A stretch of DNA of 64,000 nucleotides from Mycobacterium intracellulare ATCC 13950. Lineage in GTDB: Bacteria > Actinomycetota > Actinomycetes > Mycobacteriales > Mycobacteriaceae. The position numbers and the translations under genes were made by a program. This document shows, piece by piece, positions 1-64,000 of the stretch. A model generated the notes under the pieces. That model worked only from the letters and a program-made list of their open reading frames with translations, was not told where the DNA came from and did no database searches. Each line of letters opens with the position of its first letter. Position 1 is the stretch's first letter. Location of the stretch: positions 3,100,001 to 3,164,000 of the forward strand of contig NC_016946.1 in assembly GCF_000277125.1 (NCBI RefSeq). The letters are read 5' to 3'.

Positions 1-627
1 TTCGGACGCGGCCAGCTGTCCGCCCGCGTGGCGGATCTCTCCGGCGGCGAGCGTCGGCGGCTGCAGCTGATGCTCACGTTGCTGTCCGAGCCCAACGTGT
101 TGCTGCTCGACGAGCCGACCAACGACGTGGACACCGACACGCTGGCGGCAATGGAGGATCTGCTCGACTCCTGGGCGGGAACGCTGATCGTCGTCTCGCA
201 CGACCGCTATCTGCTGGAGCGGGTCACCGATCAGCAGTACGCGGTGCTCGACGGCCGGTTGCGGCACCTGCCCGGCGGCGTCGACGAGTACCTGCGGCTG
301 GCCGAGCGGCGGCAGGACGGGGCGGGCACCGAAGAGGCGCGGCCGGCGCAGGCTTCGCGGTCGGCGCAGGAGTCGCAGCCGTCGCAGGCGTCGCGGCCCG
401 CGATGTCGGGCGCCCAGCGCCGCGCCGCCGAGAAAGAAGTAGCCTCCCTCGACCGCCAGCTCGCGCGGCTCGCGGACCGGATCGAGGACAAACACCACGA
501 ACTCGCCGCCCACGACCAGTCCGACCATGTCGGCATCACCCGGCTCACGCAGGAGCTGCGCGCGCTCGAAGACGAGGTCGCCGCGACCGAGAGCCGTTGG
601 CTGGAGCTTTCGGAATTGCTCGAATAG
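1..627 (+). CDS. ABC-F family ATPase, C-terminal part (5' end outside window)
   Basis: The frame is open from base 1, so this is the last roughly 208 residues of a longer protein. Visible parts of the second nucleotide-binding domain are the signature LSGGERRRLQL, Walker B VLLLDEPTND and the H-switch SHDRYLLERV. A Gln/Ala/Ser-rich linker and a charged coiled coil ending in LELSELLE follow. There are no membrane segments, and the spacing fits ABC-F ribosome-associated ATPases (antibiotic-resistance or translation factors) rather than exporters. By position next to pks11 it corresponds to the Rv1667c/Rv1668c macrolide ABC protein, which is annotated as two pieces in M. tuberculosis H37Rv. Whether it is intact here cannot be judged because the first half is missing. 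Substrate or drug specificity cannot be read. Confidence 0.88.
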   Translation, partial: FGRGQLSARVADLSGGERRRLQLMLTLLSEPNVLLLDEPTNDVDTDTLAAMEDLLDSWAGTLIVVSHDRYLLERVTDQQYAVLDGRLRHLPGGVDEYLRLAERRQDGAGTEEARPAQASRSAQESQPSQASRPAMSGAQRRAAEKEVASLDRQLARLADRIEDKHHELAAHDQSDHVGITRLTQELRALEDEVAATESRWLELSELLE

Positions 628-731
628 CGGTGAGCGGCTACAGCTTTCGTGATGCGGTGTAGGTGTGCGACCTGGTGGTGTGAACGAATTTCGTTATGCC
701 CCACTGTGTTTGATCGCCAGCACTGACCGGG

Positions 732-2018
732 CTAGTTGTTTGTCGGTGGTGGTTGGGGTTGGAAGGGGTCATACCACCACCAGTCGGCGCGCTCACCGGT
801 AGGTCCCGGACACGGCGGCACCGCGGGCGGGGGTCGGGTGGGTGGGTGTGCCAGTGATCCCGGGCTCAGGATTTGGCCGGCCTCGTCGGTGACGGTCAGG
901 GCGTCGGCGGGTCCGGTGAGGGTGATGGCGCCCCGGTGATGCAACCGGTGGTGATACGGGCAGACCAGCACCAGGTTGGCCAACTCCGTGGGGCCACCGT
1001 CTTCCCAGTGCCACAGGTGATGCGCGTGCAGGCCACGGCTGGCCCCACAACCGGGCACCACACAGGTGCGGTCGCGGTACTCCAGCGCGCGGCGCAGCCG
1101 CCGATTGATCACCCGCGTGGTCCGGCCGGCACCGATGACCTCACCCTCGCGTTCAAACCACACCTCACAGGTGGCATCACAGGTCAACAAGCGACGCTCG
1201 GCATCCGAGAGCAGCGGACCCAAATGCAGGGTTGCCGCGCGCTGCCCGACGTCGAGGTGGGCCACCACGGTGGTGTGCTGCCCATGGGGGCGGCGGGTGG
1301 CCTCGGCGTCCCAGCCCGCCTCCACCAGCCGCATCAACGCATCGACGGTGCTCGGCAACGGCGGCCGCTGATCGGATGAACCCGCGCCGTTTGCGTGGTC
1401 GTGTTTCCACTCGGCGATCAGCGCCTCACGATGAGACGCCAAAGCGGCGTCGAACTTCGCGGCATCCAAGTGGCCCAGCATGATCCGATAACAGGCGCCC
1501 CACTCGGTGGCGGTCGTAGTGATCGAACGCTCCGGCTCGATCTCGGGCCCAGGTTCGGACTCGGACTCTGACTCGGACCGAGGTTCAGGTTCGGGTCGCG
1601 GTTCCAGCTTCACCGCGGTACGCAACTGACTGACCGTCGCCACCGCGGCCAGCTGCGCGTAATGCTCATCAGATCCCTCACCCGCGCGCGCCGCGATCAC
1701 CCCAACCTGATCGGCCGACAACCGACCCTCCCGCAGGCCGGCGGCGCAGCGCGGAAACTCCTCGAGCCGGCCCGCAATCGCGGCCAGCGTGTGCGCATTG
1801 GCCGACGAACACCCCAGCTTCCAGGCCACCAACGCCGGCACCGAGCGCGCCCCGGTCACACCACACAACCCGTCACGATCAATCTCGGCCACGATCTCCA
1901 CAACGCGCCCATCAATCGCATTGCGCTGACCCGCCAACTCCGCCAACTCCCCAAACAACACCTCAAGACGGTCACTCGCAGTGACCACCACAGCCTCAGC
2001 GGACGCGATCGACGACAT
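732..2018 (-). CDS. DUF222/HNH endonuclease domain protein, 13E12 repeat family
   Basis: A 428-residue protein. The N-terminal two thirds has the helical DUF222 pattern. It is interrupted at about residues 140-163 by an acidic Glu-Pro-Ser run made of near-perfect short repeats. The C-terminal part holds an HNH nuclease fold: CVVPGCGAS, HAHHLWHWEDGG, then NLVLVCPYHHRLHH, giving the Cys pair, the HH and the distal Cys-His-His. This architecture is the REP13E12 family, multi-copy in mycobacteria; in M. tuberculosis a copy serves as the phiRv1 integration site. It lies between the ABC-F gene and pks11, where M. tuberculosis has cyp139A1. No inverted repeats or transposase are visible beside it. 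The function of the nuclease domain is not established. Confidence 0.9.
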   Translation of the reverse strand: MSSIASAEAVVVTASDRLEVLFGELAELAGQRNAIDGRVVEIVAEIDRDGLCGVTGARSVPALVAWKLGCSSANAHTLAAIAGRLEEFPRCAAGLREGRLSADQVGVIAARAGEGSDEHYAQLAAVATVSQLRTAVKLEPRPEPEPRSESESESEPGPEIEPERSITTTATEWGACYRIMLGHLDAAKFDAALASHREALIAEWKHDHANGAGSSDQRPPLPSTVDALMRLVEAGWDAEATRRPHGQHTTVVAHLDVGQRAATLHLGPLLSDAERRLLTCDATCEVWFEREGEVIGAGRTTRVINRRLRRALEYRDRTCVVPGCGASRGLHAHHLWHWEDGGPTELANLVLVCPYHHRLHHRGAITLTGPADALTVTDEAGQILSPGSLAHPPTRPPPAVPPCPGPTGERADWWWYDPFQPQPPPTNN

Positions 2019-2074
2019 GCTGTCATCATCACAGCCACCACCGACAACACCGGCCGCCTACGGAAGCGACCCGC

Positions 2075-3136
2075 TCAGTGCCAGCGCAGCAGCACCAGTT
2101 CGGACCCGAAGCCGGGTCCCGTCGCGATCATCAGCCCGGGGCTTCCGCCGGGCGGTGGCTTGGCGATGGTGTCCCGCAGGATGTGCAGCACCGACGCGGA
2201 CGACAGGTTCGCGATTTCGCCGAGCGAGCGCCAGGTCAGCTCGTGCGCCTCCGGCGGCAGCTCGAGGCACTTGGCGATGGTGTTGATGACTTTGGGGCCG
2301 CCGGGGTGCGTCACCCAGGCGCCGACGTCGTCCTTGGTCAGCTGGTGCGCGGCGAGGAACCGGCTCACGTCGTCGGCCAGGTACCGGTCGATGACGGCGG
2401 GCAGTTCCGGCGACATCACCAGCTGGATGCCGGCCGAGCCGACGTTCCAGCCCATGATGTGCAGCGATTCGGGGTACAGGCGGCTGCGCGAATCGAGGAT
2501 GTCGGGCCCGGCCGAGCTCAGCTGCTCGGCGCGACGGTCGCCGACGGCGACCACCGCGGCGGCGCCATCGCCGAACATCGCGGTCCCGACCAGCCCCGAC
2601 ACCGTCGGGCCGACCGCGGGGAAGGTCAGCGAGCACAGCTCGACCGATACCAGGGCGGCGACGCCGTCGGGGGCGCCACGCAGGTAGTCGTGCAGCCTGC
2701 CGACCCCCGCCGCCCCGCCGGCGCAGCCCAGCCCGAACAGCGGCACGCGGCGCACGTCCGGGCGCAGGCCGAGGCGCCCGACGATCCGGGCGTCGAGCGA
2801 CGGCACCGCGACGCCGGTGACGGTCGTGGTGACGATCGTGTCGATGTCTTGCGGGACGAGCCCCGCCTCGTCGAGGGCGCCGAGCAGCGCGTCGCAGCCC
2901 AGTTCCACGGCCTTGTCGATGAAGACCTCGTTGGCCTCACCGAAGTCGGTCAGCGCGTGGTACCGCTCGAGCGGCACGACGAAGTGGCGGCTGTTGACCT
3001 TGGCGGCAGCGTGCAGACGCCGGACGATCTCTTCATGTTCCTTCAACGCGGGGAACTCGACGATGTGGTCGGTGATTTCGCGTTGGCTGTAGCGATGCGG
3101 CGGCAAAGCGCCGAACACACCCGCGATGACGCTCAT
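2075..3136 (-). CDS. pks11: Type III polyketide synthase, Pks11-like
   Basis: 353 residues with the chalcone-synthase fold and the complete catalytic triad: Cys138 (FGLGCAGGA), His277 (VTHPGGPKV) and Asn310 (IANLSSAS). The C-terminal [14 protein letters not shown] is the usual family ending. Such enzymes extend acyl-CoA or acyl-ACP starters with malonyl or methylmalonyl units and cyclise them to alkylpyrones; the M. tuberculosis Pks11 makes methylated alkylpyrones from long-chain starters. It is the last gene of the polyketide cluster, separated from pks9 by a 160-bp low-GC gap with its own possible promoter. It is a close paralogue, same length and triad positions, of the Pks10 protein at the other end of the cluster. 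ATG start with AAGAGAG upstream. The exact product here is inference. Confidence 0.93.
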
Positions 3137-3296
3137 GCTCTACTCTCTTGATTGCCAACCAACGTGAACACGATTCCGCGTAATGCCGGAAGTTTATTCG
3201 GTTGGCTGTGGTCTTGCAAAAGTTTCTGGTATTCAACACATGTCAGATTGACTGCGCGTGGTGTACGCGTAATCATGTCCGCCAGCGGGGAATTCG
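3137..3296 (-). promoter_or_regulatory. pks9-pks11 intergenic region with long-range inverted repeat
   Basis: This 160-bp gap has visibly lower GC than its surroundings. It holds a perfect 7-bp inverted repeat, GCCAACC at 3154-3160 and GGTTGGC at 3200-3206, which could fold in the leader of pks11. It is the only sizeable gap among the four downstream pks genes, so pks11 may have its own promoter. No clear -35/-10 pair was assigned. Confidence 0.4.
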
Positions 3297-6200
3297 TCAT
3301 TCGATTTCGTCGTCTTCCGCCGCATCGAGCGCCATGGCGATTAAATCGTCGGGGCTCAAAGAATCGATATCGTCACCGCTGGGACCGGGTTCATTTGCGT
3401 CGCCGTCGGGTGTTTCCGGCACACCGGCGAGTAATAGGAGTTTGTCGAGCAATCCCGTTCTGCGAAGTTCACGCACAGGAATCCTCCTCAGCGCGGACCA
3501 TAGTTTTTCGTCGTCGGATTCCTCGCGATCGTCATGGAGTAGTTGCCGGCGAAGATGATCGGCCAGCGCGGCCGGGGTCGGGTAGTCGAAGATCACAGTG
3601 CGTGACAACGCCGTCCCGGCATGTGTGGTGAGGCGGTTGCGCAATTCGACCCCGGTCAGTGAGTCGAACCCGAGGTCGCCGAAGGCGCGGTCGTGGTCGA
3701 TGGCCTGTCCGCCCGGATATCCCAGCACGGCCGCCGCGTGCTCGCACACCAACCCGAGCAGCACACGCTGCTGTTCGTCGCGCGGCAGGCCGTGCAACCG
3801 CTGGGCCAAGTCGGGCGAGCGCGTCACGGTGGCGGGCGCGGCCCCCGATCCCCCCGGCCCGCGCCCGTCGCCGAGCCAAAACCTGTCTCGCGCAAAGCCA
3901 TACGTCGGCAATTCAACCCGCCGCGCGTTCAAGCCGGCGAAGACGCCCGCCCAGTCGAGGTCGAGTCCGCGGGTGAACAGCTGCCCGGCGGCGGCCAGGG
4001 TCGATTCCGTCTCGGGGCGGTCCTTGGGCATGGTGGCCAGCGACGCCGCCCGCTCGGCGCTCAGTGATTGGTCCACGGCGGCGGTCAGCGCCGCGCCCGG
4101 TCCCAGCTCGAGGAAAATCGCGGCGCCGCCCGCCTCGGCGGCGCGCACCCCCTCGAAGAAGCGCACCGGCCGGCGCACGTGTTCCACCCAGTACTGCGCC
4201 GATCCGTACTCGGCATCGGCCGGCCGCCCGGTCAGGTTCGAGACCAACTCGACTCGGGGGCGCCGCGGTTCGATGCCGGCCGCCGCCGCGGAAAACTCGC
4301 CCAGCATGGGCTCCATCAGTGGGGAATGAAACGCGTGGGAGACCGCCAACCGGTGTACGCGCCGACCGGTTTGCGCCAGCCGATCGGCCAGCGCCGCGAC
4401 CGGTGTCTGTTCGCCGGAGAGCACCACCGACTGCGGGCCGTTGACCGCCGCGATGCTCACCCCACCGTCCATCAACGCGGCCACCTCGGCCTCGCCGGCG
4501 CCGACCGCCACCATCACCCCACCGGCCGGCAGCCGTCCCATCAGCCGGCCGCGGGCCGCCACCAGCCGGGCCGAATCGGGCAGCGACAGCGCCCCGGCCA
4601 CGCACGCCGCGGTGATCTCCCCCACCGAATGTCCCATCACCACATCCGGTGCGACACCGAAGGATTGCCACAGCGCCGCCAGCGCGATCCCCAACGCGAA
4701 CAATGCCGGCTGGGCAAACTCCGTGCTCTGCAACAACTCCGGGTCCGCGCCCCACATCACCTCGCGCAAGGGCAGCCGCACATGCCCGTCCACCACTTCG
4801 ACGGCCTCGTCGAAGGTGCGGGCGAACACCTCGAAGCGGTCGTAGAGTTGGCGCCCCATCCCGAGCCACTGCGAACCCTGGCCGGGAAAGACGAACACCG
4901 TCTTGCCCGGCGGCATGCCCCGGCCCACCGACACACCCGAATGTGGCTGCCCCGCCGCCAGCGCCGCCAATCCCGTTGCCAGCTCCCCACGATTGCCACC
5001 CACCACGACCGCGCGGTGCTCGAAAGACGCCCGGGTGCTGACCAATGACCAGCCCACGTCGAGGGGGGTGAGATCCTCCCGCTCGGCCAGGTGGTCCGAC
5101 AGCCGCCGCGCCTGGTTGGTGAGCGCACGTTCGGATCGGGCCGAGAGCACCCACGGCACCGTGAGGCCTGGGTCCGATTGCGCCGCATCGGGTTGGGCGG
5201 GAGGCTGTTCCACGACGAGGTGCGCGTTCGTCCCGCCCATGCCGAACGATGACACCCCGGCCCGCCGCGGGTGGCGCGTGGACGGCCAGGGCACCGCCAC
5301 GGTATTGACTTGCAGTCCAAGGCGATTCAGATCCACCTCGGGATCTGGGCCGGCATGGTTGAGGCTCGGCGGAATCGTCGAATGGTGGATCGACAGGACG
5401 GCCTTGAGCAGACCCGTCACGCCGGCGGCGCCGCCGGCGTGGCCGATGTTGGTCTTCACCGATCCCACCCGCACCGGATCGTGTGCGCGCACGCCGAAAA
5501 CCTCACCCAGCGCTTGGGCTTCGATCGCGTCACCCACTTTGGTTCCCGTGCCGTGGGCCTCGACGTAGTCGATGTCCGCCGCGTCGAGGCCGGCGTCGGC
5601 GAGCGCGCCGCGGATCACGTCGGCCTCGCCACGCGCCGACGGCACGGTCTGGCCGGCCGGGCTGTGCCCGGCGTTGGCGACGGCGCTGCCGCGAATGACG
5701 GCGTGGATGCGATCGCCGTCGTCGAGCGCGGCCGGCAGGGGCTTCAGCAGCACCAGCCCCGCGCCCTCACCGCGCACGTAACCGTCGGCGCGCCGATCGA
5801 AAGCGTAGGTGTGGCCGGACACCGACACGGCACCGAATTCCCGTTCCAGCATGGCGATTTCGTCGGCCAGGTTGAGGTGAACCCCGCCCGCGATGGCCAG
5901 CGACGACTGCCCGGTCCGCACGCTTTCGCATCCGAGGTGCACCGCCACCAGAGACGAGGACTGGCCGGAGTCGACGGTCATGCTGGGCCCCTGCAGCCCG
6001 AAGGCATACGAGATCCGGTTGGCGATCATCGCCCGGCTGATGCCGGTGAACGTGTGGTGGTCGAGGTTGTCGGCGAGGTCGCGCAGCGTCAGCGCGGCGT
6101 AGTCATCCGTCATCACCCCGAGGTACACCGAAACCGGTTCTGTCCGCAGTGTGTCGGGAACGATGAATGCGTTCTCGAACAGCTCCCAGGTCAATTCGAG

Positions 6201-6398
6201 GGCCAGCCGTTGCCTCGGGTCCATCGCGCACGCCTCGCGCGGCGACAGGTTGAAGAAGTCGGCGTCGAATTGCTGCGCCTCCCCGGCGAATTGGGTGTTC
6301 TCCCGCCCGTCGCGGATGAGCCGCCACAAGGCCTCGGGGCCGGCCGCTCCGGGGAACTTGCACGCCAGCCCGATGATCGCTACGTCTGTCGAGGCCAA
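3297..6398 (-). CDS. pks9: Type I polyketide synthase, Pks9-like, KSQ-AT-ACP loading-module architecture
   Basis: 1033 residues: ketosynthase (about 1-400), malonyl-type acyltransferase (about 500-790; GHSVGE with Ser591; HAFH at 688-691) and ACP (about 865-950; GFDSL, Ser912). The ketosynthase active site reads VDSGQSSSL, so Gln146 replaces the catalytic Cys while His282 (EAHGTGT) and His320 (NIGH) are kept. That is the signature of KSQ domains, which decarboxylate malonyl-ACP to supply a starter instead of condensing. There is no N-terminal docking coil; the acidic tail (SLSPDDLIAMALDA) looks like a C-terminal docking helix. The start codon is TTG, 2 nt past the pks8/17 stop, so the genes are translationally coupled. 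No reductive domains and no thioesterase. The loading role is inference from motif and architecture. Confidence 0.92.
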   Translation of the reverse strand: MASTDVAIIGLACKFPGAAGPEALWRLIRDGRENTQFAGEAQQFDADFFNLSPREACAMDPRQRLALELTWELFENAFIVPDTLRTEPVSVYLGVMTDDYAALTLRDLADNLDHHTFTGISRAMIANRISYAFGLQGPSMTVDSGQSSSLVAVHLGCESVRTGQSSLAIAGGVHLNLADEIAMLEREFGAVSVSGHTYAFDRRADGYVRGEGAGLVLLKPLPAALDDGDRIHAVIRGSAVANAGHSPAGQTVPSARGEADVIRGALADAGLDAADIDYVEAHGTGTKVGDAIEAQALGEVFGVRAHDPVRVGSVKTNIGHAGGAAGVTGLLKAVLSIHHSTIPPSLNHAGPDPEVDLNRLGLQVNTVAVPWPSTRHPRRAGVSSFGMGGTNAHLVVEQPPAQPDAAQSDPGLTVPWVLSARSERALTNQARRLSDHLAEREDLTPLDVGWSLVSTRASFEHRAVVVGGNRGELATGLAALAAGQPHSGVSVGRGMPPGKTVFVFPGQGSQWLGMGRQLYDRFEVFARTFDEAVEVVDGHVRLPLREVMWGADPELLQSTEFAQPALFALGIALAALWQSFGVAPDVVMGHSVGEITAACVAGALSLPDSARLVAARGRLMGRLPAGGVMVAVGAGEAEVAALMDGGVSIAAVNGPQSVVLSGEQTPVAALADRLAQTGRRVHRLAVSHAFHSPLMEPMLGEFSAAAAGIEPRRPRVELVSNLTGRPADAEYGSAQYWVEHVRRPVRFFEGVRAAEAGGAAIFLELGPGAALTAAVDQSLSAERAASLATMPKDRPETESTLAAAGQLFTRGLDLDWAGVFAGLNARRVELPTYGFARDRFWLGDGRGPGGSGAAPATVTRSPDLAQRLHGLPRDEQQRVLLGLVCEHAAAVLGYPGGQAIDHDRAFGDLGFDSLTGVELRNRLTTHAGTALSRTVIFDYPTPAALADHLRRQLLHDDREESDDEKLWSALRRIPVRELRRTGLLDKLLLLAGVPETPDGDANEPGPSGDDIDSLSPDDLIAMALDAAEDDEIE

Positions 6399-6400
6399 GG

Positions 6401-12776
<6,376 letters not shown>

Positions 12777-12796
<20 letters not shown>

Positions 12797-15700
12797 CGAG
12801 GATCGCAAAGAGTTGGCTTTCGGTGGCGGCATCGAGGTCATCGTCGAGGTGTTCGGAGTCGGCCGGATCGGCGGGCGCAATGGCGCCGAGCAGGGTGTGG
12901 ATGCGCGCCCGCAGCACCGAGCGGTCGTCGGCATTCCAGTCGGGCGCGCCCAGCAGCGCCTGCAGTTCGCGGGTGATGTCGTTGACCCGGGCCATCAGGT
13001 TCGGCTGCACGTCGGTGCCGGCCCCCGCCAGTTGTGTGTCCAGGTGCCCGGCCAGCACGGTCGGCGTGGGGTAGTCGAAGATGAGTGTTGGCGAAAGGGT
13101 AAGGCCCGTCGCGTTTTTGAGCCGGTTACGCAGCTCGACCGCGGTGAGCGAGTCGAAGCCGAGCTCCTGGAACGCGCGGCCGACGTTGATGTCGGCCGGG
13201 TTCGGCACGCCCAGCACCATCGCCGCGTTGCCGCGAACCAGGTCGATCAATTCGCGCTGCCGGGCCTCGGGGCTCAGGCCGTTCAGGCGTGCGCTCAGAC
13301 CCGTGCTCGACGCGGCGGCGCCGGTGTCGTCGACCACGCGCCGGGCCGGGCCGGCGGCGAGTTCGCGCAGCAACGGCGGCAGCGCGGCGACGTTGTCCGA
13401 CAGGGCGGCCCGGTCCACGGCGGCGGCCACCAGCACCGGACGGTCGACCAGCATGGCGGCGTCGAAGGCCGCCAAGGCCTGCCCGGTGGGCAGCGGCGCC
13501 AGGCCGATCCTGCTCATCCGGGCCTTGTCCCGGTCGCCGAGGTGCGCCGTCATCGCCGAGGCCTGTTCCCACAGGCCCCAGGCCAGTGACAGGCCCGCGA
13601 GGCCGTGGGCGCGCCGGTAGGCGGCCAGCCCGTCGAGGAAGCTGTTGGCTGCCGCGTAGTTGGCCTGTCCCGGGGTCCCCACGATCCCGGCCATCGACGA
13701 AAACACCACGAACGCCGACAAATCCAGATCGCGGGTGAGCTGGTGCAGGTTCCAGGCACCGTCGACCTTGGCCCGCAGCACCGCGTCCACCCGGTCCGGG
13801 GTCAGCGACGAGATCAACCCGTCGTCGAGGATCCCGGCGGCGTGAACGACGCCGCGCAGCGGATAGTGCGCCGGTATCCGGGAAAGCATCGCCCCCACCG
13901 CGTCGGGATCGGCGACGTCGCAGGCCTCCACCGACACGTCGGCGCCGGCCCGCCTCAGCCCGTCCACCAGTTCCGCGACACCGGGGGCCTCCGCGCCGGC
14001 CCGACTGACCAGCACCACGTGGGCCACCCCGTAGCGGTCGACGAGGTGGCGGGCCAGCGCCGAACCGGCCATCCCGGTGCCGCCGGTGATCACCACACTG
14101 CCCCCGGCCAGCCCGCCGCCGCAGCCGCTGAGCACCTCGCCGGGCCCCGACGGCACGGTGAGCGCGACCTTGCCGACGTGGCGGGCCTGGCTGACGTACC
14201 GGTAGGCCGCCGCGGCGCAGCGGACGTCGAATGTCCTCTGCGGCAACGGTGTCAAGACCCCGCGGGTCAACAATCCGACGATCTCGGCCAGCATGGCCGC
14301 CGTCCGGTCCGGGCCGGCCTCCAACAGGTCGAAGGCCCGGTACTGGGCGCCCCCATATTGTTCGGCGACGACGCGCGGGTCGCGGACGTCGGTCTTGCCC
14401 ATCTCGATGAATCGCCCACCGGGCGCCAACAGCCGCAGCGAGGCGTCGGTGAAATCGCCGGCCAGGGAATTGAGCACGACATCGAAGCCGCGGTCACCCG
14501 CCACCGCGCGGAACTTCTCCTCGAACTCGAGCGTGCGGGAATCCCCGATGTGGTCGTCGTCGAATCCCATCGCGCGCAAGGTATCCCACTTGCCGCGGCT
14601 TGCGGTGACGAACACCTCCGCACCCCAGTGCCGCGCCAGTTGCACCGCGGCCATGCCCACTCCCCCGGTGGCGGTGTGCACCAACACGCGCTCCCCGCAG
14701 CGCAGCCCCGCCAGCACCGACAACCCGTACAGCGCGGTGAGGAACACCACCGGCACGCCGGCGGCCGCGACCAGCGACAGCCCGTCGGGCACCGGTGTCA
14801 CCAATCGCTGGTCGACCACCGCCTCGGAGCCGACGACCCCCAACAACCCCATGACCGGATCACCGACGGCCAACCCGGTCACGTCGGAGGCGACCTCGAC
14901 GACCACACCGGCGCCCTCGGCCCCCAGCTGGCCGCCGCCGGGATACATCCCCAGCGCCACCAGCACATCGCGGAAGTTGACCCCGACCGCGGCCACCGCC
15001 ACCCGCACCTGCCCGGCAGTCAATTCGGTTCGCGGGCAAGGGCTTACGACGAGGTCCTCCAGGGTGCCCTCGCCGCCGGCGTCCAACCGCCAGCCGCCGG
15101 CCGGCAGGCCGATCGCGGAGTCCGCCCGCACCGGCCGCAGCCGGGCCGCATAGGCGACACCCCGGCGGACCACCACTTGCGGCTCACCGCAACCGATTAC
15201 CGCGTGGGCATCCAGCGACCCGTCGGAGTCGATCAGCACCATGCGGCCGGGGTGCTCGGCCTGCGCCGAGCGCACCAGGCCCCACACCGCGGCGCCGGAA
15301 AGGTCCGAAACGTCTTCGCCGGCAAGCGCGACCGCGCCGCGGGTCCGCACGGCCAGCACCCCGTCGCCGTCGGCGCGCAACCACGATTGCAGCACCTCCA
15401 AGGCCTCGGCGGCCGCCGCGTGCACCGACTTCACCACGTCGCCGCCGTGATCGGCCAGCTCCCACACCGTGGCCTTCGCGCCGTCGTCCTCGCCGCCCAG
15501 CGTGATCGGTGACCAGGTCACGTCGAGCACTCCCTGGGCGAGCGGGCGCTGCGCGGGAACCGCCGCGGTGGCCAATTGCTCGGCGGAGACCGGGCGCATG
15601 GCCAACGCGCCCACCGACAGCACCGGCAGCCCCGCTCCGTCCGCCAATTCCACCGAGACCGCCCCGGCGCCGGCGGGCGCGATCCGTACCCGCGCCCGCG

Positions 15701-18700
15701 CCGCGCCCGACGCGTGCAACGACACGCCCTGCCAGGAGAACGGCAACACGGTCATGTCCTGCTCGCCGGCGGCCCCGATCGCGTGCAGCGCGGCGTCCAA
15801 CAGCACGGGATGGATTCCGAAGCCGCCGTCGGCCGCGGCGGCGTCGGGCACGGCGACCTCGGCGAAGAGCTCGTCCCCGCGCTGCCACATCGCCCGCAAT
15901 CCCTGGAATGCGCGGCCGTATTCGTAGCCGCGCCGGGCGAGCGCGGCGTAGGCGCCCGAGACCTCGACCGCGGTCGCCCCGATGGGCGGCCACACCGAGA
16001 GGTCCGCGGCCGGCGTCACCGCCCCCGGCCGCAACAGTCCCTCGGCGTGCAACACCCACTCCGAACCCGGCTGCGCGGCATCCGAATACACCGACAGCCG
16101 ACGCCGACCCGACTCGTCGGCCGCCCCGACCACGAGTTGCACCTGCACTCCGTCGCCGGCGGGCAGCACCAAGGGCGCCGACAGCGTCAGCTCGTCGAGC
16201 ACGCCGCAGCCGACCTCGTCACCCGCGCGGATGGCCAGCTCGACGAATCCCGCGCCGGGGAACAAGACGGTCTGGCCCACCGCGTGATCGGCCAACCAGG
16301 GGTGGGCGGCCGTCGACACCCGGCCCGTGAGCGCCACACCGCCGGAGTCGGGCCGGGGCACCACCGCGCCGAGCAGCCCGTGCTCGGCACCGCTAACCCC
16401 CAGGGTGGCGGCGTCAGACGAGCCCGTCGATCCGCCCGGAAGCCAAAAGTGTTGCCGTACAAACCCGTACGTGGGCAGGTCGACACGCCGGCCGCCCAGG
16501 CCGTCGAACGCGCCGCGCCAGTCCACACCCACGCCCGCCACGAACGCCTGCCCGGCCGAGAGCCAGAAGCGGTCCGGGCCGCCGTCGTCGCGGCCCAACG
16601 ACGGGATGACGCAGCCCTGTTCGTCGTCGGGCAGGGTCTCTTCGATGGCGGCCATCAGCACGGGGTGCGGGCTGGATTCGATGAACGCCCGATAGCCCGC
16701 GTCGCAGGCGCAGCGGACCGCCCGCTCGAACTGCACCGTCCGCCGGATGCTGCGGAACCAGTAGTCGGCGTCCAGTCCCGCGGTGTCCATGAGCTCACCG
16801 GTCACGGTGGAGAAGAACGCGACCGAGGACGACCGCGGTGCAATGCCGTCCAGCGCCGCGGCGAGGGGCTCGCGGATCGCGTCCACCGCGGCGGAATGCG
16901 AGGCGTAGTCGACATCGATGCGGCGGGCGCGGATGTTGTCGGCTTCGCACCGCCGCATCAATTCGCTCAGCGCGTCCACCTCGCCGGAGACCACCACCGC
17001 CGAAACACCGTTGACCGTGGCGATATTCAATCGCTCACCCCACGGCGCGATCAGCTGCTCGGCGCGCGGCAGGGCGCAGGCCAGCGAGACCATGCCGCCC
17101 CGGCCCGACAGCCCCACCAGCAGCCTGCTGCGCAGCGCCACCACCCGGGCGGCGTCTTCCAGCGACAGCGCCCCCGCCACGCAGGCCGCAGCGATTTCGC
17201 CCTGGGAATGGCCGATCACCGCATCGGGCACCACGCCCACCGAACGCCACAACTCCGCGAGCGACACCATGACCGCCCACAGCGCCGGCTGCACCACGTC
17301 CACCCGGTCCAGTCCGGGCGCGCCCGGCGCGCCGCGGATGACGTCGATCAGCGACCAGTCGACGTGATCGGCGAGCGCCCCCGCGCACCGGTGCAGCTGC
17401 TCGGCGAACACCGTTGAGCCGTCCAGCAATTGGGCGCCCATGCCGGCCCATTGCGAGCCCTGGCCGGGGAACACGAACACCGTCTTGCCGGGCGGGTGCG
17501 CGCGGCCCACCGCGACGCCGGCCCCCTGCTCGCCGGCCGCCAACTCGGCCAGCCCCCGCAGCAGCTGCGCGCCGGTGGCGCCCACGACCACCGCGCGGTG
17601 CTCGAAGCGCGACCGCGTCGCGACCAGCGACCAGCCCACGTCGACCACCCGCAGCGCGGGGTGGGCCTTCACGTGCGCCAGCAGCCGCGCCGCCTGGTTC
17701 GCAAGCGCCTCGGCCGACCGGGCCGAGAGGACCCACGGCACCACCACGTCATCGCCTGGGGGCGAGTCGCTTTCGGGCTCCGGCGCATACTGCTCGACGA
17801 TGACGTGCGCGTTGGTGCCGCTGATGCCGAACGACGAGACGCCCGCGCGGCGCGGCCGGTCGGGCGTGGACCAGGGGCGCGATTCGGTCAGCAGCGATAC
17901 CGCGCCGGCCGACCAATCCACGTGCGGCGTCGGCTCATCCACGTGCAACGTCTTGGGCATCACGCCGTGGCGGATCGCCTGCACCATCTTGATCACTCCG
18001 CCGGCGCCGGCCGCGGCCGACGTGTGACCCATGTTGGATTTGATCGACCCCAGCCACAGCGGCCGGTCCGCGGGCCGGTCCTGCCCGTAGGTGGCCAGAA
18101 GCGCCTGCGCCTCAATCGGATCCCCGAGCGTGGTGCCGGTCCCATGGCCCTCCACCAGGTCCACATCCGCGGTGCCCAGCCGCGCGTTGGCCAGCGCCGC
18201 CCGGATCACCCGTTGCTGCGAGGGCCCGTTGGGCGTCGCCAGCCCGTTGGACGCGCCGTCCTGGTTCACCGCGGAGCCGCGCACGACCGCCAGCACCGGG
18301 TGTCCGAGCCGGCGCGCGTCGGCGAGCCGCTCCAGCACGAGCACGCCGACGCCCTCGGAAAACCCGGTGCCGTCGGCCGCGCCCGCGTAGGCCTTGCAGC
18401 GGCCGTCGGCGGCCAGCGCCCGCTGGCGACTGAATTCGATGAACATCGCCGGCGTGGCCATCACCGTCACGCCGCCGGCCAGCGCCAGATCGCATTCACC
18501 GGAACGCAACGACTGCGCCGCCAAATGGAGGGCCACCAGCGACGACGAACACGCCGTGTCGACGGAGACCGCCGGGCCCTCGAGCCCCAACGAGTACGCC
18601 ACCCGCCCGGATGCCACACTGAGCGTCGAGCCGCGCAGGCCGTATCGCTCCAAGTGTCCGGGCACCCGGCCCTGTCCCCCGTAGGAGCCGTGAAAGATCC

Positions 18701-19166
18701 CGGCGAACACGCCGGTCGACGAACCGCGCAGGGTGACGGGATCGATTCCGGCCCGCTCCAACGCCTCCCACGACACCTCGAGCAGCAGGCGTTGCTGCGG
18801 GTCCATCGCCAGCGCCTCGCTGGGCGCGATCCCGAAGAAGGCGGCGTCGAAATCCCCGACGTCCGAGAGGAACCCGCCGCAGCGCGCGTAGGACTTTCCG
18901 ACCGCGTCCGGATCCGCATCGAAGAGCCCGGCCAGGCTCCAGCCGCGGTCCGACGGGAACTCCGAGACGACGTCGCGGCCCTCAACCACCATCTCCCACA
19001 ACGCCTCTGGCGAGTCCACCCCACCGGGATAGCGGCATCCCATGCCCACCACCGCCACCGGTTCGGTGGTGGCGGCGAGGTATTGGCGGTTCTCGCGCTT
19101 GAGCCGCTCGTTTTCCTTCAGCGATTGGCGAAGGGCCCGGACGAGCTCTTCGGTGTTGCCGTTCAT
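12777..19166 (-). CDS. pks7: Type I polyketide synthase, Pks7-like (KS-AT-DH-ER-KR-ACP)
   Basis: 2129 residues. Docking coil (residues 1-33, rich in Lys, Arg and Glu), KS (Cys206, His341, His381), AT (GHSQGE, Ser654, with YASH 754-757, the methylmalonyl signature), DH (His961, Asp1124), ER (about 1380-1670), KR (GGTGMAGS near 1695-1702, LDD 1780-1782, Ser1823/1824 and Tyr1837) and ACP (Ser2006), ending in a [15 protein letters not shown] docking tail. The DH motif reads [10 protein letters not shown], so Gln replaces the usual Gly of HxxxGxxxxP. The ATG is preceded by GAAAGG. In M. tuberculosis pks7 mutants are reported to lose phthiocerol dimycocerosate. A single module with full reduction should add a methyl-branched unit. 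The different AT from Pks8/17 means the two modules are not interchangeable. Confidence 0.95.
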
Positions 19167-19295
19167 CGAACGCGGCCTTTCGTGTCACTCACAGCGCCGG
19201 CTCCTCCAAAGGGCCGTCGGTCGACCCACCGTCACAACCTCCCCGCCGCCCCAAGAGGGCGCCTCAGGGCAGGAACGGAGGTACACGAGCGACCA

Positions 19296-20357
19296 TCAGT
19301 GCCAACGCAACAACACCAATTCGGAACAGAATCCCGGCCCCATCGCGAGCATCAGGCCGGGACTTCCGCTCGGCGGCGGCTTGGCGAGGGTGTCGCGCAG
19401 CACGTGCAACACCGACGCCGACGAAAGATTGCCGATCTCGCCGAGCGAACGCCAGGTGAGTTCGAGGGCCTCCGGCGGCAGGCTGAGCGCCGCGTTGATC
19501 GCCTCGATGACCTTGGGCCCGCCGGGGTGGCTGACGAACGCGCCGATGTCGGTCGGCGTCAGGCCATGGGCGCCGAGAAACTGGGTGACGTCGTCCTCGA
19601 TGTATTGCTCCACGACCGCCGCGACGTCCTTCGACAGGACGAGCTCGAATCCGCCCGAACGCACGTCGAAGCCCATGGTGCGCAGCGAATCGGGATACAA
19701 GTGGCTGCGCGAATCCAGCACGCTGGGCCCGGCGGCGGCGAGCTGTTCGGCGCGCCGGTCGCCCACGGCCACCACCGCCGCGGCGCCGTCGGCGAACAGG
19801 GCGCTGCCGACCATCCCCGCCAGCGACGGCTTGTATCCGGGGTAGGTCAGCGAGCACAGCTCGACCGAGACCAGGGCGGCGACGGCGTCGGGCGCGCCAC
19901 GCAGGTAGTCGTTCGCTCGGGCGACACCGGCCGCGCCGGCCACGCAGCCGAGGCCGAACAGCGGCACGCGGCGCACGTCGTCGCGCAGGCCGAGCCGCGC
20001 GGCGATCCGGGCGTCCACCGACGGCACCGTCAGTCCGGTGACGGTCGTCGTGATCAGCACGTCGACGTCCTGCGCCCGCAGTCCCGCCTCGTCGAGCGCG
20101 CCGGACAGCGCCTCGCAGCCGAGGTTCACGGCGTGCTCGGTGAAGATCCGGTTGGCCATGCCGAAGTCGGTCAGCGTGGGGTATTGCTCGAGCGGCAGCA
20201 CCAGGTGGCGGCTGTCGACTTTGGCGCTGGCGTGCAGCTGCCGGACGATGTCTTCGTAGTCCGCGAACTCGGGGATGCTCACGAAGAAGTCGGTGAGCTC
20301 GCGCTGCGAATAACGGTGCGGCGGTAGCGCACCGAAGACGCCGGCGACGACGCTCAT
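19296..20357 (-). CDS. pks10: Type III polyketide synthase, Pks10-like
   Basis: 353 residues, chalcone-synthase-like, with Cys138 (FGLGCVAGA), His277 (VSHPGGPKV) and Asn310 (IGNLSSAS). It is the first gene of the polyketide cluster, 111 bp after the argH stop on the same strand; pks7 follows after 129 bp. ATG start with a strong AAGGGGTGGG ribosome site. It matches Pks11 position by position at the catalytic residues but differs in the starter-pocket and loop region around residues 170-180, so the two probably accept different starters. In M. tuberculosis a pks10 mutant is reported to be PDIM-deficient. Its role here, perhaps priming or off-loading the type I chain, is inferred from the absence of a thioesterase in the neighbouring type I proteins. 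Confidence 0.93.
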
Positions 20358-20382
20358 TGGTTTCCCACCCCTTGGTCACGGG

Positions 20383-20410
20383 GATCCGGCCCGAAACGTT
20401 CATCCGGATC
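20383..20410. repeat. Inverted repeat between argH and pks10
   Basis: GATCCGG (20383-20389) and CCGGATC (20404-20410) form a perfect 7-bp inverted repeat with a 14-nt spacer. It sits just after argH and just before the pks10 ribosome site. No U-tract follows, so it may be an operator for pks10 or a weak terminator of the arg operon. Confidence 0.4.
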
Positions 20411-20468
20411 GCTTTGAGCCCGCAGTCTAGTCGGCGAGACAGCGCGGGGCACGGAAACCGACGTCATC

Positions 20469-23113
<2,645 letters not shown>

Positions 23114-23140
23114 GAACCAATCTCCTTAGGTTGAAATCGC

Positions 23141-25740
<2,600 letters not shown>

Positions 25741-25753
<13 letters not shown>

Positions 25754-26672
25754 CTGCGCCGCTCCTCCTCATCGCTGCGCTCTGCATCGTCGCCGGCGGA
25801 TACCACCTTGGTGCCCGTGCCCGCGTCGGTGAAAAGCTCCACCAGCACACAATGTTCGACCCGGCCGTCGATGACGTGCGCGCTGGGCACGCCCGCGGTC
25901 ACGGCCCGCAGACACGCCTCGACCTTGGGAATCATGCCCGCCTCCAGCGTGGGTAGCAGTTGCGACAGTGTGGCCGTGTCGATTTCGCTGACCAGCGAAT
26001 CGCGGTCGGGCCAACTCGTGTACAGGCCTTCGACGTCGGTGAGCATCAACAGCTTCTCGGCGTGCAGCGCGTCGGCCAGCGCCGCCGCGGCGGTGTCGGC
26101 GTTGATGTTGTGCACCACACCTTCGGCGTCCGGCGCCAGCGTCGACACCACCGGAATGCGCCGTGCGGCAATAAGATCCAGCACCGCGGCGGTATTGACC
26201 CGCTCGACGTCTCCCACCAGGCCGATGTCGGTGGCCACGCCGTCGACGGTGACGCTGCGCCGCACGGCGGTGAACAACTGGGCGTCCTCGCCGGTGATGC
26301 CGACCGCGTACGGTCCGTGCGCGTTGATCAAGTTGACCAGCTCGCGGCCGACCTGGCCGAACAACACCATCCGCGCCACGTCGAGCACTTCCGGTGTGGT
26401 GACCCGGAATCCGCCCTTGAAGTCACCCTGGATGCCGAGCCGGCGCAGCATCGCGCTGATCTGCGGGCCGCCGCCGTGCACGACGACGGGGTGCACGCCG
26501 CAGTTGCGCAGGAACGCCATGTCGGCGGCGAACGCGTGCCGCAGCGTGTCGTCGGTCATGGCGTTGCCGCCGTACTTGATGACGACGATCTTGCCGTGCA
26601 ACTGCTTGAGCCAGGGCAGCGCCTCGGCGAGCACCTGCGCCTTGACCGCGGTGGATAAGTCGCTGGCGCGGG

Positions 26673-26676
<4 letters not shown>
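25741..26676 (-). CDS. argB: Acetylglutamate kinase
   Basis: 311 residues from ATG 26676, overlapping the argJ stop as ATGA; the frame stays open upstream but only as argJ shadow. It phosphorylates N-acetylglutamate, the second step of the pathway. The amino-acid kinase motifs [10 protein letters not shown] and [11 protein letters not shown] and the Asp of TDVEGLY are clear. The C-terminus carries an unusual charged tail ([16 protein letters not shown]) that makes it about 15 residues longer than the M. tuberculosis protein; the tail DNA also supplies the argD ribosome site. Feedback control by arginine is expected for the family but is not proven by the sequence. Confidence 0.97.
25764..25770 (-). 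promoter_or_regulatory. Ribosome binding site deciding the argD start
   Basis: GAGGAGG inside the 3' end of argB, 10 nt before GTG 25753 and 19 nt before ATG 25744. The spacing favours the GTG start of argD. Confidence 0.6.
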
Positions 26677-28964
<2,288 letters not shown>

Positions 28965-28970
28965 ATTCCA

Positions 28971-31456
28971 TCAGGCGCGGAGCTCGGCGCCGACCGACTC
29001 GGCGGCCCGGCGCACGGCGGCCTCGCGGGCCGCGGTGGCGTCGTCCTCGGTCAGCGTGCGGTCCGGCGCCCGGAACCGCAGCGCGAAGGTCAGCGACTTG
29101 CGGTCCTCCCCGATCTGCGGGCCGGTGAAAACGTCGAACAGCTGCAGGTCTTCCAGCAGCTCGCCCGCGCCTTCGCGCACGGCGTCGGCCACCGCCTGAG
29201 CCGGTACGTCCGCCGGCACCACCAGGCTGACGTCCTGGAAGACGGCCGGGAACGGAGACACCCGGGGCGCGGGCAGCGCCGCGGCGAGGGGCACGGCGTC
29301 GAGATCGAGCTCGAGGGCGCAGGTGCCCTTGGGCAGCCCGGAGCGCTCGGTCACGGCCGGGTGCAGCTGGCCCGCGTACCCGACCGTCGTGTCGCCCACG
29401 AGCACCTCGGCGCAGCGGCCCGGGTGCCACGGCAGCTGCTGCGCCGCCCGCAACCGGACGTCGATGCCGGCGGCGCGGGCGATGATGCGCACCGCCTCGA
29501 ACGCGTCGGCGGCCTCGGCGCGCCGGCCCGGCCCCCAGGGGCCGCGCGCTTCCCGCAGGCCGGTCAGCACCGCGGCGACGTGCTGGGGTTGGCGCGGCAA
29601 CGACGCGTCGAGCGCGGCGATCTCGGCGTCGGTGGGCCGGCGGTCGACGGGGATCGGCGTCACGCCGCGGGTCTCTGCTGTCGGCTGCACCACCTGCGCA
29701 AGGGCATAGAGCGAAACGTCGACCAAACCGCGGGATACGTTGCGCACCAAGGCTTCCAGCAGCGCCGGCAGCAGGGTGGTGGCCAGGTGCGGGCGGTCGG
29801 CCTCCAGCGGGTTGAGCACGTCGGTCGTGACGCGCCGCGGATCGTCGGGCGGCAGCCCCCACAGGTCGAACGCCCCGGCGGGCAGAAAAGGCGTCGGCAG
29901 GATCTCGACGTACCCGGACTGGGCCAGCGACCTGCCGATGGCGCGGCGGCGCTGTTGCACGGCGGACAGCCCGCGGCCGGCCGGCGCCGACGGCAGCACC
30001 GACGGGATGACCTCCAGGCCCTCGAGCCGCAGCACCTCCTCGACGAGGTCGGCGGGCTGCAGCAGGTCGGGTCGCCAGCTGGGTGGGGTGACCGTCAGCG
30101 TGTCGCCGCGTTCGGCGACGCCGGCACCGATTTGGGACAGCCGCTTGGCGGCCGTGCCCGAAGCGTAGGCCACACCGGCGATGCGGCCGGGCAGGTCGGC
30201 GGCGATGTCGATCGGCGACCCGGCCCACTCGTCGCGGGGCGGGTCGCCCCGCCAATCGGTCAGCGTGTCGGACACCGCGCCGCCGGCGATCTCGGCGAGC
30301 AGCGTGGCGCAGCGGTCCAGCGCGGCAACGGAAATGGCCGGATCCACGCCCCGCTCGTAGCGGCGGGCGGCCTCGCTGGGCAGGTGCAATCTGCGCTGGG
30401 TGCGCGACACCGCGGCGGGATCCCAGACCGCGGCCTCGAGCAGCACGTCGGTGGAATCGGCGCGCACCTCGGTGCTCGCCGCGCCCATCACGCCGCCGAT
30501 CGCCGTGGTCGCCGTGTCGTCGACGATCAGGACGTCGGCCGGTTCCAGTTTGCGTTCGATGTCGTCGAGGGTGACGACGGTCTCGCCGGGACGGGCGAAG
30601 CGCACGCCGAAGCCGCCGGTGATGCGGTTGCGGTCGTGGGCGTGCAGGGGGTGGCCCAGCTCGAGCATCACGTAGTTCGTGACGTCGACCGCCGGGGAGG
30701 TGGGGCGGATGCCCGAGAGCAGCAGGCGGCGCTGCAGCCACCACGGTGACACGGCAGCCGGCTCGATGCCGGTGACCGGGCGCAGCGCGAACCGCCGCAC
30801 GCCGGTGTCGGGCTGCACCGTCAGCGGCCAGGCCTCCCCGTTGGCCGGCAACGGCTTGACGTCCGCGGGGTCGACGAAGTCCAGGTCGTAGGCGCAGGCG
30901 ACCTCGCGCGCCAGGCCCCGCAGCGACATGCCGTAACCGCGGTCGGGGGTGATGGCCAGGTGGAAGATCACGTCGTCGAGGCCCAGCACGGCGTGGCCGT
31001 CGGCGCCGGGTTCGGCGGTGCCCGGCGGCAGCACCAGAATCCCGGAATGGTCGGCGCCCAAACCGAGTTCGGCCGCCGAGCAGATCATTCCCTCCGAGGT
31101 GCGGCCGTAGGTCTTACGCGCGGCGATGGCGAATCCGCCGGGCAGCGTGGTGCCCGGCAGCGCCGCCACCACGAGGTCACCGGCCACGAAGTTGGTTGCG
31201 CCGCAGACGATCTCGCGGTCTTTATCCTCGCCCACGTCGACGTGGCAGAACCGGATCGGCTTCTTGAAACCGGTGAGTTCCTCGATGTCGGTGACGCGGC
31301 CCACCGTAAGCGGGCCCTCGACCGGGCCGAGGGTGAGAACCTCTTCGACCTCGTGGCCGATGTCCACCAGCGCCTGCTCCAGCTCGGCGGGGGCCACGTC
31401 CCAGCCCGGCGCGCCGGCGTTCACGACCTCGCGCAGCCAGCTGTACGGAACGCGCA

Positions 31457-31457
<1 letters not shown>
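28971..31457 (-). CDS. pheT: Phenylalanyl-tRNA synthetase beta subunit
   Basis: 828 residues, normal length. Parts in order: N-terminal domain and EMAP-type tRNA-binding domain (about 40-150), B3/B4 editing domain, B5 domain, the catalytic-like core and a C-terminal ferredoxin-fold anticodon-binding domain (starting near [12 protein letters not shown]). It pairs with PheS as an alpha2-beta2 enzyme charging tRNA-Phe. The ATG shares one base with the pheS stop (TGATG), giving coupled translation for equal subunits. Confidence 0.98.
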
Positions 31458-32527
<1,070 letters not shown>

Positions 32528-32639
32528 CTATTAGGGCTGCCCGCATCGATGGTGCATTCCGCGCGGCACGGGACGACTGCTGATCATAGTGATCGGATCC
32601 GCGGCGCCCGGCGGGCGCTGGGCAACTGCGCGGCGGGAC

Positions 32640-33464
32640 TCAGCCGGCGACGGCCGGCGCCGGACCGGGCAGCGTGTCGTCGCCGTCCAGCGGCGCGACC
32701 GGCAGGCCCCGGCCGGTGACGTACTTCGCCCCCGCGTAGGCGACCACGGCGCCGAGGAGACCGAACACCGGGGTCGCCGCCATGGTCCCCCAGTGGTGGG
32801 CCAGCATCAGGAAACCGAAGCCCGAGGAAGCCGCCAGCATCAGGTACCGCGCCGGTGTCCAGTGGATCGGCTGCCGGAACCGCGCCGACACGAGCACGCC
32901 CAGGATCACCGCGACGGTGTGACCGGCGTCGGTGAAGTCGCCGCCGACGATCGCCGAAGCGATGCCCGCCGCCACCCACCAGCCGACCCAGGCGGCCCGC
33001 CAGCGCGACGGGATCACCGCCGTCATCGCGCCGAGCACCGCCAGCGCGCCGTAGCTCATCCCGACGTCGCTCGCCCGGGTGATCGACACGGGCAGCCAGC
33101 CGAATTCGACCGCCCCGGCCAGGGCGGCGGCCACCAGCAGCGTCGCGCCGATGTGGCCGACGAGAAACGCCACCACCAGCCGGATGGTGCGCAAATGCAG
33201 CTCCGCCAGCGCCAGCAGGCAGGTCAGGAAGGGCAGCCAGAAGTAGAGCGGCCCGGCGTCGACGACCAGCGCGCTGCCCAGCAGCGTGCCGAGGTGCCCG
33301 TGGGCCAGGTTGTGCAGGTTGGTGCTGGCGCGGGCGACGATGACGTCATGTGCGTCCGGGCCGAGCACCAGGATGGCGCAGCTGATGGCAAGCAGCAGCG
33401 CCGCATACCCCACGGTGAATTGGACCCGGGCGAGCCGGGACACGATGCCCCCTAGCATTGGCAC
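32640..33464 (-). CDS. Rhomboid-like polytopic membrane protein (Rv1648-type)
   Basis: 274 residues with about six or seven hydrophobic segments, beginning with VGYAALLLAISCAILVLG. Two spots resemble rhomboid protease landmarks: SDVGMSYGALA (compare GxSG) and TDAGHTVAVILG (His in a late segment). The Ser/Gly context is not the classical GASG, so protease activity is doubtful. It follows the adenylate cyclase by only 3 nt and precedes pheS, matching the Rv1647-Rv1648-pheS order of M. tuberculosis. GTG 33464 or ATG 33458 may be the start. The C-terminal tail is Pro/Ala-rich. Function unknown. Confidence 0.8.
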   Translation of the reverse strand: MPMLGGIVSRLARVQFTVGYAALLLAISCAILVLGPDAHDVIVARASTNLHNLAHGHLGTLLGSALVVDAGPLYFWLPFLTCLLALAELHLRTIRLVVAFLVGHIGATLLVAAALAGAVEFGWLPVSITRASDVGMSYGALAVLGAMTAVIPSRWRAAWVGWWVAAGIASAIVGGDFTDAGHTVAVILGVLVSARFRQPIHWTPARYLMLAASSGFGFLMLAHHWGTMAATPVFGLLGAVVAYAGAKYVTGRGLPVAPLDGDDTLPGPAPAVAG

Positions 33465-33467
33465 CCA

Positions 33468-34388
33468 TTATGGCTGCGGTTTTGTTTCGGCTGTGTCATC
33501 AGAGCCTGACAACTCCCTAAAAGTCTTGAGGCGATATATCGCCAAATCGGCGGGCAGGCCGGCGGGCTTCGGCCCGAAAACCGGTTTGCGGGTCCGCTTG
33601 GCCTCGACGCCCAATGCGTCCAACTCGCTTTGCGGTATGAGATCCAACGTTGAACTCGACACCATGATTCCACCTTTGGTGGCCCGTTCCATAACTCGTG
33701 CGGCGATATTCACATCCACGCCGAGCCAATCCGAGGCCAGCCGCTGCGGTCGTCCGGTGTGGATCCCCACGCGCATCCGCGGTGTGTAGCCCTCCACCTC
33801 GACCGATCCGACCGCCTCCTTGGCGGCCAACACGGCCCGCACGGCGACCGTCGGATCGCCGAACACGGCCATGAGTCCGTCACCCATGCGTTTGACGATG
33901 TGCCCGCCGGCGTCGAGCAGCGGCGGCTCGAGGGCCCGCGCCACCTGACGCAACAGCGCCAGCGCCGCGTCGTCGCCGGCCCGCAGGGACCACGTCGAAA
34001 ACCCGACCAGGTCGGTGAAGACCAACGTCACCTCCGGATTGGCCGGCCGGCGGGAAACGCCTTCGGTCAGCGCCTGCCACACCTGCAGCACCCCGAGGCT
34101 GACCTCACGCGACACCGCGTCGCGGTCCCCCAGCAGCCGGTCGGCCGCGCGCGCCGCGGCGCGCGGACCGCCGTCGCCGGCCGTGGACAACGGATCGCCG
34201 AACTCGGGGTCCCCCGGCAACAGCCGGCGTGCCCGCCGGACCAGGGCGACCGCCCCGGGGCTGTGATTGCGGCCGTGCAGCCATTGGGTCGCGTTGTGCA
34301 CCGACAGCGGCGTGCGCCGCGAAGCGGAGTGCGCCGCGCGGGATTCGTCGGGCTCGCCCGGCTTCAGATCGCGACGCGCGAGTTCCAC
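33468..34388 (-). CDS. Class III adenylate cyclase (Rv1647-type)
   Basis: 306 residues, soluble. The cyclase domain (about 118-290) has every key residue: metal Asp126 (VFTDLVGFS) and Asp170 (KRMGDGLMAVF), adenine-selecting Lys166 and Asp220 (DWLGVDVN), and transition-state Asn227 and Arg231. A helical N-terminal region of about 100 residues precedes it. It should make cAMP from ATP as a homodimer. The GTG start is weakly supported by a ribosome site. It forms a likely unit with the rhomboid-like gene 3 nt downstream. The same window encodes a universal stress protein of the cAMP-binding type. Confidence 0.92.
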   Translation of the reverse strand: MELARRDLKPGEPDESRAAHSASRRTPLSVHNATQWLHGRNHSPGAVALVRRARRLLPGDPEFGDPLSTAGDGGPRAAARAADRLLGDRDAVSREVSLGVLQVWQALTEGVSRRPANPEVTLVFTDLVGFSTWSLRAGDDAALALLRQVARALEPPLLDAGGHIVKRMGDGLMAVFGDPTVAVRAVLAAKEAVGSVEVEGYTPRMRVGIHTGRPQRLASDWLGVDVNIAARVMERATKGGIMVSSSTLDLIPQSELDALGVEAKRTRKPVFGPKPAGLPADLAIYRLKTFRELSGSDDTAETKPQP

Positions 34389-34535
34389 CTGGCCAGGTTA
34401 TTTGGTTTCGTCAGAGGCAGGCAACGACGGCCCCGGCGGGTGTGTCACAAGTCGCACCTCACCGCCTGATCACGGTGGCGGCACACCGGTGTGGAACCTC
34501 GATAACAGCTGCGGGGACACATCACCGAAATCGTA

Positions 34536-34551
34536 GACAACACTCGTTGTC
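34536..34551. promoter_or_regulatory. Palindromic operator in the cyclase/DUF2236 divergent region
   Basis: GACAAC (34536-34541) and GTTGTC (34546-34551) form a perfect 6-bp inverted repeat with a 4-nt spacer, 38 bp before the DUF2236 start at 34590 and within the 201-bp divergent region with the cyclase. It looks like a dimeric-regulator site; the regulator is unknown. Confidence 0.5.
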
Positions 34552-34589
34552 AAAAGTTATCGTGAGGCCAATCGGTGCAGGAGGCCGCG

Positions 34590-35657
34590 ATGACTGCCAG
34601 ATCGACTACCCCCGCTGATCCGCTCGGACCAGATTCTTTGACCTGGAAGTATTTTGGCGATCTGCGCACCGGAATGATGGGCGTGTGGATCGGTGCGATC
34701 CAGAACATGTACCCCGAACTGGGCGCCGCCGTCGAGGAGCATTCGATCCTGCTGCGCGAGCCGCTGCAGCGGGTGGCCCGGTCGGTCTACCCGATCATGG
34801 GCGTGGTCTACGACGGCGACCGCGCGGCCCAGACCGGGCAGCAGATCAAGGGCTACCACCGCACGATCAAGGGCGTCGACGCCGAGGGCCGCCGCTATCA
34901 CGCGCTCGACCCCGACACCTTCTACTGGGCGCACGCCACGTTCTTCATGCTGATCGTCAAGGTGGCCGAGTACTTCTGCGGCGGCCTGACCGAGGCCGAG
35001 AAGCGGCAGCTGTTCGACGAGCACGTGCAGTGGTACCGGATGTACGGGATGAGCATGCGGCCGGTGCCCGGGTCGTGGGACGAATTCCAGGAGTACTGGG
35101 AGCGGGTCGGTCGCGAGGAGCTGGAGATCAACCAGGCGGTCCTCGACATCTTCGACATCCGCATTCCCAAACCCAGGTTCGTGCTGATGCCGACACCGAT
35201 CTGGGACCAGATCTTCAAACCGCTGGTGGCCGGGCAGCGCTGGATCGCGGCCGGGCTGTTCGAGCCCGCGGTCCGCGAAAAAGCCGGTATGCGTTGGACT
35301 CCGGGTGACGAGGTGTTGCTGCGATTGTTCGGCAAGATCGTCGAACTCGCGTTCCTGGCGGTGCCCGACGAGATCCGGCTGCACCCGCGCGCGCTGGCCG
35401 CCTACCGCCGCGCCGAGGGACGGCTGCCCAGCGACGCGCCGCTGGTCGAGGCCCCGCCGTTCATGGCGCCGCCGCGCGACCGCCGCGGGCTGCCGATGCA
35501 CTACTTCCCGCCGCCGCCCAAGTTGCCGTTCGACCCCGCCCTGCAACCCGCCCGGGCGCTGCTGGAGCGGGCCGGATCGCTGGTGCACACGACGTTGTCG
35601 CTGGCCGGCCTGCGCGCCGGGCGGGGCCGCCCGAAGCGCGCGGTCAAGGCCGCGTAG
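34590..35657 (+). CDS. DUF2236 (MpaB/latex-clearing-type) oxygenase family protein, Rv1645c-type
   Basis: 355 residues from ATG 34590, chosen because AGGAGG (34579-34584) precedes it well; an upstream GTG at 34575 would overlap that site. The helical DUF2236 fold is recognisable: an N-terminal Arg/Gly stretch, a His in YHALDPDTFYWAHATF and EHVQWYRMYGMSMRPVP with another His. Members are heme-dependent oxygenases or rubber-oxygenase relatives, but most mycobacterial ones are uncharacterised. The C-terminal tail is Arg/Lys-rich. Its last 14 nt overlap the convergent tsnR gene. Confidence 0.85.
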   Translation: MTARSTTPADPLGPDSLTWKYFGDLRTGMMGVWIGAIQNMYPELGAAVEEHSILLREPLQRVARSVYPIMGVVYDGDRAAQTGQQIKGYHRTIKGVDAEGRRYHALDPDTFYWAHATFFMLIVKVAEYFCGGLTEAEKRQLFDEHVQWYRMYGMSMRPVPGSWDEFQEYWERVGREELEINQAVLDIFDIRIPKPRFVLMPTPIWDQIFKPLVAGQRWIAAGLFEPAVREKAGMRWTPGDEVLLRLFGKIVELAFLAVPDEIRLHPRALAAYRRAEGRLPSDAPLVEAPPFMAPPRDRRGLPMHYFPPPPKLPFDPALQPARALLERAGSLVHTTLSLAGLRAGRGRPKRAVKAA

Positions 35658-36450
35658 GCAGCTTCAGGGCCCGCGCGCTCTGGTACAGACAGATGGCCGC
35701 GGCCGACGCCACATTCAGGCTCTCGGCGCCGCCGGACATCGGGATGCGCAGCCGGTGGTCGGCCGCCGACGCGATTTCGCTTGGCAGGCCGTGGGATTCG
35801 GGCCCGAACAGCCACGCCGTCGGCCTGCCCAGCAGTTCGCCGGCCTCGTCCAGCCGTCGCTCACCGTCCACGGTGGTGGCGAGCGCCTGCAGACCCGCGG
35901 CACGCACCGCGTCCACGGCGGCGAGGGCGTCCGGCGCGACGACGACAGGGACGCAGAAGATGCTGCCGGCCGAGGCGCGCAGGCATTTGCCGTTGTACGG
36001 ATCGACGCTGTGGCCGCCGAGGATCACGCCCGCCGCGCCCATCGCGTCCGCGAGGCGGATCAGGGTGCCGGCATTGCCGGGCTCGCCGATCTCGACGGCC
36101 ACCGCGAGCAGCTGCGGCGCGCCCGCCAGCACGTCGTCGAGGCGGGTCGCCGGCATGTCGCACACCGCGACCAGCCCCGCCGGGGTGACCGTGTCGGAGA
36201 GCGCCTTCGCGGCGCGCTCGGTGACCGGGTGGACCGGGCAGTCCAGCCCCGCCAGCAACGACGCATGGCGCTGCTCGGCGACCTCGGTGACAAAGACGTC
36301 GCGGACCAGGCCGCGACGCGAGGCCGCCTCGACCAGGTTCGGGCCTTCGGCGAGGAAACGCCCCGCCCGACGGCGCCCGACGTGGCGATGCAGTTTGACC
36401 GCCGCGGCGACCCTGGCCGAACGTTCGGTCAGCACCTGCCGGTCGGGCAT
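35644..36450 (-). CDS. tsnR: SpoU-family RNA 2'-O-methyltransferase (TsnR/Rv1644-type)
   Basis: 268 residues. The N-terminal L30e-like substrate domain (about 1-105) precedes a SPOUT knot with three motifs: GEPGNAGTLIRLAD, WLFGPESHGLP and IPMSGGAESLNVASA. These bind SAM and build the catalytic dimer. It methylates a ribose in rRNA or tRNA; the exact target is not shown by sequence, and the tsnR name comes from the position-matched M. tuberculosis gene rather than proof of thiostrepton resistance. It lies 15 nt after rplT, so it probably belongs to the infC operon. Confidence 0.93.
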   Translation of the reverse strand: MPDRQVLTERSARVAAAVKLHRHVGRRRAGRFLAEGPNLVEAASRRGLVRDVFVTEVAEQRHASLLAGLDCPVHPVTERAAKALSDTVTPAGLVAVCDMPATRLDDVLAGAPQLLAVAVEIGEPGNAGTLIRLADAMGAAGVILGGHSVDPYNGKCLRASAGSIFCVPVVVAPDALAAVDAVRAAGLQALATTVDGERRLDEAGELLGRPTAWLFGPESHGLPSEIASAADHRLRIPMSGGAESLNVASAAAICLYQSARALKLPTRP

Positions 36451-36465
36451 CTTCGGTCGGGCCGG

Positions 36466-36861
36466 TTAGGCGGCTTCTCCCGAATCCGAGGGGGCGTTGA
36501 CGTCCTCGGGCAGCGCCGCGCGGGCGATGTCGACCAGCGCGGTGAAGGCGGCCGGGTCCGCGACCGCGATGTCGGCCAGGTTCTTGCGGTCCACCTCCAC
36601 GCCGGCGGCCTTGAGGCCCTGGATCAGCCGGTTGTAGGTGATGTCGTTGGCGCGCGCCGCCGCGTTGATCCGCGAGATCCACAGCTTGCGGAACTCGCCC
36701 TTGCGCGCGCGGCGGTCGCGATAGGCGTACTGCAGCGAATGCAGCTGCTGCTCTTTGGCTTTGCGGTAGAGCCGGGATCGCTGGCCGCGATAGCCCTTCG
36801 AGGCCTTGAGAATGCTGCGCCTCTTCTTGTGGGCGTTGACCGCCCGCTTCACGCGTGCCAT
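36466..36861 (-). CDS. rplT: 50S ribosomal protein L20
   Basis: 131 residues. The basic N-terminus [14 protein letters not shown] and the [18 protein letters not shown] core are diagnostic. It binds 23S rRNA early in 50S assembly and represses its own operon in many bacteria. An acidic C-terminal tail is typical of mycobacteria. Third gene of infC-rpmI-rplT. Confidence 0.98.
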
Positions 36862-36949
36862 TGGATGTTCCTACTCTCGTTCATGCGTAGTGGGTCGATA
36901 AATGGGTTCGCCGTGCCAGCTCGCGATGCGGGTCTGGCCGGCGTGGTGA

Positions 36950-37144
36950 TCAGCCGTTCAGCAGCCGATTGATCCGCTGGGCGTCGTTGGCGGCCACCAC
37001 GGTGCGGCCGTCGAGCCGCCGGGTCCGTTTCGTCGGCTTGTGCTCGAGCAGGTGCCGGCGGTTGGCCTTCTGCCGGACGATCTTGCCGGTTCCGGTGCGC
37101 CGGAAGCGCTTTGACGCCCCGCTATGGGTCTTGGCTTTGGGCAT
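36950..37144 (-). CDS. rpmI: 50S ribosomal protein L35
   Basis: 64 residues, normal length, very basic, with the family N-terminus [14 protein letters not shown] and the [14 protein letters not shown] core. It lies between infC and rplT with a 50-bp gap after infC and an 88-bp gap before rplT. Confidence 0.98.
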
Positions 37145-37194
37145 GTTTCCTCTGGTTCTCGCTCGGTTCTCGTTATTAGGTCAGTTCGACTAGG

Positions 37195-37800
<606 letters not shown>

Positions 37801-37804
37801 GGGG

Positions 37805-37810
37805 CCTCCC
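37805..37810 (-). promoter_or_regulatory. Ribosome binding site supporting the ATC start of infC
   Basis: GGGAGG 4 nt before ATC 37800. It is the only good Shine-Dalgarno match in the region and fits the conserved protein N-terminus. Confidence 0.65.
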
Positions 37811-37893
37811 TTGTTGGGCTTCTCTATGTCCTGCGGTGACGACCGTTGCCTGGGTTCGTCGGGAAGCAGCGGCGGAAACACCACACCACGAGC

Positions 37894-37917
37894 AAAAAAG
37901 CCCTGCACAAGCAGGGC
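37894..37917 (-). terminator. Intrinsic terminator/attenuator in the infC leader
   Basis: Read on the minus strand: GCCCTGC, loop TTGT, GCAGGGC, then six T. This is a textbook Rho-independent terminator, with its T-run ending about 93 nt before the infC start, so it would stop leader transcripts before infC-rpmI-rplT. That position suggests attenuation, perhaps by L20 or IF-3 level or by an alternative fold. No leader peptide or anti-terminator was confirmed. Intrinsic terminators this strong are uncommon in mycobacteria. Confidence 0.75.
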
Positions 37918-38246
37918 CCAATGCCGACCGATCGCGGCCGAGGGCTACTCGGGCCGCCCGCGCTGGACGCGGAACAGGCATACGCGCTGCCTGTGACCGG
38001 ACCGTCGAACCTTCCGCAGATCCGCACAGGGATCTCGTCGGTTCGCGGTGGGAGTGGGACTCCACTTAACTGTTCCTGGCGTTCGCCGGGATGGTCGCAG
38101 GCGTCAGTTTAGCAGCCTTGAGGTGCCTTTTAGCACTTCGGCCGGTCGGCGGCGCCGCGCCGGCCACCGACCGGCCCCGAAAAACGCGTGCAAACTCGCG
38201 CCCGCCACTCTTAGCGCTTCGGCAAGCTTTTCACGGATTGAGGGCA
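37918..38246. other. infC/lysX divergent intergenic region, distal part
   Basis: This stretch should hold the infC promoter and first part of its leader on the minus strand and upstream DNA for lysX on the plus strand. Open frames here are short or continue lysX upstream without clear start signals. I see no RNA gene with a recognisable fold apart from the attenuator beside it. Confidence 0.4.
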
Positions 38247-38252
38247 TATCCT
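38247..38252 (+). promoter_or_regulatory. Possible -10 element for leaderless lysX mRNA
   Basis: TATCCT ends 8 nt before GTG 38261, the spacing at which mycobacterial transcripts start on or next to the initiation codon. No convincing -35 was assigned. Confidence 0.45.
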
Positions 38253-38260
38253 CGCGGTCT

Positions 38261-41200
38261 GTGACACTCGCTTCTCCTCGTTCAGGCCCCCGTTCGGGGC
38301 CGCACTTGGGGCCCCGTAGCCGATCGAACTCGCGGTATCGCTGGGTGCCCGCGGCGGCCGGATGGACCGTGGGTGTCATCGCCACCGTGTCGCTGCTGGG
38401 CAGTGTGTCCCCCCTGATCCGTTACCTGATCAAGGTTCCGCGCGAGTTCATCAACGACTATCTGTTCAACTTCCCCGACACCAGCATCGCGTGGTCGTTC
38501 GTGTTGGCCTTGTTGGCCGCGGCCCTGACCGCGCGCAAGCGGATCGCCTGGCTGCTGTTGCTGGGCAACATGATTCTCGCCGCCGGCCTGAACGCCGCCG
38601 ATATCGCCGCCGGGGACAACACCGCCGCCGAGATCTTGGGCGAGAATCTCGGGTTCGCCCTGCACATCGTCGCGATCGTCCTGCTGGTGTTGGCCTATCG
38701 GGAGTTCTGGGCCAAGGTCCGCCGGGGCGCGCTGGTCAAGGCGGCCGGCGTGCTGGTGGCCGGCGATGTGGTGGGGATCTTGGTGTCCTGGGGCCTGGTC
38801 GAGTTGTTCCCCGGAACGCTGGCCCGCCCGGATCGCCTGCCCTACGTGGCCAACCGGGTGGTCGGATTCGCGCTCGCCGATCCGGACCTGTTCACCGGCC
38901 GGCCGCACGTGTTCCTCAACGCGATCTTCGGTCTGTTCGGCGCGCTCGCGCTGATCATGGCGACGATCGTGCTCTTTCAATCTCAGCGCGCGGAGAACGC
39001 GCTCACCGGCGAGGACGAATCGGCCATCCGCGGGCTGCTCGAGCTGTACGGCAAGAACGACTCCCTGGGCTACTTCGCCACCCGCCGCGACAAGTCGGTG
39101 GTTTTCGCCCAGAGCGGGCGCGCCGCCATCACCTACCGGGTCGAGGTCGGCGTCTGCCTGGCCAGCGGCGACCCGATCGGCGATCCCCGGGCGTGGTCCC
39201 AGGCCGCCGACGCCTGGCTGGGTCTGTGCCAAACCTACGGCTGGGCGCCCGGCGTCATGGGCGCCAGCACCCAGGGGGCGCGGACATATCGCGAAGCCGG
39301 CCTGAACGCGCTGGAGCTCGGCGACGAGGCCATCCTGCGGACCGCCGACTTCAAGCTGTCCGGCCCCGACATGCGCGGAGTCCGACAGGCCGTGACCCGC
39401 GCCCGCCGGGCCGGCCTGACCGTGCGGATCCGGCGGCACCGCGACATCGGCGCCGACGAGATGGCCGACACCATCACCCGCGCCGACGCCTGGCGCGACA
39501 CCCAAACCGAGCGCGGGTTTTCCATGGCGCTGGGCCGCCTCGGCGACCCCGCCGACGGGGACTGCCTGCTGGTCGAGGCCCTGGACCGGGACGGCGCCGT
39601 CGTCGCGATGCTGTCGCTGGTCCCGTGGGGAACCACCGGCGTCTCCCTGGACCTGATGCGCCGATCGCCCCAGTCCCCCAACGGCACCATCGAGCTGATG
39701 GTCAGCGACCTCGCACTCAACGCGGAAAACCTTGGCATCACCCGCATTTCACTGAACTTCGCGATGTTCCGCTCGGCTTTCGAACAGGGTGCCCAACTGG
39801 GCGCCGGCCCCGTCGCGCGGCTGTGGCGCGGGTTTTTGCTGTTCTTCTCGCGGTGGTGGCAGCTGGAGACGCTGTATCGCTCCAACATGAAGTACCAGCC
39901 CGAATGGGTGCCGCGGTATGCCTGCTACGAGGACGCCCGCCTGATCCCGCGGGTCGGGGTCGCCTCGGCGCTGGCCGAGGGCTTCCTCGTCCTGCCGTTC
40001 GGCCGGCGCAAGCCGCACACGGGTCACCACCCGGCCGTCCCCGCCCGGCTGGCCGCGTCCGGGCTGCTGCACCACGACGGGAGCGCGCCGGACGTCAGCG
40101 GGCTGCAGAGGCGCCAGGAGTCGGCCGACGAGGAAGAGGCGAGATCCCGGCTGCCCGAGCAGGTTCGGGTGCGCCTGGCCAAGTTGAAGGTGTTGCGGCG
40201 CAAGGGCATCGACGCGTATCCGGTGGGCCATCCGCCCAGTCACACCGTCGCCGCGGCGCTCGACACGGACGACCGGGAGACGATCACCGTCTCCGGCCGG
40301 ATACTGCGAATACGCGACTACGGCGGGGTGCTATTCGCCCACCTGCGTGACTGGTCGGGGGAAATGCAAGTGCTGCTGGACAATTCGCAGTTGCAGCGCG
40401 GGCGAACGGCCGACTTCACGGCGGCCATCGATCTTGGCGACTTGGTCGAGGTCTCCGGCCACATGGGCTTTTCCAAGAAGGGAACCCGCTCGCTGATCGT
40501 CGGCGACTGGCGGATGATCGGTAAGTGCTTGCGGCCGTTGCCCAACAAGTGGAAGGGGCTCACCGATCCGGAGGCCCGGGTGCGGACCCGCTACGTCGAC
40601 CTGGCGGTCAATCCCGAGTCTCGCGAATTGATCACGGCACGCAGCGAGGTGTTGCGCTCGGTCCGGCAGACGCTGTTCGACAAGGGGTTCATCGAAGTCG
40701 AGACCCCGATCCTGCAGCAGATCCACGGCGGAGCCACCGCCCGGCCGTTCGTCACGCACATCAACACCTACGACATGGACCTGTTCCTGCGGATCGCGCC
40801 GGAGCTCTACCTCAAGCGGTTATGCGTCGGCGGCGTCGAGCGGGTCTTCGAGCTGGGCCGGGCCTTCCGCAACGAGGGCGTGGACTTCAGCCACAACCCG
40901 GAGTTCACCCTGCTGGAGGCGTATCAGGCGCACGCCGACTACAAGGTCTGGATCGACGGGTGCCGCGAGCTGATCCAGAACGCCGCCGAGGCCGCCCACG
41001 GCGAGCAGGCCGTCATGCGCCCCCGCGACCAAGGCACCGGTGGCGGCCTCAAGCCGGTCGACATCTCCGGCGTGTGGGCGGTCAAGACCGTGTACGACGC
41101 CGTCTCCGAAGCACTCGGCGAGCACATCGACCCCGCCACGCCGCTGCCCGCGCTGCGCAAGCTGTCGGATGCCGCGCACATTCCGTATCGGGCGCACTGG

Positions 41201-41614
41201 GACGCCGGGGCGGTGGTGCTGGAGCTGTACGAGCATCTGGTCGAGGACCGGACCGAGGAGCCGACGTTCTATATCGACTTCCCGACGTCGGTGTCGCCAC
41301 TGACCCGCCCGCATCGCAGCGAGCCCGGCGTCGCCGAGCGGTGGGACCTGGTGGCGTGGGGTGTCGAGCTGGCCACCGCCTACAGCGAGCTCACCGATCC
41401 GGTGGAACAGCGTCGCCGCCTGCAGGAGCAGTCGCTGTTGGCCGCGGGTGGGGATCCCGAGGCGATGGAGCTCGACGAAGACTTCCTGCAGGCGATGGAA
41501 TACGCGATGCCGCCCACCGGCGGACTCGGGATGGGCGTCGATCGCCTCGTCATGCTCATAACGGGTCGCAGCATCCGGGAGACGCTGCCGTTCCCGCTGG
41601 CCAAACCCCATTGA
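38261..41614 (+). CDS. lysX: LysX: lysyl-tRNA synthetase fused to membrane lysyltransferase
   Basis: 1117 residues from GTG 38261; the frame extends to GTG 38048 (1188 residues), which resembles the long M. tuberculosis annotation, but the -10 at 38247 favours the shorter form. Order: six membrane segments (within about the first 240 residues), a DUF2156 aminoacyl-phosphatidylglycerol synthase domain (ending near 590), an OB-fold, then a class II LysRS core with [15 protein letters not shown] (motif 2) and [12 protein letters not shown] (motif 3). It charges tRNA-Lys and transfers lysine to phosphatidylglycerol, giving resistance to cationic peptides and contributing to virulence in M. tuberculosis. 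It is divergent from infC. The synthetase part is specialised for lipid modification rather than general translation. Confidence 0.95.
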
Positions 41615-41691
41615 TCGAGGTCAGCAACACTGCGCTCGTAGTGGGCGAACATTAGGCAAACAGGTTCCGGGCCGGTAAACAATAGATCACA

Positions 41692-43170
41692 ATGACTCAC
41701 GTGACAGCCTCGACGAACGGTGCGCCCGCGCAGTTCCTGGCCCTTAGTCACACCTCGCTGATGCATGGCTGGGTGCCGACGACGATCCAGGTGCTGGCCG
41801 CCGTCGTGCTGACGTTGGCGGTCGGGTGGCGGTCGCGTCGCTGGCGCGCGGTGCGGATGCCGGTGGCGGCGCTGAGCGGCGGCGCCGCCGCCTACCTGAC
41901 CCACTGGTACGTCGTCGACCATGGACTCTCCGAGGAGCCGGCGCCGACGGCGCTGTGGGTGTGGATCGCGCTGACGGGCGTGGCGGCGGCGGTGCTGGTG
42001 CTGGGCTGGGGCAGCGCGCGCCGCTGGCGGCGCGGCGCGGGGATGCTGGCCGTGCCGTTGTGCTTGCTGAGCGCGGCGCTGGTGCTCAACCTGTGGGTGG
42101 GCTACTTCCCCACCGTCCAGTCCGCGTGGAGCCAGCTGACGTCGGGCCCGCTGCCCGATCAGACCGACCAGGCGACCGTTACCGCCATGGCCGCCAAGGG
42201 AACCCGGCCACCGCACGGCACCGTGGTGCCCGTCGCGATCCCCTCGGACGGGTCGCACTTCAAACACCGTGGCGAGCTCGTGTACCTGCCGCCCGAATGG
42301 TTCGCCACGTCCCCGCCGCCGCCGTTGCCGACCGTGATGATGATCGGCGGGCAGTTCAACACGCCGGCGGACTGGACCCGTGCGGGCAACGCGGTCAAGA
42401 CGATCGATGACTTCGCGGCCGCGCACGACGGCAAGGCGCCGGTGTTCGTGTTCGTGGACTCCGGCGGCGCCTTCAACAACGACACCGAATGCGTCAACGG
42501 GGTTCGGGGCAACGCCGCCGACCACCTCACCAAAGACGTCGTGCCCTATATGGTTTCGGCGTTCGGTGTCAGCCCGCTGCGGTCCAACTGGGGTGTGGCG
42601 GGCTGGTCCATGGGCGGGACCTGCGCCGTGGACTTGACCGTCATGCATCCCGATATGTTCAGCGCGTTCGTCGACGTCGCCGGCGACTTCTTCCCCAATG
42701 CCGGCAACAAGGCCCAGACCATCACCCGGCTGTTCGGCGGAAACGCCGATGCCTGGGCGGCTTTCGATCCGTCCACGGTGATCACCCGGCATGGGCCGTA
42801 CCGCGACGTCGCCGGCTGGTTCGCGATTTCGTCGGACGGTCCGCCGACGGCGCGCCGGGACATCACATTGACCGACAGCGGCGCCATCCGTCTGGCCGGA
42901 CGCGAGGCGGCCGCCAACCCCGCCAATCAGACCGCGGCCGCCTATTCGCTGTGCGCGCTCGGCCGCGCCAACGGAATCGACTGCGCCGTCGTTCCGCAGC
43001 CCGGCCGGCACGATTGGCCGTTCGCGGACCGCGTGTTCGCCGCCGCGCTGCCCTGGCTGGCCGGAGCGCTGGGCACCCCGGGCATTTCGCGGACGCCGTT
43101 GCCCTCCGCCCCGGCCGCCGGCGCCCCGGTCGTCGTTCCGGCCGAACGTTCCAAGACCGCGATGCGGTAG
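41692..43170 (+). CDS. Membrane-anchored esterase-family (alpha/beta-hydrolase) protein, Rv1639c-type
   Basis: 492 residues. Four hydrophobic helices fill the first 140 residues, then an extracytoplasmic alpha/beta-hydrolase of the putative esterase (PF00756, mycolyltransferase-like) family. The nucleophile elbow is GWSMGGT (Ser within GxSxG). Likely acid and His partners lie later; the His of PGRHDWPFA fits the catalytic position. The C-terminus is Ala/Pro-rich. It follows lysX by 77 bp in the same direction, as in M. tuberculosis. It may act on envelope lipids, but no substrate is known. It precedes the DUF6653 gene by 4 nt. Confidence 0.9.
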   Translation: MTHVTASTNGAPAQFLALSHTSLMHGWVPTTIQVLAAVVLTLAVGWRSRRWRAVRMPVAALSGGAAAYLTHWYVVDHGLSEEPAPTALWVWIALTGVAAAVLVLGWGSARRWRRGAGMLAVPLCLLSAALVLNLWVGYFPTVQSAWSQLTSGPLPDQTDQATVTAMAAKGTRPPHGTVVPVAIPSDGSHFKHRGELVYLPPEWFATSPPPPLPTVMMIGGQFNTPADWTRAGNAVKTIDDFAAAHDGKAPVFVFVDSGGAFNNDTECVNGVRGNAADHLTKDVVPYMVSAFGVSPLRSNWGVAGWSMGGTCAVDLTVMHPDMFSAFVDVAGDFFPNAGNKAQTITRLFGGNADAWAAFDPSTVITRHGPYRDVAGWFAISSDGPPTARRDITLTDSGAIRLAGREAAANPANQTAAAYSLCALGRANGIDCAVVPQPGRHDWPFADRVFAAALPWLAGALGTPGISRTPLPSAPAAGAPVVVPAERSKTAMR

Positions 43171-43174
43171 CTCG

Positions 43175-43594
43175 GTGGTATCCGTTGCGCGCGTTCGGCG
43201 TGCGGTCTTCGCGCGGCACTGCCATCCGTGGAGCGCGTGGAGCCGGTGGGCGAGCACGCCGTTGATCCTGGTGCCGCCGTGGACGCGGCGGTGGAGCCAC
43301 GCGGCGTGGATCGCGCTGTGGCTGGCCGCGAACCCGTTCGTTTTCGGCAAGCCCGCCCATCACCGCGCATGGTCGACGCGGGCGATGCTGGGCGAGGAGC
43401 TGTGGATCAGTCGTCGCCCCCGCGATGCGGCGGCGTTGGTCAGCGCGGCGACGTCGGCCGCCGCGTTGGGCGCGGTGCTCGCCGCCCGCCGCCACCGGCT
43501 GCGGCCGGCGCTGATCGCGGTCGCCGTGCAGATGGCGCTGACCCTGGTGTACTGGCAGCAGATGGTCCGGTATCTCGAGCGGCGGGCGCGGTAG
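43175..43594 (+). CDS. DUF6653-like small membrane protein
   Basis: 139 residues, GTG start 4 nt after the esterase stop, so probably co-transcribed. The start region HPWSAWSRWASTPLILVPPW, followed by a Trp-rich hydrophobic helix, a central AWSTRAMLGEELWI motif and two further hydrophobic stretches, resembles DUF6653 proteins, which have no known function. Codon use fits a real high-GC gene. Possible helper of the esterase; not provable here. Confidence 0.72.
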   Translation: MVSVARVRRAVFARHCHPWSAWSRWASTPLILVPPWTRRWSHAAWIALWLAANPFVFGKPAHHRAWSTRAMLGEELWISRRPRDAAALVSAATSAAALGAVLAARRHRLRPALIAVAVQMALTLVYWQQMVRYLERRAR

Positions 43595-43664
43595 CCTCAC
43601 GGGACCTTGTGGGCGAGAACACCGTTCGTCGCCGAGGACGGCAGCCGCCACGTAAGCGCGGTGA

Positions 43665-43701
43665 CGATACGCAGGTATGGTTATCCGATACCTCCGTATC
43701 G
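43665..43701. promoter_or_regulatory. Large dyad operator upstream of the TetR gene
   Basis: CGATAC-GC-AGGTAT (43665-43678) and ATACCT-CC-GTATCG (43688-43701) pair in 13 of 14 positions around a 9-nt centre. It ends 7 nt before ATG 43709. Size and symmetry fit a site for two TetR dimers and autoregulation. It also argues that the TetR coding region starts after it. Confidence 0.75.
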
Positions 43702-43708
43702 TGAGGCG

Positions 43709-44395
43709 ATGCGGGTGTATTGTCCGGCCGTGGGACCCACCCGGCTGTTTCCGTACGACCCGCCCCCTCCAGCAGACCCTTCGCCCAAGGAGCGGATTCG
43801 CGACGCCGCGCTGAGCTGCTTTGCCGTTCGCGGCATCGCCGCCACGACGTTGCGCGCGGTCGCCGAGACCGCGGACGTTTCGATTGGGCTGGTACAGCAC
43901 CACTTTCGCACCAAGGCCGCGCTGAGCGCCGCCGTCGATCAATACGTCCTGCAAACGGTGAGTGAGGCATTGGAACCCGCTACGCTGCCCGAACCGCCGT
44001 CCGACAATCTCAACGAGGCAGGGCGGCGGCTGACCGCGCTGATGGTCGAACGTCCCGATGTGATGTCCTACCTCGGGCGTGCGCTCGCCGAGGGTGGCGC
44101 ATTGGGTTCGGTCATCTTCACCGGTCTGGTGGGTATCAGCGCGGGGCAGGGTGATCAGTTCGGGCAACAGGGCAAGCTTCGGCCCGACCTCGATCCCGAT
44201 TGGGGGGTGCTCAACCCGCTCATCCTGCGCATTGGCGCCATCATTCTGCATCCCTACATCGAGCTTTACCTGGGTGAGTCGTTCTTCAGCGCGCCACAGC
44301 TGCGACGGTGGGACGCCGCGGTCACGAGCCTGATACGGCGCGGGCAATTCGCCGAGGAAACCGAGCTGCAGGACAAGGACGTCATCGCCCGGTGA
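43709..44395 (+). CDS. TetR-family transcriptional regulator (Rv1353c-like)
   Basis: 228 residues from ATG 43709; the open frame reaches back to 43607 but would then include the dyad operator. The HTH (about 25-70) reads ERIRDAALSCFAVRGIAATT, then AETADVSIGLVQHHF. The C-terminal ligand domain is helical (about 80-220). The FPYDPP start and association with Rv1354c- and Rv1355c-type genes point to Rv1353c. It likely represses itself and the ThiF-nitroreductase gene that begins 61 bp downstream on the same strand. The ligand is unknown; an acyl compound made by the cluster is a reasonable guess. Confidence 0.88.
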   Translation: MRVYCPAVGPTRLFPYDPPPPADPSPKERIRDAALSCFAVRGIAATTLRAVAETADVSIGLVQHHFRTKAALSAAVDQYVLQTVSEALEPATLPEPPSDNLNEAGRRLTALMVERPDVMSYLGRALAEGGALGSVIFTGLVGISAGQGDQFGQQGKLRPDLDPDWGVLNPLILRIGAIILHPYIELYLGESFFSAPQLRRWDAAVTSLIRRGQFAEETELQDKDVIAR

Positions 44396-44440
44396 GCGGC
44401 CAAACGCAGCGTTAAGACGGCCGGCACGCCGGTCAGGTGC

Positions 44441-44446
44441 TATACA
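44441..44446 (+). promoter_or_regulatory. -10 element for the ThiF-nitroreductase gene
   Basis: TATACA ends 9 nt before ATG 44456, giving a very short or leaderless transcript. A GC-rich hairpin-like stretch (CCGGCACGCCGG, about 44421-44432) lies just upstream and could end the TetR transcript or separate the two units. Confidence 0.5.
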
Positions 44447-44455
44447 CGAAACACC

Positions 44456-46588
44456 ATGGACGAGCGCACGGTAACCGCGCATAGCGCACAAATTCTCGAC
44501 CCCGAAGAGCCCGGCGATCGTCTGGTACTGGACCGACTTCGAACCGATCCCACCGTCGAGGTCGTCGACCGGCTCGACGCGCAGCTGGCCAATCTGCGCG
44601 GCCTCCACCCGCCACCGGATTCGACCCTCCTCGGCGAGGGAACCCGGTGGGCGTACTACCCGTGGCGGCGCGCCGTCGTTGCGGTGTTGGGGCCGCGGGG
44701 GTTTCGGGCGTTACGACTTGATCGCAACAGGAACAACATCACCATTGCGGAACAGGCCAGGCTCAGCTCGCTGACCATTGGCGTCGCCGGCCTGAGCGTC
44801 GGGCATGTCATCGCGCACACCCTGGCGGTCCAGGGATTGTGTGGCCGGCTTCGCCTGGCGGATTTCGATCATTTGGAACTATCGAATCTGAATCGGGTGC
44901 CGGCCACTGTGTTCGACCTCGGGTTGAACAAAGCTCAGGTGGCGGCGCGCAGGATCGCCGAGCTCGATCCCTACCTGGCGGTGGATGTGCTCGACACCGG
45001 AATCACCGCAGACACCATCGATGCGTTCTTGGATGGACTGGACATCGCCGTCGAAGAATGCGATTCGCTCGACATGAAGGTCGCCTTGCGGCTGGCGGCC
45101 CGTGACAGGCGTATCCCCGTGTTGATGGCGACCAGCGACCGGGGGCGGGTCGATGTTGAACGCTTCGATCAACATCCCGAACGCCCGATCATGCACGGAT
45201 TGCTGGACGGGCTCGACGTCGAGCTGGTGGCAGGCATGAGTACCCGGGACAAGCTCCCTCACATGCTGCGTTACGACGAAGCCGAGCACATCTCGCCGCG
45301 CACCGCCGCATCGCTCATCGAGATCGACCGGTCGCTGTCGACGTGGCCGCAGCTGGCATCCGATGTCATTGTGGGCGCCTCGGCCCTGGCCGAGGCCGTC
45401 CGCAGAATCGGACTGGGCGAACAGCTTCGATCCGGCCGGTGCCGCATCGACACAGGCTGGGCGCTCGACCAGCTGCGCGAGGTCGACGCGGCCCAGCATC
45501 GCCCTGCGCGTGACAACGACCAGGGAGACGACCCGGCGGCCCCCGCGGTCGACGACACGATTGTCGCCGCCGCCATGCGCGCCCCCTCGGGCGGAAACAG
45601 TCAGCCGTGGCGCATCGACGCGCAACCGACCGAGCTCACCATAAGCATTGCCACAGAACATACTTCGACGATGGACGTGGGCTTCCGCGGCAGCGCCGTC
45701 GCGGTGGGCGCGGCGCTGTACAACGTCAGAATCGCCGCCGCCGCCCGCGGGGTGCTCGGCCCGGTGACCGTATCCGAAGACGGCGCCGGGTCTCCGCTGC
45801 GGGCCACCATGCACTTTGGAACCGGCAGCGACCCGGCCCTGGCCGATCTCTATGAACCGATGATCGTGCGGGAGACCAACCGGCATCGCGGCACACCTCA
45901 ACCGCTCGACGATCAGACGACCAAGTTACTCACCGTCACGGCCGAGCGGGAGGGCGCACGCCTGCACCTGCTCACCGGGCGAGACGAGCTTTCGCGGGCC
46001 GCAACGATTTTCGGCGCGGCCGACCGCATCCGGTACTTGACGCCGCATCTGCACGCGGAGATGGTCTCGGAACTGCGCTGGCCCGGAGACCCCGACCCCG
46101 ACACCGGTATCGACGTGCGCTCGCTCGAACTCGACGCCAGCGACTTGGCGCTGATGGATATCGTGCGCCGGGCCGACGTCATGGCTTATCTTGCGGAATG
46201 GGACGCCGGCAGCGCGCTGGGCGACGGGATGCGCGACGAAGTCCTCGCCGGCTCCGCCCTGGCCGTGCTCACCGTGACCGGGGGGCGCCTCCGTGACTAC
46301 GCCCGCGGCGGGTCGGCGGTCGAGGCGGTATGGATCGTTGCCCAGCGCGAAGGCCTCGCCGTCAGGCCGCTGTCGCCGGTCTTTCTGCATGCGCGGAATG
46401 CTGCTGATCTCAATGAGTTATCGGCCGCTTTCGGCGACGAATTAGCCCGATTACAAGACGGATTTGCGCGCCTGATCGCGACCGATCCCGAGGAATCGAT
46501 CGTGCTGGTCTTGCGCTTGGCCTCCGCGCCGCCACCGTCGGTGTCCAGTCGCCGCAGCCCGAGCCGGGTCCGTTCGGGGCGCCCGTGA
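44456..46588 (+). CDS. ThiF (E1-like)-nitroreductase fusion protein, Rv1355c/MoeY-type
   Basis: 710 residues in two enzyme halves. The N-terminal half (about 100-330) is an E1/ThiF adenylating fold: GVAGLSVG loop at 109-116, Asp-rich strand ADFDHLELSNLNR with the ATP-binding Arg147, and a Cys202 in VEECDSLDM. The CxxC zinc pairs of MoeB/ThiF are missing. The C-terminal half (about 365-690) is an FMN nitroreductase, RAPSGGNSQPWR at 375-386. The M. tuberculosis homologue was named MoeY, but molybdopterin work is unproven. An ATP-activating domain joined to an FMN oxidoreductase recalls azole-forming cyclodehydratase/dehydrogenase pairs, though no YcaO protein or precursor peptide is nearby. It probably activates a carboxylate and then oxidises the product. 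Inference. Confidence 0.88.
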   Translation: MDERTVTAHSAQILDPEEPGDRLVLDRLRTDPTVEVVDRLDAQLANLRGLHPPPDSTLLGEGTRWAYYPWRRAVVAVLGPRGFRALRLDRNRNNITIAEQARLSSLTIGVAGLSVGHVIAHTLAVQGLCGRLRLADFDHLELSNLNRVPATVFDLGLNKAQVAARRIAELDPYLAVDVLDTGITADTIDAFLDGLDIAVEECDSLDMKVALRLAARDRRIPVLMATSDRGRVDVERFDQHPERPIMHGLLDGLDVELVAGMSTRDKLPHMLRYDEAEHISPRTAASLIEIDRSLSTWPQLASDVIVGASALAEAVRRIGLGEQLRSGRCRIDTGWALDQLREVDAAQHRPARDNDQGDDPAAPAVDDTIVAAAMRAPSGGNSQPWRIDAQPTELTISIATEHTSTMDVGFRGSAVAVGAALYNVRIAAAARGVLGPVTVSEDGAGSPLRATMHFGTGSDPALADLYEPMIVRETNRHRGTPQPLDDQTTKLLTVTAEREGARLHLLTGRDELSRAATIFGAADRIRYLTPHLHAEMVSELRWPGDPDPDTGIDVRSLELDASDLALMDIVRRADVMAYLAEWDAGSALGDGMRDEVLAGSALAVLTVTGGRLRDYARGGSAVEAVWIVAQREGLAVRPLSPVFLHARNAADLNELSAAFGDELARLQDGFARLIATDPEESIVLVLRLASAPPPSVSSRRSPSRVRSGRP

Positions 46589-46628
46589 TGCGCCCGTCGT
46601 GCGACGAGCGCGCCGGGGCCATCGGACC

Positions 46629-47498
46629 TCAGAACGGTTTCGCCGTGAATCCCCATCGCAACAAAGCCGACTCGCGGCGGGCTTGACGACTCAGCCGAGG
46701 GTCCCGCGCGCCGGTCAGCGCGCTCGGTCCGCCGCGCGCCCCGTACATCCAGTACGCCTGCAGGTAGGGCACCGGTGTCGAATGACCGCGGTGCATTGCT
46801 TGCAGACCCGCTGCGGCAAGCTCATTCGACAGTTCCGCGATGGTGAACGCCGCCGCCTCGCTCGCAATGGCGTCTTGGCGCAGGACGGCCGGCGAGTCGG
46901 GGTCGGCGATCGCCAGCATGCTGGGGGCGGCCGCCGGGTCCCGGAGTCGCTGAAAATCGGAAATCCACACTGCGGCCCCACTGCGGCGTTGGATCGCTTC
47001 GATCTGTCGAAGGGCGCCGCGCAAGGTGTCGAAATCGGGTAGCTGATGCAAGGTCCACATGCACGAGACGGCGTCCCACGGGGCCGTTGAAACCCGCTCC
47101 GGCAACGCGGTGATGTCCTCCCGACGCAGTTCGACACGTTCTCCGATCCCTTCGGCGTCGAACAGCGCCCGCGCCGTGGACAGCATGTTGGGGGCGAGAT
47201 CGACGGCTGTGGCCCGAACGTCGGGTCGTCGGCGCAGGACGGCGCTCAACGCACGACCGGAGCCGACGCCGAGATCCAGCAGGCGGCCGCCTGGAGGCAG
47301 CAGCGCATCAAGCGCGCGAGCGCACAAGTCGTACACCGCGCACATGCCGGGGTTGGATGCGCCACCGGTGTGGAACTGTGCGACGGACTCCGGATCGTCC
47401 ACCACCATCGGCTCAGGAATGCGCTCCCGCCCCGGCGGATGCGACCGCTCACGCAAAACGATCCCAGGCATTCGCCACAGCGGCCGAATTCTCTTCAC
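46629..47498 (-). CDS. Class I SAM-dependent methyltransferase
   Basis: 289 residues from GTG 47498, preceded by GAAAGG; the frame extends to 47579 without support. The Rossmann motif LLDLGVGSGRAL (near residue 75) and acidic AVDLAPNML bind SAM; later SCMWTLHQLPD fits motif IV/V. The C-terminus has a Tyr/Trp-rich segment (PYLQAYWMYGARGG) that may recognise the substrate. It is convergent with the ThiF-nitroreductase gene (40-bp gap) and divergent from the P450, sharing a 246-bp promoter region. It probably methylates an intermediate of this cluster, but no substrate can be read. Confidence 0.85.
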   Translation of the reverse strand: MKRIRPLWRMPGIVLRERSHPPGRERIPEPMVVDDPESVAQFHTGGASNPGMCAVYDLCARALDALLPPGGRLLDLGVGSGRALSAVLRRRPDVRATAVDLAPNMLSTARALFDAEGIGERVELRREDITALPERVSTAPWDAVSCMWTLHQLPDFDTLRGALRQIEAIQRRSGAAVWISDFQRLRDPAAAPSMLAIADPDSPAVLRQDAIASEAAAFTIAELSNELAAAGLQAMHRGHSTPVPYLQAYWMYGARGGPSALTGARDPRLSRQARRESALLRWGFTAKPF

Positions 47499-47744
47499 CC
47501 TCAACCTTTCATGGGGTCCGCATGATCGATTTCTCGTCAGGCTCTGGCGGCAGTCAGCTACCCGGCCGAAGTGTCGCAAATGATTATTAACCTGTCCGCG
47601 CAGTCTGCACCGGCGTCCCGTTGAATTTCGCTGCGTCGAAACGGACGTCCTGGAATACTTGTCCGGTCAGCGGGGGCCGGCAAGCTTTCGGCCTGCGCGG
47701 TCGTTCGACCGGCGTAGGCAACAGCATTTCCGCAGGAGGTAGGC

Positions 47745-49115
47745 GTGGTTCAGGCCCTTGCAAGTGACGGCATCGAATGCCTGCCCCTGCCGCCGGTGAA
47801 TCCGATGCCTTACCGTCAGCGCCTCGCGGCGGTACGGGAATTCAGCACGGGAACCGAACGGCTGCGTGACGCCGGCGGGCGGGTGACGTCGTTCAAGTTA
47901 GGGCCGCGATGGCTGATGCCCCCGATGGTGTTGGCGACGTCTCCGGAGGCCATCCGCGACATCCTCAGCACCAAAGACGATTCCGTGGACAAGACCACCC
48001 CGGTCTTCGACCAAGTGCGCCGCGTCATCGGCGCCAGCCTCACCGATCTTCCCTTCGAGCAATGGAAGCCACGCCGGCGCACCCTACAGCCGGTGTTCAC
48101 CAAGCAGCGGGTGAGCGAGTTCGGCGGCCACATGGAGCAGGCGGCGCAATCGGTGAGCGAAAGCTGGCACGAGGACGCCCTGATCGATTTGGACGCCGAA
48201 TGCCGCACGATCACCTTGCGCGCGCTGGGCCGATCGGTGCTCGGGCTCGACCTGGAACAACGGGCCGACGAGGTCGTCGAGCCACTGCGAATCGCGTTGG
48301 CCTACGCGGTCAGGCGCGCGACGCGCCCACTCCGTGCGCCGCGCTGGTTGCCCACACCCGCGCGTCATCGCGCGCGAGCGGCGAGCGCCAAACTTCACGC
48401 GCTGACACGGGAGATCCTGCGGGACTGTCGCGCCGATCCGACACGAGTCGCGCCCCTGGTCCATGCCCTGCTCGCCGCCGAGGATCCAGAAACCGGAAAA
48501 CGGTTGTCCGATGACGAGATTTGCGACGAGCTCGTCATGTTCCTCTTCGCCGGCCACGACACCACGACGACCGCGTTGACGTATGCGCTGTGGTCTCTGG
48601 GACACCACACCGATTGCCAGAACCGCGTGGCCGCGGAAGTCGCGGCCCTGCCGGATCGGCCGCTGACGTCCGACGACATTCCACAGCTCGGCTACACGGT
48701 GCAGGTCATACGGGAATCGTTGCGCCTGTGCCCCCCGGCGCCTACGGGGACACGCATGGCATCCCGCGACGTCCAAGTCGGCGGCTACCGGGTGCCCAAG
48801 GGCACGATGCTCATCGTGGGGCGAATGGCCGTACAACGCGACCCGCAGCTTTGGGACGACCCGCTTCGATTCGACCCGGAACGATTCAGCCCGGAGAACT
48901 TCAAGGCTCTCGATCGGTGGCAATACGTGCCCTTCGGCGGCGGCCCCCGCTCGTGCATCGGCGACCATTTCGCCATGCTCGAAGTCACACTCGCCTTGGC
49001 GACACTCATCCGGGGAGTCGAAATTCGCTCACTCGACGACGAATTTCCGCTCGCGTTGCACTTCACCATGATCGCCGGCGGTCCGATCCGCGCGCGCGTC
49101 CGACCGCGCCGCTAA
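47745..49115 (+). CDS. Cytochrome P450 monooxygenase
   Basis: 456 residues, soluble type. The I-helix oxygen-activation motif AGHDTT is at 269-274, ExxR at 324-327 (ESLR) and the heme-ligand Cys404 in FGGGPRSCIG. AGGAGG lies 5 nt before GTG 47745. The sequence resembles fatty-acid or terpenoid hydroxylase P450s (long, with the PERF-like RFDPERFSPENF segment). It does not look like CYP139, which neighbours pks11 in M. tuberculosis, and I cannot assign a CYP family. No ferredoxin or reductase gene is nearby, so it must use general electron carriers. Expected to hydroxylate the acyl or terpenoid part of the cluster product. Confidence 0.93.
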   Translation: MVQALASDGIECLPLPPVNPMPYRQRLAAVREFSTGTERLRDAGGRVTSFKLGPRWLMPPMVLATSPEAIRDILSTKDDSVDKTTPVFDQVRRVIGASLTDLPFEQWKPRRRTLQPVFTKQRVSEFGGHMEQAAQSVSESWHEDALIDLDAECRTITLRALGRSVLGLDLEQRADEVVEPLRIALAYAVRRATRPLRAPRWLPTPARHRARAASAKLHALTREILRDCRADPTRVAPLVHALLAAEDPETGKRLSDDEICDELVMFLFAGHDTTTTALTYALWSLGHHTDCQNRVAAEVAALPDRPLTSDDIPQLGYTVQVIRESLRLCPPAPTGTRMASRDVQVGGYRVPKGTMLIVGRMAVQRDPQLWDDPLRFDPERFSPENFKALDRWQYVPFGGGPRSCIGDHFAMLEVTLALATLIRGVEIRSLDDEFPLALHFTMIAGGPIRARVRPRR

Positions 49116-49241
49116 CCCAGCCCGCCGCGCCTTCCCCGTCGCTACCGAGTCCACGCGACCCCGATCACACTCGGGCGTCAACGTGAGCGAATCATTGCTA
49201 GACGCACTAGGCAATGCCAAACGCGGCGCACCGGTTACCGC

Positions 49242-49247
49242 TACCGT
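49242..49247 (+). promoter_or_regulatory. -10 element for the GGDEF-EAL gene
   Basis: TACCGT ends 7 nt before ATG 49255, consistent with a leaderless transcript. It supports ATG 49255 over GTG 49183 as the start. Confidence 0.5.
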
Positions 49248-49254
49248 TAGGGCA

Positions 49255-51120
49255 ATGTCGGGCACACTGGACCACCTGGTCACCGCTGCCGCCGCCGAGT
49301 TGATGGCGGCCACCGCGGCGGACTCCGCCTCAATCAGCGAACGCGTGCTCGGCAACCTGGTTCGCGACCTGGGGGTGGACTTCAGCTTCCTGCGCCACAA
49401 CGATCACACCATCCGCGCGACCATCCTCATCGCCGAATTCCCGCCGCGTAACGCCGACCCCGACCCGATCGGGTTGGTGTATTTCGCCGACGCCGACTCC
49501 ATCTTCGCGCGCACCGAACACCTCAAGGTGCCCGAGGTGGTCCGCCCCGAGCCGGAGAACGCCGACTATCAGAACCGCATCGAAGCGGGCACCGGAGTTC
49601 CCGCCGTCTCGCTGGCCGCCGTTCCGCTGCTGTCCGGCGACGTCACCACCGGCACACTCGCCTTCGGCAAACTCGGAGACCGCGAATGGCTACCCGAAGA
49701 ACTCAATGCGCTACAGGCGATCGCCGCGCTTTTTGCGCAGCTGCAAGCCCGCGTCGTCGCCGAACAGCAAATTCACTACCTCGCCGAGCACGATGAACTC
49801 ACCGGGCTGCTGAACCGAAGGGCGCTCATCGCACACCTCGACGACCGGCTGGCGAAGGGACAGCCCGGCCCGGTGTCGGTCGTGTTCCTCGCCATCGACC
49901 GCTTCAAGGTCATCAACAGTCGCCTCGGCCAAGACGCCGGCGACCGATTCATCGAGTCCTTCGCCGCGCTACTACGTGAGGCCACCCGCGTTCCCTCCGT
50001 CATCGCCCGCTTCGGCGGCGACGAGTTCGGCGTCGTGCCGTCCGCGGCCATGGACGTCGAGGCCGCCGAAGCGTTCGCACACTCATTGCACGGTCGGGTT
50101 CACCAACAGATCCCCATCGACGGCGAAATGCTCAGTCGCACCGTAAGTATCGGCGTCGCGGCAGGCCTACCCGGGGACGAGACCACGTCAGACCTGCTAC
50201 GGCGGGTCGACCAGGCCACCCGGTCGGCCAAGGCCTCCGGCGGCAACAACGTCGCAACCTTCCGCCCGGAGATGTCTACAACGGACATGATCCGCAACGA
50301 CATCGAGCTGCATCTGGAAGGGATGATCGAGGGCGGTGGCGGTGCGCTGGTCCTCCACTACCTTCCGGAATTCGACATGCGTACCGGCGAGATTCTCGGC
50401 ACCGAGGCGCTAATCCGTTGGCAACACCCAACTCTGGGCCTGTTGATGCCTGATTCGTTCATCCAGGTCGTGGAATCGATCAACCTCGGCGCCAAGCTCG
50501 GCCGCCTCGTCATGCGCTCCGCGTGTGCGCAATTCGGACTATGGCGCTCGCACGGTGTCGGCAAGGGCACGGTGCTGCGAATCAACGTATCTCCCGTGCA
50601 GCTCGTCACGGCCGGTATCGTTGACACGGTCGCCGCCACCCTCGACGAGTTCGGTCTTGATCCCAGCACCGTATGTCTGGAGATCACCGAAAGCGTTGTG
50701 GTCCAAGACATCGACGCGACACGTCAGACGTTGTTCGGGTTGAAGGATGTTGGCGTACAGATCGCGATCGATGACTTCGGCACCGGCTACAGCGTGTTGA
50801 CATATCTGAAATCTCTTCCCGTCGATTCACTCAAGATCGACAAGGGTTTCGTCCAGAATCTCGACACCAACGCCGGAGATCTGGCGATCGTGCGCTCGAC
50901 GATGGCCCTGGCCGACGCCTTCGGGCTCGATGTCGTGGCCGAAGGGGTGGAAACCGTGGCCGCGGCCGAAAGGCTGCTCAGCCTGGGCTGCCATCGCGCG
51001 CAAGGCTTTTTGCTGTCCCGCCCCATCGACAGCGCGGCGATGGAATCACTCCTGGCCAAACGCGTCATCCCGATGAACTTCTCCAGCACGCGGTTTCCTG
51101 GAACGGGAAACGCGGTTTAG
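49255..51120 (+). CDS. GAF-GGDEF-EAL bifunctional c-di-GMP enzyme (Rv1354c-type)
   Basis: 621 residues from ATG 49255, near the 623 of Rv1354c; GTG 49183 would add 24 unsupported residues. GAF sensor domain (about 10-175), GGDEF domain with intact RFGGDEF, and EAL domain with TEALIRW, RINVS, LEITES, DDFGTGYS, LKIDKGF and AEGVET all present, so both synthesis and hydrolysis of c-di-GMP are plausible. The inhibitory I-site before GGDEF reads RVPS, not RxxD, so product inhibition may be weak. It lies 139 bp after the P450 on the same strand. In M. tuberculosis the homologue is also next to Rv1355c, so the partnership with the ThiF-nitroreductase type is conserved although the locus has moved. 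Confidence 0.93.
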   Translation: MSGTLDHLVTAAAAELMAATAADSASISERVLGNLVRDLGVDFSFLRHNDHTIRATILIAEFPPRNADPDPIGLVYFADADSIFARTEHLKVPEVVRPEPENADYQNRIEAGTGVPAVSLAAVPLLSGDVTTGTLAFGKLGDREWLPEELNALQAIAALFAQLQARVVAEQQIHYLAEHDELTGLLNRRALIAHLDDRLAKGQPGPVSVVFLAIDRFKVINSRLGQDAGDRFIESFAALLREATRVPSVIARFGGDEFGVVPSAAMDVEAAEAFAHSLHGRVHQQIPIDGEMLSRTVSIGVAAGLPGDETTSDLLRRVDQATRSAKASGGNNVATFRPEMSTTDMIRNDIELHLEGMIEGGGGALVLHYLPEFDMRTGEILGTEALIRWQHPTLGLLMPDSFIQVVESINLGAKLGRLVMRSACAQFGLWRSHGVGKGTVLRINVSPVQLVTAGIVDTVAATLDEFGLDPSTVCLEITESVVVQDIDATRQTLFGLKDVGVQIAIDDFGTGYSVLTYLKSLPVDSLKIDKGFVQNLDTNAGDLAIVRSTMALADAFGLDVVAEGVETVAAAERLLSLGCHRAQGFLLSRPIDSAAMESLLAKRVIPMNFSSTRFPGTGNAV

Positions 51121-51157
51121 ATCCGCCAGAAAGTGCACACGGGAGACGGTCGGGCAC

Positions 51158-51844
51158 TCAGGCGCGACGTTGGAACAGGTAGTAATACGCCGGGGACTTC
51201 CTGTCGTCGAGTTCCTGCTCGTCGCCGCTGAATAACAGCGTCCAGCCGGGAGTGAAACGTCGTTCGATCTCGGGGTGATCGATCCCCGGCACGCCGAACC
51301 GGCCGCCGGGAGGGAACGCGGCGATGAACAGCCGCGCGTCGGGCGCCGCCACGGCGCTGACTTCCCGGACGTACGCCTCACGGTCGCCGCCACTCATGTT
51401 GTGGATGCAACCGTTGTCGACGATCAACCGGAAGCCAGTCCCGATCCCGGACTGACTCAGCTGCGTCACATCGGCACGAACAAAATTGATGGAGACATCG
51501 GCTTTGCCCGCTTTCGCCCGCGCCTTTTCAAGCGGTTTCGCGACGTAATCGACCCCGGTGACCTGCCAGCCCTGCTGGGCGAGATAGATGGCGCAGTCCC
51601 CGGTGCCGCATCCCACGTCGAGAGCCCGCCCCTTGGGCAGCGCCGGCGTGTCACCAGTTCCCTCGACCAGATCCCGCAGCCCCTGCCCGATCGGGTGTCC
51701 TTCCCACGGCGTGAAGCCGACGCGGTAGAAGAACCGAAATCGCGTGTGTCGAGATGCCATAGCCGCAATGATGGCATCCGCGGCAACCGGCCCGACACCA
51801 CCTTCCCGGTTTACCACTTTCGCGGCCAACCGGGACCGTGCCAT
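51158..51844 (-). CDS. SAM-dependent methyltransferase (small-molecule/thiopurine-like)
   Basis: 228 residues from ATG 51844, which overlaps the stop of the upstream acyltransferase gene (TGATG), with GGAAG upstream; ATG 51760 (200 residues, starting ASRHTRFRFFYR) is the alternative and gives the more usual family N-terminus. SAM motif ALDVGCGTGDCAIYLAQQGW, then GVDYV and a DNGCIHN segment. Related proteins methylate small thiol, selenium or tellurium compounds or modify small metabolites. Translational coupling to the GNAT-fold gene suggests they act on the same molecule. Convergent with the GGDEF-EAL gene (37-bp gap). Confidence 0.85.
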   Translation of the reverse strand: MARSRLAAKVVNREGGVGPVAADAIIAAMASRHTRFRFFYRVGFTPWEGHPIGQGLRDLVEGTGDTPALPKGRALDVGCGTGDCAIYLAQQGWQVTGVDYVAKPLEKARAKAGKADVSINFVRADVTQLSQSGIGTGFRLIVDNGCIHNMSGGDREAYVREVSAVAAPDARLFIAAFPPGGRFGVPGIDHPEIERRFTPGWTLLFSGDEQELDDRKSPAYYYLFQRRA

Positions 51845-52578
51845 CAACACGTGATTTCTTCCAATGCCGAAAAGCGGCTGAGGATTTCGGCGTTCTCGGC
51901 GCACATCAGCTTGAATTGCGCCGGCTCGGCATGAGCGGAAAGGGTGCGACGGTCCCACCACATCACTTTGGTTCGATAGTTTTCATTCGGATAGGCGGCC
52001 GCCGGAACGCGTGCGGCCACGACGCCCCCGGAGGATTGCCACTGCTCCAGCACATGGGCCGCCGCGGTAGCCATCACAAATTGAGCACCCAGCAACGTCA
52101 TCGTCGGCAGGGCCGTGCGGGCCAATACTCGGGAAAGCGACTGATTGCCATATTCGCGGGAATTGGCCCAGGCGCTTTTCACCTCCACGACGCCGAACGG
52201 CAGCCGGTTGGCGATCATATGACGCAGCAGGGAAAGGCCGGGATTGCCTTTCCACTCCACCAGAGCGTGGGAGTCCTCGGGCGAGCGCAACGGCCCCACG
52301 ACGCGCGTGCCCCCGACCACGCGCCCCTCCGGGTCAAGGGCCGCGAAGAACAGCGCCGTGTCCGCGCCGTCCGAAATCGCGTCCACGTCGAGCACCCAAT
52401 CCAAGCCGTGCCTGCGATAGCTGTGCGCTGCGCCTTCCAGGTATTGATTCCACAGATCGGGCTCCCCCCTCGGCGTGGACGCGACGACCCAGCATCCCGT
52501 CGCGTGATCGCGCCAGCCGGACCGAACGTCCGGCCGCGGGGCATCAAACACTCTTGCTTCGAGCTGAGCCGCTTCCAT
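51844..52578 (-). CDS. GNAT-fold acyltransferase, LuxI/FeeM-like (possible N-acyl amino acid or autoinducer synthase)
   Basis: 244 residues from ATG 52578 with GGTGGAGG upstream; an in-frame start at 52689 lies in an AT-rich leader and is rejected. Residues 50-95 follow the acyl-homoserine-lactone/acyl-amino-acid synthase pattern: SYRRHGLDW (Arg and Trp), spaced Asp residues (DVDAISDGAD), FFAALDPEG, then VVGGTRVVGPL matching the family's GxxRLLPT. Later VVEVKSAWANS and TLLGAQFVMA match the core strand and helix of acyl-ACP-dependent GNATs. The fit is by pattern only. If right, it would join an acyl chain to an amino acid or similar amine. First gene of a two-gene unit with the coupled methyltransferase. 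Confidence 0.6.
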   Translation of the reverse strand: MEAAQLEARVFDAPRPDVRSGWRDHATGCWVVASTPRGEPDLWNQYLEGAAHSYRRHGLDWVLDVDAISDGADTALFFAALDPEGRVVGGTRVVGPLRSPEDSHALVEWKGNPGLSLLRHMIANRLPFGVVEVKSAWANSREYGNQSLSRVLARTALPTMTLLGAQFVMATAAAHVLEQWQSSGGVVAARVPAAAYPNENYRTKVMWWDRRTLSAHAEPAQFKLMCAENAEILSRFSALEEITC

Positions 52579-52772
52579 GGGTTTGCCTCCACCTATTAAC
52601 CGTGCGAACCGAACTATTTCGTGAACGCGTCTTGAATCGTTTCTCAATTCGACTCGCGACAAATAACCAAGGAGATTGTGACATAACAAGCTAATGGCGG
52701 CTGTGCAGCGCGGGCGGAAAATATCAACGCGGGCTTGTTAGGCGCCGCACGGGATTTGGCGAAAACGTCAGC

Positions 52773-52784
52773 TACTGTTCAGTA
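52773..52784. promoter_or_regulatory. Palindrome TACTG-TT-CAGTA, candidate regulator site
   Basis: Perfect 5-bp arms with a 2-nt centre (52773-52777 and 52780-52784) in the divergent region. The shape is common for TetR- or GntR-type operators. Its sequence differs from the dyad before the TetR gene, so a different regulator is likely. Confidence 0.45.
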
Positions 52785-52903
52785 ACACGCGACCGCGGCC
52801 GAATTATGGTTAACGCCGGTCGGGGCTAGAGCACGGGAAATGCGAACCGCAGCGACTCCAAGAACTGACAACGGATGTTGCCGATTTCGACCGCGGCGCG
52901 CAG

Positions 52904-52909
52904 TACCGT
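52904..52909 (+). promoter_or_regulatory. -10 element for leaderless mRNA of the small coiled-coil gene
   Basis: TACCGT ends 6 nt before ATG 52916. No ribosome site lies before the ATG, fitting a leaderless transcript. Confidence 0.5.
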
Positions 52910-52915
52910 GGCGGC

Positions 52916-53161
52916 ATGCCCGACGAATCCAGCACTGAAGGTGCCGCCGACGCCGGATACGACGACGCCGGTACGCCGACGTTCGAGTCCGTGCGCGACA
53001 AGATCGAGGCCCGGTACGCGACGGCACAGGGCTCGGCCGAACTCGACGCGGAGTCACCCGAGGGACGATCGGTCGAGGCCGAGTACGACGAGCGCCGTCG
53101 CGCGGCGGCCGAGCGGCTGGCCCAGATCCGCGAGTCGATGCGGCGCGACGACCAGCCGTGA
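52916..53161 (+). CDS. Small charged coiled-coil protein, conserved hypothetical
   Basis: 81 residues with a flexible acidic N-terminus, then a helix-forming charged region (ESVRDKIEARYATAQG, then ERRRAAAERLAQIRESM). The sequence type is familiar from proteins beside uvrA in mycobacteria, sometimes annotated as PspA-like, but no function is established. Convergent with uvrA (82-bp gap). The leaderless -10 supports the start. Confidence 0.78.
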   Translation: MPDESSTEGAADAGYDDAGTPTFESVRDKIEARYATAQGSAELDAESPEGRSVEAEYDERRRAAAERLAQIRESMRRDDQP

Positions 53162-53243
53162 GCGACGCCGGGCGTGTGTCCCCTCAGTGCTCGCCAGATG
53201 CCTTGCCCGACAACGTCATTCGGGCCTTGTCGCGAAAGCGGGC

Positions 53244-56162
53244 TCAGGCGGTGGCTTTACGGCGGCGGGCCGGCCGGCGCGTCGGAGCGCTGGCCGGCGG
53301 CGCGCTGCGCCCGATGACCTCGGCGAGGAACTTCCCGGTGTAACTCTCCGGCACCGCCGCGACGTCCTCCGGAGTGCCTTCCGCGACAACGGTTCCGCCC
53401 TCAGCGCCGCCTTCCGGCCCCATGTCGACGATCCAGTCCGAGGTCTTGATGACGTCCAGGTTGTGTTCGATGACGATGACCGTATTGCCTTTGTCGACAA
53501 GGCCGTTGATGACCTTGAGCAACTTGCGGATGTCGTCGAAATGCAGACCCGTGGTCGGCTCGTCGAGGATGTACACGGTGCGCCCGGTGGATCGCTTTTG
53601 CAGTTCGGCGGCCAGTTTCACGCGCTGCGCCTCGCCGCCGGACAGCGTCGGCGCCGGCTGGCCGAGCCGCACATAACCGAGACCGACGTCGACCAGGGTG
53701 CGCAGATAGCGGTGGATGCCGGTGATCGGCTCGAAGAACTCCGCCGCCTCCTCGATGGACATGTCCAGCACCTCGGAGATGGTCTTGCCCTTGTAGTGCA
53801 CCTCGAGGGTTTCCCGGTTGTAGCGGGCCCCCTGACACACCTCGCACGGCACATACACGTCGGGCAGGAAGTTCATCTCGATCTTGATGGTGCCGTCACC
53901 GGTGCACGCTTCGCAGCGGCCGCCCTTGACGTTGAACGAGAACCGGCCCGGTTGGTAGCCACGGACTTTGGCCTCGGTGGTGGCCGCGAACAGGGTGCGG
54001 ATCTTGTCGAACACGCCGGTGTAGGTGGCCGGGTTCGACCGCGGCGTGCGGCCGATCGGCGACTGATCCACCCGCACCAGCTTGTCCAGGTGGTCCAGCC
54101 CGGTGACCCGAGTGTGGCGGCCGGGGACCAGCCTTGCGCCGTTGAGCCGGTTGGCCAGCACCGCCGCGAGGATGTCGTTGACCAGAGTCGACTTGCCGGA
54201 ACCGGACACGCCGGTCACCGACGTGAGCACGCCGAGCGGGAACGAGACGTCGATGCCGCGCAGGTTGTGCTCGCGGGCGCCGACGACGGTGAGCTGACGG
54301 CGCCGGTCGACGGGACGCCGGATCGCCGGCATCTCGATGCTTTCCTTGCCCGACAGGTAGGCGCCCGTGATCGACTCCTTGTTGGCCAGCAGCTCGCTGT
54401 AGGTGCCGCTGTGCACGATCTGGCCGCCGTGCTCACCGGCCCGCGGGCCGATGTCGACGATCCAGTCGGCGTGCGCGATGGTGTCCTCGTCATGCTCGAC
54501 GACGATCAGCGTGTTGCCCAAACCCCTTAGCCGAGTGAGGGTTTCGATGAGGCGACGGTTGTCGCGCTGATGCAGCCCGATGGACGGCTCGTCGAGCACG
54601 TACAGCACGCCCACCAGCCCGGACCCGATCTGGGTGGCCAGCCGAATGCGTTGCGCCTCACCACCGGACAGCGTGGCGGCCGCGCGGGACAGCGACAGGT
54701 ATTCGAGACCGACGTCGAGCAAAAATCCCAGCCGCGACTGGATTTCCTTGAGCACCTGCCCGGCGATCGCCTGCTCGCGCGGCCCCAGGGTGAGGGTGTT
54801 GAGGAAGTCGGCGCAATCGGAGATCGACAGCTCGCAGACCTCGGCGATGGACTTCTTGCCGCGATTGCCCGCGCTCAGCGACACCGCCAGGATCTCCGGC
54901 TTGAGCCGGGTCCCCTCGCAGACCGGGCAGGGCACGTCACGCATGAAGCCCTCGTAGCGCTCCTTCATCTGCTCGGATTCGGTCTGCGCCATCTTGCGCT
55001 GCAAAAACGCCAGCACGCCCTCGAAATCGGCGTAATAGGAGCGGGTCCGGCCGTACCGGTTGCGGTAGCGCACGTGCACCTGGTGGTCGGAGCCCTCGAG
55101 GATCGCCTTGCGGGCCTTGGCGGGCAGTTTGCGCCACGGGGTGTCGACGTCGAAGCCCAGCTCGTCCCCCAGCCCGGCCATCATCCGGGTGAAGTACTCC
55201 GCGGTGTGGCCCGTCGACCACGGCGCCACCGCACCCTCGGCCAGGGTGCGCTCGGGGTCGGGCACCACCAGGTCGGGGTCGACCTCCTTGCGGATGCCCA
55301 GGCCGCTGCATTCCGGGCAGGCGCCGTACGGCGAGTTGAACGAAAACGACCGCGGCTCCAGGTCGTCGACGGCCAGCGCGTGCCCGTTCGGGCAGGCCAG
55401 CTTCTCGGAGAACCGCTGCTCGCGGTTGTGGGCGTCGTGCTCGTGATCGACGAACTCCAGCACCACGATGCCGTCGGCCAGGTTCAGCGCGGTCTCCACC
55501 GAGTCGGTGAGCCGCTGCTTGGCGCTGGCCTTCACGGTGAGCCGGTCCACCACGACCTCGATGTCGTGCTTCTCCTGCTTCTTCAGCTTCGGCGGATCGG
55601 TCAGCGGATGCACGACGCCGTCGACCCGGACCCGGCTGTAGCCCTGGGCGTTGAGCTTGTCGAAGAGGTCGGCGAACTCGCCCTTGCGGGTGCGCACCAC
55701 CGGCGCGAGCACCTGAAACCGGGTGCCCTCCGGCATCGCCAGCACCTGGTCGACGATTTGCTGGGGCGTCTGGCGGGCGATGCGCTCGCCACACACCGGG
55801 CAGTGCGGGGTGCCGGCGCGGGCGTACAGCAGCCGCAGGTAGTCGTAGACCTCGGTGATGGTGCCGACCGTCGATCGCGGGTTGCGGTTGGTGGACTTCT
55901 GGTCGATCGACACCGCAGGCGATAGGCCCTCGATGAAGTCGACGTCCGGCTTGTCCATCTGCCCGAGGAACTGGCGGGCGTAGGCCGACAGCGACTCCAC
56001 GTAACGCCGCTGCCCCTCGGCGAAGATCGTGTCGAAGGCCAGCGACGATTTGCCCGAACCCGACAGCCCGGTGAAGACGATCAGCGCGTCGCGGGGCAGG
56101 TCGAGGTCGACGCCGCGCAGGTTGTGCTCGCGGGCGCCCTTGATGATCAGACGGTCAGCCAA
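53244..56162 (-). CDS. uvrA: Excinuclease ABC subunit A
   Basis: 972 residues, normal length. Two ABC ATPase modules, each with Walker A ([10 protein letters not shown] near 33; [10 protein letters not shown] near 650) and signature LSGGEAQR, plus Cys zinc modules (CPNGHA/CPECSG and [17 protein letters not shown]). UvrA scans DNA for lesions and loads UvrB in nucleotide excision repair. The promoter element at 56245-56267 is of the DNA-damage type, leaving a leader of about 75 nt. The partner uvrB is 4.7 kb away in the same orientation. Confidence 0.98.
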
Positions 56163-56244
56163 CGCCGCCCCTCTCAGGAACTATCTGCTACTTTTCCGCA
56201 GCCACAATGCCGATCCCGGATCGGAGTTGCGCACGGCGCATTCC

Positions 56245-56267
56245 ATGCTATGTGCCCATACCGACAA
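56245..56267 (-). promoter_or_regulatory. RecA-NDp/PafBC-type DNA-damage promoter of uvrA
   Basis: Read on the minus strand: TTGTCGGTA, 8 nt, TAGCAT. The known mycobacterial LexA-independent damage motif is TTGTCRGTG-N8-TAnnnT; this matches 8 of 9 plus the exact spacing and -10. Confidence 0.75.
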
Positions 56268-56282
56268 GCAGTCTGTGACCAG

Positions 56283-56288
56283 TAACGT
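56283..56288 (+). promoter_or_regulatory. -10 element for leaderless mRNA of the MBL-fold gene
   Basis: TAACGT ends 7 nt before ATG 56296, which has no ribosome site. It lies 15 nt from the uvrA promoter element, so the two divergent promoters are nearly back to back. Confidence 0.5.
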
Positions 56289-56295
56289 GGCCGCT

Positions 56296-56994
56296 ATGAC
56301 TGCCCAGGACGGCCCCACTGACAAGCTTGTCGACACCTACACGGGACACGTCGACCCTGGTACCGCGGCCCGCCGGACCCTACCCGGCGCCACGATCATA
56401 AAGGCGTCGGTGGGCCCCATGGACAACAACGCGTATCTGGTGACGTGTTCCGCCACGGGCGAAACCCTGCTCATCGACGCCGCCAACGACGCCGACGACC
56501 TGATCGGCCTGATCCGGCAGCACGCACCGAAGGTGTCGCTGATCGTGACCAGCCATCAGCACTTCGATCACTGGCAGGCGCTCGACGCCGTGGCGAAGGC
56601 GACCGGCGCGCCGACCGCCGCCAACGAGATCGACGCCGAGGCGCTGCCGGTCAAACCGGACCGTTTGCTGGCGGGCGGCGACACCGTGCAGATCGGCGAG
56701 CTGAACTTCGACGTCATCCACCTGCGGGGGCACACCCCCGGATCGATCGCGCTGGCCCTGGACGGACCCGCGACCGGCGGGGTCACGCAGCTGTTCACCG
56801 GCGACTGCCTGTTCCCGGGCGGCGTCGGCAAGACGTGGCAGCCCGGCGATTTCGACCAGCTGCTCGACGACGTCACCACCCGGGTGTTCGACGTGTATGA
56901 CGACGCGACGGTCATCTACCCCGGCCACGGCGACGACACGGTGTTGGGCGCCGAACGCCCCCATCTGAGCGAATGGCGCGCGCGGGGCTGGTAG
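56296..56994 (+). CDS. Metallo-beta-lactamase-fold hydrolase (Rv1637c-type)
   Basis: 232 residues from ATG 56296; the frame is open back to 56029, but that part is antisense to uvrA. Metal-binding motifs: SHQHFDHWQ (HxHxDH), LRGHTPGS (His), GDCLFPGG (Asp) and YPGHGDDT (His), as in glyoxalase II-like hydrolases. Probably a thioester or small-molecule hydrolase with two metal ions; the substrate is unknown. Divergent from uvrA and convergent with the universal stress protein, the same order as M. tuberculosis. Confidence 0.93.
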   Translation: MTAQDGPTDKLVDTYTGHVDPGTAARRTLPGATIIKASVGPMDNNAYLVTCSATGETLLIDAANDADDLIGLIRQHAPKVSLIVTSHQHFDHWQALDAVAKATGAPTAANEIDAEALPVKPDRLLAGGDTVQIGELNFDVIHLRGHTPGSIALALDGPATGGVTQLFTGDCLFPGGVGKTWQPGDFDQLLDDVTTRVFDVYDDATVIYPGHGDDTVLGAERPHLSEWRARGW

Positions 56995-57016
56995 CGCCGG
57001 GCCCGGCGGGCGGCGG

Positions 57017-57460
57017 TTACGTCGTGGTGTGCACGATCAGGACGTCGGTCTTGGCCCGCCGCGAGACGTTGGCCGGCACCGATCCCAGCAGCCGGCCGGC
57101 GATGGTGCTCAGACCGACGTTGCCGACCACGAGCAGGTCCGCCTGCTCTTCCTCGGCGAGGTGCACCAGCGCATCGACCGGCGCCCCCACGATCGGGCGC
57201 TCGTCGATGTTCTGCGCGCCCGCCGCGTGCGCGCGGTCCTTGGCGTCGCGCAGAATCGCGTAAATCGGCGCGGTGCCCGAAACCTTGTAGCTTTCGTCCC
57301 GGAGGGCGTCGGCGGCCCGGGCGTCCTCATGTTGGGGCAAGTACGCCGAGGCGACGATCAGCTTGGCGTCCGGCCCGGCGATCTGCGCCGCCTTCTCCAC
57401 CGCACGCATCGACGAGTCCGAGCCATCGGTTCCTACCACCACAGTCCGATAGGCGCCCAT
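57017..57460 (-). CDS. Universal stress protein (Rv1636/TB15.3-type)
   Basis: 147 residues, a single USP domain. It starts TVVVGTDGSDSS and ends with the nucleotide loop GNVGLSTIAGRLLGS (G-2x-G-9x-G-S pattern), so it binds a nucleotide. The M. tuberculosis homologue binds cAMP in preference to ATP. ATG start with GGGAGGG 4 nt upstream and an inverted repeat just before that. A cytoplasmic cAMP buffer or sensor role fits, with an adenylate cyclase gene elsewhere in the window. Confidence 0.96.
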   Translation of the reverse strand: MGAYRTVVVGTDGSDSSMRAVEKAAQIAGPDAKLIVASAYLPQHEDARAADALRDESYKVSGTAPIYAILRDAKDRAHAAGAQNIDERPIVGAPVDALVHLAEEEQADLLVVGNVGLSTIAGRLLGSVPANVSRRAKTDVLIVHTTT

Positions 57461-57476
57461 TTACCCTCCCAGTTTC

Positions 57477-57492
57477 GGTTGGTCAGCCAACC
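57477..57492. repeat. Inverted repeat in the leader of the universal stress gene
   Basis: GGTTGG (57477-57482), spacer TCAG, CCAACC (57487-57492). A perfect 6-bp dyad about 9 nt upstream of the ribosome site; it could be an operator or an mRNA hairpin affecting translation. Confidence 0.45.
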
Positions 57493-57728
57493 CAAGACAG
57501 TATCGCGTTTGCTCGATGCAGAGGAGATAGATGAACGACACGGTGTGGCGTGGCACACCCGTGATTTGCGGCGCCTGGCTGGGCCAACGGACAATATCGG
57601 AAATGGCAAAACAATCGAATGCGCGATTCGGCGACGGAAAGCATTGCATGACGCCGCTTTTCGTGAATACGGGCGCGAACTGCAAATGCGGCGGGTGCTG
57701 TTGGTGACCGGTTCGACCGACCGCGCCC

Positions 57729-57734
57729 TACAGT
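57729..57734 (+). promoter_or_regulatory. Possible -10 element of the mannosyltransferase gene
   Basis: TACAGT ends 10 nt before ATG 57745, allowing a transcript with almost no leader. The remaining 57493-57728 divergent region is AT-richer than average and shows no gene. Confidence 0.4.
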
Positions 57735-57744
57735 AACAAGCATC

Positions 57745-59328
57745 ATGTCCATGCCCACCCTCGAGCCGATTTTCGAGCCGCGCGCCGGGGATGTTGTCGA
57801 TAAAACCGTCGCAGCGGGCCCCCGCGGCAGGTTGCTCGATCCGTGGGCGATCGCCCTGTTCGCCACGGCCGTCAGCGCCGCCTGGGCCTGCCGGCCTTCG
57901 CTGTGGTTCGACGAGGGGGCCACGATTTCGGCCGCGGCGAGCCGGACGCTGCCCGAGCTGTGGCGGCTGCTGGGCCACATCGACGCCGTCCACGGTGCGT
58001 ACTACCTGGTGATGCACGGTTGGTTCGCCCTGTTTCCGCCCACCGAGTTCTTCTCGCGCCTGCCCAGCGCCCTTGCCGTGGGCGCCGCGGCCGCAGGGGT
58101 CACGGTGTTCACCAAGAAGTTTGCGACGCGCCCGACGGCGGTGTGCGCGGGCGTCGTCTTCGCCATCCTGCCCCGCACGACGTGGGCCGGCATGGAGGCG
58201 CGTTCCTATGGCTTCGTCGCGGCCGCGTCCGTATGGCTGACGGTGTTGTTCGTGGCCGCCGTCCGGCGCAATCGGCCCCGCTGGTGGATTTGCTACGCGC
58301 TGGCATTGGCGCTGTCGATCCTGCTCAACGTCAACCTGGTGCTGCTGGTGCCGGTGTACGGCGCGATCCTGCCGCTGTTGCTTCCCGGAGGGTCCCGCAG
58401 GTCCCCGGTCGTGTGGTGGGTCGCCAGCTCCGCCGCCGCGGTCGGGGCGATGATCCCGTTCGCGCTGTTCGCCCATGGCCAGGTGTGGCAGGTCGGCTGG
58501 ATCTACCCGGTGAGCTGGCATTACGCGTTCGACATCATCCTGCGGCAGTATTTCGACCACAGCGTCGCCTTCGCGGTGCTGAGCGCGGTCGTGATCGTCG
58601 CGGCGGCGCTGGCCCGGTTGGCCGGCGCGCCGGCCCCGGCCGGTGACCTGCGCCGGTTGTTGACCTTCTGTGTGGTGTGGATGGTCATTCCGACCGCGCT
58701 GGTCGTCATCTATTCCGCCGTCAGCGAGCCGATCTACTACCCGCGCTACCTGATCTTCACCGCGCCCGCGATGGCCATCGTCCTGGCCGTCTGCATCGTC
58801 ACGCTGGCCCGCCGGCCCTGGCCGATGGTCGGCGCGGTGCTGCTGTTCGTCATCGCCGCGGTGCCCAATTACCTGTTCGTCCAGCGTTGGCCGTACGCCA
58901 AGGAGGGCTGGGACTACAGCCAGGTCGCCGACCTGATCGCCGCACACGCCGCCCCCGGCGACTGCCTGATGGTGGACAACACCGTGCCGTGGCGGCCCGG
59001 CCCGATCCGGGCGCTGCTGGCCACCCGGCCGGCGGCCTTCCGGTCGCTGATCGACGTCGAGCGCGGCGTGTACGGCCCGAAGGTCGGCTCGCTGTGGGAC
59101 GGCCATGTGGCCGTCTGGCTGACCACGGCCAAAATCGACAAATGCCCCACCATCTGGACCATTACCAATAAAGACGCCTCGCTGCCGGATCACCAAGCGG
59201 GACAATCGCTCCCGCCCGGAAGCGCATTCGGGCGCGCCCCGGCATACCGATTCCCGGGCTACCTGGGCTTCCACATCGTCGAGCGTTGGCAATTCCATTA
59301 CTCGCAGGTGGTGAAATCCACCCGGTAA
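57745..59328 (+). CDS. capA: GT-C mannosyltransferase, LAM mannose-capping (Rv1635c/CapA-type)
   Basis: 527 residues with about ten membrane helices and the GT-C acidic motif in the first loop (SLWFDEGAT, Asp-Glu near residue 55). The C-terminal 130 residues form a soluble domain outside the membrane. Such enzymes use polyprenyl-phosphomannose; the M. tuberculosis homologue starts the mannose caps on lipoarabinomannan. The caps occur in slow-growing mycobacteria, supporting the species inference. Convergent with the MFS gene (11-bp gap). Confidence 0.9.
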   Translation: MSMPTLEPIFEPRAGDVVDKTVAAGPRGRLLDPWAIALFATAVSAAWACRPSLWFDEGATISAAASRTLPELWRLLGHIDAVHGAYYLVMHGWFALFPPTEFFSRLPSALAVGAAAAGVTVFTKKFATRPTAVCAGVVFAILPRTTWAGMEARSYGFVAAASVWLTVLFVAAVRRNRPRWWICYALALALSILLNVNLVLLVPVYGAILPLLLPGGSRRSPVVWWVASSAAAVGAMIPFALFAHGQVWQVGWIYPVSWHYAFDIILRQYFDHSVAFAVLSAVVIVAAALARLAGAPAPAGDLRRLLTFCVVWMVIPTALVVIYSAVSEPIYYPRYLIFTAPAMAIVLAVCIVTLARRPWPMVGAVLLFVIAAVPNYLFVQRWPYAKEGWDYSQVADLIAAHAAPGDCLMVDNTVPWRPGPIRALLATRPAAFRSLIDVERGVYGPKVGSLWDGHVAVWLTTAKIDKCPTIWTITNKDASLPDHQAGQSLPPGSAFGRAPAYRFPGYLGFHIVERWQFHYSQVVKSTR

Positions 59329-59339
59329 TCCCCGACGGG

Positions 59340-60758
59340 TCAGCCCACGCTGGCGACCGGCCGCGCCTGGCGCGTGGCCCGGGTCGCGGCGTACGACACC
59401 GCCACACCCGCGGCGCTCACCGCGGTGAAGACCGTGAACAACAAATGGGCCGCGACCGCCTCGCCACCGGTGGCGGTGTTGACGACCACTCCGGCCAGTC
59501 CGGCGCCGATCGCCGCGGAGGTCAGCTGGACGGTGTTGATCGCCGCGGAGGCGGCGCCGCCCTCGGCCGGATCGTTGACGCAGGCCATCGCGCGGGCCGA
59601 GAGGTGCGGCCAGGCCATCCCGATGCCGATGCCGGCGACCAGCAGGGCCACCGCCCACAGGGCGGCGGTCCAGTTTGACCCGTCGCCGTGCCGGGCGACC
59701 GCGCCCAGCGCCAGGCCGGACGCGGCCACCAGCGGCGCCACCATGACCACCCGCCCGATCGTGCGCGGATTTTCCAGCGAGGCGCTGACGATTTCGCTGA
59801 CGGTCCAGCCGAGGGCGAGGGCCGCGCCCAGGAAGCCGGCCGCGATCGGCGTGAGGTGGGCCAACCGCTGCCCGAACAGCGGCACATAGGTGTTCACCAT
59901 CGCCGCGCCCATCAGGACACCCATGGTGAGGTAGATCCACTTCAACGGGCCGGGAGAGAACACGCTGGGCGGCAGGATGGCCGCGTGCATGCGCCAGTCG
60001 ACGATCACGAACAGGCCGACCAGCATGATGCCGGCCGCAAGCAGGCCGTAGGTCGCGACGGTGTTGCGGGGAATCTGCGCGCCGCTCACGGCCAGCGCGG
60101 CCACACCGATGATCAGCAGCGACCACACCGGCACCTTCATCCGCGGGATGCCGTTCGTCGGGTCGACGCTGGCCAGCGCGACCGGCACCAGCAGGGCCAT
60201 CAAGACGGTGAGGACGGCCATCGTGACGAACGCCCACCGCCAGATCCCGAGCTGCGCGAACAGGCCGCCCGTCGTGGGCCCGACCACCGTCGCGACGCCC
60301 CACATCGCTGACACCAGCGCCGAGCCCCGCGTCCACAGCCAGCGGGGCAGCGCGGAGTTGATCACCGCGTAGCCCAGGCCGGCCAGCAAGCCCCCGGCCA
60401 CCCCCTGCATCGCGCGGCCAGCAATCAGAACATGCATGGTCGGCGCGGCCGCGCAAACCATGCTGGCGATGCCGAACACGGCGAGTCCGAACAGATACGA
60501 CGACCGCGCCCCGACGCGCAGCAGCATCGGATTGACCATCGTCGCCGCGACCACCGACCCGACCAGGTACAGCGTCGTCACCCACGCGTAGAGCCGGCTT
60601 CCGCCGATCTCGGCGATCGTGTTGGGCAACAAGCTGGTGGTCAGGAACTCGTTGGTGGCGTACAGCGCTACCCCACCGGCTAGCAGGATTGACGTCCTCA
60701 GATACCGGGCGCCCAGCAGCTCTCGCCAGCCGCCGGTGATAGTCGCCGCGTCGGTCAC
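59340..60758 (-). CDS. MFS drug efflux transporter (Rv1634-type)
   Basis: 472 residues with 13 or 14 hydrophobic segments, DHA2-like. GRAMQGVAGGLLAGLGYAVI and the VVGPTTGGLFAQ motif C mark a drug/proton antiporter. The M. tuberculosis homologue has been linked to fluoroquinolone efflux. GTG start; 57 bp after uvrB on the same strand, so it may ride on uvrB read-through. Confidence 0.93.
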   Translation of the reverse strand: MTDAATITGGWRELLGARYLRTSILLAGGVALYATNEFLTTSLLPNTIAEIGGSRLYAWVTTLYLVGSVVAATMVNPMLLRVGARSSYLFGLAVFGIASMVCAAAPTMHVLIAGRAMQGVAGGLLAGLGYAVINSALPRWLWTRGSALVSAMWGVATVVGPTTGGLFAQLGIWRWAFVTMAVLTVLMALLVPVALASVDPTNGIPRMKVPVWSLLIIGVAALAVSGAQIPRNTVATYGLLAAGIMLVGLFVIVDWRMHAAILPPSVFSPGPLKWIYLTMGVLMGAAMVNTYVPLFGQRLAHLTPIAAGFLGAALALGWTVSEIVSASLENPRTIGRVVMVAPLVAASGLALGAVARHGDGSNWTAALWAVALLVAGIGIGMAWPHLSARAMACVNDPAEGGAASAAINTVQLTSAAIGAGLAGVVVNTATGGEAVAAHLLFTVFTAVSAAGVAVSYAATRATRQARPVASVG

Positions 60759-60815
60759 CCCTCTACCGTATGGGGTGCCGCGGGGTTACCCGGCGCAGAT
60801 CGGTTGCCAGCAAAC

Positions 60816-62993
<2,178 letters not shown>

Positions 62994-62999
62994 GCCACC

Positions 63000-63022
63000 A
63001 GGGTAGAGGCGATCACCGACAA
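63000..63022 (-). promoter_or_regulatory. RecA-NDp/PafBC-type DNA-damage promoter of uvrB
   Basis: Read on the minus strand: TTGTCGGTG (63014-63022), 8 nt, TACCCT (63000-63005). This is an exact match to TTGTCRGTG-N8-TAnnnT. The -10 ends 6 nt before the ATG, so the mRNA should be leaderless. Confidence 0.85.
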
Positions 63023-63310
63023 GTGCCTTGGAGCTGGTCTTTGCAGGTCGTCGTCCTGACGGTTGAGGGATTCGCTCATGGAGGATCTTGGTAAAGACGA
63101 GGCTGCGTCTTTGGTCGAGCTTGGTTTTGGCTGGCGCTAGACGGGGGCGCTCCGGTCGACGGCGTATACCGATACGCCTCAGAGATGCTCGACGTCCGGT
63201 CAGGGAGGTTCTCGCGCGGATAGCCGAACCACCAAATAGTGTCTGGCTCTCCCGGTTGGCGGGAGGACGAGGACGGCTGGTTTTCCTCGAAGTCGACCAG
63301 AAAGTAGTAC
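63023..63310. other. Gene-free region between uvrB and the edge gene, with hairpins
   Basis: No convincing gene. A 20-codon frame (ATG 63078 to TAG) is too short to support. Two perfect inverted repeats lie here: GGCGTAT-ACCG-ATACGCC (63161-63178) and CTCCCG-GTTGG-CGGGAG (63249-63265). They may act as back-up terminators for the leftward edge gene. Confidence 0.45.
63161..63178. repeat. Perfect 7-bp inverted repeat
   Basis: GGCGTAT (63161-63167), ACCG, ATACGCC (63172-63178), upstream of uvrB and downstream of the edge gene. Operator or hairpin; no partner gene is clear. Confidence 0.4.
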
Positions 63311-63333
63311 AGGACGGCCCCCGCGGCCGTCCT
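63311..63333 (-). terminator. Hairpin terminator of the edge gene
   Basis: AGGACGGCC (63311-63319), loop CCCGC, GGCCGTCCT (63325-63333). The perfect 9-bp stem begins 3 nt after the stop codon at 63337. There is no U-tract, which is usual for mycobacterial terminator hairpins. Confidence 0.7.
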
Positions 63334-63336
63334 CGG

Positions 63337-64000
63337 CTAACCCGCGGGACGCGTCCACGTCCGGGTGACCGGGTCGCATTGCAGCAGGTAGCCGTCGCTG
63401 GAGGTGCTCATGGCGAACACCGAGGTGCCCGGCCGGTCGCACGAGCTACCGGCCGCGTGCACGCCCATCGTGATCGGGGCCTTGGCCCAGCTGCTGCCCT
63501 CGCACACGATCTGCTCGTTGTTGGTCGGGTCGTAGGCGACCTTGCCGACATCGGCGCACAACCCGCCCAGCACGGGCGGCGCCGGGGCGGACGCGGTGGT
63601 CGAGGCGTTGATGACCTGGGTGGGGTCGCCCAACGCCACGCCGGCCGGCGCGGCGCCGGCCCGGGTGGCCACCACGGGCACCCGGACCACCGCCCCCTGA
63701 GCGCCGCACTCGTTGCTGAGCACGGTCTCGGTCTGCGTGCCCCGCAGCGTGCCGTCGGCCTGCGGCGCCAGCGACCACGCGACGGTTTCCTGCTGGGTGG
63801 CAGGCGCGTGTCCGTTCGGCTGGGCGCAGCCCACTCGCAGCTGCTCGGGCGCGCCTTGCCAGTAGCCACCCACGTAGCGCAACGTGTCGGCCTGGCCGCC
63901 GCCGGTGGTGCTGGCCAGTTGGTGGGTGGCATCGTCCAGCTGGGTCCCGGTGGCCGCGCATCCGTTGGTCGTGCAGGCCGACCGGAACGCCCACCAGTCG
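63337..64000 (-). CDS. Secreted or kinase-ectodomain-like protein, C-terminal part (5' end outside window)
   Basis: At least 220 residues, open to the window edge. It begins at the edge with [20 protein letters not shown], a WxFRSxC...GCxATG pattern seen in extracytoplasmic domains of mycobacterial Ser/Thr kinases and related secreted proteins. There are several Cys residues (likely disulfides) and an Ala/Pro-Thr linker before a second Cys-containing module ([24 protein letters not shown]). No kinase core or signal peptide is visible because the N-terminus is missing. In M. tuberculosis Rv1632c lies here; I cannot show this is the same gene. Confidence 0.7.

Follow-up and report, generated by a model that had tools for sequence, protein, structure and literature searches.

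Between the lysX-esterase-DUF6653 block and uvrA of Mycobacterium intracellulare ATCC 13950 stand seven intact genes, and the question they raise is whether they serve one pathway and what that pathway would make. The locus lies in a window of 64,000 nucleotides, which spans positions 3,100,001 to 3,164,000 of a 5,402,402 bp genome assembled as one contig, and was at first described as an undescribed biosynthetic and signalling cluster. We consider it likely that this is a tryptazolone locus, in which TrzA and TrzS homologs are accompanied by a tailoring P450 with two methyltransferases and by an enzyme coupling them to c-di-GMP, and in which a cassette has been exchanged between species. Its features, in window coordinates, are the following; dcpL is a working name given here to the GAF-GGDEF-EAL gene.

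43664..43702, no strand: predicted TetR operator, an inverted repeat with 15-nt arms, one mismatch and a 9-nt spacer
43718..43723, plus: likely -10 box (TATTGT) of a (nearly) leaderless tetR transcript, a putative role
43730..44395, plus: TetR-family regulator (PF00440, 3.8e-12); likely start GTG 43730
44456..46588, plus: trzS homolog, ThiF cyclase fused to a flavin oxidase, 710 aa (NF005901, 1017.7 bits)
46629..47411, minus: MT1, SAM methyltransferase (PF13649, 2.8e-13); start possibly further upstream
47745..49115, plus: cytochrome P450 of a trz-linked clade (PF00067, 6.5e-69)
49183..51120, plus: dcpL, Rv1354c-like GAF-GGDEF-EAL c-di-GMP enzyme, GGDEF and EAL motifs intact
51158..51760, minus: MT2, SAM methyltransferase (PF13649, 2.1e-17), 83 bp downstream of trzA
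51844..52578, minus: trzA homolog, FeeM/LuxI-fold N-acyltransferase, 244 aa (by fold, homology and context)

The genes are split over both strands in at least four groups, for which strand and spacing suggest the transcription units tetR-trzS (plus, 60 bp apart), MT1 (minus), P450-dcpL (plus, 67 bp) and trzA-MT2 (minus, 83 bp).

According to the accessible text of PMC12856293, the M. tuberculosis pair Rv1356c (TrzA) and Rv1355c (TrzS) makes N-acyl tryptazolones: TrzA acylates L-tryptophan from acyl-CoA, and TrzS performs an ATP-dependent cyclisation and an O2-dependent desaturation. The core of the locus had therefore already been described, although the original prediction was right to see a pathway to N-acyl amino acids in the combination of an acyl-transfer enzyme with an E1-like/FMN fusion. 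It had also pointed to the M. tuberculosis partnership Rv1354c-Rv1355c, a pair whose adjacency is published, but had missed the acyltransferase Rv1356c as a member. The window TrzS matches NF005901 (‘Rv1355c family protein’) over residues 5–704, and its D203 and R526 are invariant in all 38 TrzS aligned; one constant offset of 14, taken together with motifs rather than a direct alignment, places them at D217 and R540 of M. smegmatis TrzS. These two and Q651 are residues reported as tested in the available part of PMC12856293. A search of the window genome for a second TrzS returned none, only one weak 74-residue match in the nitroreductase region. Phage carriage of TrzS was discarded, as two phage records each gave a single 28% ThiF-level match at 19% coverage.

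The TrzA sequence has no Pfam or NCBIfam match at E 0.1, and its best PDB sequence match stands at E 0.72. Structural comparison assigns it the fold of FeeM and LasI, so that its earlier description as a ‘LuxI/FeeM-like GNAT’ holds for the fold, and the protein is a TrzA homolog, but does not extend to membership of the LuxI sequence family; on that ground a LuxI-type acyl-homoserine lactone synthase was rejected. The window TrzA is 45–59% identical to the trzS-adjoining proteins of canonical loci (L088-L093, L096, L098, L106 and L107), and 81% and 71% identical to the proteins of genomes G061 and G097 whose genes come first in a plain trzA-trzS-dcpL operon occupying this same lysX-uvrA slot. 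Similar proteins occur in M. colombiense, M. vulneris, M. arosiense, M. interjectum, M. paraense and M. palustre. When the occurrence lists for 248 sampled genus genomes were compared by hand, TrzA and TrzS were each present in 142 and both in 139; TrzA stood alone in G070 (73% complete), G161 and G172 (weak match), and TrzS alone in G015, G158 and G237.

The third recurrent member is dcpL, whose product carries an N-terminal GAF domain ahead of its GGDEF and EAL domains. Its homolog was recovered in 33 of the 41 trz loci read, window included, which bears out the c-di-GMP enzyme as a frequent neighbour, and in L103 and L104, which have TrzS-P450 at another place, it adjoins TrzA. The accessible text of PMC12856293 had already noted c-di-GMP genes beside the M. 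tuberculosis pair and raised signalling as a possible role. In G012 (L146) trzA (6577-7335), P450 (7332-8762), trzS (8759-10879) and dcpL (10883-12736) follow one another in the same direction; counted from longest-frame starts, the first two junctions overlap by 4 bp each and the last leaves 3 bp between the genes. The same order on one strand recurs in G166 and G041, and in G202 trzA-MT1-P450-trzS-dcpL all share a strand, no gap exceeding 105 bp. The P450 of G064 and that of G023 adjoin TrzA, and the TrzS match lies 3.9 Mb away or on another contig.

These arrangements bear on the model first proposed for the locus, a diffusible N-acyl amino acid signal made under c-di-GMP control, which we regard as unlikely. 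The LuxI/FeeM fold of TrzA and the c-di-GMP gene inside the trz operons of G012 and G202 speak for such a signal, as does the build-up of acyl-tryptophan in the supernatants of homologous systems, but the tryptazolones themselves are enriched in cells (PMC12856293, accessible text). The available part of PMC2994820 shows that Rv1354c both makes and degrades c-di-GMP; that it and its M. smegmatis homolog are tied there to long-term survival counts against the signal. Positions 41500-54000 hold no Rfam match up to E 1, hence no known c-di-GMP riboswitch or other known RNA, and both were rejected. The signal model is compatible with the tryptazolone reading, and the probabilities of the two overlap. 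Against the tryptazolone reading stands that, as far as the accessible text of PMC12856293 goes, tryptazolones were not detected in M. tuberculosis itself.

The tryptazolone reading includes an exchange of genes at the lysX-uvrA slot, where three layouts were found. Type A, with MT1 and its own P450 version (P450-A), comprises the window, G118, G134, G240, G017 and G051 (contig ends before TetR). Type B comprises G046, G131, G233, G247, G201, G058 and G048 (in pieces); its TrzS and P450 are 66–69% and 67–68% identical to those of the window, and trzA, P450 and MT2 share one strand. Type C is the plain operon of G061 and G097. Genomes G046 and G131, the nearest relatives of the window in the sample by uvrA (99% protein identity), are type B, and their TrzA is 93–94% identical to that of the window whereas their TrzS is only 67–68% identical. 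G118 is farther by uvrA (97%), yet type A, with TrzS at 87% and TrzA at 82%. In quick trees with SH-aLRT support only and six to seven rows per type, the six type A TrzS fell in one starred clade and the seven type B in another; six P450s of each type likewise formed their own clades (99, starred), whereas TrzA of types A, B and C mixed inside one clade (100, starred). The uvrA DNA tree, in which G048 has 30% of columns filled, also mixes the types (7 changes, a number as low in 169 of 200 shuffles). TrzA thus appears to follow the flanking uvrA tree, and TrzS-P450-(MT1) to have been swapped repeatedly between species. The window is not alone in having this swap: the close relative L109 (Mycobacterium sp. 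WUMAC-067) is type A, with uvrA at 99%, TrzA at 94%, TrzS at 92% and P450 at 97% identity, so the exchange predates the split of the two.

Among 34 named loci, several of which are the same genomes as in the genus sample and from which entries for the window genome or its near neighbours may be missing, all seven genes were found in nine, the type B set in nine, type C in five and other configurations in 11. The co-occurrence check that came with the original prediction thus has a mixed outcome. The nine type B loci do not have MT1 and carry the other P450/TrzS version, one of them with TrzA cut by a contig end; the last 11 are incomplete, truncated where a contig stops or different in gene arrangement.

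The exchange may plausibly have gone by way of plasmids. TrzS homologs at 65–69% identity were found on four mycobacterial plasmids: one from M. dioxanotrophicus (152,685 bp, typed mobilizable), one from M. fortuitum (220,108 bp) and those of Mycolicibacterium spp. TY66 and TY81. All four carry a P450 together with TrzS, as in TY66 (P450 33325-34662, TrzS 35407-37449). TetR lies beside P450-TrzS on all three of these four whose gene order was read. No TrzA match was found on the four; the seven plasmid records that matched TrzA are six from Rhodococcus and one from Nocardia. A plasmid TrzS-P450 module would presumably depend on a chromosomal TrzA for its acyl amino acid. The plasmid TrzS matches, at best 69% identical, are not close enough to be the source of the window cassette. 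Five of the nine plasmid records with a P450 match gave no TrzS match.

How far the chemistry of the characterized enzymes carries over to type A depends on TrzS itself. At position 637, equivalent to Q651 by the offset, all six type A proteins have arginine, with glutamine in 27 and histidine in five of the 38 rows, and five other fixed residues are unique to type A among these rows. Because of R637, the type A enzyme may have a substrate other than plain N-acyl-tryptophan, for example a modified one; in the available part of PMC12856293, Q651A reduced product without abolishing it, and Q651 is not a defining feature. One alternative, which we hold to be improbable, is that type A TrzS-P450-MT1 uses another acyl amino acid, or that the P450 acts before ring closure, the product not being a tryptazolone. 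Beyond the type A residues, plasmid TrzS-P450 without TrzA and the position of the P450 ahead of trzS in the G012 operon would fit such a scheme. The window TrzA, however, falls among TrzAs whose partner in this slot is a canonical TrzS, and the three homologs tested in vivo gave only tryptophan-derived oxazolones, TrzA having also acylated phenylalanine in vitro (both from the accessible text of PMC12856293).

In the tryptazolone reading the P450 and the methyltransferases are pathway members, which gene linkage supports. Among the first 90 P450 matches listed, window included, 49 of the 53 at least 63% identical to that of the window have trzS or trzA within 3 kb, against 3 of the 37 below this cut-off, which was chosen after inspection of the matches. 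Two of the four exceptions (G070 and G163) sit on short contigs and cannot be judged, TetR adjoining the P450 in G163; G014 and G052 are true exceptions, with a 63% identical P450 and no trz gene across the 16 kb read. At E≤1e-40, 18 of the 248 genus genomes have an MT1 match; all 18 stand at distances, worked out by hand, of 183–338 bp from a trz P450, 17 diverging from it and the one in G202 sharing its strand. As the distribution of MT1 is nested within that of the P450, MT1 is expected to act on the P450 product. P450 and MT1 are thus likely parts of the tryptazolone pathway. All 13 MT2 matches of at least 81% identity, that of the window among them, are found no more than ~1.5 kb from trzA or P450; the case for MT2 is weaker than that for P450 and MT1, because paralogs of up to 75% identity occur away from trz, one of them in the window genome (C1:838614-839219). 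The association of the seven genes, as first observed, is real and exceeds chance. It is very unlikely that this is an ordinary trzAS locus with functionally unrelated neighbours: many canonical loci (L074, L081, L088-L091, L106, L107) do stand without P450 and methyltransferases, MT2 has its paralogs and two trz-clade P450s stand alone, but the linkage of P450 (49/53) and MT1 (18/18), the overlapping operon of G012 and the five-gene operon of G202 with MT1 argue against it.

Matches to the P450 at E≤1e-130 were found in 20 of 251 family genomes, four of them from other genera at 47–55% identity, and two Rhodococcus plasmids carry a P450 of up to 59% identity without a TrzS match; all non-genus matches fall below the trz-linked range, and a trz-linked P450 beyond the genus was discounted. 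The haem-loop and I-helix motifs, as we take their patterns to be, are both intact in the window P450. Its best structure match is 7wzl, labelled only ‘putative cytochrome P450’, followed by 3dbg, which we take to be CYP170A1; neither informs on the substrate, and the closest solved methyltransferases are likewise weak guides for MT1 and MT2.

As to control, TetR adjoins P450/TrzS in many of the loci read. The 39-bp inverted repeat ends 27 bp upstream of GTG 43730 and is a predicted TetR operator, through which TetR probably represses tetR-trzS. Of 18 aligned sequences, counting the window, 16 retain TATTGT, whereas relatives preserve the symmetry of the repeat only in part. No second copy of the repeat occurs within the window (the pattern was taken from the site itself, so shuffles are no test). 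Its half-site is no more frequent elsewhere in the window than expected by chance, so that TetR control of other cluster genes is unsupported and a half-site shared among cluster promoters was set aside. One short tandem array was found, outside the cluster.

The pathway we propose has six steps. The first three are inferred from homology, context and conserved catalytic residues and are published for homologs: TrzA would acylate L-tryptophan with acyl-CoA as the donor, the ThiF half of TrzS would activate the carboxylate with ATP and close the oxazolone ring, and the FMN half would desaturate the ring product with O2. For the last three, gene linkage is the guide: the P450 would oxidise the acyl chain or the indole, MT1 would methylate the oxygen so introduced and MT2 would add a second methyl. 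The GAF-GGDEF-EAL enzyme would couple the pathway to c-di-GMP. A tailored product, tryptophan specificity and any signalling role are accordingly putative for this locus. TrzA would remain fixed in its slot, with TrzS-P450-(MT1) exchanged around it, plausibly via plasmids, so that close relatives would make differently decorated oxazolones. Tentatively, and with low confidence, we extend this to plug-in cassettes: a fixed-slot TrzA precursor supply combined with an exchangeable, partly plasmid-borne TetR-TrzS-P450-(methyltransferase) set would yield species-specific oxazolones linked to c-di-GMP, a chemical dialect. Under this extension, decorated oxazolones would report to, or be read through, c-di-GMP. 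We know of no established quorum signal in mycobacteria.

The locus adds a predicted P450/methyltransferase branch to the oxazolone pathway, with P450, MT1, MT2 and TetR as four candidate genes, and the operons of G012 and G202 are ready-made for expressing a tailored pathway. The signs that this branch is transferred between species, and its presence on plasmids, suggest that its role is ecological and not one of housekeeping.

Compared with known systems, the window shares with the trzAS pathway (Rv1356c-Rv1355c; M. smegmatis, R. jostii RHA1) the FeeM-like N-acyltransferase, the ThiF-flavin oxidase fusion and the GGDEF-EAL neighbour. It differs in that its trzA lies ~5.3 kb from trzS on the opposite strand and in the added P450, two methyltransferases and TetR; the main text of PMC12856293, in its accessible part, never mentions P450, cytochrome, methyltransferase, TetR or avium. 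The dcpL product resembles Rv1354c and MSDGC-1 in its GAF-GGDEF-EAL architecture, intact motifs and trz locus, but its gene stands downstream of the P450, whereas the Rv1354c type stands directly downstream of trzS. FeeM and the LuxI-type acyl-homoserine lactone synthases have the TrzA fold, at 10–21% identity in structural alignments and with no significant sequence match, and unlike them TrzA has an oxazolone cyclase family protein as partner. The tyzACB tyrazolone cluster (Rv2336-Rv2338c), a sister pathway to TrzAS that is described in the available text of PMC10404671, and OxzAB of Pseudoalteromonas rubra carry out the same three chemical steps as TrzAS, and OxzB is a ThiF-oxidase fusion like the window TrzS; they differ in their Tyr/Phe substrates and in the separate TyzB and TyzC proteins (PMC10404671 and PMC12856293, accessible parts). 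Stieleriacine and related N-acyl dehydrotyrosine clusters combine genes for an acyltransferase, a ThiF protein and a nitroreductase and have a methyltransferase close by, but are tyrosine-based and not mycobacterial, and the main text of PMC12479983, as far as accessible, does not contain ‘P450’. The papers on mycobacterial oxazolones that the search brought up were published in 2023 and 2025, and neither the P450/methyltransferase branch nor the cassette exchange appears anywhere in the literature searched, which took in few subscription papers. Within that literature, the core pathway is already known, and the P450/methyltransferase branch and the cassette exchange are what this locus adds to it as new.

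The trz locus of M. lepraemurium at the lysX-uvrA slot (L121), which looks decayed, retains the N-acyltransferase TrzA, while the matches to the ThiF-flavin oxidase fusion TrzS and to the c-di-GMP enzyme DcpL are each in two pieces and none of P450, MT1 and MT2 was seen in the locus. At the same slot in M. alsense (L120), TrzA adjoins DcpL and TrzS is absent. The TetR match is divided into two adjoining pieces in the type B locus of M. colombiense (L071 and L111). On an M. fortuitum plasmid (L160), TrzS is matched at CP089609.1:112224-114191 with no listed gene underlying the match; because the gene table of this plasmid is incomplete, its TrzS may be either unlisted or broken.

One gene present in the window shifts its position relative to the cluster:

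43175-43594, DUF6653 gene

This gene adjoins the esterase gene in some species and lies in the trzA-uvrA interval in others. Between MT2 and TrzA, the loci of several relatives (L075, L076, L077 and L079) carry an additional stretch with partial similarity (35–43%) to the GGDEF-EAL protein. The genome of the window itself encodes an MT2 paralog, 71% identical (G000:C1:838614-839219; L153), and the surrounding 19 kb contains no further match to the cluster proteins.

A dienelactone-hydrolase-family gene adjoins TetR in many P450-TrzS loci; at E≤1e-10 the window contains nothing that matches it. The gene was located at L159:4936-5700 and beside TetR in L076, L078, L085-L087, L100-L102, L105 and L157. 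Opening of the oxazolone ring could be the role of its product.
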